A stretch of 45,961 nucleotides of DNA from a virus, in the IMG/VR virus record IMGVR_UViG_3300030061_000136, positions 14,656-60,616 of that record; one strand, 5' to 3'. The translations under genes were made by a program, and so were the position numbers. How positions within the stretch are numbered: the stretch's first letter is position 1; each line of letters opens with the position of its first letter. This document shows positions 1 through 45,961 of this stretch, one piece after another. The notes under the pieces were generated by a model that was not told where the DNA came from, searched no databases, and saw nothing but the letters and a program-made list of their open reading frames with translations.

Positions 1-34
1 ATAGTTTTAATAATGAAATGAAAGTGAGGTTATT

Positions 35-1309
35 ATGACATTATTAAATTTTTTACGAACTACAAACGCACACGAAGTAAATGACTCTCTATACAATGTA
101 TGGAAGTTTTACAGAAATGGTTTTGATACTCAAGACTATATGCGAGAGTATGACATATCAGAAAATGCTATGTATTATGGTGTTAAACAAAACTTCAACA
201 ATATTAGACACGCATTGTCTAATAATACTAGCACCTATACTTTCAACTTATCGCAACATGGTAGCGAACTAGAGCGAACTATATATGGTAGCAGATTATA
301 CAAAGCATTTATCAATATGGTTGACATAGTTCAAGACGAGTATATCGAATGTAATGATTGTGGTGAAATAGAACTACGCGATCGTTCTATATATGTCGCA
401 GGATATGACAACTATGTGGGCGAATGTTGTAGTGGTAATTACAGGTGGCATGATAGCCATGACGAATACTACCACGAAGACGACTATCCATATGACGAGG
501 AAGATGATGACGGATATTACAGAGGTGTATACGGCTACGACTATGATGTGACAGAACAACTCAGCCCTATATATCATGGCAATGAGAAGCGACTAATGGC
601 AACTGAAATCGAAGTCGAAAGACGCAACGATTGTTCTGAAGATATTGCAGAAGATGTCGGTCGAACTCTGAGGGGATTTGCATTGTGCAAACATGACGGA
701 TCACTCAACAATGGTTTTGAAATGGTGACTGCACCAGCTACTATTACAGCCCTCAAAGAGGGTTGGAATAAATTCTGTGAAGCCAACTACTCAGATCAGT
801 TATCATCATGGCACACAGGAACTTGTGGTATGCACGTTCATGTAGATCGTAAATCATTGACACCACTTGAGATTGGTAAATTGCTAGTATTTGTCAATGG
901 TAGATACAACTCTCAATTTATGGAAGCCATTGCAGGTCGCGATTCTCAGCAATGGTCAGCCAAGAAATACAAAGGTATCAAAGACGCACTACAAAGATCA
1001 GATAAGTATGAAGCATTGGCAACGCACAAACCACGCACCATTGAGTTCAGAATATTCAGAGGTAATATTGCCAAGCAAGGTATCATGCGAAACATTGAAT
1101 TTGTAGACGCACTATGCAACTTTGTAAGAACTGTTGGTATGGACAAAGATACCGACACAGTAAATAGGTTATCATATGCCAACTTCGTTGAGTATATGAA
1201 TACATCTGAGAATAAGGGTTCATATCCTTACCTATTCTCATGGCTAGTTCGCAAGGGCTACAACAAGGGTAGAACTAAAAACATACAAAACGAAAGTGAG
1301 GAAAGCTAA
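35..1309 (+). CDS. Phage amidoligase-family protein with N-terminal zinc-ribbon-like region
   Basis: Probable ATP-dependent amide/peptide-bond-forming enzyme of the COG-ligase 'amidoligase' family. Residues 1-100 are unassigned. Cys106, Cys109, Cys131 and Cys132 look like a zinc-binding knuckle, followed by a very acidic Tyr/Asp stretch (about 140-172). The catalytic-looking domain runs from about 187 to 400 with the family pattern in order: Glu191/Glu193 in TEIEVE, Asp221 and Glu229 around DGSL...FEM, the CGMHVHV signature (His267, His269) and Glu337/Arg339 in TIEFRIF. An SD-like GTGAGG precedes the ATG. The stop overlaps the next start, implying translational coupling with a class II amidotransferase, which could supply ammonia or hydrolyse the product. 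Substrate unknown. The family call is from motif recall, not a search. Confidence 0.8.
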   Translation: MTLLNFLRTTNAHEVNDSLYNVWKFYRNGFDTQDYMREYDISENAMYYGVKQNFNNIRHALSNNTSTYTFNLSQHGSELERTIYGSRLYKAFINMVDIVQDEYIECNDCGEIELRDRSIYVAGYDNYVGECCSGNYRWHDSHDEYYHEDDYPYDEEDDDGYYRGVYGYDYDVTEQLSPIYHGNEKRLMATEIEVERRNDCSEDIAEDVGRTLRGFALCKHDGSLNNGFEMVTAPATITALKEGWNKFCEANYSDQLSSWHTGTCGMHVHVDRKSLTPLEIGKLLVFVNGRYNSQFMEAIAGRDSQQWSAKKYKGIKDALQRSDKYEALATHKPRTIEFRIFRGNIAKQGIMRNIEFVDALCNFVRTVGMDKDTDTVNRLSYANFVEYMNTSENKGSYPYLFSWLVRKGYNKGRTKNIQNESEES

Positions 1310-2250
1310 TGTGTTTAATTATTAAATCCGACAATGCTAGTGAGTTAAAACAAAACTTACTGACATCAGCATACCACAACAATTCAGATGGATTTGGTGG
1401 TATGTTTCTTGCTGACGGCAAGATACAAACATTTAAACATCTCCCCAAAGCTGAGGGTGATGTTATATCTCTATGGGATAAATACAAAGATATGAAAATC
1501 CCAATGGGATTACATTTCAGATTCACCACTAATGGTGGCACTAACAGATCAAACTGCCACCCATTTGAAGTGTTGAATATGAAGCAACATAACAGATCGA
1601 TATGGGTTATGCATAACGGTCCTCAATTACCAACACCTATGATTGATGTAGACAAATCAGATACACACCAATATGTGAAGTGGGTATTACGACCAATGTT
1701 AGCACACAATCCCGAACTGTTATACAATTCGGATTGGAGAGATATGATCGAAGAATCTATTGGCTCTGATAAACTATTGTTCCTTGACGGAAGCAATGGT
1801 AAGTTCACAATCATCAACGAAGATCATGGTGAAACAATGGACAATATGTGGCTATCAAATACATACTCAATACAACGTGGTATGGGTAGCGATTATGATG
1901 TCAAGACTGACACCATATCTACACAACCAAAAGCAATCACCTCATACAATCAAGGGTGGTTTCGTGGCATGGATTGGTCGTATGATGACAACACATATGA
2001 CTATGCGAAATGGAGTAGCAAAGCAAACGCGAAAAAATCTGTTGATCTATGTGATGACAATACACCATACAACCTATCTGATTTGGTTGGCTTATCTTCA
2101 GCTGATATATCAGAGGTTGTATACCACAACCCACAAGGCACATCAAATCTACTAAACGATCTGGTCAATGCTGATGAGGGCGATATGTATGACGCACTTG
2201 ACGACTTAATCGAAACACGATCAAACAAAGGGGGCACGAAAAATGACTAG
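1309..2250 (+). CDS. Class II glutamine amidotransferase-like Ntn hydrolase
   Basis: The protein begins Met-Cys, so removal of the initiator Met would expose Cys2 as the N-terminal nucleophile typical of class II (GATase II/Ntn) amidotransferases. Supporting motifs are NSDGFGGMF near residue 25, HFRFTTNGG with a following NCHPF near 65-80, and MHNG near 105. The last ~150 residues are specific to this protein. It starts at the overlapping stop of the amidoligase and runs 8 bases into the next gene, so the three genes form one operon. It likely releases ammonia from glutamine, or cleaves an amide, for the partner amidoligase. That pairing follows known phage and bacterial amidoligase operons; the actual substrate is inference. 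Confidence 0.78.
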   Translation: MCLIIKSDNASELKQNLLTSAYHNNSDGFGGMFLADGKIQTFKHLPKAEGDVISLWDKYKDMKIPMGLHFRFTTNGGTNRSNCHPFEVLNMKQHNRSIWVMHNGPQLPTPMIDVDKSDTHQYVKWVLRPMLAHNPELLYNSDWRDMIEESIGSDKLLFLDGSNGKFTIINEDHGETMDNMWLSNTYSIQRGMGSDYDVKTDTISTQPKAITSYNQGWFRGMDWSYDDNTYDYAKWSSKANAKKSVDLCDDNTPYNLSDLVGLSSADISEVVYHNPQGTSNLLNDLVNADEGDMYDALDDLIETRSNKGGTKND

Positions 2251-3043
2251 CACACCAATAAAACTAAAGTATATGCCGTATGGCTCAATAAACATCATAG
2301 CATATAGACCCGAATATCATGCTAACAAAGAGGGTGAGTATGAGAACTGGGTAGACAGTAGGCAAACATTACAAATGGTTAGACGCAAAAGTTCATTTGT
2401 GTTAATCACCAACAGAGCAAGACGACTAGCTTCTCAAACTGACACCCATGTCTATGACGGACACAATTACCATGATGTAATCGTAGACCATAGACATACG
2501 AATAGCAATGGATACATGAAAGATGTAGAGTTCATTGTAGTCAAAGTTAAACCTGCGATTGCTGACGGAGTTCATAGATTCGAAGTGGTAGACTCTAGTA
2601 GTTCAGCTCTTGAGCTAGTTAGAAAATACAATACTAGGATATCGTATTCAAATACACGCACCAATCTACATGATACTACATACATGATTGCTATGCGTGG
2701 TATAAAAATAACAAGAACAGAGTGGTTAGGTAATGCATTGTGTGAAGAAAAACATCATGCAACTATGCGTAAGATATTTAAAATGCCTAACATATGGAGA
2801 TCATATCCGAACCTATATCCTATAGCGAAAGAAAAGATCCCACACTTTGAGAGTGGTGGAAGTGTATTGAATGAACAATCTATTCCCGAAACTCTCGTGC
2901 CATTTCCTAGTCCAAATGATTTACAACTAGCAAAAAGATTAACCTATGTTAATTTCACATACGGCTATGGTCAGATTAGACCTACATTTGACAGTCCAAA
3001 TGTCAATTCGTGGAAAGATCATGGCTATCAACAGTTAGCATAG
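2243..3043 (+). CDS. Hypothetical protein, third gene of amidoligase operon
   Basis: 266 residues, not recognised. No signal peptide, transmembrane segment or familiar catalytic motif is visible. Composition is soluble and mildly basic, rich in Tyr, Asn and His. The start overlaps the amidotransferase gene by 8 bases and is preceded by AAAGGGGGCACGAAAA, so the recurrent GGGGGCAC motif serves here as, or overlaps, the ribosome-binding site. Its place in the operon suggests it is an accessory, specificity or substrate protein for the amidoligase. That is inferred from position only. Confidence 0.7.
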   Translation: MTSTPIKLKYMPYGSINIIAYRPEYHANKEGEYENWVDSRQTLQMVRRKSSFVLITNRARRLASQTDTHVYDGHNYHDVIVDHRHTNSNGYMKDVEFIVVKVKPAIADGVHRFEVVDSSSSALELVRKYNTRISYSNTRTNLHDTTYMIAMRGIKITRTEWLGNALCEEKHHATMRKIFKMPNIWRSYPNLYPIAKEKIPHFESGGSVLNEQSIPETLVPFPSPNDLQLAKRLTYVNFTYGYGQIRPTFDSPNVNSWKDHGYQQLA

Positions 3044-3242
3044 GATTTCCTCACGTAGATATGCGACATATCTCCGACATAAACACGAGGGTTGGCAGAA
3101 ATGATAGTGCTACACCTATCCATATACTATATAAATATATTATATTATATTTTAAATCGTATATTAGAGGGGTGTAAGGGTCAGATCTGTTAATTCAAAG
3201 ACCCTCGGATTTATAGCGAGATTATGTCGTGTATACTCGAAC
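3044..3242. other. A+T-rich intergenic region with stem-loops
   Basis: About 200 bases without a credible gene between the amidoligase operon and tRNA-Cys. It contains a short hairpin at 3057-3073 (AGATAT, 5-base loop, ATATCT), a tract at 3121-3170 made almost only of A and T (TATAAATATATTATATTATA), and an inverted repeat AGGGTC/GACCCT at 3177-3182 and 3200-3205 that is not followed by a T-run. It could be a promoter region for the tRNA, a processed leader, or a DNA-unwinding element of an origin. None of these can be decided from sequence alone. Confidence 0.4.
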
Positions 3243-3316
3243 ATAGTGGTGGCAGATTGGTTATGCAGAGGACTGCAAATCCTTTTAAGTGAGTTCGATT
3301 CTCACCCACTATTCCA
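3243..3316 (+). tRNA. tRNA-Cys (GCA anticodon), CCA encoded
   Basis: A full cloverleaf can be drawn by hand. Acceptor stem ATAGTGG (3243-3249) pairs with CCACTAT (3306-3312). The D arm is GCA/TGC with loop GATTGGTTA. The anticodon stem is 3268-3272 with 3280-3284, and the loop CTGCAAA gives anticodon GCA. The T arm is GTGAG/CTCAC around TTCGATT. The discriminator is T, as expected for tRNA-Cys, followed by a gene-encoded CCA. All stems pair apart from one G-T, so it is probably functional. Confidence 0.95.
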
Positions 3317-3334
3317 ATGCGACACAATGGCAAC

Positions 3335-3362
3335 TTGACTTTAACAATTAATAAACTATAAT
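3335..3362 (+). promoter_or_regulatory. Sigma-70-type promoter for early small-gene operon
   Basis: TTGACT (3335-3340), a 16-base spacer and TATAAT (3357-3362). It lies just after tRNA-Cys and 22 bases before the start of the first small gene at 3385. That gene has its own Shine-Dalgarno-like AGAAAGGA. Likely drives the dense rightward run of small genes. Confidence 0.75.
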
Positions 3363-3384
3363 ATAAAATAGAAAGGAAAAACAA

Positions 3385-3570
3385 ATGGGCAAAGTAAAAG
3401 CATGGCTAATGGAACTAGAAGAAAGACGACACGAAGAAAACCTCGAGGACTATGAAGCAAAAATGCTCGAGCAACTAGACGAGGATAGAAAAGCATACGC
3501 AGAAGCAGAAGCAAAAATGTGGTGGGAACACGAGGGCAATCTTGTAAGAGAGAGGAGTAATGATGACTAA
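3385..3570 (+). CDS. Small acidic coiled-coil-like protein
   Basis: 61 residues, very rich in Glu, Ala and Lys, with heptad-like spacing throughout (for example LEELEERR-type helix, then EAEAKMWW). It is predicted to be one long helix. First gene after the 3335-3362 promoter, with GAAAGGA about 8 bases before ATG. The stop overlaps the next start by 11 bases. Function not recognised; typical of early phage host-takeover peptides only by location. Confidence 0.65.
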   Translation: MGKVKAWLMELEERRHEENLEDYEAKMLEQLDEDRKAYAEAEAKMWWEHEGNLVRERSNDD

Positions 3571-3748
3571 CTTAATACTATTATTGATGATGATAACTAT
3601 GGCTTGTGTAGGATATGCGTCAGCATATAAGATAATGCACAAAGAGATTGTAGCAAGAGATATACAACTGCACATGGCATACACTTACATAGGAGACAAA
3701 CTGAATGAACGAGGTGGAAAGAAAACAATACGAAGAACTAAAATCTAA
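3560..3748 (+). CDS. Small single-pass membrane protein
   Basis: 62 residues. Residues 3-24 are a continuous hydrophobic stretch (NLILLLMMITMACVGYASAY), which could be a transmembrane anchor or an uncleaved signal. A charged, basic tail follows. GAGAGGAG lies just upstream and the start is ATGATG. Overlaps its neighbours on both sides. Function unknown. Confidence 0.6.
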   Translation: MMTNLILLLMMITMACVGYASAYKIMHKEIVARDIQLHMAYTYIGDKLNERGGKKTIRRTKI

Positions 3749-3854
3749 ATCTATTAACGGAACAATGAGTATTCAACAAGCATTGAAATACTTTGAGTTA
3801 AAACATAAAGTAAAGGAGACAAAAAACAATGAACCTATTTCATCTAGACAGTAG
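3705..3854 (+). CDS. Small hypothetical protein (49 aa)
   Basis: A short ORF supported by a strong Shine-Dalgarno AGGAG at 3691-3695 ahead of ATG. It fills what would otherwise be an 80-base gap and overlaps the genes before and after, as neighbouring genes here do. The product is hydrophilic and helical (begins MNEVERKQYEELK). Function unknown. Confidence 0.55.
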   Translation: MNEVERKQYEELKSKSINGTMSIQQALKYFELKHKVKETKNNEPISSRQ

Positions 3855-4359
3855 TGCTGTCACTTCAGCACGAATGTTATGCGACAAGCACGTTCCAAAA
3901 ATGTTATTGGAAACTTGTCAGATGTTATCAACTGCTGTAAGAAAACAGATGCCTCAGGTAGCTGAAGTCGATTCAGTATATAAAAGTGCATATCCTAAAC
4001 ACCCTATGACTATCTGGGTTGGTGATTCTTACAGAAATTTTGTATGGGCATATGAACATGGTGTCGAAATAAATAAACAATATCAGTATCGCTTTGGTAA
4101 GATACATAAATCAGAACGCATACTTGACATAGTAAAGTTCATGCTAAATGATATATGTGAATCCTTTGGTAAAGAAAATAAGATAGGTAGTACACCTGTA
4201 CCATTGTGTATGCCCGACACTTACAAGTGGTGCGATAATCATGTAGATTCGTATCGCGAATATTATTTCCACGACAAACAATACTTTGCTAAGTGGGAAA
4301 AGGGAATGAGAAAACCACAGTGGTTTAAGAATATGGAGGCGAAACATGGCTGTCAATAG
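3829..4359 (+). CDS. Conserved phage protein with LCDKHV motif
   Basis: 176 residues matching a pattern I recall from many marine phages: an N-terminal ML-CDKHV-KM/L-LE-QML block (residues 17-33), then HP-IWV--S--NF-W (about 58-73), and a C-terminal SYREYYFHDK region. Those homologues are generally uncharacterised, so I assign no reaction. A strong ribosome-binding site, AAAGGAG, precedes ATG. The many conserved Cys, His, Asp and Trp residues suggest an enzyme rather than a structural protein. Confidence 0.7.
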   Translation: MNLFHLDSSAVTSARMLCDKHVPKMLLETCQMLSTAVRKQMPQVAEVDSVYKSAYPKHPMTIWVGDSYRNFVWAYEHGVEINKQYQYRFGKIHKSERILDIVKFMLNDICESFGKENKIGSTPVPLCMPDTYKWCDNHVDSYREYYFHDKQYFAKWEKGMRKPQWFKNMEAKHGCQ

Positions 4360-4555
4360 TAGCATTATAAAGATGAGAATGAAAGAACTTCAAGAAGAAG
4401 TATCTATATTTAACAACAGAATAAATATGCTGACGCATGAGATAGACGCACTAGATAAAGTGTTGCGTGACTATGCAAAGCAGAAAGTAAAAGAGAAGAT
4501 AGAACAAAGGGGGGCACATGGAGAAGAAAAGCAAACCAAAGTTTCCGTCAGATAA
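4346..4555 (+). CDS. Small coiled-coil protein
   Basis: 69 residues, strongly helical with Leu/Ile/Met at heptad positions through residues 8-50, then a Lys/Glu-rich tail. GGAGG lies 8 bases before ATG. Overlaps the upstream gene by 14 bases and the downstream gene by 38. Likely oligomeric; function unknown. Confidence 0.6.
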   Translation: MAVNSSIIKMRMKELQEEVSIFNNRINMLTHEIDALDKVLRDYAKQKVKEKIEQRGAHGEEKQTKVSVR

Positions 4556-4727
4556 TACTTTATTTGCACGGCATGTATATGAATTTATGAACGAGCACAT
4601 ATCAAGTAAAGATATGAAAGCCTTTATGGTAGAGAGGTTGGCTATCGTATATGATACCTATCCTCAAAAGAAAATGGAAGATCATAAGGCATACTTTAAT
4701 TGGTTAGGAGTGCACAATGAGGGCTGA
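4518..4727 (+). CDS. Small hypothetical protein
   Basis: 69 residues, soluble, no recognised domain. The start codon sits 3 bases after a GGGGGG run (AAAGGGGGGCACATG), so one copy of the recurrent GGGGGCAC motif directly abuts the initiation codon and may serve as its Shine-Dalgarno. Function unknown. Confidence 0.6.
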   Translation: MEKKSKPKFPSDNTLFARHVYEFMNEHISSKDMKAFMVERLAIVYDTYPQKKMEDHKAYFNWLGVHNEG

Positions 4728-4956
4728 AGAAAAAGAGGTATGGGATATTGCCTATTGGAATCCCTCCGACAATGTGACGGATGAAGAACTACAAAGATTC
4801 ATAGACACAGGGATAGGAACTTCAGAAGAGAATCCAAAGTATTATTCTATCCGACACTTTGTCGAAGCATATAACAAGCAAGACATAAGTGATTTAGGGT
4901 GGCTCTATTGTACACCCCGACACAAAGACGGAGTAGAAAATGAGAAGAAAAAATAG
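4717..4956 (+). CDS. Small acidic hypothetical protein
   Basis: 79 residues, acidic N-terminal two-thirds, basic Lys-rich C-terminus. Good GGAG site 6 bases before ATG. Overlaps both neighbours. No domain recognised. Confidence 0.6.
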   Translation: MRAEEKEVWDIAYWNPSDNVTDEELQRFIDTGIGTSEENPKYYSIRHFVEAYNKQDISDLGWLYCTPRHKDGVENEKKK

Positions 4957-5086
4957 TAAAATGAAGTGGGTGTGGCACCATATCTATACAAATAATTCGA
5001 GAAAATTCGAGAATTTACTTGACAAAGACAAGGATAAATGGTATACAAAACTATGGCAAAAAGTAAAAAACTTCCTAGGTTTGTGA
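4940..5086 (+). CDS. Tiny Trp- and Lys-rich protein (48 aa)
   Basis: Short ORF covering an otherwise empty 80-base interval, overlapping the gene before it and the metallopeptidase start. The product is basic with five Trp (for example MKWVWHHIY and KWYTKLWQKVKNFLGL), and its C-terminus would form an amphipathic helix. No strong Shine-Dalgarno, so coding status is less certain. A candidate membrane-active or host-interacting peptide by composition only. Confidence 0.4.
   Translation: MRRKNSKMKWVWHHIYTNNSRKFENLLDKDKDKWYTKLWQKVKNFLGL
5019..5047 (+). promoter_or_regulatory. Possible internal promoter
   Basis: TTGACA (5019-5024), 17 bases, TATACA (5042-5047). The -35 is perfect and the -10 matches 4 of 6. 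Five bases later comes an in-frame ATG (5053) of the metallopeptidase gene. It may therefore give an internal transcript starting at or near that codon. Confidence 0.4.
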
Positions 5087-5394
5087 CCATAGGTCCTTTT
5101 AAGGTGGAACTAATCTGTGCCCCTCACGAAATGATATATGAAATGGGTGAAGCACAAGGTATGTTCGTACAAAAACCACCATACAAAATCTATCTCGATC
5201 AAGAAATGATAGAGGAAGGTGGGGCTGATGCATTTAATTTAGTGGTGCATGAGTGTATGCATGTGGCTTTCTATCAATACAATATGAAAGACAAAGACGA
5301 AGAACACATAGTTAATTCCTTTGGTAATTTTCTTGCAGAGTTATTCTGTAAGTCAGAGTTAAAGGATTGGCTACGCGAAAATATGAGAGACTAA
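5038..5394 (+). CDS. Putative zinc metallopeptidase (HExxH)
   Basis: 118 residues with His71-Glu72-Cys-Met-His75, the HExxH signature of gluzincin/SprT- or ImmA-like peptidases. Downstream acidic residues (Glu88/Glu89) could provide the third ligand. Short and without signal peptide or membrane segment, so cytoplasmic. I chose the ATG at 5038 because AAGGA precedes it; an alternative start at 5053 would lose only five residues. The stop overlaps the next start (TAATG), suggesting coupling to the gamma-glutamylcyclotransferase gene. Target unknown; host-protein cleavage is a reasonable guess. Confidence 0.65.
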   Translation: MVYKTMAKSKKLPRFVTIGPFKVELICAPHEMIYEMGEAQGMFVQKPPYKIYLDQEMIEEGGADAFNLVVHECMHVAFYQYNMKDKDEEHIVNSFGNFLAELFCKSELKDWLRENMRD

Positions 5395-5837
5395 TGAAAA
5401 CAAACAAGAGACTTATGTTCGTGTATGGCACACTCAAAAAGGGTGAGCGATTGCATGGACTACTATACAAACAAAAGAGAATAGGAACAGCGACAACTGT
5501 CGATAGTAATTTTACTATCAAAGATTTTCTAGATAGTTATCCAATAACATTTAGACACTTCGATAATAAGGTGTGTCGCTACAAAGTAAAGGGGGAGCTT
5601 TATGAAATAAAAGATGACTTTGTCTACGATTCGGTGAAGGCTATGGAATTGAACGCAGGATATGACTTAGTAAATACTATAGTTCAAACAGAAGATGGAC
5701 AAGAGTATATAGCAGAGATGTTTATTGTAGAGGATACACCAGCTAAGTCTGGGAGTTCAGCCGTTCTATCAAATAAACGCGTAATAACAACAGAGAATGT
5801 CAAGGAGTGGACAACAAAGATAAATGAATCCAGATAA
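5394..5837 (+). CDS. Gamma-glutamylcyclotransferase-like (AIG2/GGCT fold) protein
   Basis: 147 residues beginning at the ATG that overlaps the previous stop. The hallmark FVYGTLKKGE loop (residues 8-18) and the later AMELNAGYDL segment, where the family's catalytic Glu usually sits, identify the GGCT/AIG2-like fold. These enzymes cyclise gamma-glutamyl groups to 5-oxoproline, releasing the amine. GGCT proteins are known companions of phage amidoligase and GATase II genes. Here it lies 4 kb downstream on the same strand, consistent with one gamma-glutamyl chemistry module. Substrate unknown. Confidence 0.75.
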   Translation: MKTNKRLMFVYGTLKKGERLHGLLYKQKRIGTATTVDSNFTIKDFLDSYPITFRHFDNKVCRYKVKGELYEIKDDFVYDSVKAMELNAGYDLVNTIVQTEDGQEYIAEMFIVEDTPAKSGSSAVLSNKRVITTENVKEWTTKINESR

Positions 5838-5934
5838 GTTTGATGACTTTTGTTCCAGACTTACTGGGGCACTACTATTTGTGTCGGTATATGGTGTACC
5901 TACACTACTAATATTAAATGCTATTTTTGGATAG
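5824..5934 (+). CDS. Tiny membrane protein (36 aa)
   Basis: Short ORF overlapping the GGCT stop by 14 bases. The product has a polar N-terminus followed by one hydrophobic span, residues about 14-35 (GALLFVSVYGVPTLLILNAI), long enough to cross a membrane. No clear Shine-Dalgarno. It fills a gap of about 105 bases before the next ribosome-binding site. Possible small membrane effector; uncertain. Confidence 0.4.
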   Translation: MNPDKFDDFCSRLTGALLFVSVYGVPTLLILNAIFG

Positions 5935-5942
5935 GAGTAAAC

Positions 5943-6185
5943 ATGACTAGAAAAACATATTCAATGTCAAAGAAATATGTGACAGGTGACGATCAATTAC
6001 TAGACGAAACTATTGATTTGTATGATGATAGTTTTGATGTGGAAGAGTTTGAAAACGATCCACAGTTTGATCCGAATGACCACGAATATTTACAGGAGAT
6101 AAACAATGACGAAGCCGAAGGGCAACCTTTACCGTTGGACAGATATTTCAGTCGCTTTGGAAAAGGTTCTAAAAGAAATAGATAA
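5943..6185 (+). CDS. Small acidic hypothetical protein
   Basis: 80 residues starting at the ATG preceded by TAGGAG (5932-5937). The longer reading frame from 5850 has no ribosome-binding site and was discarded. Centre strongly acidic (DLYDDSFDVEEFENDPQFD), C-terminus basic. Overlaps the next gene by 80 bases. Acidic early phage peptides can mimic DNA, but that is speculation. Confidence 0.6.
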   Translation: MTRKTYSMSKKYVTGDDQLLDETIDLYDDSFDVEEFENDPQFDPNDHEYLQEINNDEAEGQPLPLDRYFSRFGKGSKRNR

Positions 6186-6429
6186 CCCTAGCACAGAGGA
6201 AGCACCCAAGTTTTTAATAAAACATGAGCGACCTTTCAGTTTGCGTATGCGTATGTATCAGTATATAAAAGCATATCGTGAGTTGGCAGAACAGAAGGGG
6301 GAGGGCGACCCATATAAGTATGACGCACTAAGAATAAAAGAAGTTGACGAGGGTGTAGAAGTAGTTCATATTCTTGATGACTTAAAAGAACTAGATGTAA
6401 TTAACACAGAAACAGGAGCGAAACTATGA
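6106..6429 (+). CDS. Hypothetical protein
   Basis: 107 residues, mixed charge, no recognised domain. CAGGAGATAAACA precedes ATG. It shares 80 bases with the upstream gene in another frame, and its stop overlaps the next start by 4 bases. Function unknown. Confidence 0.65.
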   Translation: MTKPKGNLYRWTDISVALEKVLKEIDNPSTEEAPKFLIKHERPFSLRMRMYQYIKAYRELAEQKGEGDPYKYDALRIKEVDEGVEVVHILDDLKELDVINTETGAKL

Positions 6430-6740
6430 CACGAGAAGATAAATACAGGGCAGACTTTGAAGCCTGTGTAGAAGAACTAAGAGAACCATTGATAACCGTA
6501 TCTAAAAATTATGATATTGATGTAATGATATCATCACTATATGAAATAGGTATGCGACTTTCTTTATTGAAGTATGGAACAATGGGGTCGTTTGGTTTAC
6601 TTGCAGATGTACTACATACATTTACATCAGCAGGACCACTGATTGATGAGATGCAAAGAGTACAGGAAAAGACAGGCGACACAATGGATTCTATATTTGT
6701 TAAATTAAAACAACAAAAAGATTCTAAGACTAAACATTAG
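6426..6740 (+). CDS. Hypothetical protein
   Basis: 104 residues, mostly helical. ATGA overlap with the preceding stop and a good ACAGGAG site. Contains a Gly/Ala/Leu-rich middle (GTMGSFGLLADVLHTF) that is amphipathic rather than a clear membrane span. Function unknown. Confidence 0.65.
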   Translation: MTREDKYRADFEACVEELREPLITVSKNYDIDVMISSLYEIGMRLSLLKYGTMGSFGLLADVLHTFTSAGPLIDEMQRVQEKTGDTMDSIFVKLKQQKDSKTKH

Positions 6741-6748
6741 GAGGGCAC

Positions 6749-6982
6749 ATGAGTGAAGCAGAAACAATAGAGATACCGACAGAATTATTAGAGAAAGATT
6801 CTGTTGAACTATCTAATGATGATGTGGCTATCAATAAAATTGTAGAATATTTAAAAGCCACACGAGTAAACGTAAGGGAAGCAGAAGCAAGTGGTAAAAG
6901 AATTTCTAAGAAGAGTGCAGTAAAGAAAGTACCTAAGAAATTTGAAAAGAATATACTTGATATGCTAGTATCAGAGACATGA
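6749..6982 (+). CDS. Small hypothetical protein
   Basis: 77 residues with an acidic N-terminal half and a Lys-rich C-terminal half (KRISKKSAVKKVPKKFEKN). TAGGAGGGCAC immediately precedes ATG. The stop overlaps the next start (ATGA). Function unknown. Confidence 0.65.
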   Translation: MSEAETIEIPTELLEKDSVELSNDDVAINKIVEYLKATRVNVREAEASGKRISKKSAVKKVPKKFEKNILDMLVSET

Positions 6983-7218
6983 AAACAGTAGTATTTTTAA
7001 TAGGTTATTTATGTCTTGGTCCTATAGATGATAAGCAATGTGTGAACATGGCATCACAGTACCTATATCAAGACGTACCTAATTGTCAGAAGGCACGTGA
7101 AGATATTCTAAATGAACTAGATAACATTGAAGGTTTAATACTAACATGTGTACCATCTGATTTAATTGAAAACTATGTGAAGTATAGACCAAACGTAATA
7201 CTTCCACCACTAGAATAA
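6979..7218 (+). CDS. Small probably exported Cys-containing protein
   Basis: 79 residues. The first 14-15 residues are hydrophobic (KTVVFLIGYLCLG), resembling a short signal or anchor. Cys11, Cys21, Cys36 and Cys57 could form disulfides in the periplasm. Overlaps the upstream stop by 4 bases. Function unknown; export is inferred from composition only. Confidence 0.6.
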   Translation: MKTVVFLIGYLCLGPIDDKQCVNMASQYLYQDVPNCQKAREDILNELDNIEGLILTCVPSDLIENYVKYRPNVILPPLE

Positions 7219-7228
7219 GGAGACAACA

Positions 7229-8191
7229 ATGAGTGAGAGCACACCACCAAGGATAAGAAAATTTGTATGGGATGATAATGGTCAACCAATACAAAAGATA
7301 TGGGATACTTCAAGCCTTAGTTCTTTTCTAGCCTGTCCTAGATATTACAAACTTTCTGTATTAGAAGGTTGGAAATCAACACAGTATGCTAGTGCGACAG
7401 GGTTTGGCTCTGCCGTACACGCAGGACTGGAAGAACTAGACAAGGCTAGGCATGAGGGTGCTAACAAACAAACTGCTACTAACAAAGCAGTTGCTTTAGT
7501 ATTAAAAGATTATGGCGAGGATTTAAAACTTGCTGATGATAATGCTAGAGGTTTGGAATCAGCACTTCGTGCGGTTGTATGGAAGGCAGAGGAGTTCTGG
7601 GATGATAACTTAAAACTAGCTACCATGCCAGACGGCTCACCTGCTCTGGAGCAAAGGTTTGAAGTACCTATAGGAGACAAGGGGCACAGGTTTAGTGGTC
7701 GTATAGACAAGATCGTTTCAGTAGATGATAGACTATATCTTGTGGATACAAAGACTACAAAGAGTTCCTTGTCTGAGTATTACTTTAATGGATACATGCC
7801 GAACAACCAAGTGTTCGCATACATATGGGCATGTCGTGAAGTATTGAAACTACCTGTTGACGGATTCATTATTGATGCAGTTCAAACAGGATCTAACTTC
7901 TGTCGTTTCGCAAGGCAGGTATACAATGTATCTAAAGAGCTAGTTGATGAGTGGTACGCGGATACTCTACATCATCTTGAGATATCAGATGTATATGCTA
8001 ACTCACAATACTACCCCGCGAATTTTACTTCGTGTGGAAACTACGGGGGTTGCAGATATAGAGAGGCATGTGCTCATGCTAAGTCACAAAGAAATATATT
8101 CTTTGGTAATGACTTCCAACAAGAGTATCATCCCGACTTGGAAGAAACTAAACCTATGAAACTAGAAGTAATAGAAGGAGGCAAACAATGA
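7229..8191 (+). CDS. PD-(D/E)XK nuclease, Cas4/RecB-like with Fe-S cysteines
   Basis: 320-residue exonuclease of the PDDEXK superfamily. The N-terminal LSSFLACPRYYK block, the SGRIDKI strand and the LYLVDTKTT motif (catalytic Asp...Asp-x-Lys) define the nuclease core. Cys36 plus Cys269, Cys275 and Cys281 form the split four-cysteine arrangement expected for a 4Fe-4S cluster as in Cas4, AddB and related phage exonucleases. A conserved QVFAY(I)W segment follows the active site. GGAGACAACA precedes ATG. Lying upstream of a RecA-like ATPase and a probable ssDNA-binding protein, it likely makes single-stranded ends for recombination or degrades host DNA. Confidence 0.85.
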   Translation: MSESTPPRIRKFVWDDNGQPIQKIWDTSSLSSFLACPRYYKLSVLEGWKSTQYASATGFGSAVHAGLEELDKARHEGANKQTATNKAVALVLKDYGEDLKLADDNARGLESALRAVVWKAEEFWDDNLKLATMPDGSPALEQRFEVPIGDKGHRFSGRIDKIVSVDDRLYLVDTKTTKSSLSEYYFNGYMPNNQVFAYIWACREVLKLPVDGFIIDAVQTGSNFCRFARQVYNVSKELVDEWYADTLHHLEISDVYANSQYYPANFTSCGNYGGCRYREACAHAKSQRNIFFGNDFQQEYHPDLEETKPMKLEVIEGGKQ

Positions 8192-8400
8192 GAAACATAA
8201 TACTAGACGCAATGCTTAAACATGCACAAGGTCACATAGCAAAACATAAAGCTAACGTAGAAATCTATCTTAGCCATTCAGTAGGTGTGGGCGGTGAACC
8301 CAATGCTGATGTTCTCGAAACTATCGAGAAGGAATTAAATATTGTAGCTATGTATGACGATCAAATTGAGATGCTCAAGAAATATTTTCTTGACAAATAA
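8188..8400 (+). CDS. Small conserved hypothetical protein
   Basis: 70 residues, helical, with ATGA overlap at the nuclease stop and a GGAGG site. The pattern of an N-terminal AMLKHAQGHIAKHKANVEIYL helix, then a Gly-rich turn and a second helix, is familiar from small phage genes next to RecA-like ATPases, but no function is known to me. The -35 of the next promoter lies inside its 3' end. Confidence 0.6.
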   Translation: MRNIILDAMLKHAQGHIAKHKANVEIYLSHSVGVGGEPNADVLETIEKELNIVAMYDDQIEMLKKYFLDK

Positions 8401-8417
8401 TTTTTTTAGTTTATAAT
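8390..8417 (+). promoter_or_regulatory. Near-consensus sigma-70 promoter for replication genes
   Basis: TTGACA (8390-8395), 16-base spacer rich in T, TATAAT (8412-8417). Expected transcript start near 8424, ahead of TAGGAGACC and the ATG at 8444. It would drive the recombination and replication genes independently of the upstream early operon. Confidence 0.85.
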
Positions 8418-8443
8418 TACAAACATAATAGGAGACCATACAT

Positions 8444-9247
8444 ATGGCAAACATAAGTAAACATAAATCAACTAGTGTTACCAAGCTACTTCTCTGTGGA
8501 GATAGTGGTAGTGGTAAGACATCTGCTCTAGCGAGTTTAGCTAACGCAGGTAAGAAGCTACGTATACTAGATTATGATGACGGACTTGACATACTGCCAG
8601 AGTTTCTCAAAGCAGAAGCAGTAAAGAACGTCTCATATGTTACGTTAAGAGATTCATTAGGACAAGCCGATTCGTTTCGAAGAGGGGCAAGACTCCTGTC
8701 TCATTGGAAAGACGGAGAGGAAGACTTAGGTCCTGTGAAAGAATGGGGAGACGATACAGTCTTAGTGATTGACTCCCTTACATTGATGGGGGAGGCTGCC
8801 TTGCGAGCCGCCCTCGTTTTTAATAACAAGAAACCTACGGAACAAGCAAGTCAACCAGAATGGGGAGCAGCCGCTCGTGATGTGCAGAACATTATACAAT
8901 ACATTACTGGCGATGAAGTAAAGTGTAATGTTGTAGTGACTACACACATGCAGTACATGGAAGGTGATATGGGTGTATCCAAAGCATACCCCACATCTGT
9001 AGGTTCTAAGTTATCTACTAAGATTGGTAGATACTTTAACTGTGTTTGCAGAATCGATACTAGATCATCTAGCAAAGGAACAGAGCGCACGTTACGTACA
9101 ATGTCAGATCATAGAATGGATCTGAAAGTTACAGCGCCATCTTTAATAGAACCTAACATCGAGTTGGATTTAAACAATCTGTTTAATTCAATTCAAAAAA
9201 ATGCAAAGACAAAACTCAAAGAGAGCAATACGAAAGGAGATAAATAA
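8444..9247 (+). CDS. RecA/Sak4-like phage ATPase (AAA_24 type)
   Basis: 267 residues with Walker A GDSGSGKT (19-26) and a Walker B-type strand in DTVLVIDSLTLMG (near 105-117), as in the phage nucleotide-binding AAA_24/Sak4 group of RecA-like ATPases. A VVTTHMQY strand near 168 is the expected sensor region. Probably a single-strand annealing or recombination ATPase. It has its own strong promoter and is followed, almost without gap, by a putative ssDNA-binding protein. That pairing is typical of Sak4 operons. Confidence 0.8.
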   Translation: MANISKHKSTSVTKLLLCGDSGSGKTSALASLANAGKKLRILDYDDGLDILPEFLKAEAVKNVSYVTLRDSLGQADSFRRGARLLSHWKDGEEDLGPVKEWGDDTVLVIDSLTLMGEAALRAALVFNNKKPTEQASQPEWGAAARDVQNIIQYITGDEVKCNVVVTTHMQYMEGDMGVSKAYPTSVGSKLSTKIGRYFNCVCRIDTRSSSKGTERTLRTMSDHRMDLKVTAPSLIEPNIELDLNNLFNSIQKNAKTKLKESNTKGDK

Positions 9248-9684
9248 TGTCGAATGTTGCTGACTTTCTAAACATGACACCTCAAGACACACCCGAATCG
9301 GTTGTGCTACCAGAGGGTAGTTATGAGTTCTCTGTTACGTCATACAGAGCAGATGAAGTGGGTGAGAATCAAACCCCACTCATCAGAGTAAACGTGAAGG
9401 CTGTTGGAGTTATTGATTCAGATCTAACTGATGATAAACTTACCAATGCTGAGCCCACACGTATGGAGTTCTGGGCAACTCCTAATGCCTTGAAGGTAAA
9501 GAATCCTGCGACAGGATTAAAGTCGTTCCTAACAACTGCACTTGATATGGGTCATGTAGATGACTTACCATATAGTGAATTGCTAGAGATGGCGATTGGT
9601 AAAACCTTCAAAGGTTTAATTAAACATGAGATGGTTGGTAAGAATAAAGATATCTTACAAGCATCTGTAAAAAGAATCCTCTAA
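9247..9684 (+). CDS. Putative ssDNA-binding / recombination accessory protein
   Basis: 145 residues. The N-terminal pattern VVLPEGSYEFSVTSYRADE, followed by alternating strands (PLIRVNVKAVG), suggests an OB-like fold as in DUF669-type proteins found beside Sak4 or RecA-like phage ATPases. Starts at the overlapping TAATG of the ATPase gene with GGAGATAA upstream. Single-strand binding is inferred from context and fold impression. Confidence 0.5.
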   Translation: MSNVADFLNMTPQDTPESVVLPEGSYEFSVTSYRADEVGENQTPLIRVNVKAVGVIDSDLTDDKLTNAEPTRMEFWATPNALKVKNPATGLKSFLTTALDMGHVDDLPYSELLEMAIGKTFKGLIKHEMVGKNKDILQASVKRIL

Positions 9685-9685
9685 C

Positions 9686-10771
9686 ATGAGTAGGCAAGCA
9701 GTACCCTCACATGTACCTAGTGGTCAACCCAAGATAGCCTTTGTGTTTGATTTTCCAAGCACAGATGAGCAACGTCTTGGGCAGATCATGGTTGGTAGTA
9801 CAGGTAAAATGTTTCACAAGATGTGTGAGATATTAGACGTGGATGTGGAGAACTGTTTGCTCACTTATGCTCTCGCTCAGAAGCCAGCACAGGAGAACCC
9901 TGCACATTTCTTTCTTAATAAGAAGAGTTATCAGTCATCTATAAAAGAAAAGAAGTGGCGCTCGAAGTATCCTGTGAATGGCTTCGGCTTCTTGAAAGAA
10001 GAATACGAGAGTGAATTAGAACGATTAGAGAACGAGCTTAACGCGTGTAATCCTAATATCATTATTGCTATGGGGAGTCTTGCGTTATGGGCGCTGACAG
10101 GACTAGACAAGATAGGAACTTACAGGGGAACCATTCTTAGATCTAACCTCACAGGGGAAACCAAAGTCTTACCTACGTTTAGTCCTAGTGCCGTAGTTAG
10201 AAACTACGATTTCAGACCTGTTGTTCTTGCTGATATAAAGAAAGCATTACAGGAATCTGAAACACCAGATATTAAAATAAAAGAAAGAGAGTTATGGATT
10301 GAACCTACATTGGAAGACCTTCAAAAGTTTGAGGCAGATTATATACGGATCAATAACGAAGACAGTCCACTTAGTTTCGACATTGAAACTGACGGAGATT
10401 TTATTACTTGTATTGGTTTTGCTCCATCTGATTCCGTTGCTATAGTTGTACCATTTAAAGATACAAGAAAAGAAAAACAAAATTACTGGACAGATACCAA
10501 GCATGAGCAACAAGCATGGGCTTGGGTTAAAGATATTTTAGAGAACGAAAAGATTACTAAGGTTGCACAAAACCAAACGTATGATGTGTCATGGCTAGCA
10601 TACAAACAAAACATAAATGTTAAAGGTAAGATACACGACACAATGCATGCTCAACATGCACTACAGCCCGAACAACAGAAAGGATTAGGCTTTCTTGGTT
10701 CGATATATACAAACGAGGGTGCTTGGAAAACTATGGCTAAGTTTTCAAAGAGTACTAAAAGAGATGAATAG
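9686..10771 (+). CDS. DNA polymerase I N-terminal fragment: UDG-like domain + 3'-5' exonuclease (part)
   Basis: 361 residues. Residues about 15-195 resemble a family 4-type uracil-DNA glycosylase fold (AMGSLALWALTG, a following RG, then LPTFSPSAVVR). However, the usual GEAPG and HPS active-site motifs are altered (DFPSTDE, SPS), so glycosylase activity is doubtful. Residues 225-345 are the start of a PolA DEDD exonuclease: Exo I Asp232/Glu234 in FDIETDG and Exo II Asp300 in NQTYDVSWL. The family landmark SIYTNEGAWK lies near the end. The gene stops there with TAG. Exo III and the polymerase domain are in a separate gene 500 bases downstream (11279). The two products presumably assemble into one enzyme. 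Confidence 0.85.
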   Translation: MSRQAVPSHVPSGQPKIAFVFDFPSTDEQRLGQIMVGSTGKMFHKMCEILDVDVENCLLTYALAQKPAQENPAHFFLNKKSYQSSIKEKKWRSKYPVNGFGFLKEEYESELERLENELNACNPNIIIAMGSLALWALTGLDKIGTYRGTILRSNLTGETKVLPTFSPSAVVRNYDFRPVVLADIKKALQESETPDIKIKERELWIEPTLEDLQKFEADYIRINNEDSPLSFDIETDGDFITCIGFAPSDSVAIVVPFKDTRKEKQNYWTDTKHEQQAWAWVKDILENEKITKVAQNQTYDVSWLAYKQNINVKGKIHDTMHAQHALQPEQQKGLGFLGSIYTNEGAWKTMAKFSKSTKRDE

Positions 10772-11059
10772 ATGTCAAAACGTGCTCCATACTTTTCGGA
10801 GTTACACATACCAAATGATTTAGTAACTATCGAAAGTGAAGTACGATTGTGGAGATCGGTGATAGACCAAGCGATGTCAGACTTCTTGTCTACTAATAAG
10901 TCAAGAGAAAGCATAGCAAACAAAGAACGTGCCAAGATATGGCTACGAGGAAAGACAGAAGATTTTATAGTGGTATGCCACTACGCATTTTTACATGCAC
11001 AGAATACAAGAGAAAGGATATTTGAAATAATAGGTGGACAAGATGAACTCTACAAATGA
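10772..11059 (+). CDS. Hypothetical phage protein inserted between polymerase halves
   Basis: 95 residues, starting directly after the stop of the polymerase N-fragment (TAG then ATG). The pattern LWRSVIDQAMSDF ... KIWLRGKTEDFIVVCHYA recalls small uncharacterised phage proteins with a Trp-Val-Ile helix and a DF-VC helix. No LAGLIDADG, HNH or GIY-YIG homing-endonuclease motif is visible. Overlaps the next gene by 17 bases. Confidence 0.6.
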   Translation: MSKRAPYFSELHIPNDLVTIESEVRLWRSVIDQAMSDFLSTNKSRESIANKERAKIWLRGKTEDFIVVCHYAFLHAQNTRERIFEIIGGQDELYK

Positions 11060-11261
11060 CCCATACTCTACACAGGTAGGTGGTGATCACTACCAAGAGT
11101 ATGAGATACAACCTTCAGTATTTATTAATGGCAATAAGTTATTATTTGCAGAAGGTAATGCTATCAAATATATTTGTAGACATAAATTAAAAGGAGGCAA
11201 AGAAGATTTATTAAAAGCAAAACATTATATAGATATGATTATTGAGCGAGACTATGAGTAA
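11043..11261 (+). CDS. DUF3310 family protein
   Basis: 72 residues with the DUF3310 signature: QVGGDHYQEYEIQPSVFI, then GNAIKYICRHKLKGG-EDL-KA-HYI. This family is widespread in tailed phages, sometimes labelled nucleotide kinase or pyrophosphohydrolase-like, but its reaction is unproven. I prefer ATG at 11043, which follows AGGTGG by five bases, over the GTG at 11034. It lies between the two halves of the DNA polymerase gene. Confidence 0.85.
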   Translation: MNSTNDPYSTQVGGDHYQEYEIQPSVFINGNKLLFAEGNAIKYICRHKLKGGKEDLLKAKHYIDMIIERDYE

Positions 11262-11278
11262 CACAGGAGACAAAAGCA

Positions 11279-12838
11279 ATGGCAAAAATTATAAAGAATG
11301 TAGACATTCAAAACATAGACCTAGATTCTGAGCAAACTCTATGGACATATTGCGCGTTAGACTGTGCAGTAACCCATGAGATTTGGCAGAAAATCAAAAC
11401 AGAATTAGACGATGAAACATTAGGCACATACAACTTCGAGTTGGATAGCCTCAAGCCTGCTATGGCTATGATGCTAAAAGGTTTACGTGTAGATTTAGAA
11501 GCAGTAAAAAATATGCGTGCCCCCTTGAAGAACGCGCGTTTGAAATTAGAACGTATGCTTAATTTGTTTTCCAATGCGGCAACAGGTAAAGATCTAAACC
11601 ACGCATCTCCCAAACAATTACAGAACTTATTCTACTTACACTTAGGCATACCTAAAGTTATGTCCTATAAAAAAGGTAAGCAGAAAATATCAACAGATCG
11701 TGAGGCGCTAGAATACTTACGCGAAAATTACCCACGAGCAAAACCTTTTTGCAATGCTATTCTTGCGTTGCGTGATATCGACAAACAACTTGCTGTGCTA
11801 GACACAGACAGGGATAACGATAATAGAATACGTTGTTCTTATAATGTGGCAGGTACAGAGACAGGTCGTTGGTCTTCTTCAGAAGCGCCTTGGCGCACAG
11901 GAACTAATCTTCAAAACATAACAAAAGATTTGCGCGAAATATTTATACCCGATGAAGGTATGACTATGTTCTATGCAGACTTAGAGCAAGCTGAATCACG
12001 TGTGGTTGCTTATCTAACAGGCGATGAAAACTATATCAATGCTTGTGAGAGTGGTGACTTGCATACCACTGTGGTTAAAATGGTTTGGAAGAACATGGGT
12101 TGGAGCGGTGATCCTGCACAAGAAAGACAGCTAGCCGAGAATCCTTATTACTTACAGTTTAGTTTCAGAGATATGTGTAAACGCGCAGGTCATGGTACTA
12201 ACTATGGTTTGTCTGCTACATCTTTAGCTAGACATCTAAAGATTAAAGTAGCACATGCTACAAGATTTCAACTACTATATTATGGTGGTGTGGTTGCATT
12301 AGAATCAGTTAACAGGTGGCACCAGAAAGATCCTCGAGCTGGTTTCGATGAGCTTCTAGCATATGGTAAAGTATATGGTGATAAGGTTAAATACCTGGAG
12401 GTTCCTGGCGCATTCCCTGGAATACGCAAGTGGCACGACACTATAGCAAATGAGTTGTTAAATACTGGAACTCTAACTACACCGCTGGGTAGAAGGAGAC
12501 AGTTCTGGGGCAGATTAAACGATGCTACTACTTTGCGTGGTGCTATTGCTTATGTACCTCAGTCCACTATTGGTGACCTATTAAACCTAGGTTTATATAG
12601 AGTATGGGATGAATTAAAAGATGATAATGTACAGGTTCTAGGGCAGGTACACGATGCTATATTAGGACAAGTTCCTACTGAAAAGGTAGATGAACTCATG
12701 CCTAAGATTATAAACTGCATGACTAATCCAATGGTTGTGCATGACAGACAATTAGTTATTCCTTCTTCTGTTGAAGTGGGAGACTCATGGAAAAATTTAA
12801 AGACATGGAAAGGGGGGCACAGTGACGCGAATATATAA
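11279..12838 (+). CDS. DNA polymerase I C-terminal fragment: Exo III motif + polymerase domain
   Basis: 519 residues with its own AGGAGACAAAAGCA site. It begins just before the missing exonuclease motif Exo III (Tyr24-x3-Asp28 in YCALD) and continues through the family A polymerase. Motif A is ADLEQAESRVVAYL (Asp234). Motif B/O-helix is RDMCKRAGHGTNYG (Arg297, Lys301, Tyr309). Motif C is QVHDAILGQ (His458, Asp459). In the O-helix the residue aligning with E. coli Phe762/T7 Tyr526 is His305, and the usual HDE is HDA. All catalytic carboxylates are present, so the polymerase should work. Proofreading would need residues from the separately encoded N-fragment. The 3' end overlaps the DUF3987 gene by 17 bases. 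Confidence 0.93.
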   Translation: MAKIIKNVDIQNIDLDSEQTLWTYCALDCAVTHEIWQKIKTELDDETLGTYNFELDSLKPAMAMMLKGLRVDLEAVKNMRAPLKNARLKLERMLNLFSNAATGKDLNHASPKQLQNLFYLHLGIPKVMSYKKGKQKISTDREALEYLRENYPRAKPFCNAILALRDIDKQLAVLDTDRDNDNRIRCSYNVAGTETGRWSSSEAPWRTGTNLQNITKDLREIFIPDEGMTMFYADLEQAESRVVAYLTGDENYINACESGDLHTTVVKMVWKNMGWSGDPAQERQLAENPYYLQFSFRDMCKRAGHGTNYGLSATSLARHLKIKVAHATRFQLLYYGGVVALESVNRWHQKDPRAGFDELLAYGKVYGDKVKYLEVPGAFPGIRKWHDTIANELLNTGTLTTPLGRRRQFWGRLNDATTLRGAIAYVPQSTIGDLLNLGLYRVWDELKDDNVQVLGQVHDAILGQVPTEKVDELMPKIINCMTNPMVVHDRQLVIPSSVEVGDSWKNLKTWKGGHSDANI

Positions 12839-14078
12839 AGACTATATAGATGCATGTGTAGAGGCTACTAATAAAAGCCCTATACCAAAACTATTCAGAA
12901 CGTGGGCAGCTTTGTCCTCTGTATCTGGTGCGTTAGGTAGAAGAGTGTGGATGCCAATGGCGAACTACGATATACGTTCTAATATATTCGTTGTGCTAGT
13001 GGCAGGACCTGGAAGAAACAAATCAGTTAGTTTGATTCTACCATTTAGTAAAGTATTTCGTAAGCTAACTACACCTGTAGGTACAACACCAGATCACGAT
13101 CATTTTAATTCTGGATTAATAGAGTATGGTTTAAAAGAGTTTCCTTTATATCTTATTCAAGATAGAATAACTCCAGAAAAATTAGCAGTAGATATGTCGA
13201 AGGCTTCAAGGTTTGACATGCGTTTGTCTACAATCGGTGATGAGTTTTATGATGGGTCACTTACGTTAGTAACATCTGAACTTGGTACTTTCTTATCAAG
13301 GCACGAAAGATATTTACAAATGTTCTTGACCGATATGTGGGATAGTAAAGAAGAATACTCACATAAAACCAAGACTGCTGGTGAGCACATTATTAAAGGT
13401 CCTTGTTTAAATTGGATCGCATGTGCTACACCAGAGCAGTTCGTAGATAATTTACCAGAGGATGCTAGATCACAAGGCTTGTTATCTAGAATCATTCCTG
13501 TATTTTATGATGGGGAAAAGATACCACAGTCTTTATTACAAGACAGGGTAGAAGATTCTACCATACATAATTTAAGAAGTGATTTATCAGAGATCGCAAA
13601 GATGTATGGACCAATGCGGTTTGATGATAGAGCATTTGATAAAATAAATCAAGACATAGAATCTGGATTGAAACCAATACCAACTGATGCAAACTTATCA
13701 GAGTATACACAACGTAGAGTATCTCACTTTATTAAAGTTGCCTTGGCTGTATCTGCAAGTAGTTCTAAAGATAAAGTTATTACTTGGGATCAATGGCAGA
13801 GAACTAAAGATCTTATGTTTGAAGTAGAAGAAAGCATGCCGAAAGCATTAGCAGGCTTTGGTATGGCTAGAGCGGGTAAACTAGCACAGGATATGGCTGT
13901 CTGGACTAAAGAAACCATGTCAAATACAGAGAGGAACTTCGTTAGTCTTCGACATTTCAAGCGCGAATTACTTCGAAGAACTCTCGCACCAGGTGAATCT
14001 GAGCAGACAGTTAAAGCAATGGAGGAGGCTGGGTACATTCAAGTCAAAGATGGTCTTGTGTTCCCAATCAAGTTATGA
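12822..14078 (+). CDS. DUF3987-type primase/helicase-like ATPase
   Basis: 418 residues. The P-loop is AGPGRNKS (61-68), preceded by the IFVVLVAG strand. LTLVTSELGTFLSRH (near 147-162) gives the Walker B/Glu region, and the LNWIACATPEQF segment follows. This order matches DUF3987 phage proteins regarded as primase-helicases. The start is GTG at 12822, four bases after AAAGGGGGGCAC, another copy of the GGGGGCAC motif placed as ribosome-binding site. Directly coupled to the polymerase gene, so it is the likely replicative helicase. Confidence 0.78.
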   Translation: MTRIYKDYIDACVEATNKSPIPKLFRTWAALSSVSGALGRRVWMPMANYDIRSNIFVVLVAGPGRNKSVSLILPFSKVFRKLTTPVGTTPDHDHFNSGLIEYGLKEFPLYLIQDRITPEKLAVDMSKASRFDMRLSTIGDEFYDGSLTLVTSELGTFLSRHERYLQMFLTDMWDSKEEYSHKTKTAGEHIIKGPCLNWIACATPEQFVDNLPEDARSQGLLSRIIPVFYDGEKIPQSLLQDRVEDSTIHNLRSDLSEIAKMYGPMRFDDRAFDKINQDIESGLKPIPTDANLSEYTQRRVSHFIKVALAVSASSSKDKVITWDQWQRTKDLMFEVEESMPKALAGFGMARAGKLAQDMAVWTKETMSNTERNFVSLRHFKRELLRRTLAPGESEQTVKAMEEAGYIQVKDGLVFPIKL

Positions 14079-14126
14079 TAGAATCAAAAACTCGCGCTTC
14101 TTACAGGTCAATATGAAAGGATACAA

Positions 14127-15884
14127 ATGAAAATAGATATAGAATACTCACGTGATGAATACTTAACCGAATCGGGAAAGACAATACTCAAAGACAGATA
14201 CTTACTACCAACGGAGGCTAGCCCTCAAGATGCTTTTGCAAGAGCCGCGAAGACATTTGCAGATGACCAAGCACATGCGCAAAGGTTGTATGATTATGCT
14301 AGTAAGTTATGGTTTATGTTTTCTACTCCCATATTATCTAACGGTGGTACTACACGCGGCTTACCTATATCTTGTTTCTTAAATTATGTAGATGATTCTC
14401 GTGAAGGATTAGCTGATCACTATACAGAAAATATATGGTTGTCTAGTATGGGTGGTGGTATCGGTGGGTACTGGGGTGATGTAAGATCACAAGGTATGGC
14501 TACTAGTATTGGAAATAAAACTACAGGAGTTATTCCTTTTATGCATGTAGTTGATTCACAGATGACTGCCTTTCATCAAGGTGCAACAAGAAGAGGAAGC
14601 TATGCTTCTTACATGGATGTATCTCACCCAGAAATAATAGAGTTTGTAGAGATGAGAAAACCTACAGGCGGGGATATACATAGAAAAAATTTAAACTTAC
14701 ATCATGGTATAAATGTATCTGATAAATTTATGCAAGCTGTTGTTGATGGCGAGCCTTGGGATTTGATTGATCCTCATACCAAACAAACTATCAATACAAT
14801 AGATGCTAGAACTTTATGGATTAAAATATTAGAAACGCGAATTGCTACAGGCGAACCTTATATCAGTTTCATTGATACAGTTAATGAATCTTTACCAGAG
14901 ACGCAGAAGAAACTAGGATTAAAATTTAATCATTCTAATTTATGTTCAGAGATTACATTACCTACTGCAAAAGATAGAACAGCAGTGTGTTGTTTATCTT
15001 CTGTAAACTTAGAATACTTTGATGAGTGGAAAGACAATCCACAATTCGTAGAAGATTTAGTGCGTATGTTAGACAATGTGTTAGACCATTTTATTGAGAA
15101 AGCTCCAGACTATATGTGGCGAGCTGTCAATTCCGCACGTTGTGAAAGAGCAATTGGTTTAGGTACAATGGGATTACATAGCTACTTTCAGAAGAGAGCT
15201 ATATCTATGGATAGTCCTATGTCTAAATCTATAAATGAATATATCTTTAAACATATACACAAAGAGGCTCAAGCTGCTAATCAAAAGCTCGGGGCAGAGA
15301 GGGGTTCACCCGCAGATATGGAAGGCACAGGACTACGACATTCTCATGTCATCGCCATTGCTCCTAATGCATCTTCATCAGTTATCTGTGGGGGAACTTC
15401 TCCATCTATAGAACCATTGAGAGCAAATGCTTTCTCTCAAAAGACTTTGAGTGGTACATTCTTAATGAAGAATAAGTTCTTAGAAAGAACACTCATAAGA
15501 TATGATAGGAATAATAAAGAAGTCTGGAAGTCTATCGTCACCAATGGCGGTAGTGTACAGCATTTATCTTTCTTATCTGATGCTGATAAAGAAGTATTTA
15601 AAACAGCTATTGAGATGAATCAAAAATGGTTAGTAGATTTAGCAGCAGATAGGCAGAAGTATATCTGTCAATCACAAAGTTTAAATTTATTTTTACCACC
15701 AGATGTGGATACCAAAACATTACATGGTTTACATTTGAGAGCATGGAAAAGTAAAGTTAAAACTCTATACTATATGAGAAGCCAAGCCTTGAAAAAGGTA
15801 GAGAACTTATCTAGTAAGATAGAGAGAACAATAAGACAAGACTTTAACACAGACGAAACTGCTTGCGCAGCTTGCGAGGCATAA
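14127..15884 (+). CDS. nrdA: Class I ribonucleoside-diphosphate reductase, large subunit
   Basis: 585 residues, short for the family. It starts without an ATP-cone, so dATP activity control is probably absent. Seen: PISCFLNYVDD (first redox Cys), the SMGGGIGGYWGDVR substrate loop, NLCSEI with Asn271-Cys273-Glu275 of the radical site, AVCCLSSVNL (second redox Cys), PNASSSVICGGTSPS, and a C-terminal CAAC pair (Cys580/Cys583) for thioredoxin- or glutaredoxin-type reduction. Forms ribonucleotide reductase with the next gene, supplying dNTPs for phage replication. GAAAGGATACAA precedes ATG. Confidence 0.93.
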   Translation: MKIDIEYSRDEYLTESGKTILKDRYLLPTEASPQDAFARAAKTFADDQAHAQRLYDYASKLWFMFSTPILSNGGTTRGLPISCFLNYVDDSREGLADHYTENIWLSSMGGGIGGYWGDVRSQGMATSIGNKTTGVIPFMHVVDSQMTAFHQGATRRGSYASYMDVSHPEIIEFVEMRKPTGGDIHRKNLNLHHGINVSDKFMQAVVDGEPWDLIDPHTKQTINTIDARTLWIKILETRIATGEPYISFIDTVNESLPETQKKLGLKFNHSNLCSEITLPTAKDRTAVCCLSSVNLEYFDEWKDNPQFVEDLVRMLDNVLDHFIEKAPDYMWRAVNSARCERAIGLGTMGLHSYFQKRAISMDSPMSKSINEYIFKHIHKEAQAANQKLGAERGSPADMEGTGLRHSHVIAIAPNASSSVICGGTSPSIEPLRANAFSQKTLSGTFLMKNKFLERTLIRYDRNNKEVWKSIVTNGGSVQHLSFLSDADKEVFKTAIEMNQKWLVDLAADRQKYICQSQSLNLFLPPDVDTKTLHGLHLRAWKSKVKTLYYMRSQALKKVENLSSKIERTIRQDFNTDETACAACEA

Positions 15885-15896
15885 GAAAGGGGAGAC

Positions 15897-16862
15897 ATGT
15901 CAGTATTTAAAGGAAGAGAATATTATAAACCATTTGAATATCCGTGGGCATTTGAAGCCTACGATCAACAACAGAAGATGCACTGGTTACCCAGTGAAGT
16001 TCCATTACACGAAGATGTAAATGATTGGAACAAGAAAATGAATGACGCAGAAAAGAATTTGGTTAAACAAATTCTAACATTCTTTACGCAAGGTGATGTA
16101 GATATTGCACAAGCCTATATGGATGTGTATATACCCATGTTCAAAAAACCAGAAGTGCGCATGATGTTATCCGCTATTGCTACATCGGAGGCTAACCATG
16201 CTCACAGTTATTCTTTATTAAATGATACTATAGGTATGGATGATAGAGAGTACAGAGCATTCCAAGAGTATGCCGAGATGGCAGACAAACATAACTATCT
16301 CTGGGAAAGTAAAGGGGGCACGGAAGAACAAAAGATCATAAGGGATATGGCTGTGTTCTCTGCATTTGGTGAAGGCTTACAGTTGTTTGGTTCATTCATT
16401 ATGTTATTAAACTTTCAAAGGTTTGGTAAGATGAAAGGCATGGGGCAGATAGTTGCATGGTCAATACGTGATGAGAATCACCACGTTGAAAACATGATTA
16501 AACTTTTACACACCGTGCTAGATGAGAAGCCACATATCTGGAATGATAAATTTAAGAAGTCACTCTACGATATATGTAGGGATATGGTAACTCTTGAAGA
16601 AAAGTTTATTGACCTGGCATTCGAACAAGGACCAGTTCAAGGATTAACACCACAAGAAGTTAAGAACTATATACACTACATGGCAGACAGAAGATTACTT
16701 CAGCTAGGTTTAAAACCTAACTACGGAGTTAAAGAGAATCCACTTGAGTGGGTGGACTATATTGTTAATGGGCAGGCACACGAAAACTTCTTTGAAACAA
16801 GAGCGACTGAGTATGCAAAGGGAGCAGTTCAAGGAGATTGGAGTGAGGCATTTACCTCTTGA
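15897..16862 (+). CDS. nrdB: Class I ribonucleoside-diphosphate reductase, small subunit
   Basis: 321 residues, normal length. Metal ligands and radical Tyr can be aligned: Asp67 in QGDVD, Glu98/His101 in EANH, Tyr105 seven residues after Glu98, a Glu in FGEGLQLFGSF, and Glu/His in DENHHVEN. The site therefore looks like an intact dinuclear-metal tyrosyl-radical type. AGGGGAGAC precedes ATG, 12 bases after the nrdA stop. Contains one in-gene copy of GGGGGCAC (16314). The -35 of the following promoter begins within the stop region. Confidence 0.93.
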   Translation: MSVFKGREYYKPFEYPWAFEAYDQQQKMHWLPSEVPLHEDVNDWNKKMNDAEKNLVKQILTFFTQGDVDIAQAYMDVYIPMFKKPEVRMMLSAIATSEANHAHSYSLLNDTIGMDDREYRAFQEYAEMADKHNYLWESKGGTEEQKIIRDMAVFSAFGEGLQLFGSFIMLLNFQRFGKMKGMGQIVAWSIRDENHHVENMIKLLHTVLDEKPHIWNDKFKKSLYDICRDMVTLEEKFIDLAFEQGPVQGLTPQEVKNYIHYMADRRLLQLGLKPNYGVKENPLEWVDYIVNGQAHENFFETRATEYAKGAVQGDWSEAFTS

Positions 16863-16887
16863 CAAATCTTATATCATTTGATATAAT
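16859..16887 (+). promoter_or_regulatory. Perfect consensus sigma-70 promoter
   Basis: TTGACA (16859-16864), exactly 17 bases, TATAAT (16882-16887). This is the only fully consensus rightward promoter found in the window. The expected start near 16894 leads into a region without a credible gene that ends in a terminator. Confidence 0.9.
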
Positions 16888-16893
16888 AACACT

Positions 16894-17015
16894 AACAACG
16901 GAGACAGGGGGGCACAAAGAACCTTACTTCTTCTAGATGCAATATTTAGAAACAGTTTGGGGAACCACTTCCACAACCGTACAAAGGGCTGATCTTAGGG
17001 TTAGCCCTTTTCTTT
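16894..17015 (+). ncRNA. Candidate small RNA between consensus promoter and terminator
   Basis: About 120 bases delimited by the consensus promoter and the hairpin/T-rich terminator at 16983-17015. It contains an 8-bp hairpin (TTCTAGAT 16931-16938, loop GCAAT, ATTTAGAA 16944-16951), a short GGAA/TTCC hairpin near 16961-16972, and a G-rich 5' segment with a GGGGGGCAC copy (16907-16915). The only ORF, 34 codons from 16938, lacks a ribosome-binding site and runs through the terminator. A regulatory RNA is the best explanation. An mRNA leader for the gene at 17025 with an attenuator is the alternative. Confidence 0.6.
16983..17015 (+). terminator. Rho-independent terminator
   Basis: AAAGGGCT (16983-16990), 12-base loop, AGCCCTTT (17003-17010), followed by TCTTTT. 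Ends the candidate small RNA. Some read-through may feed the gene at 17025. Confidence 0.75.
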
Positions 17016-17024
17016 TGGAGACAC

Positions 17025-17225
17025 ATGAAAAACAAACATAACTATCCACATTCAACAAAGTATGATAGGTTTGCAAAAAAGCTATATCTGTTGTTCAGCA
17101 ATAAATCATTGACTTCTAGGTATAAGTTTGATAGACTCCCAATCAAAGACAAGGACTACTGGAGAGCCTTGGCTGAGATATCAACAAAGGAGAAACTATG
17201 GCATACCCAAGAACTTTCTCCGTAA
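17025..17225 (+). CDS. Small basic hypothetical protein
   Basis: 66 residues, Lys/Tyr-rich, with TTTTGGAGACACATG as start region immediately after the terminator. Overlaps the next gene by 28 bases. Not recognised. Confidence 0.6.
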   Translation: MKNKHNYPHSTKYDRFAKKLYLLFSNKSLTSRYKFDRLPIKDKDYWRALAEISTKEKLWHTQELSP

Positions 17226-17395
17226 CTAACTCATTTGTTAATAAGTGTCTAAACTTTTTTAACAAAGAAGAAACAGACGGAGACTCATTAGAAGATTACT
17301 GCAGAGCCGAGTACAAAGAAGACTGGCAGTGGGCATTAAGCTTCTACAATAGAAACAAATCATTTCCAAACGTTCACAGAATCGTAGAGAAATAA
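17198..17395 (+). CDS. Small hypothetical protein, last rightward gene of left arm
   Basis: 65 residues, soluble, Trp/Tyr/Asn-rich, with a strong AAGGAG 7 bases before ATG. The middle reads DYCRAEYKEDWQWALSFYN. Not recognised. Ends 17 bases before the convergent-junction terminator. Confidence 0.6.
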   Translation: MAYPRTFSVTNSFVNKCLNFFNKEETDGDSLEDYCRAEYKEDWQWALSFYNRNKSFPNVHRIVEK

Positions 17396-17411
17396 TTGTT
17401 AAGAGGAATAG

Positions 17412-17433
17412 GCTAGGCTTACTGCCTAGCTTT
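17412..17433 (+). terminator. Terminator at convergent gene junction
   Basis: GCTAGGC (17412-17418), loop TTACT, GCCTAGC (17424-17430), then TTT. It ends the rightward arm. The stop codon of the leftward gene lies inside the hairpin. No T-run follows on the opposite strand, so leftward termination here would be weak. Confidence 0.8.
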
Positions 17434-18064
17434 GTTCTTCAAACTTATAAAAGAAATTAGTATCATCTCCTGCTGTATACTTAGATTTATTTTCCACACC
17501 ATATTCAATAGTTGAAACCTTATAGTCTGGGAACCTCATCTTCTTTGGGGATAAAGACTTATCATAGAATATCACCCTATTATTAGGCTGAGCAGCGAAG
17601 TATCCGTTATCTAATTGTATAATATTAAAAGACTTATGCTGTGTAGGTACTTCAGAATACCCAATATCTGGTATATTATATTCTGGATGACAACTATCTA
17701 TAGTATATAAATACTCCCCATAATAAAAATTCCCGTTAGGAGCCTTGTATTTGCATTTACCCGACCCTACACTCACCTTTTGTATAACTGAGATGTGGTA
17801 GCTAAAACAATCCCAAAGCTCTAGGTCTTCAAGTTCCATCTCTTCCTTCGTCTCTTTCCAGACAAAAGCCGAGATAGGAAGCTTATCATATAAAGCTCCC
17901 GTTTCATATAAGTAGGTCTCGAAATAAAGTGCACGACCTTGAATAGACTTAGCAGTGATCCAGATTCCTGGTTCATATTCACCGTGCCCCCTTTCAAAAT
18001 CATAGAGATACTCCTTTTTAACAAGGACTTCAACGGGCGGAACATTAGCTACAAGGAATGCCAC
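17426..18064 (-). CDS. Hypothetical protein beside lysozyme
   Basis: 212 residues, GTG start overlapping the lysozyme stop (TAGTG). Soluble, rich in Tyr, Glu and Phe, with Gly-x-Tyr turns (NGNFYYGEYLY, DNGYFAAQPNNRV) suggesting a beta-rich fold. It seems to be a conserved neighbour of lysis genes in related phages by my recollection, but I know no function. Contains a GGGGGCAC copy (17984-17991). It is the last gene of the leftward operon, so it may be a late accessory. Confidence 0.65.
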   Translation of the reverse strand: MAFLVANVPPVEVLVKKEYLYDFERGHGEYEPGIWITAKSIQGRALYFETYLYETGALYDKLPISAFVWKETKEEMELEDLELWDCFSYHISVIQKVSVGSGKCKYKAPNGNFYYGEYLYTIDSCHPEYNIPDIGYSEVPTQHKSFNIIQLDNGYFAAQPNNRVIFYDKSLSPKKMRFPDYKVSTIEYGVENKSKYTAGDDTNFFYKFEEQS

Positions 18065-18510
18065 TAGTGTGCTAGTTGTCTAATGATATAAGATAGTTTC
18101 TCTGCACGCATCGGGGTTTGTTTTGCCCAACGCGAGTCTAGCATCTCATCTGCTGCTAGGTGATAGGACTTGATAGATAAGTTTGCTAAAAACTTTTTAA
18201 ACTTACTGACACCTCCAACACCTAGCTGAAATACCATCTCTATAAGAACTTCTTTAACACATTCTGGATGCTCGTCAAGATTGATATCAGAATTGTCAGC
18301 GACCAACTCAGCAGAGTTACAGGCGCTTTCAAAATCATCTTCAAAAACGGCTTCCAATTCTTCGATACTATATTCAATACCTTCTTCATAGTTATCCTCC
18401 GTTGTAACGAGGTGACCATATCCTATGGTAGCGAATCCTAAGCTATCCTTATATACGATATTTCTAAATCCCTCGTGTTCTTTTATTCTCTCCTTAAGAC
18501 TTTCAAACAT
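18064..18510 (-). CDS. T4-type lysozyme (GH24 muramidase), endolysin
   Basis: 148 residues. The catalytic triad has T4 lysozyme spacing: Glu13, Asp22 and Thr28 in the HEGFRNIVYKDSLGFATIGYGH region. LIEMVFQLG-GG-SKFKK and the C-terminal SRWAKQTPMRAEKL motif also match GH24. No signal peptide, so it needs a holin to reach the wall, and one is encoded just upstream (18812-19219). TAGGAGG precedes ATG. It hydrolyses peptidoglycan for host lysis. Confidence 0.92.
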   Translation of the reverse strand: MFESLKERIKEHEGFRNIVYKDSLGFATIGYGHLVTTEDNYEEGIEYSIEELEAVFEDDFESACNSAELVADNSDINLDEHPECVKEVLIEMVFQLGVGGVSKFKKFLANLSIKSYHLAADEMLDSRWAKQTPMRAEKLSYIIRQLAH

Positions 18511-18531
18511 TATCTGCCTCCTATTCCCCAG

Positions 18532-18831
18532 TTACTTTCGTGCTCGTCTTTTTGTGATTTTCTTTTGTGCTTCAATAAATTTTCTATAAACAGAAGCGGG
18601 TCCAGACTTACCTGCAGCGCGAGCTCGCTGCTCCATTGCGATAGCTGCTTGAGTTTTGTGAGCATGGCTTCTACCGCTTTTACGAATTTTAGACACGCTA
18701 TTTCTAGCCGATACGGCATCTTTGAATCCGAGTCCTTTGATCGTTCCTTTTGGATTTTCGTCTGTATATAAGTCTGAATGTTTTTTAGAACCAACAGGTT
18801 GTCCTTTCTTTCTAGGTATTCTTGGAGCCAT
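18532..18831 (-). CDS. Small basic conserved marine-phage protein
   Basis: 99 residues from the ATG that overlaps the holin 3' end; the upstream extension in this frame lies inside the holin gene and was rejected. Highly basic, with a recognisable KKHSDLYTDENPKGTIKGLGF block, then RSHAHKTQAAIAMEQRA and a C-terminal Arg/Lys tail. I recall this pattern from many marine phages and algal viruses as a domain of unknown function. Function unknown; nucleic-acid binding is possible from charge. Confidence 0.75.
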   Translation of the reverse strand: MAPRIPRKKGQPVGSKKHSDLYTDENPKGTIKGLGFKDAVSARNSVSKIRKSGRSHAHKTQAAIAMEQRARAAGKSGPASVYRKFIEAQKKITKRRARK

Positions 18832-19219
18832 TTTTAGACAGTAACCCCATAGCACCTTTAGCGCCTTTGATACCAAAGCTTGCAGAACAAGCAATATATA
18901 ATAGATGTTTGTAATAATCTGGTAAACTGTGTAGTGCTTCAAATCCTGCTTTGATATGTGGTGTCCATCCAGGTATGAAGACTAGCACCGCTGGAATTAA
19001 CAGGGCTAGTAAAATTACCTCGTCTTTCCAGCTCCCTTTCATTTGATCTACAGCAGAAGCTTCCCACGAAATCTTCCCTGCGATCTGTTGTTCCTTTAAA
19101 CTTTTCTGTGCTTTTATTTCTGTCAAAGCTAAGTCCGCTTTTGCTTTCTTAGTCTCGACAAACCCCTTGACTGTATCTCCTATCAAAGATGTCAGAGGTC
19201 CTACTAGTAAGTTAAACAT
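18812..19219 (-). CDS. Holin (GTA_holin_3TM-like)
   Basis: 135 residues. An N-terminal helical charged region (residues 20-60) is followed by hydrophobic spans: DEVILLALLIPAVLVFIPG (near 66-85) and YKHLLYIACSASFGIKG (near 103-120). The sequence W-DE--LL-L-IPA-L-FIPG ... GF-AL--LP-YY--LL---ASFGI is the pattern of the gene-transfer-agent 3TM holin family. It would make inner-membrane holes for release of the lysozyme encoded downstream. AGGAAGG precedes the TAATG start overlap. Confidence 0.8.
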   Translation of the reverse strand: MFNLLVGPLTSLIGDTVKGFVETKKAKADLALTEIKAQKSLKEQQIAGKISWEASAVDQMKGSWKDEVILLALLIPAVLVFIPGWTPHIKAGFEALHSLPDYYKHLLYIACSASFGIKGAKGAMGLLSKNGSKNT

Positions 19220-19479
19220 TATGATACCTTCCTAAATCTTTTTGTTTTCTTTTTTATATTCTTTGGCTGAGCGGCATGTTGTTTGCCTTGTGCTCTAGCC
19301 TTTCTTTTTGCCGCAGTAGTTGCAGCATATTCGCTAGATGATAAAGACTTTATAGCAGCGCTAGGTAGATACCTTTCGCCTGTAGCTTTAGGTCCTTGTG
19401 TCGAGGGCTTACCAGATTTGGTTCTCCATTTCTGTTTAGTCCAAGCCGTTAGACTTCTCTGCCTTTTTGTCTTAGGCAT
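19219..19479 (-). CDS. Small highly basic protein
   Basis: 86 residues, about one-third Lys/Arg, without acidic patches. Contains a short helical segment (LPSAAIKSLSSSEYAATTAAK) between basic tails ending KKKTKRFRKVS. Translationally coupled to the genes on both sides. Probably binds nucleic acid or is virion-packaged; inferred from composition. Confidence 0.65.
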   Translation of the reverse strand: MPKTKRQRSLTAWTKQKWRTKSGKPSTQGPKATGERYLPSAAIKSLSSSEYAATTAAKRKARAQGKQHAAQPKNIKKKTKRFRKVS

Positions 19480-19682
19480 TAGCCTCTCTTTTTAGCAGCC
19501 TTTATCTTTTTCTGTAAAAACTCTGGAAGAGTTTTTTGAGCAGCAGTTAACTTACCTTTAGTACCGTTGCCATTTTTGACAGCAGTCATAGGTTTACCAT
19601 TTTTAGCTTTACCTAATGGACCCATTTTCTTTTTGGGTGGTCTGCCTTTTTTACTTCCGTATGTTCCTTTACCTGCGGGCAT
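19479..19682 (-). CDS. Small highly basic Gly/Lys-rich protein
   Basis: 67 residues. The N-terminal KGTYGSKKGRPPKKK resembles an AT-hook-like GRP core flanked by Lys. The C-terminus LPEFLQKKIKAAKKR is a pattern seen in small basic phage proteins. AGGAGAATGTAATG start with TAATG overlap. DNA binding likely by charge; not proven. Confidence 0.65.
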   Translation of the reverse strand: MPAGKGTYGSKKGRPPKKKMGPLGKAKNGKPMTAVKNGNGTKGKLTAAQKTLPEFLQKKIKAAKKRG

Positions 19683-19774
19683 TACATTCTCCTTTGCTTT
19701 TTCTTTTTAGGTTTTGTACATTCGCATTGTTTTATATGAAACAATTTGCAAATAAACTTTTTAATTATTTTCAT
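19682..19774 (-). CDS. Tiny basic Cys-containing peptide (30 aa)
   Basis: Short gene fitted exactly between neighbours: its ATG overlaps the upstream stop (ATGA) and its stop overlaps the next start (TAATG). AAAGG precedes ATG. The product has Cys9, Cys17 and Cys19 and a Lys-rich tail (KKFICKLFHIKQCECTKPK). I recall similar 25-35-residue peptides in marine phages. Metal binding is possible. Confidence 0.6.
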   Translation of the reverse strand: MKIIKKFICKLFHIKQCECTKPKKKKQRRM

Positions 19775-19965
19775 CCTTTATAACCTCCGCCTTTAGCCTT
19801 ATATTGTTTAGCTAACATCTGAGCTTTTCTCGCTGACCATTGACCAGGAGCTCCGCCTTTTCCGCCAGCTTTTATTCTATTAAATAAAGCCTTACGCATA
19901 CCAGGTTTAGTATAATTACCTGCTTTATTTACAGTAGATTTACTTTTTGGTTTTGAACTTTTCAT
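19771..19965 (-). CDS. Small basic conserved protein (GGKPGQWSARKAQ type)
   Basis: 64 residues with a strongly conserved marine-virus pattern: NYTKPGMRKALFNRIKAGG, then GQWSARKAQMLAKQYKAKG ending in GGGYKG. This domain occurs in phages, marine bacteria and giant viruses as a domain of unknown function. Very basic. Overlaps both neighbours. Likely nucleic-acid associated. Confidence 0.78.
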   Translation of the reverse strand: MKSSKPKSKSTVNKAGNYTKPGMRKALFNRIKAGGKGGAPGQWSARKAQMLAKQYKAKGGGYKG

Positions 19966-20164
19966 ATAACGCTTTTACAAATCCTCTCATTACTACCTTC
20001 TGCTTAGGACCGCCTTCGCCTCGCACTTGTGATAGTATAGCTTTCTTTTTTCTCTCTGCTTTGGCTCTAGCTTTAGAACCTGGAGTAGAAAACTTTTTCT
20101 TCTGGGGCTTCTTTTTAGTACCAGATTTTATTTGTTGGTACATCTGAGCCCTAGTTACTGGCAT
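19940..20164 (-). CDS. Small highly basic protein
   Basis: 74 residues, begins MPVTRAQMYQQIKSGTKKKP, then Lys/Arg-rich with KARAKAERKKKAILSQV and a C-terminal helix MRGFVKALYEKFKTKK. The TAATG-type overlap with the upstream gene indicates coupling. Function unknown. Confidence 0.65.
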   Translation of the reverse strand: MPVTRAQMYQQIKSGTKKKPQKKKFSTPGSKARAKAERKKKAILSQVRGEGGPKQKVVMRGFVKALYEKFKTKK

Positions 20165-20667
20165 TACTTTTTCTTTTTATTATTTAAATATTCTTTTAAA
20201 GTATCAAAGCCAGCAGCTTTTACATCATCCATAGTTACTGTACTATAAGATTTACCTTTGTAAGTAAAAGTAGCATCTTTACCTTTTTCTTTTCTAGCTT
20301 TTTTAAATGCTTCATTAAAAGACATTTCTTTTTTAGCACCAGGTTTCTCAATAGTCTTGCCTCCACCTTTTGCTGAATCAAATTGTGGTGCTTTATTTTT
20401 TGGACCAGAAACATTCTTACCTTGCTGAGTAGATTTATTTTTTTGTTGATTCTTCTTAGCAATATCTGCTTTACTTCCGCCCTTAGCTTTACTTGGGTTG
20501 GTGTTTTTAGATTTGTTTTTATTTTGATTACTCTTAGCTATATCAGCTTTGCTTGGTCCTCCGCCTTTTGCTTTACTAGAATTAGTGCTAGTAGACTTAG
20601 GAGGCTTAGGCTTTGAATTGCCTGCTGTGTTAGCCGTTCTATTTCTTGGATTATAATATTTGGACAT
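20164..20667 (-). CDS. Lys/Ser/Gly-rich low-complexity protein with internal repeat
   Basis: 167 residues. The N-terminal 95 residues are low-complexity and contain two copies of a ~24-residue unit (SKAKGGGPSKADIAKSNQNK and SKAKGGSKADIAKKNQQKNK). The C-terminal 60 residues look folded (EMSFNEAFKKARKEKGKD, then TFTYKGKSYSTVT), with a short strand-helix structure that recurs in phage proteins. Very basic overall. GGAAGGTACAA precedes ATG. Possibly a DNA-condensing virion protein; unproven. Confidence 0.7.
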   Translation of the reverse strand: MSKYYNPRNRTANTAGNSKPKPPKSTSTNSSKAKGGGPSKADIAKSNQNKNKSKNTNPSKAKGGSKADIAKKNQQKNKSTQQGKNVSGPKNKAPQFDSAKGGGKTIEKPGAKKEMSFNEAFKKARKEKGKDATFTYKGKSYSTVTMDDVKAAGFDTLKEYLNNKKKK

Positions 20668-20678
20668 TTGTACCTTCC

Positions 20679-20786
20679 TTATTTTTTGGAAGATTCTTCA
20701 GACTCAGAGGACTCTTCCACTTTAACCGCATCGCCACCTACTTTAACAACAGGGGCTGTCATTACTATTGCATCTGTGTTGATCAT
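20679..20786 (-). CDS. Tiny acidic peptide (35 aa), first gene of lysis/basic operon
   Basis: Reads MINTDAIVMTAPVVKVGGDA then an acidic Ser/Glu tail ending SSKK. No Shine-Dalgarno, but the ATG lies exactly 6 bases after a perfect TATAAT, so its mRNA would begin at the start codon (leaderless). It is the only acidic member among basic neighbours. Confidence 0.5.
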   Translation of the reverse strand: MINTDAIVMTAPVVKVGGDAVKVEESSESEESSKK

Positions 20787-20792
20787 TTGATT

Positions 20793-20821
20793 ATTATATC
20801 ACAACACAATTTGCTTGACAA
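20793..20821 (-). promoter_or_regulatory. Leftward promoter of lysis/basic-protein operon
   Basis: On the minus strand: TTGTCA (20816-20821), 17-base spacer, TATAAT (20793-20798), then 6 bases and ATG at 20786. The -35 overlaps, by five bases, the -35 of the rightward promoter of the phosphoesterase gene. Confidence 0.8.
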
Positions 20822-20843
20822 TAGGTAAAATTAATGGTAATAT
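20815..20843 (+). promoter_or_regulatory. Rightward promoter of HTH-phosphoesterase gene
   Basis: TTGACA (20815-20820), 17-base spacer, TAATAT (20838-20843). The transcript would carry the leader with CAGGAGAATATC before ATG 20866. It shares its -35 region with the opposing leftward promoter, so RNA polymerase probably cannot occupy both at once. Confidence 0.6.
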
Positions 20844-20865
20844 ACCACAATTACAGGAGAATATC

Positions 20866-22104
20866 ATGGGTAAAACAACAGCAAAAATAATATTAATTGA
20901 TGCATTGAATGCAGTAATTAATAACAAAGGTAACAAAGCCGCAGCTTCTAGAGAGCTAGGTATACCACGAACTACACTACTAGAGAGAATAGAACAAGCA
21001 CAACTACAGGGTATCAAACCCACAGTGGTGCCCCCCGATGCTGAAGCAGCATTAATAGAACAACAGTATGAACATGACTCAGAGATTCGGGAGCTTAAAA
21101 AGAAAGTAGAAGTATTAGCCAAAGAAAATTTGGCGCATCAAAAATTAAAAGATAGTCTTATAAAAGCTGAGACACATGTAGCCAAGCCGCCAAAATGGTT
21201 GACTAAAAATACACCAGCAAAAGGTGCGCCAGGTGTACCTACTATATTCTTATCTGACTTTCACTGGGGTGAAGTTGTAGATGAGCAAGCGGTTAATGGT
21301 ATTAATAAATATGATAGAGAGATAGCATTAAAGAGATTTAAGAACGTAGTAGAAACTACTATTGACTTATGTACGAATCACATGGTCAATCCTAAATATC
21401 CAGGATTGGTCTGTGCTTTGGGTGGCGATATGATATCTGGCGATATCCATGATGAGCTAGCAGAGAACAATGATGGCACTAATATAGAGCATGTCTTAGA
21501 TCTGTTAGATAATATGACATGGGCATTGGAAAGATTTGCTAAAGTTTTCGGTAAAGTATTTGTACCTTGTACCTATGGTAATCACTCCAGAACTTATAAG
21601 CAATATCGCCACAAACAAGCCGCGAAAACTAACTACGATTGGATGCTATATAATCTATTAGCTAGACATTTTAAAAATGACAAGCGCATACAGTTCCAAA
21701 TACCTACAGGCTTTGATACAGTATACAAAGTCTATGGTGTTAACTACTTACTGACACATGGAGATCGTCTCGGTGTGGCAGGGGGCACGGGAATTGTGGG
21801 TATGCTTGGACCGATAGCCCGTGGTGTGCAGAAGATTAAACAAGAATACCACAATAGAAATAAGACTATTGACTACGTATTACTAGGGCACTACCACCAG
21901 TATATATCTTTAAAAGGTACTATTGTTAATGGATCTACTAAAGGATATGACGAGTATGCTTACTCAAATAGATTTACATCAGAGCGACCACAACAAGCGC
22001 TATGGTTTACACACCCAGAGTATGGGGTAACATTCCAAGTTCCTGTAGTAGTTGATGAGCCGAAAGGTTCTAAGTCTAAAGAGTGGGTTAGTTGGCTGTG
22101 TTAA
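20866..22104 (+). CDS. Fis-type HTH fused to calcineurin-like metallophosphoesterase
   Basis: 412 residues from the ATG after CAGGAG. Residues 8-42 form a Fis/HTH_8-like helix-turn-helix (KAAASRELGIPRTTLLERI). A coiled coil (70-105) links it to a metallophosphoesterase domain with all motifs: Asp131-x-His133, GGD (Asp188), GNH (Asn239, His240), THGD (His298) and GHYH (His342, His344). Such proteins hydrolyse phosphoesters, often nucleic acid or nucleotides. The DNA-binding domain suggests action at specific DNA or autoregulation at its own divergent promoter. It is the only rightward gene in the leftward half, and its 3' end overlaps the giant gene by 17 bases. Confidence 0.85.
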   Translation: MGKTTAKIILIDALNAVINNKGNKAAASRELGIPRTTLLERIEQAQLQGIKPTVVPPDAEAALIEQQYEHDSEIRELKKKVEVLAKENLAHQKLKDSLIKAETHVAKPPKWLTKNTPAKGAPGVPTIFLSDFHWGEVVDEQAVNGINKYDREIALKRFKNVVETTIDLCTNHMVNPKYPGLVCALGGDMISGDIHDELAENNDGTNIEHVLDLLDNMTWALERFAKVFGKVFVPCTYGNHSRTYKQYRHKQAAKTNYDWMLYNLLARHFKNDKRIQFQIPTGFDTVYKVYGVNYLLTHGDRLGVAGGTGIVGMLGPIARGVQKIKQEYHNRNKTIDYVLLGHYHQYISLKGTIVNGSTKGYDEYAYSNRFTSERPQQALWFTHPEYGVTFQVPVVVDEPKGSKSKEWVSWLC

Positions 22105-25100
22105 AATCGTAAGGAACATTTAAGTTTGCAGCAGCTTCTACATTATTAAGTATTGCTTTTTTAGGAGATGTCAGTAGTCTATAATCTTTTAGTAAATCTT
22201 TTAAAGCCTCTCGGGATAGTCTATTAGTGTCAATAATTATTTGACCACCTATATCTTGAGAGGCGTTGTGTTTAAATAAATCTTGTAAAATTTTATATAA
22301 TTTTAATTGTCCTTCTCTTTGTTCTGCAAAACTTTTATTAACCATACCACTGTATATTGTTTTATACGCATCGGTAACCCTAGCATTGAATCTACTTTGT
22401 AATAAAGAATTACTTCCAGCATTTAATTTTTCCAATCTTAATAATTCTCTTTCTTTAGAAACTTTAGTAGGACTAAAACCTAGTGCTTGTAAGAAGGCAT
22501 CATATACAGTAGCATCATCTGTTAAAACTGTACCATATCTACTTTCAACTCTACCATCTGCAGCTACGTCAAGAGCTTTCATATAGTTAGTTAAAAATGT
22601 AGGGGTCACAGCGTAAGCAAACTCTTGTAAAGGAAACTCTCCTGTTCTATTATAAGCACCAAAAAAGTTTCTAGAGTTTTGGAATATTATAGCACCTGGT
22701 GCTCCTAAAAATTCCTCAGCTCTTGCGCCTGTAGGGAATCCCATCATTCCTATGAGAGCACGTAGTTGCGCAGATCCAGGAACATTACCAAAAGATAATC
22801 TTCTTTGTACGTCTATGTTAGCTAATGCATTGAATATACCATTCTCAAAAAATTCTGCAAGTCTAGGTCCGCTTACTTCGTTTAACATTTTTCTAAACTC
22901 TGCTCTTGAATCACCGTCTATTCCCGAAACACTTTTACGCATTAGATCTCTTAACCAAGCCACTTCATCCATACCAGGTAATCCTAACAATCCACCAGTT
23001 ATAGCTATCATTATTAATATCTTAGACAAAGCAACCTTACCTGCTGCACCATTTCGTGTAGCTAGTCTAGCCATTAAACTAAACATCTGACTTATATAAG
23101 TTTGGAATAAGAAAAATACAGAACCCCAACCTCTCATGTATTTAGGTCTATTTATTTTACCATAAACACCAAAAGTTTCTTCAATCATTTGAGTAGCCAC
23201 CATTCTAGGTGTAGCCACACCATTGTTTCTTTTCAAAGCTGATTGGAAATCAGCATCACCTTTGAAAAAGTTTACAGCGTTTTCCATAGCATCAGTTTTT
23301 TGCATCATTCTATGTGTAGCAATGTAAGCAGTCAATCTTGCTACTGTTTCCATTGTATTAAAAATACCACCAATAACTGTATTTTCAAATGTTCTTATAT
23401 TTCTTTGCAGTATTTGATTTCTACTAACAGCACCACGACCTTGAGGTATACCAGCTTCATGCATCGCCATACCTTGTTTTATTACACCTGAAAATACATC
23501 AGCAATGGCATCATCTTTTACGTCATTTGGTAATTTATCAAAATCTATAAATACATCTTCATATCTTCTACCACCATAATTTAACATTTTCATAACATCT
23601 TTAAATGCTCTAGTTAATTCAAATGCAGCGGACTGTCTCTTACCAGATATGGTACTTAATATAGGACCACTAAACTGCACGACACTCATTAACTGTAGTA
23701 AAGCTGAAGATACGTTACCTCCTAGGTAATACCAGAAACCTAATCTTCTTAAACCTGCTAGCTCATGCTTAGGATCTTGCACATATTCCCACCATTCTTT
23801 CGAAGCTTTTCGTAAAGTAGCGTCTGGATTTGTATCCGCCTTTTGAGTATTATTAAATGCTTCGGCAATGCTAGGATTAAATCTATTACCTGCTGCAAAA
23901 CTACTGGCGGCTATACCATATTGAGTTAATGATCTTGTAAAGTCTGTGCTAAATCCTGGAACACCACCTTGTTGCTTACGAGGTGTTACAAAAACATTAA
24001 ACCCACCAAGCTTACCATCTTTCATATTTGCGCCTTTTTCTAAAATATTATCTATTTCTTTTCTTACTTCTTTAAATATCGCTTTGTTGGTATCAGATAA
24101 CATACCTGATGCAAAATCTATAGTAGCTAAATCTGCTTGCACATTAGCACGTAATTCTTGTATGTCCACTTCTTTAGTTTCAGATATTGTCACATCTGGG
24201 TTGTTACGATACTTAGCTTCCAACGAAGCTCTTACATCTTTTTCTTCATCTAAAGTAGTTATAGAATACTTTCGCTTTTCAAACATTCTATATTCAATAA
24301 CTTTGCCGTCTTTGTCTTTTACTACAATATAATGACTACCATGTCTTTGCAGAGGAACGTAGTCTGTCTTCTTAAAGTCATCATACTTCTTAAGCTCGGC
24401 AGTTAAGGCAAGTAATCCTGCCCCAGGTGCCCCCTCTTCATCGGGTTTGCCTAATATTGTAGCTATTTCAGAATTTAATATAGTAGCTCGTTCCGCAGTG
24501 ATACCTTGGTTAGCTAAAAATTCTGGGTTGTCAGCAATAACTTCTTGTAAATTTTGTACAGCTGTAGTTAAACGAGCTATATCTTCATAAGTTAAATTTT
24601 CATAATCTTTATCAGTTAATTCTGAAATAGATTTAGTACCATCTAAAAATATTTTTTCATCTAAAGCAATGCCCATGTTTATTCCAGCATTGCCTGTTAT
24701 AAAACTTATTGCTTCATCAAGTTTGTTCTTTGATACTTCGTTTCCTAATAATCCTCTAACAATTTCTAAATGCATAAGTTGCACTGCTTCCATTGCACTT
24801 TCATAAGCATCAGCCACTTCACCATCTAATATTACAACATCACCAGCTTTTACTGTACTATCTGCGCCATCACCATCACGCTCAGCAATAAAAACAATTT
24901 GAGTTTCATTTTCTTTCTTTCTGTATCTACCTGGAACTTGTTGTGATATTTCCATAGCTTTGGTTAATAAACCTGCGGCAGTTGGATTACGCATAACTTT
25001 TAAATATGTTTGTAATTTACTTAAAAATTCACTTTGTAATTGTCTAGTCTTTTGATCTCTTAAATGAACTGCAGTATATAGTCTTTCAAATATTGGATAC

Positions 25101-28100
25101 TTCTTTGCCCATATTCTTGCATGAGAAAATATTCTACCAAGAGTACCCAAACCTTTTTCACTAGTTACACCACGCGCCTCTTCGTTAGCTTCTGACTTAA
25201 TATCATTCTGCATTTCCCTAAATTCTTTTCTCAGGGTTTGTCTATTTCCTGGTATATACGCATCTATATCTGGAGACGAAGGTTCGTCAATATATTCTAA
25301 ACTGTTTTTATAATTAGATTGACTTATAGGGGCATCAGATAAACTACCGAAAGCTAATGTAGCTTGTGTTTCCATTTTTGCTTTACCATATTGTTTAGCT
25401 AATATACTGTTATTTAAACGTATATTATTTTGTTGCAACCTTTTATATTCTGCAACTCTATCTGCATACATACCTTGGTCTATTTGATTGAATATCTCAT
25501 TGCCTGTAGTAAATCCTAATCCTCTCATAGCATTACCAAATGCCATCAAGTAAGCTTTCATTCTTTCAAAGACCTGAGCCAGTAAACCTTTAGCAGCGTA
25601 TTTGTTCGCCATGTAATCTGCAAAAGCAAATGTTATACCTTCTTCTATATATAACTCTTCTGAAGCATTTGGTTGACCAGCATAAGTTTCTTTGATATTA
25701 TATTTTTTTACCCAGACTTTTTTAGAATAATCTTTTAACATCTTCATTTCTTTGTCTGTAAAGAAACCACTTTGGAACATAGCATGCATAGCTTCATGTC
25801 TTAAAGTAGCCATCTGTGAGTTCATAGTAGTTTTTAATCCACCGTATTCACCTTTAGGACTATTTAATACTGATATTATTTGAGGCTTCGTCATGTTTAT
25901 AGCTTCTGTTATAACATCGCGATGTACTGTAAACTTACCTTTGGCTCTAGAATTATCTAACCATCTATTAACAATACTTAAATTTACATATGATAAACCT
26001 AATCTGTCTAACTCATTACGTAAAGCCATATAAATTCGTGGTAAACCTTTTGTAAATTCTTTTGTGTAACCAGGATTAACCATACTCATCACAGCTACGT
26101 CTATACTAAATGGATTATATTTATAATCATCTCTAAATATAGGACCAAATTTTGCGTCTGTGTCATGAATAAATCCTACAACACCGATCTCTCCTTTATC
26201 AAATACTCTAGGATTATAAGAATCTACTTGATCTTCTGGAAGATCGTCTAGCTTTCTCATAGCTTCATTTTCATATACTGTATTAGGATTTCTAAGTACT
26301 GCGTCTCTTATTTCTTTGAAGCTATCACCATCTGCAAGTTTTCTGTTTCTATACATCTTACCTTTTTCTGTTACTTTAATCAGAACAGGAATAGGTTTTT
26401 GAGGATTTAAAGCGCCAGCCCAATTAGCCCTGCCTCTGCCTTCATGGCTTAATACACTAACTAAAGGGCGTTTGCCATCTTGTCTGTCTACTAGTAATTC
26501 TAGGTAAGGAGGAGTTATACCATTATCACTTTCTCTAGCAAAAGCAATTTGTCTTTTCAATTGTCTTGCCATTGTTAAATCAGGTTCTTGTAAAGCTAAT
26601 TTATTAAATGTTCCAGGCATTATATACATAACAGCTAATTCTGAATTATTAGCTGGTTTATTGCCAGGAAAACCTCCATCCATATTCCAGAAAGTGTTGC
26701 TTATATTACCTAAGAAAGTTTGATTTACTCTGGCGCTAAGCATGTTAGCATTTATAAGTCTTTGCTTTTCACTAATTTGTTTTGTCTTAGCATCAGGATC
26801 AGCTTCCCATACTTCTACCACTTTAGTCAAAGCAGTTTCTGGTGTACCTTGATACATAGCAGCAATGCCTTTTCTATTAGGAAATGACTGATGTTTTATT
26901 CTATTTAATTGATCACGTGTTAATGGCTTGTAACCAAAAGAACTATATAAAACATTAAAGTCACGCAATTCTTTTTGAGCAGCAGATATTCTATTTCGGA
27001 AATAGCTTATTTGTTGCGCACGATCTTCTAATGAAATACCTTTTCTATTTATTAAACCCTCTATAGCTTTTTCGTATCCTGTGATTGCGGCTGGCGTGCC
27101 CCCTGCACCTATACTACTAGCTAACTTCTCCATTCTATATCTTCTGTTAATAGCAGGCTCATACATGACATTACTAGAAGCTTCGTTTAATATATCTCTA
27201 GCCTCTACAATATCTTGACGTTGTTTGTCTGATAGTTTTTTAGTTCTTAAATCATCACCTATTTTAGATAATTGACCAGCTATTTTTTCATCTGAATTAT
27301 TTACAATCTCTTCTTGACTGAGAGGGGGCACCGCGGGTGTAACACCGACCTGTTCTTTACCAACCCTAGTAGTTTTATTTTCTACATTGTTTTCTAATAT
27401 ATCATCTAGTAAAGCTCTGCCAACTGTCTTACCTGTGCCTCTTTCTGTAGCAGTATTGTTTAATATCTCATTTATTTTTTGTGCGGTGTATATAGATTTT
27501 CTACCACCTCTAGGAACTTCTGGAGTAAAAGTGCCGTCTGTTGTTTCTTGTAAATAACCTAACTCACCTAGTCTTATTGTTTCTTCTGGTGATATATAGT
27601 TTTGGGAATCTTGACTTTCTGCTTCTATTAACAATGCTCTAGGTCCTGTGCTTTCTAGCATATCAATAGCATTGTCTGTATAGCCTCTACTTTTTAAAAC
27701 TTTAATAGCTTTTTGTCTTTGCTTTTGTGTTAAAGGTTTTACATTTATTTGTTCGAAACCAAGTTTATCAGATATAGGGGTGTCATCAATAACTGCCCCT
27801 GTTTCAGGATTTAAACCTTTTTCTTTTTTAGTCTTAACAGATTTCTTTATAGGATTTAATTGACCAATATTATTAAAGTCTACTTCTTCAAAAGTATTAC
27901 CTGCACCTGGTACAGTATTTTTTAATAATAACGTTTTCTTACCACCTACATTGTATACACCAGCAATTTTATATACAGGTGGTATAGGATTACCATCTTT
28001 ATCTAATACAGGTTTTCCCTTTCTATCTAAAGTTTCTCCATAACCAGTTCTTGTAAAAGTAAAATCTTTATAATCATCACCAAACTTTGCTTTGACTTCA

Positions 28101-29329
28101 TTGTCATCTACAACATTTTTTTGCTCTCCTGATGCTCCTAGATCTACATTCTTAATATCTTTTATCTGAGATCTTGTAGCCACACCACCTATAATACCAA
28201 AAGGACCACCACCTGCAGCACCTGCTGCAGCAGATTCACCTACTTGTTTCCAGAAGTTTTTATCTGTATATAAGTCAGCTAAAGAAGCTTTAATGCTTTG
28301 ATCTTTATACATAGCTCCTTCAATAGCACCAGCACTTGATGTAATTATTTCTTGCGAACCTTCAGCCACAGCCTCACCTAATGATGTTTTACCAATAGAC
28401 TTAGCAATGATTGATTTTGTAGATTGATTTATAGCTTTGTTAACAGCATCTACTCCACCTTTTCCACCCATATCTTTTAACAATTTTCCAACGTTATAAC
28501 CTGCACCAAAAAGTCTTTCAGCCGCTGCGTATGGTAAACCTGCAGCTAAAGATAGACCAGCATGCACGTCATTAAAATCAGTAGCCTCTAGTTGTGCTAT
28601 TCTAGAATCACCAACACCCATACCATAAGCCATACCTACACCAAGAGTTGGATTAATAATACTAGCTGCAAATATTGGAATTGTAGTGACAAGACCTTGT
28701 CCTACGTTATAAGTTAACCATTTATAAAAATCTTTAAATCTAGTTTCAGAACCCATTATCTCTTCAATGGATGTGCTAAATGGTATTATCTCACCATCAT
28801 CTGTTTCGATGTATTGCTTGGCTTGACCTTCTAATTGGTATCTTTGTATGGCATCATTAGTAGCTTTTTCTAAACCTTCTAATCCGACTAGATCAGCTAT
28901 CGTTCCGAGTGCCCCCGCTCCTATAGTCTTAAGACCATGCCAGCCTCCTTTGAGACCTTTCATAAAAGAAGTATCGTTTAAGTCATCTGGATTGTTGTAT
29001 CGTTCTGCACCAACACCATATCTATAGATAAAGCCTTGATCATAAAAACGTTTTTCTAATTCTGGACTTTTTAAATAGCTGCGTATCTCGTCATCAGTAA
29101 AATCAAAAGGAACTGCTACTTGGACAGGACTACCATTGTCCTCGTCTATTTTAACATATTTTACTTTTTGAGATTGAGATTGAGAAGTTGTTCTTACAGG
29201 ATCTCCTGTAAGTTCCATTTGAGAAAGTTGAGTGGCTAAAGATGGGGCAGCAAATTTTTCTGCAGAATCAATTATAGATTGTATACGTGCTTCAGTAGGT
29301 GCTTTATATTCTATTTTATCTTCTGCCAT
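22088..29329 (-). CDS. Giant virion/ejection protein (2413 aa) with zincin motif and PLxRFG-like segment
   Basis: 2413 residues, the largest gene. Seen: a hydrophobic Gly/Ala-rich region (about 200-245, LVTTIPIFAASIINPTLG), a Gly-rich stretch near 370-385, the HEAMH metallopeptidase signature (about 1177-1181), and VPLQRHGSHYIVV (about 1657), which resembles the PLxRFG motif of giant phage/bacterial polyvalent proteins. A further hydrophobic span lies near 2100-2120 (KILIMIAITGGLLGLPG). Length, membrane-like spans and position before the tail genes fit an internal protein ejected with the DNA that may carry a protease into the host. No clear Shine-Dalgarno. Contains four GGGGGCAC copies. Confidence 0.75.
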   Translation of the reverse strand: MAEDKIEYKAPTEARIQSIIDSAEKFAAPSLATQLSQMELTGDPVRTTSQSQSQKVKYVKIDEDNGSPVQVAVPFDFTDDEIRSYLKSPELEKRFYDQGFIYRYGVGAERYNNPDDLNDTSFMKGLKGGWHGLKTIGAGALGTIADLVGLEGLEKATNDAIQRYQLEGQAKQYIETDDGEIIPFSTSIEEIMGSETRFKDFYKWLTYNVGQGLVTTIPIFAASIINPTLGVGMAYGMGVGDSRIAQLEATDFNDVHAGLSLAAGLPYAAAERLFGAGYNVGKLLKDMGGKGGVDAVNKAINQSTKSIIAKSIGKTSLGEAVAEGSQEIITSSAGAIEGAMYKDQSIKASLADLYTDKNFWKQVGESAAAGAAGGGPFGIIGGVATRSQIKDIKNVDLGASGEQKNVVDDNEVKAKFGDDYKDFTFTRTGYGETLDRKGKPVLDKDGNPIPPVYKIAGVYNVGGKKTLLLKNTVPGAGNTFEEVDFNNIGQLNPIKKSVKTKKEKGLNPETGAVIDDTPISDKLGFEQINVKPLTQKQRQKAIKVLKSRGYTDNAIDMLESTGPRALLIEAESQDSQNYISPEETIRLGELGYLQETTDGTFTPEVPRGGRKSIYTAQKINEILNNTATERGTGKTVGRALLDDILENNVENKTTRVGKEQVGVTPAVPPLSQEEIVNNSDEKIAGQLSKIGDDLRTKKLSDKQRQDIVEARDILNEASSNVMYEPAINRRYRMEKLASSIGAGGTPAAITGYEKAIEGLINRKGISLEDRAQQISYFRNRISAAQKELRDFNVLYSSFGYKPLTRDQLNRIKHQSFPNRKGIAAMYQGTPETALTKVVEVWEADPDAKTKQISEKQRLINANMLSARVNQTFLGNISNTFWNMDGGFPGNKPANNSELAVMYIMPGTFNKLALQEPDLTMARQLKRQIAFARESDNGITPPYLELLVDRQDGKRPLVSVLSHEGRGRANWAGALNPQKPIPVLIKVTEKGKMYRNRKLADGDSFKEIRDAVLRNPNTVYENEAMRKLDDLPEDQVDSYNPRVFDKGEIGVVGFIHDTDAKFGPIFRDDYKYNPFSIDVAVMSMVNPGYTKEFTKGLPRIYMALRNELDRLGLSYVNLSIVNRWLDNSRAKGKFTVHRDVITEAINMTKPQIISVLNSPKGEYGGLKTTMNSQMATLRHEAMHAMFQSGFFTDKEMKMLKDYSKKVWVKKYNIKETYAGQPNASEELYIEEGITFAFADYMANKYAAKGLLAQVFERMKAYLMAFGNAMRGLGFTTGNEIFNQIDQGMYADRVAEYKRLQQNNIRLNNSILAKQYGKAKMETQATLAFGSLSDAPISQSNYKNSLEYIDEPSSPDIDAYIPGNRQTLRKEFREMQNDIKSEANEEARGVTSEKGLGTLGRIFSHARIWAKKYPIFERLYTAVHLRDQKTRQLQSEFLSKLQTYLKVMRNPTAAGLLTKAMEISQQVPGRYRKKENETQIVFIAERDGDGADSTVKAGDVVILDGEVADAYESAMEAVQLMHLEIVRGLLGNEVSKNKLDEAISFITGNAGINMGIALDEKIFLDGTKSISELTDKDYENLTYEDIARLTTAVQNLQEVIADNPEFLANQGITAERATILNSEIATILGKPDEEGAPGAGLLALTAELKKYDDFKKTDYVPLQRHGSHYIVVKDKDGKVIEYRMFEKRKYSITTLDEEKDVRASLEAKYRNNPDVTISETKEVDIQELRANVQADLATIDFASGMLSDTNKAIFKEVRKEIDNILEKGANMKDGKLGGFNVFVTPRKQQGGVPGFSTDFTRSLTQYGIAASSFAAGNRFNPSIAEAFNNTQKADTNPDATLRKASKEWWEYVQDPKHELAGLRRLGFWYYLGGNVSSALLQLMSVVQFSGPILSTISGKRQSAAFELTRAFKDVMKMLNYGGRRYEDVFIDFDKLPNDVKDDAIADVFSGVIKQGMAMHEAGIPQGRGAVSRNQILQRNIRTFENTVIGGIFNTMETVARLTAYIATHRMMQKTDAMENAVNFFKGDADFQSALKRNNGVATPRMVATQMIEETFGVYGKINRPKYMRGWGSVFFLFQTYISQMFSLMARLATRNGAAGKVALSKILIMIAITGGLLGLPGMDEVAWLRDLMRKSVSGIDGDSRAEFRKMLNEVSGPRLAEFFENGIFNALANIDVQRRLSFGNVPGSAQLRALIGMMGFPTGARAEEFLGAPGAIIFQNSRNFFGAYNRTGEFPLQEFAYAVTPTFLTNYMKALDVAADGRVESRYGTVLTDDATVYDAFLQALGFSPTKVSKERELLRLEKLNAGSNSLLQSRFNARVTDAYKTIYSGMVNKSFAEQREGQLKLYKILQDLFKHNASQDIGGQIIIDTNRLSREALKDLLKDYRLLTSPKKAILNNVEAAANLNVPYDFNTAN

Positions 29330-29370
29330 AATTTTTTGTTACACTTGCGTGTATTCAAGAGTTAAACTCT

Positions 29371-30351
29371 TTACTTGGTATCGTACAAAGGAGAGTTTTG
29401 AGTACCATCTATTGTTACAGTACCGCCTCCTTGCAAGCCACCACCACCTTGCGCAGCATTAAGTGCTGCTTGATCGATTGGGTTTCCAAATTGTGGAATA
29501 CCGAACTTATCTAAAATCAGAGCGTTTTGTAAACCCGCAAGATCTGTATAGCCTTCCTTCTTTTTACCTTCAAGAATCATATCAAGTTTGTTAGATAATA
29601 TTGATGCAAATGCTTTACTATCTAGTGGTATACCTTGTGCTGCTGCTTCTGCAATAGCTGCATCTTTTGCTAATTTTTGATCGTCTGTTGTCATTTGCGA
29701 TTGCTTGTATTCAATCTCAGTTAGCTGCACAGCCATATCTAATTCATCTAATCTTTCTTGTCTAGCTCTATCGTATTCTTTTTCTTGCTTCGCTACTTCT
29801 GCTGCTTGGTTAGCTTTCATTTCATCATTGTATGCTTCGATAGCACCACCAAGACCTTCGCCTTTTTCTATAGCTCTGCCTGCTTTAATTAAAGCATCAC
29901 CATCTAATTCAACACCATCAAGAAAACTAAACAAACCTTTTGGTCTGCCTTCTTCATCTTCTTCCTCATCATCCATGTATGCAGAACTTGGGATAGTCAT
30001 ACCTGTAGCTGGCATTGTTGGTCTATCATCATCATCCACATATGCGGCACCTGCTTGATATCCTGAACCTGGTATTGTTGGTCTATCAGGAGTCTCTTCT
30101 TCTGTCCTTACAGGAATTGTTAGATCTAAACCTGTGCCTTTACCACCAGGGGTCATTAAACCTAATGGATCAAATCCTGTACCAGTTGCTCCTGGGTAAG
30201 TAATTTTACCACCGTACTTTCCACCTGGTTCTAATTCACTTAGTAAAATAGGACCAATACCGCTTCCCGTCATAGCTAATCTTTGTCCTGGTGATAAATT
30301 TTGTGCGTATAACTGTGGATAAAGTTTTTGATGATATGATGATTTTGCCAT
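29371..30351 (-). CDS. Putative structural/ejection protein
   Basis: 326 residues. Gly/Pro-rich N-terminal half (for example KGTGLDLTIPVRTEEETPDR), an acidic patch (DDEEEDEEGR near 127-137), then a long helix-rich Lys/Gln/Ala region and a Gly-rich C-terminus. Lies in the ejection-protein cluster between the giant protein and the tail nozzle gene, with AGGAG before ATG. Likely virion-internal; no family recognised. Confidence 0.6.
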   Translation of the reverse strand: MAKSSYHQKLYPQLYAQNLSPGQRLAMTGSGIGPILLSELEPGGKYGGKITYPGATGTGFDPLGLMTPGGKGTGLDLTIPVRTEEETPDRPTIPGSGYQAGAAYVDDDDRPTMPATGMTIPSSAYMDDEEEDEEGRPKGLFSFLDGVELDGDALIKAGRAIEKGEGLGGAIEAYNDEMKANQAAEVAKQEKEYDRARQERLDELDMAVQLTEIEYKQSQMTTDDQKLAKDAAIAEAAAQGIPLDSKAFASILSNKLDMILEGKKKEGYTDLAGLQNALILDKFGIPQFGNPIDQAALNAAQGGGGLQGGGTVTIDGTQNSPLYDTK

Positions 30352-30359
30352 ATTAACTC

Positions 30360-31235
30360 CTATGCAAACGGTTGGAAACCTAAGTTTGCCGCTACTCCTA
30401 ATCCTTGAATACCAAGACCCATTGCTTGTGAGAATAAGCTTGGTTGTTGTACTGCTGGACCTGTGTATTGTCTGGTCTCACCTGTTGGAACTCCTCTTAA
30501 AATATCTGAGTAGAATCCTAATTGTTGTTTTGGATAATCTCTTTCTTGCATAAATGTAGAGTATCCTAAGTCGAGAGCTTGTTGATCCATTCCTCTCTGT
30601 AACCCACCTAATCCCATTTGCTGTTGGATATCTGCTTGACCCGATTGTTGTTGAGCAGCAGCTGTTGTAGACATACCTAAAGCTGATTGTAATTGAGATT
30701 GTCTGTCTTGTTGTGCTGCTGATAAAGCAGTGTTATATGCATCAGCTTGTGCTTTTGCATATAGGTCACCTAAACCTTGTTGTAAATTTCTTTGACTTTC
30801 TGCCTCTAATATAGCTTGACGTGAACCACCAAATGCTCCAGCACTTGCGGCTTGAGCTGCTATGCCTTGATCACTTATTTGATTTTGTCTTCTTAATTCT
30901 CTGGCTGCAATGTCTGCTACGTTTTTGTTGTAGTCAGTCATGTAGTCACCTACACTTGTCAATGCGGGTGCCCCCGCTGCGGTCGCTGCTGTGTATGCTT
31001 GACCTTGTTGCGTTTGTCCAATGCCTCGTTGTGCTTGTGCTTGTTTGATTGCTTGCTCTTCCATACTACTTAAGCCAGCAAGCCTAGGTCCTGTGTATGG
31101 TATAAAATCTTCTTTTGCTACATCACCTGCAGTTGCTACTAAAGACTCAGCAGCTTTTTCCATGTACTCTGGAAGTCTTATTTGGGTAGTAGAATCTTGT
31201 CCTGCTTGTTTAGTTCCGAATAAAAAATCTAACAT
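30360..31235 (-). CDS. Ala/Gln-rich ejection-type tail protein
   Basis: 291 residues. The centre (about 75-215) is a long Ala/Gln-rich helical region (AAGAPALTS, ASAGAFGGSRQAILEAESQR). The ends are Gly-rich (FSQAMGLGIQGLGVAANLG). The GAFGGSRQA pattern is familiar from internal/ejection proteins of marine podoviruses and SU10-like phages. Probably part of the trans-envelope conduit together with its neighbours. Confidence 0.65.
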   Translation of the reverse strand: MLDFLFGTKQAGQDSTTQIRLPEYMEKAAESLVATAGDVAKEDFIPYTGPRLAGLSSMEEQAIKQAQAQRGIGQTQQGQAYTAATAAGAPALTSVGDYMTDYNKNVADIAARELRRQNQISDQGIAAQAASAGAFGGSRQAILEAESQRNLQQGLGDLYAKAQADAYNTALSAAQQDRQSQLQSALGMSTTAAAQQQSGQADIQQQMGLGGLQRGMDQQALDLGYSTFMQERDYPKQQLGFYSDILRGVPTGETRQYTGPAVQQPSLFSQAMGLGIQGLGVAANLGFQPFA

Positions 31236-32842
31236 TATGCTAATCCTTTGTTAAATAATACTGGTCTACCTATAAAACCTTCATCTTCTTTTTCTCTAGC
31301 TTCTGCTAAAGCTTCTTGAAAGTTCTGTAATAACGGTCCATCTGATCCTTGATATGCCCTTGCTATTATACTATCGTAATCCATAGGTTGTTGTATTTTT
31401 CTGCGATAAGAAAAATATGGTAAATCTTCTTCTGGTTTAGGTTTTAAATCTCCTCCATCTGGCATTGACGGAACCATACTATCACCACCGCCTCCACCTT
31501 TTTTAGGATTCATAACACGATCAATAGCTCCAGAAACTTGTGGAGTTAAAGCCGCTTTTCCAATTGTAGCGCCTTTGCCAAATTCACCTGTGTTTAAATT
31601 GAATCCTATACCCTGTGTAGCTGGATCAAAAAATGATTGATTGAGTCCTGCGTAATCAAACATCTTATCTTGCCCATACATTGCTCTTGCAGCACCTGGG
31701 TCCATACCTAAACCACCAATACTACCTGATCCAGATAATATTGCATTGACTCTGTCTTGAAATTCTGATTCACTTTCAGAAGGTTGTTTTTCTAATTCTT
31801 CACCACCACCTAATGATTTAATAATTTTCATAAAAGGTAAATTTTCTAGCATACTTCCTGCACCTCTAGCTATGTCACCTATAAATTCTTTTCCTGTTGG
31901 AGGAGCGGTTCTTAAAACTTTTTTAACAGGATCAAATACTACACCACGACCATACTTTTCAATAAGACCCAAAGCTTCATCATAATTTTCTTGTGAGATA
32001 ATTCCTGCATTTAATAATTGTTTAGCGTCATTACCACCTAGTCTAATACTTCCTAATCTTTTTTGATCAACACCAGACATTATCATTTTGGATAACTCAC
32101 CCATGCTATAACCTGTTCGTCTACCTTCAGGGCTCTTAGCAAATTTAAGTTGATCTATTAATTGATTTTTTTGGTAATTAGTTAAGTTAGGGTCATTTTT
32201 TACTTCCGCAATTTTTGCATCTACCTCAGCTTGAATTGCTTTAACTTCATCATTACCACCAAATAATTTTTCTAAAAAGCTTTTTTCTTCTTTTTTATCT
32301 TTATCTTGTTTTGGCGCGGATGGTTCTGTGATTCGCGGAGCCATCTTGACACCAGTTTCTTTTTCTTTAGCAGCCATGGCATCTTCTAAATCTCTGAGCA
32401 CATCTGTATTTACTTTATTCTTATTACCACCGCCTCCACCGCCACCGCTAGGTTTTGGTCGACTGTATGATCCTGTAAAATCTTTATTTCTTGTCGTATT
32501 TCCACGACCAGGAGGAGCAAATGATGGAATGCCTGTTACAGGTTGTGGCTCTCCTGAACCACCTAGTAGTTTAAGTATGCCTGCTTCTTGTGGGTTAATA
32601 TAAGCTAATGATTCACCTTCTGGTGCCATAGCATTAACTGTTTGTGCCGCACCTCTTAATTCGTTTTGTACATTAGATAATGCCATATTATAAAAATCTT
32701 TTTGTGGTTCTTCTGTAGGGGGTAGTTGAAATATGCCTCGCTGTTTTCTAGATTCTTTTGCTAGAAGTGCTGTAATTCCTGGCGAAGCTTGACCTGACCT
32801 AACCACCATATCACCTGATTGAACTGGACCTGCAACTTGCAT
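31235..32842 (-). CDS. Putative internal virion protein
   Basis: 535 residues. Low-complexity Pro/Gly N-terminal third with a poly-Gly run near 134-141, then a charged helical middle and a C-terminus rich in Arg/Tyr (PYFSYRRKIQQPMDYDSIIA). Belongs to the ejection cluster. No Shine-Dalgarno: the ATG sits 6 bases after a perfect TATAAT, suggesting a leaderless transcript. Confidence 0.6.
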   Translation of the reverse strand: MQVAGPVQSGDMVVRSGQASPGITALLAKESRKQRGIFQLPPTEEPQKDFYNMALSNVQNELRGAAQTVNAMAPEGESLAYINPQEAGILKLLGGSGEPQPVTGIPSFAPPGRGNTTRNKDFTGSYSRPKPSGGGGGGGNKNKVNTDVLRDLEDAMAAKEKETGVKMAPRITEPSAPKQDKDKKEEKSFLEKLFGGNDEVKAIQAEVDAKIAEVKNDPNLTNYQKNQLIDQLKFAKSPEGRRTGYSMGELSKMIMSGVDQKRLGSIRLGGNDAKQLLNAGIISQENYDEALGLIEKYGRGVVFDPVKKVLRTAPPTGKEFIGDIARGAGSMLENLPFMKIIKSLGGGEELEKQPSESESEFQDRVNAILSGSGSIGGLGMDPGAARAMYGQDKMFDYAGLNQSFFDPATQGIGFNLNTGEFGKGATIGKAALTPQVSGAIDRVMNPKKGGGGGDSMVPSMPDGGDLKPKPEEDLPYFSYRRKIQQPMDYDSIIARAYQGSDGPLLQNFQEALAEAREKEDEGFIGRPVLFNKGLA

Positions 32843-32848
32843 TTAAAT

Positions 32849-32877
32849 ATTATACCTTTTTTGTACCTTTCTGACAA
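32849..32877 (-). promoter_or_regulatory. Leftward promoter of ejection-protein genes
   Basis: Minus strand: TTGTCA (32872-32877), 17 bases, TATAAT (32849-32854), 6 bases, ATG 32842. Architecture is identical to the 20793-20821 promoter. A GGGGGGCAC motif on the plus strand (32878-32886) abuts the -35 directly. Confidence 0.8.
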
Positions 32878-32894
32878 GGGGGGCACGCGCAAAA

Positions 32895-33236
32895 TTATAG
32901 CGGGTTATTTGTATCACTTGTTACCTCCATTAAACTTACTATCACATGTAGCCTGCCTGCTGTTACAGCTTGGGCTTTTAGTATTTCTGTAGCTTCCATG
33001 ACTAACGGATTAGTTAATATCTCGTCTGTCGCGTCACCACTCACAGCTTCTTTCTTTAATCTAAATACAGCAGAGCTAGCATCTGTGATTGTTAAAGTTG
33101 CTGTGTCACCTGAACCAGAGTCATCAGATATTAATATTGATTTAATAATAGTCTTAGTCTCTGCTGGACATGTGTATATAGTCGTATTGTTTGTCGTAGT
33201 TAAATCTACTTTTTTACTTTTATATTCTATAGCCAT
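32895..33236 (-). CDS. Small beta-rich structural protein
   Basis: 113 residues from the ATG overlapping the upstream stop (TAATG). Beta pattern: KVDLTTTNNTTIYTCPAETK, IIKSILISDD, TATLTITDASSAVFRL. It resembles in layout the protein at 42231-42587 and small virion proteins of marine podoviruses that start with a 'time to value' Thr-rich strand. Probably a minor tail or decoration protein. Confidence 0.6.
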   Translation of the reverse strand: MAIEYKSKKVDLTTTNNTTIYTCPAETKTIIKSILISDDSGSGDTATLTITDASSAVFRLKKEAVSGDATDEILTNPLVMEATEILKAQAVTAGRLHVIVSLMEVTSDTNNPL

Positions 33237-33424
33237 TAACTTAAAAACCAACTCATAGAAGTTTGCTCCGTTTGATCTGCAATCTTAACAGGAGGACTTT
33301 CTTCTGCATAATCTTTTAATTTTAAAACTTGTATCAATGTGTCAAATGTTCTCACATCTATCTTACCTTCTGCTCTTTCTTTATAAGAAGGTTCTGGGTA
33401 TGCTGGGTTACTGTATAGTGACAT
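33236..33424 (-). CDS. Small hypothetical protein
   Basis: 62 residues with a Tyr/Pro-rich N-terminus (SLYSNPAYPEPSYKERAEG), then a soluble helix. Coupled to the tail nozzle gene and to the next gene by overlapping stop and start codons. Function unknown; probably structural by location. Confidence 0.6.
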   Translation of the reverse strand: MSLYSNPAYPEPSYKERAEGKIDVRTFDTLIQVLKLKDYAEESPPVKIADQTEQTSMSWFLS

Positions 33425-35277
33425 TATCTAGCTCCGTCTGCTCTGCCTTCTGCTCTCCATGTACCTAGTCGCCATGATACACCTGTGGCATCTGATTCAT
33501 ATCTAGCTTGAAAAGATCTTCCCCTTGCTCTTAAATCTAACTTGTTTGCTGTATTGCTTACAGTAAAAGGTCCTTTAGTTATTTCAGAATCTTGTGGATA
33601 TATTTTTGTTTTTAAAGTAAACTTTACACTATTACCTGCGCTGTATGTTACATCGGGTATAACTCTATTCATAAAGTAAACACTGTCACCATTTGCATCA
33701 CCATTAAAGAAACCTGTTTCTACAAAAGCTGTGATTGCAGAACCTGCTGCATCTGTACCAGACTCTTGGTTATATTGTAAACCAGTATTATCTACGGTTA
33801 GTGGATTAGCAAAGATATTAGAATCTACCCATGCTGTTCTATCTAATGTACCGATTGACCAGTTGTTGTCTATGTAATTATATATGACATACTTATCAAT
33901 ATCAGTTGAACCTTCTGATGGATAGAACCACCATATCTCATTGAACTTAATATTCTGACCAGCAAATACTTTTTCTCTTTGTACTTGATTAAAGTCATCA
34001 AACACGTGCTGTAATACTGGGCATGGTAAAGTTCTTACTGCACCATCATACATATAGAAGTTATCCACACCCATCCAGAATGACGCACCTTCAATTGTGG
34101 TAGCCGCGTTCTTAGATATAGTACCTGATATTTCTCCAAGTACAGAGAACGAGAATGTAAAAGGCGGACCAATAAATTGCATAGAATAAACATCTACATC
34201 TGTCCATACAAATATCTGACCACGACCTTTTTCTACTGCTTCTATATTAGTTCCTGTACCTAACCTTTGTTCACCAGCTGTGTTTGTTATCTGAGCATTC
34301 CATGTACTTAAACTTTCTTGATCTGAAAATCTTATGGTCATTCTATCATATGTAGAAGAACCTTGAGGATTAGCACCGAATACAATTAAGTGTCTATCTG
34401 GTGTAGATACTAACACTTGCCCAACTTTAGTTGGTATCTGTGAAGCATCTCCACTTAATGTGTTTGTCACGTAGTAAGCTAGTGTAGTTCCTCTGAATGA
34501 ACTGGGCGCTGCTACAAAAGCACTGACATCAAAATAATATATTGTATCTTCACCACCACCTACAGAAGCTACCAAGTCCTCACCAAAAGCATCAATAGAC
34601 CAAACTCTAGGAGACAACACAACACCAGAACCTGAACGTGCAGTACCCCATGAAGAAGCTCCCCACAAACCAGCACCAAAACCATAGCCTGTTAAACCAT
34701 CGTCTGGTCCGTTGTTAGTTAGGTATCTAACTGTTATAGAACCTCCGCCTGTAACACCACCAGATGAAGCTGTACCCGAAGATGCCACAATAGAATATTG
34801 GTTTGCACTTATATATGTTGCTACATATTCTTGTGCTGCAATAGTAACACCATCAAAGGTTACTGCTGTTTGCACAACAACACGAGAACCTGGGCTAGTG
34901 TTAGCTAAACCGTGATTAGCATGTGTGACTGTGACAACATTAGAACCTGCAGAACCTGTGGTATATGGATTAGTTAAAGTTATTGGGTCTGTTCTAAATG
35001 GAGTGATGTCATATACTTGACCACTGTACTCCACAAAGAAGTGAGTTGATGTTCCCATAAATATAAACTTACTACCATCTGTATCTCTATGTGGGAATAT
35101 TTTACGGCATTGCCCTTGTAGTTGCGATGAACTAAATCGTTTAGTCCAACCACCTATCTTCTCTGCATAGCCTTGAAAGAAGCGCACCTTGTCTGCGTTT
35201 GTATAACGCATCTGCGCTTGGTAATCTGTTATGTCTGTGATAACTCCTGGAGGCGCTGTTAATTGTACTAATGGCAT
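33424..35277 (-). CDS. Tail nozzle/stabilisation protein (P22 gp10 / T7 gp12-like)
   Basis: 617 residues. N-terminal PPGVITDITDYQAQMRYTNADKVRFFQGYAEKIGGW-type block (about 9-45) is the classic start of podovirus tail nozzle proteins. It is followed by beta-propeller-like repeats (for example IFPHRDTDGSKFIFMG, IWWFYPSEGS) and a C-terminal beta domain ending in GRADGAR. It would form the distal tail tube that opens for DNA exit. The start region contains AGGAAAGGGGGCACGGCAA, so a GGGGGCAC copy lies in its ribosome-binding site. Confidence 0.82.
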   Translation of the reverse strand: MPLVQLTAPPGVITDITDYQAQMRYTNADKVRFFQGYAEKIGGWTKRFSSSQLQGQCRKIFPHRDTDGSKFIFMGTSTHFFVEYSGQVYDITPFRTDPITLTNPYTTGSAGSNVVTVTHANHGLANTSPGSRVVVQTAVTFDGVTIAAQEYVATYISANQYSIVASSGTASSGGVTGGGSITVRYLTNNGPDDGLTGYGFGAGLWGASSWGTARSGSGVVLSPRVWSIDAFGEDLVASVGGGEDTIYYFDVSAFVAAPSSFRGTTLAYYVTNTLSGDASQIPTKVGQVLVSTPDRHLIVFGANPQGSSTYDRMTIRFSDQESLSTWNAQITNTAGEQRLGTGTNIEAVEKGRGQIFVWTDVDVYSMQFIGPPFTFSFSVLGEISGTISKNAATTIEGASFWMGVDNFYMYDGAVRTLPCPVLQHVFDDFNQVQREKVFAGQNIKFNEIWWFYPSEGSTDIDKYVIYNYIDNNWSIGTLDRTAWVDSNIFANPLTVDNTGLQYNQESGTDAAGSAITAFVETGFFNGDANGDSVYFMNRVIPDVTYSAGNSVKFTLKTKIYPQDSEITKGPFTVSNTANKLDLRARGRSFQARYESDATGVSWRLGTWRAEGRADGAR

Positions 35278-35294
35278 TTGCCGTGCCCCCTTTC

Positions 35295-35495
35295 CTACCT
35301 GTTAGGTATATTTACTAAGTAACTCTCCATCCACATTATCTTCTCTTTGATAATGGCAATGTCCTGTTGCATTTGAGTAATACTATCTACTTTAGTTTCA
35401 ACAGCATCTAGTCTTTCAGACCACATGCCCCATGTCACGGCTATACCAAAAGCCATTACTACATAAGGTGCTATTAATTTAAGATCTATTTTCAT
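35295..35495 (-). CDS. Small membrane-anchored coiled-coil protein
   Basis: 66 residues: a hydrophobic span at about 6-25 (LIAPYVVMAFGIAVTWGMW) followed by a coiled coil (ERLDAVETKVDSITQMQQDI). The form is like small inner-membrane spanin- or XhlA-type proteins, but it lies between tail genes rather than beside the lysis genes. TAATG overlap with the upstream gene. Lysis or ejection accessory; undecided. Confidence 0.6.
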   Translation of the reverse strand: MKIDLKLIAPYVVMAFGIAVTWGMWSERLDAVETKVDSITQMQQDIAIIKEKIMWMESYLVNIPNR

Positions 35496-35668
35496 TACGC
35501 TCCTGGGTCGGTTATTGTATTACCCGCGGCAACCCACTCAAGTATTTCTTGGTAGTGTCTGTTGTCTGTATTGTGAGGAACATAGATTGTTGAATTATCT
35601 TGAAAAACAACTTTATATGTAATTGAATTATCAATTTCAAATGTTATTTTTGTTATTGTCTGTATCAT
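35495..35668 (-). CDS. Small tail-fibre-associated protein (57 aa)
   Basis: Short gene directly after the receptor-binding fibre. The C-terminal pattern NTDNRHYQEILEWVAAGNTI matches the 'NRHYQEYLKWV-EGN' segment seen in phage fibre-assembly (tfa/XkdW-like) proteins. The stop overlaps the next start. Likely a fibre chaperone or small fibre-capping protein. Confidence 0.6.
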   Translation of the reverse strand: MIQTITKITFEIDNSITYKVVFQDNSTIYVPHNTDNRHYQEILEWVAAGNTITDPGA

Positions 35669-36787
35669 CTATAACTCCGCATCAAATTTAAATTTACCTG
35701 TTGAGGTTGCAAAATAAAAATGTCCCCCTCTAGCTACATCAAAGGCACCAGAAGAATCTACTTCAACTTTTGTACTGTTTGCTGTTATGTTTGCAAAATA
35801 TACATTAGTTAAAGTTCTAAACTGTCCATTGTGGTAAAGTTTTAAATCGGTATTTACTGTACCTACTACAGTTCCCGAAGGGGCTGTTCTCATTGTTATT
35901 GGAAAGTAAAATCTAAAAGGAGAAGCAGAAGTATTTAATGCTACTGCTACATAACCATTAGCACTATTACCTTCCTCAAAATAATATCTTTGACATTTAT
36001 TCAAGTTACTCTCATAACTCTCAAAAGGAAAATTAGGTATAGATGTGGAATCAAACTCACCGACTTCAAGTTGAACACCTGTGATTGCCCAATCATTTGA
36101 TGTACTATCTGCTAAATTAACATGGTTGCTAGGTATAGCATTTGCTGCTGTAAAACTTTCCCAAGTGGTTGCTTGTGTACCACCTGTAGCATTTGAACCT
36201 GCACCTAAATACCATCTTAAATCTAAACTTACTGCATTGTCATTATCCATTGCTCCTGATGTGTCAGCAGGAAAGTTTATAACTTTTTTCTCCCAAGTGT
36301 CTGCTGAAGATATTGTATAGTTTTTAGAAACAAATCTTGTATTATCATGGTCATAAAAACCAGTGGTATAAGTTCCTGTTTTATTTGATTTAACCCAAAA
36401 TGTTACTGTAAGTTTTTCAGCACTAGATGTGCCTTTTTTTAAAGAACGAAGATTTTGTCCTTCAAATTTTTGCCTTACCCATAAACCATCACTCGCCGCA
36501 GGTGAAGCATCAGCAGTGGTGCAATCCATTCTAAAAGCTTCTGTAAAACCTGCATTATAAGCATTACCGCTTGTTAAAGTTTCTTGTGCAATAGTCCAAG
36601 TTCCTAAAGTAGTAAGATTAATATGCCATCTATCACAAGCATAATATCCTGATGAAGTTTTACCTGTTGAACTAGTGGCTCTTTGTGAAATTTGCATATC
36701 TCCATTGATAATTAAAGGAGTTGCGATCCTATCGCTTGGATAACCTTGATTTGTTAAACCTTTATTGGGTATTGTATTTAATGCCAT
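35669..36787 (-). CDS. Tail fibre / receptor-binding protein with carbohydrate-binding-like domain
   Basis: 372 residues. IINGDMQISQRATS near 27-40, then YYACDRWHINL and a jelly-roll-like region (LTVTFWVKSNKTGTYTTGFY, ITGVQLEVGEFDSTSI). This is the pattern of many marine phage fibres with a laminin-G/CBM-like domain (NGDFQV-QRG ... ADRW ... GVQLEVG). It ends with a beta C-terminal domain. Adjacent to a fibre-chaperone-like gene. Binds the host surface by inference. Confidence 0.75.
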   Translation of the reverse strand: MALNTIPNKGLTNQGYPSDRIATPLIINGDMQISQRATSSTGKTSSGYYACDRWHINLTTLGTWTIAQETLTSGNAYNAGFTEAFRMDCTTADASPAASDGLWVRQKFEGQNLRSLKKGTSSAEKLTVTFWVKSNKTGTYTTGFYDHDNTRFVSKNYTISSADTWEKKVINFPADTSGAMDNDNAVSLDLRWYLGAGSNATGGTQATTWESFTAANAIPSNHVNLADSTSNDWAITGVQLEVGEFDSTSIPNFPFESYESNLNKCQRYYFEEGNSANGYVAVALNTSASPFRFYFPITMRTAPSGTVVGTVNTDLKLYHNGQFRTLTNVYFANITANSTKVEVDSSGAFDVARGGHFYFATSTGKFKFDAEL

Positions 36788-36788
36788 G

Positions 36789-37322
36789 TTATACTCCTAT
36801 TAATTTATACATTGTCCAAGTTGAAAAATTTGAAGCACTTATTGTTTCACTAGATCCCGCTGTTTGTTGTGCATAAACTTCAAGATAATCACCTACTGAT
36901 AAATCAATGACTGACGCTCTGCCTACTGTTATCTCAATATTATTCTGTGAATATGATCTTGCAAAACCTTCGTTAATTGATGATCCATTAAGGTATAATC
37001 TTGATTGGCAATATTCACCTTCATCAAGACCAGATATAAACATTGAATATGAATAAAAATATTTACCACCCTCACCACTTGGAACTGTAAAACGATAATT
37101 ACTAGTGTCGTATGCAGAATCTGTGTCCCATTCTTCTGTGCTAAAATTAACTTTTGTCCAAGCACCATCTGCAATAGTTTGATTACTTCCTAATTTTGCA
37201 AAAAAAGCAGGAGTGTTTTTCAATGCAGCATTATTAAGTGTTAAAGAGCCTGACCCATCAGAAGTCATAATGGCATTATCACCGCCATCAGCAAGTATGT
37301 TTACTTTGAGTTTACTAGTCAT
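36789..37322 (-). CDS. Small tail-fibre protein, C1q-like head (type B)
   Basis: 177 residues. N-terminal stalk segment SKLKVNILADGG, then GSNQTIADGAWTKVNFSTEE, YRFTVPSGEGGKYFYSYSMF and a C-terminal YLEVYAQQTAG strand: the C1q/TNF-like jelly-roll pattern. Shares this head with the genes at 37322, 40114 and 40666. One of a tandem family with a common N-terminus. Confidence 0.7.
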   Translation of the reverse strand: MTSKLKVNILADGGDNAIMTSDGSGSLTLNNAALKNTPAFFAKLGSNQTIADGAWTKVNFSTEEWDTDSAYDTSNYRFTVPSGEGGKYFYSYSMFISGLDEGEYCQSRLYLNGSSINEGFARSYSQNNIEITVGRASVIDLSVGDYLEVYAQQTAGSSETISASNFSTWTMYKLIGV

Positions 37323-37870
37323 TAACCTATCCTCTCGCCTTTAGCATAAGTATTCGATTGACCACCTAGTATTCTTCTATCAGAACTACTATCCATCTCT
37401 ATATATCCTTGAAATCTTACATTATCTCCTGCATCTAATTGCACTACTGCATTAACATGAATACTTTCTAGATCTTGTTTTCCGTCAGCACCATCTTCTC
37501 TTCTTGCTTGTTTTATAGCATCAGTATTATTTTTTAATATCCTTGCCATAAAATTTCTTGCTGTTGGATTGTAAAGCATAATAGTAACATTAAAGTTGTA
37601 ATAACCAGTGCTAGGGGCTGTATAGACATATGATGAAGTATCAAAACCGCTTCCGAAATTATATTCAGTAGTTGCAAGAGGAGCAGTAGTCCAAGTATTG
37701 TTACTTATTGTAAAGTCGCCACCACTTTGGTATGATTGAAATGCTGTGCTATTAAAAAAATCAGTTGCTAAAGTTCCTGAAGGAACAGTAATGGTATCTC
37801 CTGCTTCACCAATCGTAATTGATGAGCCTGACTGTTTTATAATCTCATTTACCTTTAACTGTGATACCAC
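37322..37870 (-). CDS. Small tail-fibre protein, C1q-like head (type B)
   Basis: 182 residues, GTG start after AAGGAGTAAGTA. N-terminal SQLKVNEIIKQSGSSITIGEAG stalk shared across the array, head with FTISNNTWTTAPLATTEYNF and YVYTAPSTGYYNFNVTIML. Divergent member of the C1q-like group. Overlaps the next start. Confidence 0.7.
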   Translation of the reverse strand: MVSQLKVNEIIKQSGSSITIGEAGDTITVPSGTLATDFFNSTAFQSYQSGGDFTISNNTWTTAPLATTEYNFGSGFDTSSYVYTAPSTGYYNFNVTIMLYNPTARNFMARILKNNTDAIKQARREDGADGKQDLESIHVNAVVQLDAGDNVRFQGYIEMDSSSDRRILGGQSNTYAKGERIG

Positions 37871-37880
37871 TACTTACTCC

Positions 37881-38210
37881 TTATGATTTTGGGTTTGCGT
37901 CTTTAACAGCTTTAATTCTAGTTTTCCATGCGTCAATATCTGTATAGATCTCGTCTAGCTGATCTCCAATATCTCCGTACGCTGCTCTACGTTTAGCTTT
38001 AACTTCATTGTTTGTCTCTTCAGTGTTACCTGCTGAATCGTGTGCAGCAAGTTGATCTGCTGAAGGTTGAGCCAAACCAGAAATATTCCATTCTTTTATG
38101 TATGGACCCTTACCATCAGAATCATCCTGAAGTAAAACATCTTTTGTAAAGTCTACAGTTTTTGAATTAGCTGCGCAGTAAAGTTTTACCTTTGTTGCTA
38201 ATGATGCCAT
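37881..38210 (-). CDS. Tail-fibre chaperone-like protein
   Basis: 109 residues. The C-terminal RRAAYGDIGDQLDEIYTDID and WKTRIKAVKDANPK segment matches phage fibre-associated proteins with the 'IGDQLDAL-K....IKAVK--YPK' pattern. Lies among fibre genes. May assist fibre trimerisation or attachment. Confidence 0.65.
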   Translation of the reverse strand: MASLATKVKLYCAANSKTVDFTKDVLLQDDSDGKGPYIKEWNISGLAQPSADQLAAHDSAGNTEETNNEVKAKRRAAYGDIGDQLDEIYTDIDAWKTRIKAVKDANPKS

Positions 38211-38219
38211 TGTTTACTC

Positions 38220-38588
38220 CTATCCGCTAAAGTTTGCGTATTCCACAACTTTAGCACGTTCTGCCGCTCTTTTCGTTGCTACATCAGAAGGTACAGCGGT
38301 TCCACCTTCTGCTGCTCTGACCACCATCCAGTCAGTTGAAGCAAGATAAGCTCTCGCTGTTTCGTTGATTGCTTTCTGATCAGCGAATGCATCTTGTTTG
38401 TCCATATCAGCTTTGACTTTTGCCCAAGTAACAGCATCTGGCTTAGAGCCAAAAATAGCTGTGCCGTTAGAGTCAGCGCCAGATACCCACTTAACTTGCG
38501 AATTAAACTCCGCTTCGGTAGAGGGGGCACCATTTATGACAAACTCGAATGAGCCGATCGATTGTATTGCTTGTGCACAATCTGCCAT
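38220..38588 (-). CDS. Tail-fibre assembly chaperone-like protein
   Basis: 122 residues. The C-terminal RAYLASTDWMVVRAAEGGTA-type segment followed by VPSDVATKRAAERAKV is the common 'L--TDWYV-R--E-G---P--V...R' motif of phage fibre assembly proteins. Paired with the gene at 37881. One antisense GGGGGCAC copy at 38523. Confidence 0.7.
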   Translation of the reverse strand: MADCAQAIQSIGSFEFVINGAPSTEAEFNSQVKWVSGADSNGTAIFGSKPDAVTWAKVKADMDKQDAFADQKAINETARAYLASTDWMVVRAAEGGTAVPSDVATKRAAERAKVVEYANFSG

Positions 38589-38598
38589 TGTTTACTCC

Positions 38599-39072
38599 TT
38601 ATAGTATCACCAGTGTTCCGCCACTGGCTATGTTTATTGTTTGTCCTGAGGACACTGTTATAGGACCCACTATACTCGCATTTTCAGATGCTGCAATAGA
38701 AAGTCCTCCCGTCAAAGTTTGTACATTTCTATACGCGCCTTGAATACTTGTTAGTTTCGCAGCAGTAACTGTTGCGTCACTTGGAGTACCTATGTCTAAA
38801 GTATCTCCGAATATCTGTCCAGAAAATGTTGCATCACTTGCTGGTGCAGATGTAAATGCTATTGTACCAGATGTTGAGCCCGCTGTAAAGGCTGTTCCTG
38901 GTACTTGATAGACACCATTTATATGAATCATTAGCGATGCTAGTGAACCTATTGTTTGTGTGGTGCCCCCTACAGCTATCGTAAACTGTGTGGTGGAACC
39001 ATTAAAGCTTCCGCTAATATCGTCAATTACTGAAAAATTTCCCTGGACTGCAGGGTTTCCGATGTATCCCAT
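38599..39072 (-). CDS. Tail-fibre/adaptor protein (MGYxGNP family)
   Basis: 157 residues. Starts MGYIGNPAVQGNF, central beta domain (GSTTQFTIAVGGTTQ, LMIHINGVYQVPGTAF), ends with NVQTLTGGLSIAASENASIV and a repetitive beta C-terminus. A paralogue of the 41786-42223 product, sharing both ends. Probably a fibre-to-tail connector or fibre shaft. Confidence 0.7.
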   Translation of the reverse strand: MGYIGNPAVQGNFSVIDDISGSFNGSTTQFTIAVGGTTQTIGSLASLMIHINGVYQVPGTAFTAGSTSGTIAFTSAPASDATFSGQIFGDTLDIGTPSDATVTAAKLTSIQGAYRNVQTLTGGLSIAASENASIVGPITVSSGQTINIASGGTLVIL

Positions 39073-39566
39073 TATGCGCTTACCTCAAAAATTGTCATTG
39101 ATGTTGCTCTTGTATAATCTGTATTATCATAAACTAAAAACTGTCCTCCAGCATCTTCTTTAAATTGTAATTTTACCGCCACTGAACTTGTAGTGTTAGG
39201 ATTCCAATATGCGTAGAAAGAAACAAATCCTTTAACATTATCTGAATTTGCAGGGAATTTTTCTTCAATGAATCTAGTAGCTCGTGTTGTAGTTGGCGAA
39301 ATTATTTGAAGATAACCATTAGGTGTTGTAGTTGAGCTTAGTCCATGTAATCTGTAATTAGCATTTACCACTACATATAAATAGTTAGATGTTGAACTTG
39401 GAGTGTATGTTGTTGATATAACATCAGCATAAGTGCCAGAAGTTGTAACAGCACCAGTACCTAAAACATTATCTTGTATACCTATAAGTTTACCAAAACC
39501 AGATGCTTTAGCTATTGTGACTGCACTGTCCGCTATTCCCGCTGTTGGTATTGTTGTTACTGCCAT
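39072..39566 (-). CDS. Small tail-fibre protein, type A head
   Basis: 164 residues with a short N-terminus (AVTTIPTAGIADSAVTIAKA), a GFGKLIGIQ linker, then the type A head (STTYTPSSTSNYLYVVVNANY ... FLVYDNTDYTRA) ending SMTIFEVSA. Shares linker and head with 39566 and 41199 products. Confidence 0.68.
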   Translation of the reverse strand: MAVTTIPTAGIADSAVTIAKASGFGKLIGIQDNVLGTGAVTTSGTYADVISTTYTPSSTSNYLYVVVNANYRLHGLSSTTTPNGYLQIISPTTTRATRFIEEKFPANSDNVKGFVSFYAYWNPNTTSSVAVKLQFKEDAGGQFLVYDNTDYTRATSMTIFEVSA

Positions 39567-40114
39567 TAGTCTAATACCTCTCTTAATATACAGGTAACAG
39601 GACCACTATTACCAAAATTTGTAGAATTGTTAGAATATTTAGCATAAGGAGTGTAAATAATACTATTAGTTGTATTAGGTGTATCTGTAACAAACCAACA
39701 TATATAGTTGTAAAAAGAATTACTAGATAATGCTTGATAGTTATAATATCTACCTATGTCATCATCTACTAATGAGAAACTACTACCACCATCTGTGCTT
39801 TTATATAAAGCAAAAAAAGTTGCTGTATTGTTAGCGTTTGTAAAAACAGTACCGTTTAAAGAATAAATAAATTTTGAAGATGTAGTATTAGGTGTAAGAG
39901 TTAATCTTAAATCAGTGCTTATCTCAGCATAACTAGTAGATCCAATAGTAACATTTAAATCTGCTGTGTTCATAGCCACTTGACCAATCTTACCAAAACC
40001 TGATGTCTTTGCACCAGAAGCAATACCTAATGTGCCACCACTTTCACCAAGAGTAATTGTTTTTGTTGCGTCAGTGCCGAGAGGCGAGATTGTTGATACT
40101 TTTAATGTGCTCAT
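39566..40114 (-). CDS. Small tail-fibre protein, type A head
   Basis: 182 residues. Stalk MSTLKVSTISPLGTDATKTI and TLGESGG, linker GFGKIGQV, type A head with LRLTLTPNTTSSKFIYSLNG, C-terminal ILREVLD. Overlaps neighbouring start and stop codons. Confidence 0.68.
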   Translation of the reverse strand: MSTLKVSTISPLGTDATKTITLGESGGTLGIASGAKTSGFGKIGQVAMNTADLNVTIGSTSYAEISTDLRLTLTPNTTSSKFIYSLNGTVFTNANNTATFFALYKSTDGGSSFSLVDDDIGRYYNYQALSSNSFYNYICWFVTDTPNTTNSIIYTPYAKYSNNSTNFGNSGPVTCILREVLD

Positions 40115-40665
40115 TATGTTCCTATTCTATACGCTCCAAAGTTAGTGCTTTTGTTAGTTGTCAATATTCTAATTACACTGCCTCCACCTTTAAAAATTTT
40201 TCCATACAGCTCAACGTAATCGTCTGTATCCATATCTATTGTAGCAGAAACATCTACACTCATTTGAAGTCCGTTATTACTTCTGAAATCTATTGTCCGT
40301 TCTGCGTAAATACTTCCATTTTTGTAAATAGCAGTAGAGCCTAATTGCATTTGTGATGCGTCAGTTTCAAAACGAGCTGAACCATAAACAAAATACTTTC
40401 CTGCAATTGTGGGTGTAAAACGATAATTTGAACTCGCATCATATTTACTATCTGAATCAAAAACCTCTGTGCCTATGCTAATTTTTGTATAACTATTATC
40501 AGAAATAGTTTGGTCTGAACCAAGGTTTGCCTCAAAAGCAGGATATAAAAAATTACTTTGCACATCACCACTACCCAAGGCAATCGTACCTGCATTGGAT
40601 GAACCTAATGTTAAGGTAGTAGTTCCGCTTCTTGTGTCGATTGTATCTACTAATATCTTTGACAT
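40114..40665 (-). CDS. Small tail-fibre protein, C1q-like head (type B)
   Basis: 183 residues. Stalk SKILVDTIDTRSGTTTLTLG, head LGSDQTISDNSYTKISIGTE, FDSDSKYDASSNYRFTPTIA and GKYFVYGSARF, C-terminal YVELYGKIFKGGG. Very close in layout to the 40666 product. Confidence 0.72.
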   Translation of the reverse strand: MSKILVDTIDTRSGTTTLTLGSSNAGTIALGSGDVQSNFLYPAFEANLGSDQTISDNSYTKISIGTEVFDSDSKYDASSNYRFTPTIAGKYFVYGSARFETDASQMQLGSTAIYKNGSIYAERTIDFRSNNGLQMSVDVSATIDMDTDDYVELYGKIFKGGGSVIRILTTNKSTNFGAYRIGT

Positions 40666-41199
40666 CTATGCTCCTATAATTCTATATCCATAAAAAAATG
40701 ATTCTAAGTTTGATGAACTTCTTATTGTTGGAGAGCTATCACTAGAATCTAAATAAATTTCTACATAATCATTGTCATCCATTTCAATAATACCATGTAA
40801 GTCTAATCCTGCATCTCCGCCATTAGAATCTGGTCTGGTAATTTTAGCTAATCTTTCAGTTCCATTTTTTCTTATCATTAAAAACAATGAAGATGCTGAA
40901 CTCACTGAGACGCATCTTAAAGAACATCCAATCATATACTTGCCTGCCACTGTAGGTGTAAATCTATTGGAAGCATACTTACCATCACTATCAAAAGTTT
41001 CTGTATTAAATGTAATAAGAGTAGCAGTGTCTGCTGATATGCTTTGATTACCATCAGTTTTATGTGCTAAAAATGCGGGAGTATTCACTGCTAATGTTTG
41101 AGAAGCTCCACTAGCTAATGCTACTGTATCACCACTCGCGCCTAAAGTTAAGCTAGTGCCTGATTGTGGTTCTAAATTATCTACGAATACTGTTCCCAT
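40666..41199 (-). CDS. Small tail-fibre protein, C1q-like head (type B)
   Basis: 177 residues. Stalk MGTVFVDNLEPQSGTSLTLG, head DGNQSISADTATLITFNTET, FDSDGKYASNRFTPTVAGKY, C-terminal DNDYVEIYLDSSD. The C1q-like pattern is as in the adjacent gene, with a different set of surface residues. Confidence 0.72.
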   Translation of the reverse strand: MGTVFVDNLEPQSGTSLTLGASGDTVALASGASQTLAVNTPAFLAHKTDGNQSISADTATLITFNTETFDSDGKYASNRFTPTVAGKYMIGCSLRCVSVSSASSLFLMIRKNGTERLAKITRPDSNGGDAGLDLHGIIEMDDNDYVEIYLDSSDSSPTIRSSSNLESFFYGYRIIGA

Positions 41200-41789
41200 T
41201 AGGCTAGGACCTCCATTGCTGTAATTGTTGAAACATATCTAAAACCAGTTGATGCATTATTTTCATCTTCACCTGAACTATTAACACTTAAAGTTTGACC
41301 ACTATTAATTTTAACTTGTACATAATAAGTGGTAGCTGAAGTCGTATTAGGCGAGTCTAAAAAGTTCATGTCTGTATTTTGTGCACGAGCAAATATAGCA
41401 TTTGACATAGGAGCAGTTGCTTGATTTTTTACTCCGTCTGCATCACCAACAGCTATTGCTGTGCTATCACGAAGAAATCTTATACCACCATAAACATTTG
41501 TTGTTGTTCCAAAAGAAAACGAACACATAAGATATATTTTACTGCTTGTAGATGTAGGTGTGATTGAAACATTAAAACCAGATATACTAGTAAAAGAAGT
41601 AGAGGTAAAAGTTGATTTGTCTGTTTTTGTTGTTGAAACTACTTGACCAATTTTTCCAAATCCTGTAGCGGTTCCACTATTCGATATTGTACAGCCTGAT
41701 GGTATACTTAATGTTTTACCACTAGCACCTAATGTTACTGTTGTTCCCGATGATAGGGGTTGAATGCTATTTACTTCAAGTGTGCTCAT
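41199..41789 (-). CDS. Small tail-fibre protein, type A head
   Basis: 196 residues. Stalk MSTLEVNSIQPLSSGTTVTL and GASGKTLSIPSG, linker GFGKIGQV, head FNVSITPTSTSSKIYLMCSF, C-terminal TITAMEVLA. Its stalk is closest to the type B fibres and its head to the 39072 and 39566 products, which illustrates module exchange. Confidence 0.7.
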   Translation of the reverse strand: MSTLEVNSIQPLSSGTTVTLGASGKTLSIPSGCTISNSGTATGFGKIGQVVSTTKTDKSTFTSTSFTSISGFNVSITPTSTSSKIYLMCSFSFGTTTNVYGGIRFLRDSTAIAVGDADGVKNQATAPMSNAIFARAQNTDMNFLDSPNTTSATTYYVQVKINSGQTLSVNSSGEDENNASTGFRYVSTITAMEVLA

Positions 41790-42223
41790 ACTACTGTAAG
41801 ATTACCCTCCACTGTGACAGTTCCTGTGAATGTTACAGGACCTGCTAAGAATGCGTTATCACTTGCAGCTACTGCTACAGTTGATGTTATTGTTTGTAAG
41901 TTTTCATAGACACCATTGAATGATGTCATCATAGGTGCTGTTATTGAATCGTTGCCTGGTGTATTTGTACCAACAACACTATTTAAAAATATAACAAAAC
42001 AAGTATCGGTACCCGCTAAAGCTGTTGTAAAAGTTATTTGACTGCCTGCTACTGTATAGTCAGTTGTAGGTTTTTGGCGCACACCATTACGAAGAACCGC
42101 AATATCTTCTGGCACTGCTACACTAACTGATAGTGCATATGCAGAAGAACCATCGCCTGTTAATGTTTGTACAGATGTACTGCTTGTAAAATCTTTTGTT
42201 ACTGGATTACCTAAATATCCCAT
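41786..42223 (-). CDS. Tail-fibre/adaptor protein (MGYxGNP family)
   Basis: 145 residues. Starts MGYLGNPVTKDF, beta domain (YALSVSVAVPEDIAVLRNGV), ends ENLQTITSTVAVAASDNAFL followed by a repetitive strand region GTVTVEGNLTVV. Paralogue of the 38599 product. ATGA overlap with the next gene. Likely connects fibres to the tail. Confidence 0.7.
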   Translation of the reverse strand: MGYLGNPVTKDFTSSTSVQTLTGDGSSAYALSVSVAVPEDIAVLRNGVRQKPTTDYTVAGSQITFTTALAGTDTCFVIFLNSVVGTNTPGNDSITAPMMTSFNGVYENLQTITSTVAVAASDNAFLAGPVTFTGTVTVEGNLTVV

Positions 42224-42230
42224 GTTACTC

Positions 42231-42587
42231 CTATGTGCTTATGCTATCTATAAAAGATACCCACACGTTTAAACTTGCGTCTGTATCAGACTTAGCTTTT
42301 AATACATCACCACTTTGAAGGACCACTTTCGCGCCCCCATCAATTAACTCTAATGAACCACCTGCTGGTACAGGAGCGTTCTTTACAATATAAGAATCAG
42401 CAGAACCACCACTAGCAGAAGATGTTATATAAACATCAGCTTTGATAGTAGCGTTTGTAATATTAGATAATCTAATTCCTATGATTGCATCGTCAGAGTT
42501 TGAGGTAATAATACTTCTAGCAGTTGTGCCTATATTAACATCACCACTAGAGTCAAATGCTACAGCTCTCTCGAAATCTTGTGCCAT
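42231..42587 (-). CDS. Small beta-rich virion protein
   Basis: 118 residues, beta strands with Thr/Ser/Ala/Val: DVNIGTTARSIITSNSDDAI, IGIRLSNITNATIKADVYI, APVPAGGSLELIDGG. The 'PAG-SLEL..G-K-VL--GD-L' pattern is common in small structural proteins of marine podoviruses. Decoration or tail component by inference. Confidence 0.65.
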   Translation of the reverse strand: MAQDFERAVAFDSSGDVNIGTTARSIITSNSDDAIIGIRLSNITNATIKADVYITSSASGGSADSYIVKNAPVPAGGSLELIDGGAKVVLQSGDVLKAKSDTDASLNVWVSFIDSIST

Positions 42588-42597
42588 CTATTCCTCC

Positions 42598-43092
42598 TTA
42601 CAATGCCACAGCTAAAGCTATAGCGAATCCTTTCGTTGCTGATGCACCAACATCTACACCGTTTACAGTTGTTACTTGTAAATCAGCTAATGCGTTAAAC
42701 ACACCTGAACCATCACAAGAGATAAAAGCATCTCTTGCTGCAGGAACAGTAAATGTTGTGCCACTGCCTACAGTAAAAATCAAACTGTTAGCAGTATTGT
42801 TTTGTACCAAGTAAACGTTTTCACGCGCTGGTATAGTTACGGTACAAGTGCCCCCTGGTGAACCAGTGAAGTTAAGGACAAAATTTCTTCCGTCTTCATC
42901 TGCATAAGATGTAGGGTTACTTGTAAATGTTAGAGTATGTGAAGTTCCTGATAAACTAACAGTTGCAAAACCTGTTATTTTATTTTCTAAACGTTTTAAA
43001 TTGTCATTAGTTTGATCACCCCAGGTTCCATCATTTTCACCTGTGGTCATTAAACGAATGTTTAATCCACCACTACTCCAAGTAGATGCCAT
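42598..43092 (-). CDS. Tail-fibre-like protein (GENDGTWGDQTN family)
   Basis: 164 residues. The N-terminal LNIRLMTTGENDGTWGDQTN block with following NLKRLENKITGFATV is a widely conserved start of marine phage fibre/structural proteins (TGE-AGTWG--TN-NL). Beta-rich body, Val-Gly-Ala C-terminus. Virion fibre or shaft. Confidence 0.75.
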   Translation of the reverse strand: MASTWSSGGLNIRLMTTGENDGTWGDQTNDNLKRLENKITGFATVSLSGTSHTLTFTSNPTSYADEDGRNFVLNFTGSPGGTCTVTIPARENVYLVQNNTANSLIFTVGSGTTFTVPAARDAFISCDGSGVFNALADLQVTTVNGVDVGASATKGFAIALAVAL

Positions 43093-43547
43093 TAACTAAT
43101 CCTTATAATTGCGTTACTTGCGTCTGCTGTTGGAAATTCAACGGTAAATGTACCGTTAGAAACCGAATAATCTGCACCAAAATCTAATACCATTACGGCT
43201 TTATTAGATGCTGATGTATTGTAAATTATGCAACCTCTTGTAGTAAATGTAGCACTTGACCAAGATGTGTTTGCAAAATCACAAACAGCTGTACTACTAT
43301 CTAAGACTGGAGTAACACTTGTTAAAGTATTTCCGCCTGTAGTATAACCACTGCCGTTTGGAAGTTCATCACTGTTTCCTGTAACTACTGAGTAGTTTGT
43401 TGTGCCAGCATTGTATGTACCAGATTGCGCTGCGTTCGCTTTAATAAGAGCTATCTTAAAAGTGTTTCCAGAACTTGCTGTGAAGTTGTGAGTGCCTACT
43501 AAGATTTCCTGTTTAAAGCTATTAGCAATTGCTGATGTAATAGCCAT
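43092..43547 (-). CDS. Conserved phage structural protein
   Basis: 151 residues. MAITSAIANSFKQEILVGTH, then TFKIALIKANA, GYTTGGNTLTSV and a Trp-containing strand WSSATFTTRGCIIYN match a conserved virion protein family (NSFKQE-L-G-H-F ... FKIALY ... GYTAGG). Position with adaptors and fibres suggests a tail component. Confidence 0.75.
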   Translation of the reverse strand: MAITSAIANSFKQEILVGTHNFTASSGNTFKIALIKANAAQSGTYNAGTTNYSVVTGNSDELPNGSGYTTGGNTLTSVTPVLDSSTAVCDFANTSWSSATFTTRGCIIYNTSASNKAVMVLDFGADYSVSNGTFTVEFPTADASNAIIRIS

Positions 43548-43549
43548 GC

Positions 43550-44239
43550 TTATTGTCCTCTCGTCATTGTTTTTAGTTCACCGTTGCGAAACTCATCATT
43601 TCGCATTCTTACTTGTTCCTCATTTGCTAATGATAGAATAGCTTTTGTATAATAGCTAGTCCATAATTCTATCTGTTGTGGTATCTCTTTCATAAAAGCT
43701 ACTGCCTCTATTAGTGATCCATACAGAATAGCATCTGGGGCTCTATCACCAAGATAAGTATTTTGATTACTTGATGATAATCCTGGAACTCTCATAGTAT
43801 ACCCTATTTCTATCGTTGTTGCAAGGGATGGAGTTGGTCCAAATAAGAAATTTGTTTGCCTGTTACTACTGGTGTAAGTAGTACCTGTTTGATTGAGAGC
43901 GTAATATCTGACTGTTCCTGTGGTTGCAGGATTTCTATTAAACTCTTTTATAAATGTTTCATCTTTCTCTAATAAGAAAGCACCATTTTGAATACGTAAA
44001 TATCTGGGAACTACCATGTCTTCAGGCACTGCTTTTGTAGATACGTTTTGTGTAAGACTAAAAGTATTTATTTTTCTGAATGCTGTAAGATCTACTTCCT
44101 TAGCTATTCTAAGTTCTGCTAGCTCAATACATACTTCTATAGGAGCTTTACCAGATCCTGTAGCAGTAGTAAAAGAAGCCGCAGAGTTTTCTGTAAAATC
44201 CTGAATAGCCTGTTTTAATTGATTAAATGTTAAACCCAT
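43550..44239 (-). CDS. Head-tail adaptor / tail protein
   Basis: 229 residues. I use ATG 44239 (MGLTFNQLKQAIQDFTEN); the upstream TTG at 44254 overlaps the preceding gene. FNQLKQAIQDFTEN, then CIELAELRIAKEVDLTAFRK and a C-terminal EAVAFMKEIPQQIELWTSYY helix fit the SU10/podovirus-type adaptor family that links portal and tail. A YTMRVPGLSSSNQ loop lies in between. Confidence 0.7.
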   Translation of the reverse strand: MGLTFNQLKQAIQDFTENSAASFTTATGSGKAPIEVCIELAELRIAKEVDLTAFRKINTFSLTQNVSTKAVPEDMVVPRYLRIQNGAFLLEKDETFIKEFNRNPATTGTVRYYALNQTGTTYTSSNRQTNFLFGPTPSLATTIEIGYTMRVPGLSSSNQNTYLGDRAPDAILYGSLIEAVAFMKEIPQQIELWTSYYTKAILSLANEEQVRMRNDEFRNGELKTMTRGQ

Positions 44240-44241
44240 AA

Positions 44242-45084
44242 TTATGTACCCCAAGCATTCTGACCCCAGGTCTGGATACCCCAGCCTGAACTATCAATGC
44301 TAATTGATATTGTACCATGTGCAGAGGTTAAAGACAACCCTCCTACATCTTCTGTAGGACTAATTCCTACACTACCTATGGCAGTTGAAGTTCCTGGACT
44401 TGTGATTGCTAACTGTGAACTAGATTGGAATGTTAATGATCCAATGCCTGTAGTTAAAGCATGACCAGCTGGAACTTCTGTTAAATTAAAGTTTAGTCCT
44501 GTAGCACCATGTGCTGTAGCAGCAGACTGTCCTGTTAAAGTTAAGTTAGAACTTGCGCTAAATGTTGGACTTGTAAATGCTGAAGCTAATGCTATACCAT
44601 CTGCATCTTCAAGAACACTGATGTTTGGTAATGTAAATGCAGTTTGTAGTAATTGTGAATCTGCTTGTTCTGTTGTATCTACTCCTACAGAACCTACGGC
44701 AGAACTTAATCCTAAACCACTAGCTGTTACACCTGTGGCAATTACTGGAAGAGTAAACGCAGTTGTTAATAAAGTAGTATCTAAAACTTCAGCTACATTT
44801 ATATTAACAGCACCAACTGATGCAACTGTGTTAGGTGTGCCTCTACCAAATAAAGAACCAAGCTTTACTGTAGTAGGAACATTATCTGCATCTGGTCTTG
44901 GGTTGTATAGTGAAGTTGCTTCTGGTCCTAACTTGGGTGGAGTTAGTTGTGGGTGTTTGGGCTCCCAATCTTTTTTGTGAACTCGAAGCCCATTCCACTC
45001 CGTTCGCGCATCTTTGTATCGTATCTTCCTGCCAGAACGATCATCTATCAGATATGCATATTTACCTGAAGCTCTTTTAGCCAT
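44242..45084 (-). CDS. Tail protein with repeated beta units
   Basis: 280 residues. The N-terminus GKYAYLIDDRSGRKIRYKDA and EWNGLRVHKKDWEPKHPQL is a conserved block of marine phage tail proteins. Residues about 75-260 hold four or five loosely repeated units of Val/Thr/Ala-rich strands with a LTTAFTLP-type core. The end WGIQTWGQNAWGT is also characteristic. Likely a fibre base or tail-decoration protein. Confidence 0.7.
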   Translation of the reverse strand: MAKRASGKYAYLIDDRSGRKIRYKDARTEWNGLRVHKKDWEPKHPQLTPPKLGPEATSLYNPRPDADNVPTTVKLGSLFGRGTPNTVASVGAVNINVAEVLDTTLLTTAFTLPVIATGVTASGLGLSSAVGSVGVDTTEQADSQLLQTAFTLPNISVLEDADGIALASAFTSPTFSASSNLTLTGQSAATAHGATGLNFNLTEVPAGHALTTGIGSLTFQSSSQLAITSPGTSTAIGSVGISPTEDVGGLSLTSAHGTISISIDSSGWGIQTWGQNAWGT

Positions 45085-45089
45085 CGTTC

Positions 45090-45803
45090 TTAGTACCCGC
45101 GAATCTTAGGTTGTATATAAAAACTTGCTCTTTCTCTATCCTCTTCTTTTGCGAATTCCCATTCTTCATTGTATATACCTTTTAATTCTGCTCTTCTTGT
45201 TGCATCAACTTTGTCTGGATTTTTATTTGCTAATTCAAAAGCTAACCCACTAATTAATGCAGGTAGGTATCTTCTAGGTATATCTGGATTTTGTGTATAA
45301 GTTTCAGATACATCTTGTGGGTATCTGATTGTCCAACAATGCAATCTATAATAAGTTTGATCTGGAACTGGGAATAAATAAACCTTGTGATTAGCTACAC
45401 CTGAACTATCGTACTGGCTGTTTCTTTCAACAGCAAATTGTACAGGTTTACCGCTAGTTGTTTTGTTTGGATAGTTAAGATATTCTGATAAACTAATTCT
45501 TTCACAATCTGTATCTGTTACAGGTGATGAATTAGTATCTCGCACTGCAGCATCTAATATATCTAAATACTGATTAGCTGCTAGATCTACAGTAGCTGAA
45601 TCTTTAGTAAGAGTTAAAGTAGTTAAGTCTAATGTAAATAGGTTAACGCCTTCATTAACCCATTTAGTTAATAATAAATTTAATGAACGTCTTGCGGTTA
45701 CAAGATCATAACCCGACTTTACTTCAATGCCTACACGCTCGTAAGCTTCTTGAATTATGTCAGATACATCAAGATTAAATGTGTATGTACCAGAGGTAGC
45801 CAT
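45090..45803 (-). CDS. Head-tail adaptor / tail tube protein (T7 gp11-like)
   Basis: 237 residues. IIQEAYERVGIEVKSGYDLV, then RRSLNLLLTKWVNEGVNLFT, a beta region (HKVYLFPVPDQTYYRLHCWT) and RRYLPALISGLAFELANKNP match the conserved tail-tube/adaptor protein of podoviruses (T7 gp11-type role). The start region is AGGGGGTGACATATG. Assembles under the portal. Confidence 0.78.
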   Translation of the reverse strand: MATSGTYTFNLDVSDIIQEAYERVGIEVKSGYDLVTARRSLNLLLTKWVNEGVNLFTLDLTTLTLTKDSATVDLAANQYLDILDAAVRDTNSSPVTDTDCERISLSEYLNYPNKTTSGKPVQFAVERNSQYDSSGVANHKVYLFPVPDQTYYRLHCWTIRYPQDVSETYTQNPDIPRRYLPALISGLAFELANKNPDKVDATRRAELKGIYNEEWEFAKEEDRERASFYIQPKIRGY

Positions 45804-45813
45804 ATGTCACCCC

Positions 45814-45961
45814 CTAGTAATGTTTAATCCATTCGCAAATTAAAGTATACGTCTCACCAGAAGTCGCTGCAGCTGGTACGACCACATCAATATCACCAGT
45901 ATAATTAGTTTCTTTAGGATTAGTAATACCACCTATATCACTGAAATCATAGTTATCAGTT
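45814..45961 (-). CDS. Partial CDS at right edge (C-terminal 48 aa)
   Basis: Open leftward reading frame entering from the right edge and ending at the stop CTA/TAG at 45814-45816, 10 bases before the next start. Visible residues include YDFSDIGGITNPKETNYTGD, DVVVPAAATSG and CEWIKHY. Beta-like and short. Could be the end of a head or neck protein. The start lies outside the window. Confidence 0.6.
   Translation of the reverse strand, partial: TDNYDFSDIGGITNPKETNYTGDIDVVVPAAATSGETYTLICEWIKHY

Follow-up and report, generated by a model that had tools for sequence, protein, structure and literature searches.

Chi sites are octamers that are read by RecBCD/AddAB, and phages that carry recombinases and no RecBCD inhibitor over-represent Chi, whereas inhibitor-bearing phages avoid it (PMC3784561). 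The octamer described here resembles Chi in being asymmetric, G-rich and over-represented and in lying in coding DNA in both orientations, and Chi is likewise enriched in some phages (PMC3784561). It is unlike Chi in that it changes within the phage lineage, and the likeness is one seen in the phage sequence. We know of no counterpart, in Chi systems, of an RNA that carries the octamer.

Stoperators of the Cluster A mycobacteriophages are also dispersed asymmetric sites, with one at the strongest promoter and a motif that drifts with the phages (PMC6550527). Unlike stoperators, the octamer shows no orientation bias beyond background, is mostly intragenic and has a copy inside a predicted terminated RNA, and no repressor was recognised. 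The nick sites of tf, T5 and phiKMV are comparable in that about ten or more short sites are dispersed, with one-base variants among relatives (PMC3517423). These sites lie on one strand only, whereas the octamer occupies both strands, and a nick-site reading was therefore ruled out.

Among phage RNAs, sRNA1 and sRNA2 of the Pseudomonas phage PAK_P3 are small non-coding RNAs of ~100 nt, as is the RNA predicted here, and sRNA2 likewise has a short segment that is conserved in relatives (PMC4933390). The PAK_P3 RNAs were measured by RNA-seq, whereas the present RNA is predicted, is kept across a large lineage and is tied to a genomic octamer. Descriptions of short RNA genes in virulent phages are rare, and we know of no short phage RNA tied to an octamer that is selected across a whole phage genome.

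A predicted small-RNA gene behind nrdB

The window, i.e. the whole stretch of DNA that was analysed, comprises 46 kb of a 60,616-base IMG/VR virus record. A sigma-70 promoter lies at the end of nrdB (Table 1), with a TTGACA box (16859-16864) and a TATAAT box (16882-16887) separated by 17 bp and a TG preceding the -10 box, and it scored 12/12 in the promoter scan. This exact arrangement occurs once in the window, against 0.02 expected from dinucleotide shuffles. The original prediction had called it the best promoter in the genome, which is true on spacing only, because two further sites in the whole 60.6-kb genome, at genome position 23045 (+) and reverse-strand position 55404, match both hexamers just as perfectly but with spacers of 16 or 18 bp.

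The predicted terminator consists of a 12-bp stem (16983-17010) followed by TCTTTT and lies ~90 nt past the likely +1 near 16894, as had been proposed. The hairpin that had been noticed between promoter and terminator is also present, with 9 bp instead of 8, and it covaries in relatives (see below). The fold of the predicted RNA is more stable than that of shuffled sequences (z = -3.7), and a search of Rfam 15 gave no family above the gathering threshold for it. An ATG at 16937 opens a frame of 34 codons that runs through the terminator. Since this frame has no Shine-Dalgarno sequence and is often interrupted in relatives (ATGTAA in several, with lengths from one codon upward), we regard it as non-coding, in agreement with the earlier view that the segment holds no usable ORF.

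With its own promoter, a terminator and no conserved ORF, the locus is well supported as a small-RNA gene of a marine phage family, transcription being deduced from these signals. Judged from the sequence, the arrangement is that of a type-I 3'UTR, in which the promoter lies over the nrdB stop and the predicted RNA ends at the nrdB terminator. Because this terminator abuts the Shine-Dalgarno sequence of the following ORF, transcription may also read through into 17025.

Table 1. Features of the nrdB locus and octamer copies in the window.
Feature	Position	Strand	Remark
Octamer GGGGGCAC	2230..2237	+	
Octamer	4510..4517	+	
Octamer	11517..11524	-	Antisense to polA polymerase-domain gene
Octamer	12813..12820	+	
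nrdB (ribonucleotide reductase small subunit)	15897..16862	+	Constant upstream neighbour
Octamer	16314..16321	+	Within nrdB; G009 still has the core
Sigma-70 promoter TTGACA-17-TATAAT	16859..16887	+	-35 box overlaps nrdB stop TGA (16860-16862)
Predicted non-coding RNA, ~123 nt	16894..17016	+	Ends deduced from promoter and T-tract
GGGGGGCAC	16907..16915	+	Contains octamer GGGGGCAC (16908-16915)
9-bp hairpin	16931..16951	+	Compensatory changes at 4/4 varying pairs
Intrinsic terminator	16983..17016	+	Common to nrdB and predicted RNA
Shine-Dalgarno GGAG (17017-17020) and conserved 66-aa ORF (17025-17225)	17017..17225	+	Directly 3' of terminator
Octamer	17984..17991	-	In ferredoxin gene
Octamer	21028..21035	-	Antisense to HTH-metallophosphoesterase gene
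Octamer	21781..21788	+	
Octamer	24427..24434	-	
Octamer	27096..27103	-	
Octamer	27324..27331	+	
Octamer	28909..28916	-	
Octamer	30968..30975	-	
Octamer	32879..32886	+	
Octamer	35283..35290	-	
Octamer	38523..38530	+	
Octamer	38963..38970	-	
Octamer	42848..42855	-	

Conservation of the unit and of the G-motif

Relatives were fetched by nrdB and then by DNA polymerase and the HTH-metallophosphoesterase. Distinct regions 3' of an nrdB with at least 79% identity were counted as in-lineage; sampling of these relatives is uneven and they are not independent. The unit, in which a promoter is followed by GGGGG(G)CA[C/G] and a terminator, was found behind nrdB in 66/66 distinct in-lineage relatives, 65 of which were detected by a pattern of promoter plus G5-6-CA[N] within limits; the 66th (L357) has a longer leader. 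Together with the covarying hairpin and a terminator that varies and is always there, this count strongly supports the small-RNA reading of the original prediction. The unit was absent from all 70 regions behind more distant related nrdB genes (HTVC019P-like pelagiphages and others). Across IMG/VR, a pattern of promoter plus GGGGGGCA retrieved this lineage and also unrelated contigs, and the unrelated contigs showed no octamer enrichment. Separately, the unrelated phages L387, L396, L397, L401, L422, L428 and L411 carry TATAATTGGGGGGG(A/T)AAAGGGGGGGCA(A/G) directly 3' of a -35/-10 pair, a second case of a G-rich start of the transcribed region that is conserved, here with no enrichment of the octamer.

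How much of the RNA is conserved depends on the subgroup. Subgroups A/B, to which the window belongs, share ~60 nt of RNA body, and in their central hairpin all four varying pairs change on both sides, with 97% of cells paired and a covariation score of 0.34; shuffling gave 0.18, and sliding gave no more than 0.17. The remaining subgroups lack this body, and their RNA amounts to roughly (A)AGGGGGGCA[C/G] followed by a terminator hairpin. The predicted length ranges from 51 to 123 nt across subgroups, and the only RNA segments present in all of them are the GGGGGGCAC G-motif near the 5' end and the terminator, the stem sequences of which differ freely among relatives. The motif lies at +3 to ~+22 in most relatives and at ~+75 or more in a few. 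L005, L008, L121 and L357 have ~50-110 nt extra between promoter and G-motif, with motif and terminator intact. As body, stems and leader all vary and the G-motif stays, it is the G-motif on which selection acts.

Folding predictions pair the G-run with the RNA tail GCUUUUU or, in A/B, with CUUCC in many forms of the RNA, and give it a median unpaired probability of 0.34. Pairing with the tail could also suggest that the short RNA is the premature-termination product of a leader attenuator of the 66-aa ORF, with the G-motif as a regulatory leader segment, and in the relatives read the terminator does stand directly before the Shine-Dalgarno sequence of this conserved ORF. No conserved antiterminator alternative is apparent, however, the terminator stems vary freely, and attenuation leaves the genome-wide octamer (see below) unexplained; we hold such an attenuator to be very unlikely. 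Antiterminator pairing of the G-run with the 3' arm of the terminator is possible in some forms and absent in others and was rejected.

The octamer is dispersed across the phage genome

The window has 19 copies of the octamer contained in the G-motif, GGGGGCAC, where 0.25 would be expected and the maximum among 100 shuffles was 4. Its 24 copies in the whole genome correspond to 79-fold enrichment, and it is the most over-represented octamer there and in most relatives. Lineage-wide, octamer enrichment is ~40- to 140-fold relative to zero-order composition, the core GGGGGCA (or its complement) lies inside the top octamer of 23/23 long contigs, and the density of this core is 0.3-0.8 sites per kb. 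The reversed control CACGGGGG occurs 0-1 times in these 23 contigs. GGGGGCAC was not found in 286 kb of other phages carrying related nrdB, and no comparable motif was seen in Kuura, MW202489, PaP2 and MW202713. In a literature search for the octamer, none of the matches listed was relevant.

Octamer copies use all three codon phases and both strands, which rules out an origin in a conserved peptide. By simple ORF calls, on which the orientation tests are based, copies in genes are 157:69 sense to antisense, against ~3:1 for background G-rich words (GGGCA), and 18% of the octamer copies are intergenic; near start codons the ratio is 22:22, as expected without codon bias. As this orientation bias does not exceed background, the octamer was rejected both as an mRNA decoy and as a put/nut-like antitermination site. 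The copies are spaced more evenly than random placement would give, with a combined Z of about -6.6 over the 23 long contigs, which are partly related. Individual sites are conserved above control words, with 5/15 alignable sites kept between G000 and G002 (9% of control 7-mers) and 10/15 between G000 and G003 (27%), yet turnover is high and single antisense sites are lost between clades. Phase neutrality, orientation neutrality and turnover make it unlikely that the dispersed sites act at the mRNA level; they look like DNA-level signals that are orientation-neutral and maintained by density.

These data bear directly on the action first proposed for the RNA, namely pairing of its G-segment with transcripts carrying GUGCCCCC. 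The copies named for this purpose, at 11517, 21028 and 38523, do exist in mRNA orientation, and they are three of the 18 further copies in the window, a set far above chance. Moreover, size, a 5' G-rich segment and a terminator are typical of base-pairing sRNAs, which would suit an ordinary sRNA acting in trans on mRNAs of the host or the phage. The pairing orientation, however, is not clearly enriched in genes or near start codons, complementary phage target sites are not kept between clades, and the phage DNA filled with the motif is left unexplained. The data therefore do not support an RNA that acts by pairing with a few antisense copies in mRNAs, and an ordinary trans-acting sRNA seems to us decidedly improbable.

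The RNA motif and the genomic octamer

The core of the octamer is always present in the RNA, on the sense strand. This universality sets the RNA copy apart from every other copy, and the link between RNA and genome is strong for the core. For the last base it is suggestive. In the clade of G009, G010, G014 and G026 the RNA has CAG and the top genomic octamer also ends in CAG, whereas CAC is the top genomic octamer in most other contigs, with a looser last base in some. Genomic last bases (A/C/G/T) number 97/756/23/38 with C-type RNA and 51/50/106/37 with G-type RNA, in pools of overlapping, non-independent loci whose G-type members mostly come from one clade. G025, in which the RNA changed independently from C to G (CAG), has a genome that did not follow (A10 C9 G3 T7). 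It is this exception, together with the non-independence of the loci, that keeps the last-base link suggestive. That the invariant part of the RNA, GGGGGGCAC, shares the scattered octamer is a hint that the RNA may be a copy of a signal in DNA.

The same identity could arise if a DNA-binding protein of the phage recognised the octamer as its site, the promoter copy acting as an operator or roadblock in the manner of stoperators and the RNA letters being incidental. An asymmetric dispersed site with a copy at the strongest promoter and a motif that drifts with phylogeny recalls the Cluster A mycobacteriophages, in which, on the other hand, stoperators mostly have one orientation relative to transcription (PMC6550527), unlike the 157:69 seen here on a background of ~3:1. 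The copy sits at ~+3 to +12 in most subgroups and a conserved HTH protein (20866-22104) is available, but in some relatives the copy is at ~+75 or more, the other strong promoters seen in the genome are without the motif, and no integrase or repressor was recognised among the proteins scanned. The A/B body with its covarying structure further indicates that the RNA matters in A/B. We consider an operator unlikely.

Hybrids of rG:dC are stable, and G-runs nucleate R-loops in ColE1 RNA II and at mitochondrial CSB II. The G-motif could accordingly be a seed that anneals to GTGCCCCC in DNA, in R-loops or single-stranded replication intermediates, and for example marks or primes replication. Such pairing would explain the identity of RNA and motif, the orientation neutrality and the CAC-to-CAG shift. 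Against it, the 3' end of the RNA is a terminator hairpin left unpaired, so that it cannot serve as a direct primer, no RNA-guided protein was recognised, and G025 is an exception. Annealing to DNA has, in our judgement, a low probability.

A proposed Chi-like signal and its possible RNA mimic

Our main reading, to which we give a rough probability of 0.35, is that the octamer acts as a signal of the Chi kind and that the predicted RNA mimics it; in this we infer that the RNA is transcribed, that the signal is read single-stranded, that a factor reads it and that the RNA serves as a mimic. The octamer, lying in both orientations across the phage DNA, would be recognised in single-stranded form by a machine that processes DNA, and the RNA would present identical letters to the reader as a soluble mimic that titrates or locks the machine. 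The reader might be of the host AddAB/RecBCD type or belong to the phage's replication-recombination module, where the PD-(D/E)XK exonuclease, Sak4 and the HTH-metallophosphoesterase are candidates; the lineage encodes a Sak4-like protein and a PD-(D/E)XK exonuclease. The wider proposal is that the functional part of the RNA copies the phage's own recognition octamer, as a mimic or by pairing with the complement, and would form with the dozens of selected sites a system of self-recognition or of recombination/replication control; we regard this as plausible, though short of an even chance.

Several observations weigh against the Chi-like reading. The 40- to 140-fold enrichment and a core density of 0.3-0.8 per kb are far above those of Chi, which has about 0.2 sites per kb and few-fold enrichment, the observed/expected ratio of E. 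coli Chi in its host being about 2.3 (PMC3784561). An inhibitory mimic combined with many Chi sites would be unusual, because RecBCD-inhibiting phages avoid Chi (PMC3784561). The G025 genome, which did not follow its RNA to CAG, also counts against this reading. Furthermore, the G-run may not be freely displayed, since it is predicted to be paired with the RNA's own tail or with CUUCC, and no reader of the octamer was identified in this analysis. Scans of genome contigs with DNA polymerase and Sak4 as queries found no relative, and INPHARED gave distant relatives only (DNA polymerase 39% to Caulobacter phage Kuura, Sak4 27%).

Should the RNA indeed imitate a DNA signal, phages would control DNA processing in a way that has not been reported so far. 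Were it no mimic, the octamer by itself would still be unusually strong for a signal dispersed over a phage genome, and it might reveal the Chi-like motif of an uncultured marine host. In both cases the one-base shift from CAC to CAG provides a natural mutant pair.

Neighbouring genes

The HTH-metallophosphoesterase gene (20866-22104, +) has its own sigma-70-like promoter and lies inside a late block on the - strand. Its product combines an N-terminal Fis-type HTH with an SbcD-like metallophosphoesterase and is conserved throughout the lineage; homology does not mark it as a repressor, and its AlphaFold model is poor outside the N-terminal HTH (mean pLDDT 48). The protein is a candidate reader of the octamer, as yet unproven. 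The segment 20793-20843 has a sigma-70-like promoter on each strand (- strand 11/12, + strand 10/12), and the pair is apparently divergent.

Separate ORFs encode the exonuclease domain (9686-10771) and the polymerase domain (11279-12838) of DNA polymerase I, with two small ORFs, one of them DUF3310, between the halves, and the split is conserved in the lineage. Amidoligase, weak glutamine-amidotransferase and gamma-glutamyl-cyclotransferase-like genes are found at 35-2250 and 5367-5837, the first two conserved across subgroups; from their sequences, they may form a gamma-glutamyl modification set. The early block contains a tRNA-Cys (GCA) at 3243-3316. Where the two gene blocks converge there is a ferredoxin gene (phrog_3704; 17426-18064), which follows a strong stem-loop (17410-17432).

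Follow-up and report, generated by a model that had tools for sequence, protein, structure and literature searches.

Three gene blocks in a clade of uncultured, mostly marine phages open with a promoter placed almost directly against the first ATG. We consider it highly probable that the three sites are sigma70-type promoters giving mRNAs with 0–3-nt leaders for terminase, virion/ejection and lysozyme-containing units, and start-codon-first translation of the first gene of each block is likely. In the window (the whole 45,961-nucleotide stretch analysed, positions 14656–60616 of a 60,616-base virus record), the sequence-only reading had reported two leftward copies of TTGTCA-17-TATAAT-6-ATG at 20821–20793 (−) and 32877–32849 (−), and both are present exactly there. 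Promoter 1 reads TTGTCA-AGCAAATTGTGTTGTGA-TATAAT-AATCAA-ATG (20821–20784 (−), ATG at 20786) and promoter 2 TTGTCA-GAAAGGTACAAAAAAGG-TATAAT-ATTTAA-ATG (32877–32840 (−), ATG at 32842). A third site, TTGTCA-17-TATAAT-8-ATG at L014:12456 (−), lies 2.2 kb left of the window (window coordinate −2199) and precedes TerS, the first gene of a leftward module divergent from rightward genes; the terminase large subunit adjoins TerS, which opens the packaging and head genes. Just to the left of window position 35 the record has 10 consecutive N, most likely marking a scaffold gap or masking.

TerS is a better third case than the weaker promoter that had been suggested at 5019–5047 with an ATG at 5053, which has the hexamer TATACA and falls within a conserved overlapping coding frame. 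We rejected 5019–5047 as a promoter because it forms the last part of a 48-aa frame conserved at the protein level (Table 1). The unit opened at 20786 encodes small basic proteins followed by a lysozyme and a ferredoxin-like family, as identified by domain searches, and with these domains its assignment as a replication module, based on synteny with DSL-LC04, was dropped. We infer the term 'late' for the terminase, virion/ejection and lysozyme-containing units from gene content alone.

Table 1 Coordinates of promoter elements and genes at the three sites and at the loci compared with them (window positions, except for TerS)
Feature	Position	Strand	Remarks
Overlapping 48-aa frame (...NLLDKDKDKWYTKLWQKVK...)	4940..5086	+	Protein conserved in G013, G032
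Leadered promoter TTGACA-16-TATAAT, gene 8444	8390..8417	+	Predicted leader ~20 nt, SD AGGAGA
Lysozyme (PF00959), further down the 20786 leftward unit	18064..18510	−	Domain search
167-aa basic protein, second gene of the 20786 unit	20164..20667	−	Has SD (AGGAAGGT)
35-aa ORF MINTDAIVMTAPVVKVGGDAVKVEESSESEESSKK	20679..20786	−	Predicted leaderless; opens its unit
−10 TATAAT, promoter 1	20793..20798	−	6 bases ahead of ATG
−35 TTGTCA, promoter 1	20816..20821	−	Kept in 12 unique upstreams
Leadered promoter TTGACA-17-TAATAT, gene 20866	20815..20843	+	Predicted leader ~20 nt, SD CAGGAGA
2413-aa protein gene	22088–29329	−	Downstream of 32842 gene
DNA-ejection-protein-like gene	30360–31235	−	phrog_4287, E 3.8e-18; downstream of 32842 gene
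535-aa protein gene	31235..32842	−	Predicted leaderless; N-terminus kept from residue 1
−10 TATAAT, promoter 2	32849..32854	−	6 bases ahead of ATG
−35 TTGTCA, promoter 2	32872..32877	−	Conserved GTGCCCCCC ahead at 32878–32886
TerS gene, 153 aa	L014:11995–12456	−	Pfam Terminase_2, E 5.6e-22

We compared the frequency of these layouts with chance expectation. The window contains three matches to TTGTCA-N15..19-TATAAT where shuffles predict 0.14, the third match, at 39092 (+), having a 15-base spacer and lying inside a leftward gene. With the full layout defined as a promoter matching at least 11 of 12 consensus positions and followed 5–7 bases past the −10 by the ATG of an ORF no shorter than 30 aa, two instances were seen against 0.03 expected per genome (first-order Markov), in addition to the gap-8 case outside the window. 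Likewise, exact TATAAT stands 6–8 bases ahead of 3 of 82 gene starts, where 0.22 would be expected over gaps 5–9. An AT-rich genome (37% GC, 65 TATAAT across both strands) might align such hexamers with ATG codons by chance, with no promoters involved, and in a general promoter scan weaker promoter-like matches were no commoner than in shuffles and hence carry no weight. However, the expectation of 0.03 per genome and the retention of the layout and its 17-base spacer in 43 of 43 clade upstreams despite sequence drift leave chance alignment with hardly any probability.

To survey the clade, relatives were drawn from viral contigs and the loci searched by tblastn without requiring the promoter layout, clade TerS spanning about 59–100% protein identity. 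In this unconditional search the layout was present in all unique clade upstreams of TerS (21/21), the 32842 gene (10/10) and the 35-aa ORF (12/12), and across these 43 distinct sequences the −10 is always 6–9 bases from the ATG start, with no usable Shine–Dalgarno (SD) sequence. Eighteen more distant TerS genes, from other phages and 31–61% identical over short stretches, lack the layout, which counts against the leaderless reading. Gaps and spacers were tabulated from upstreams preselected for a −10 motif, whereas the 21/21, 10/10 and 12/12 counts were not preselected; in that table the gap is 6 in 10/10 32842 genes, 6–7 at the 35-aa ORF and 6–9 at TerS, and the spacer is 17 in every upstream but one, which has 18. 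ATG is found at every clade TerS start in a listing made without the layout condition, and the alignments show it for the 32842 gene and the 35-aa ORF as well. The −35 varies (TTGTCA, TTGTTA, TTGTTT, TTGTAT, TTGCAT) and the spacer sequence drifts, as in GAAAGGTACAAAAAAGG versus GAAACGCTGAAAGAAGG at the 32842 gene, while TTG and the fixed distances stay constant. Taking hexamers 16–18 bases apart as sigma70-type, we thus find TTGTnn/TTGCnn-17-TATAAT, with 18 in one case.

SD use separates the three starts from most others, as had been noted for 20786 and 32842. A strong SD (−5 kcal/mol or better) precedes 63 of 82 gene starts, compared with a best duplex of −3.5 at 20786, −4.0 at 32842 (from a weak AAGG 12 bases ahead of the ATG) and 0 at TerS. 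From our reading of the listing, the remaining SD-less starts touch or overlap the gene before them, the exceptions being the three promoter sites and 29329. By contrast, the TTGACA promoters of genes 8444 and 20866 predict leaders whose length of ~20 nt and AGGAGA or CAGGAGA motif are kept in G007, G013 and G032, and the −35 of the latter overlaps, on the opposite strand, that of promoter 1. The earlier proposal of leaderless transcripts is therefore supported, as a prediction, by a gap that is conserved although spacers and proteins have diverged, by SD absence, by the selection acting on the 35-aa ORF, by the missing codon-12 ATG in relatives of the 32842 gene and by these leadered contrasts.

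Another rightward element, at 16859–17016 (+), comprises a perfect TTGACA-17-TATAAT and then ~120 nt with an intrinsic terminator at their end. The element folds well (z −3.68) and is kept in G013, and partly in G007 with an altered terminator stem; no Rfam family matched at threshold, and we list it as a candidate small RNA.

The ATGs next to the promoters also appear to be the true starts. The 35-aa ORF at 20786 encodes a genuine protein and is under purifying selection, with pooled pS of 0.690 and pN of 0.078 in its conserved block (pN/pS ~0.11; seven sequences). Were translation to begin further downstream, the promoter-side ATGs would be coincidental and the RNAs would have short ordinary leaders, and an SD-like AGGTG 2–5 bases ahead of codons 12–13 of the 32842 gene fits such an arrangement. 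Yet codon 12, an internal ATG here, is ACA in relatives L005 and L006, the N-terminal residues are kept from residue 1, the internal ATG of the 35-aa ORF is missing in G007 and G032, and no SD lies ahead of the next in-gene start of TerS; downstream starts are thus very unlikely. The codon-12 ACA, N-terminal conservation and selection on the 35-aa ORF make the promoter-adjacent ATGs the best-supported starts.

Whether the leader is exactly zero may differ between sites. By the usual numbering, which is established promoter geometry, the −10 element occupies −12 to −7; this would place the first transcribed base at the A of the ATG when the gap is 6. RNA polymerase would start at this A, or 1–3 bases ahead for gaps of 7–9, yielding an mRNA with a 0–3-nt leader and without an SD. 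Two bases ahead of the TerS ATG stands an A in most relatives, making a 2-nt leader the likely prediction; TerS sites mostly predict 2–3 nt, not zero, which counts against a strictly leaderless reading. In E. coli, leaderless initiation favours AUG as its start codon. Ribosomes, probably 70S, would bind the 5′-terminal AUG directly, an entry route described in a review of leaderless translation (PMC9031893). Read-through RNA, lacking an SD before 32842, would be poorly translated there, so the first gene of each unit would depend on its own promoter. Use of the sites would fall late in infection. A further point against the leaderless reading is that the first 40 nt of the 32842 mRNA fold at −7.1 kcal/mol, stabler than the mean of −3.3 for other genes.

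Upstream of TerS, an inverted repeat, CCCTTGT-CAAT-ACAAGGG, overlaps the −35, and TTGT...ACAA-type repeats recur in relatives as a possible regulator site. A hairpin also follows TTACAGGAGAC at about 12510–12545 (−) of L014, and likewise upstream of TerS in L020–L063, both arms of its stem differing from one relative to another (CCCGCGAAGCGGG, CCCTCGGGGAGAGGG, GCATAGCGCGGGGCTATGC).

The promoters could be real but start transcription elsewhere, or longer RNAs could carry the genes, with SD-less, S1-dependent initiation then occurring on A/U-rich leaders. A transcript starting further upstream of 32842 would take in the weak AAGG, which counts against the leaderless reading, and gene 29329, with no SD, promoter or abutting upstream stop, makes SD-less initiation on a long RNA seem possible. 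Against this, 20786 and TerS have divergent upstream neighbours, from which ordinary read-through RNA would not be expected, and the gap holds at 6–9 where the bases separating −10 and ATG differ (gap 7 in L011/G007; gaps 6–9 through TerS indels). We judge this alternative unlikely and favour transcripts that begin at or within three bases of the ATG. Ahead of the 29329 ATG, two short hairpins lie at 29329–29375 (−), also in G032; one has a GCAA or GAAA loop (TACAC-GNAA-GTGTA) here and in G032.

The usual example of a leaderless phage mRNA is that of lambda cI from PRM, which is made from a sigma70 promoter, starts at the AUG and has no SD. The cI mRNA is named as leaderless in the same review (PMC9031893). 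The present sites resemble it in being phage genes with a sigma70 promoter, an AUG at the (here predicted) transcript start and no SD, but cI is a single repressor gene of a temperate phage, whereas here three clade-conserved promoters head late-type units. In Lactococcus cremoris and mycobacteria such transcripts begin at the start codon or very close to it, as predicted for these phage genes; there, however, leaderless mRNAs are experimentally mapped and host-wide, whereas the other genes of this phage are mostly SD-led. No leaders of 4–14 nt were identified in L. cremoris (PMC10986495), which agrees with the split between 0–3 and ~20 nt predicted here. For giant phage AR9, early and late promoters were mapped by dRNA-seq, and its leaders of 26–491 nt differ from the 0–3 nt predicted here, although the paper calls phage transcripts 'often leaderless', citing an E. 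coli ribosome paper (PMC5312081). Leaderless mRNAs are thus already known; for a clade-conserved set at late-type blocks we found no report in the open-access papers searched, and one may exist elsewhere.

Related layouts appear beyond the clade. We scanned viral sequences for CCCTTGT-N19-TATAAT-N6..8-ATG, and the matches listed include all three sites of the clade together with unrelated phages. Among these matches, the layout stands before genes for a T4-like DNA polymerase (835 aa) and primase (345 aa), whose families were recognised by tblastn to annotated phages. The gp43 cases (L110, L111, L112, L154, L156) and gp61 cases (L107, L145, L148, L161, L174) among the matches listed all come from metagenomic phages, with a gap of 6/7 and no SD. 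These contigs share CCCTTGT-N19-TATAAT-6/7-ATG with our clade but belong to unrelated phages and concern replication genes, and the layout is absent in the three relatives checked, which are cultured or single-cell (AG-345-O18, S-CREM2, S-PM2). For listed dereplicated ORFs of at least 60 aa, an SD is present in 3% at gap 6–8 versus 38% at gap 26–28. Because the raw match numbers of the two scans are lower bounds, we set only their SD fractions side by side. Such ORFs are no less frequent in the control (0.59 versus 0.49, among the matches listed), so it is the SD difference, not ORF length, that is informative. The layout further opens a 69-aa family (MLQNLEIPDPFATFV...) in L102, L103, L119, L126, L151, L162, L170 and L171, which had no match in the phage collection. 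Two cultured pelagiphages each provide a single case: TTGACT-17-TAAAAC-6-ATG at HTVC027P gp35 (L098:638) and TTGATA-17-TATAAT-6-ATG in HTVC023P (L018:15687). HTVC023P is a distant relative that grows on Pelagibacter HTCC1062, and its site, at record position 45693, precedes a tail gene.

The division between SD-led genes behind TTGACA promoters and leaderless ones behind TTGTnn promoters of late modules might constitute an early/late switch at the level of translation, encoded by promoter placement, in which host ribosomes or initiation factors altered in the course of infection would move translation from one class to the other; we regard this extension as unlikely. Pfam recognised no sigma factor or transcription regulator among ~20 small rightward proteins. 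A search of the DNA polymerase against bacterial genomes found no host-genome relative, and the promoter pattern in bacterial genomes fell in scattered taxa among the matches listed, which is uninformative on host.

If the predicted transcripts are made, leaderless initiation can serve the essential structural and packaging genes of a phage that keeps SD-led genes beside them. The divergent pair sharing a common −35 region at 20815–20821 would offer a natural side-by-side comparison of a leaderless and a leadered gene. The sites would also serve as a warning to gene callers that rely on SD sequences, which should keep these starts and the 35-aa gene.
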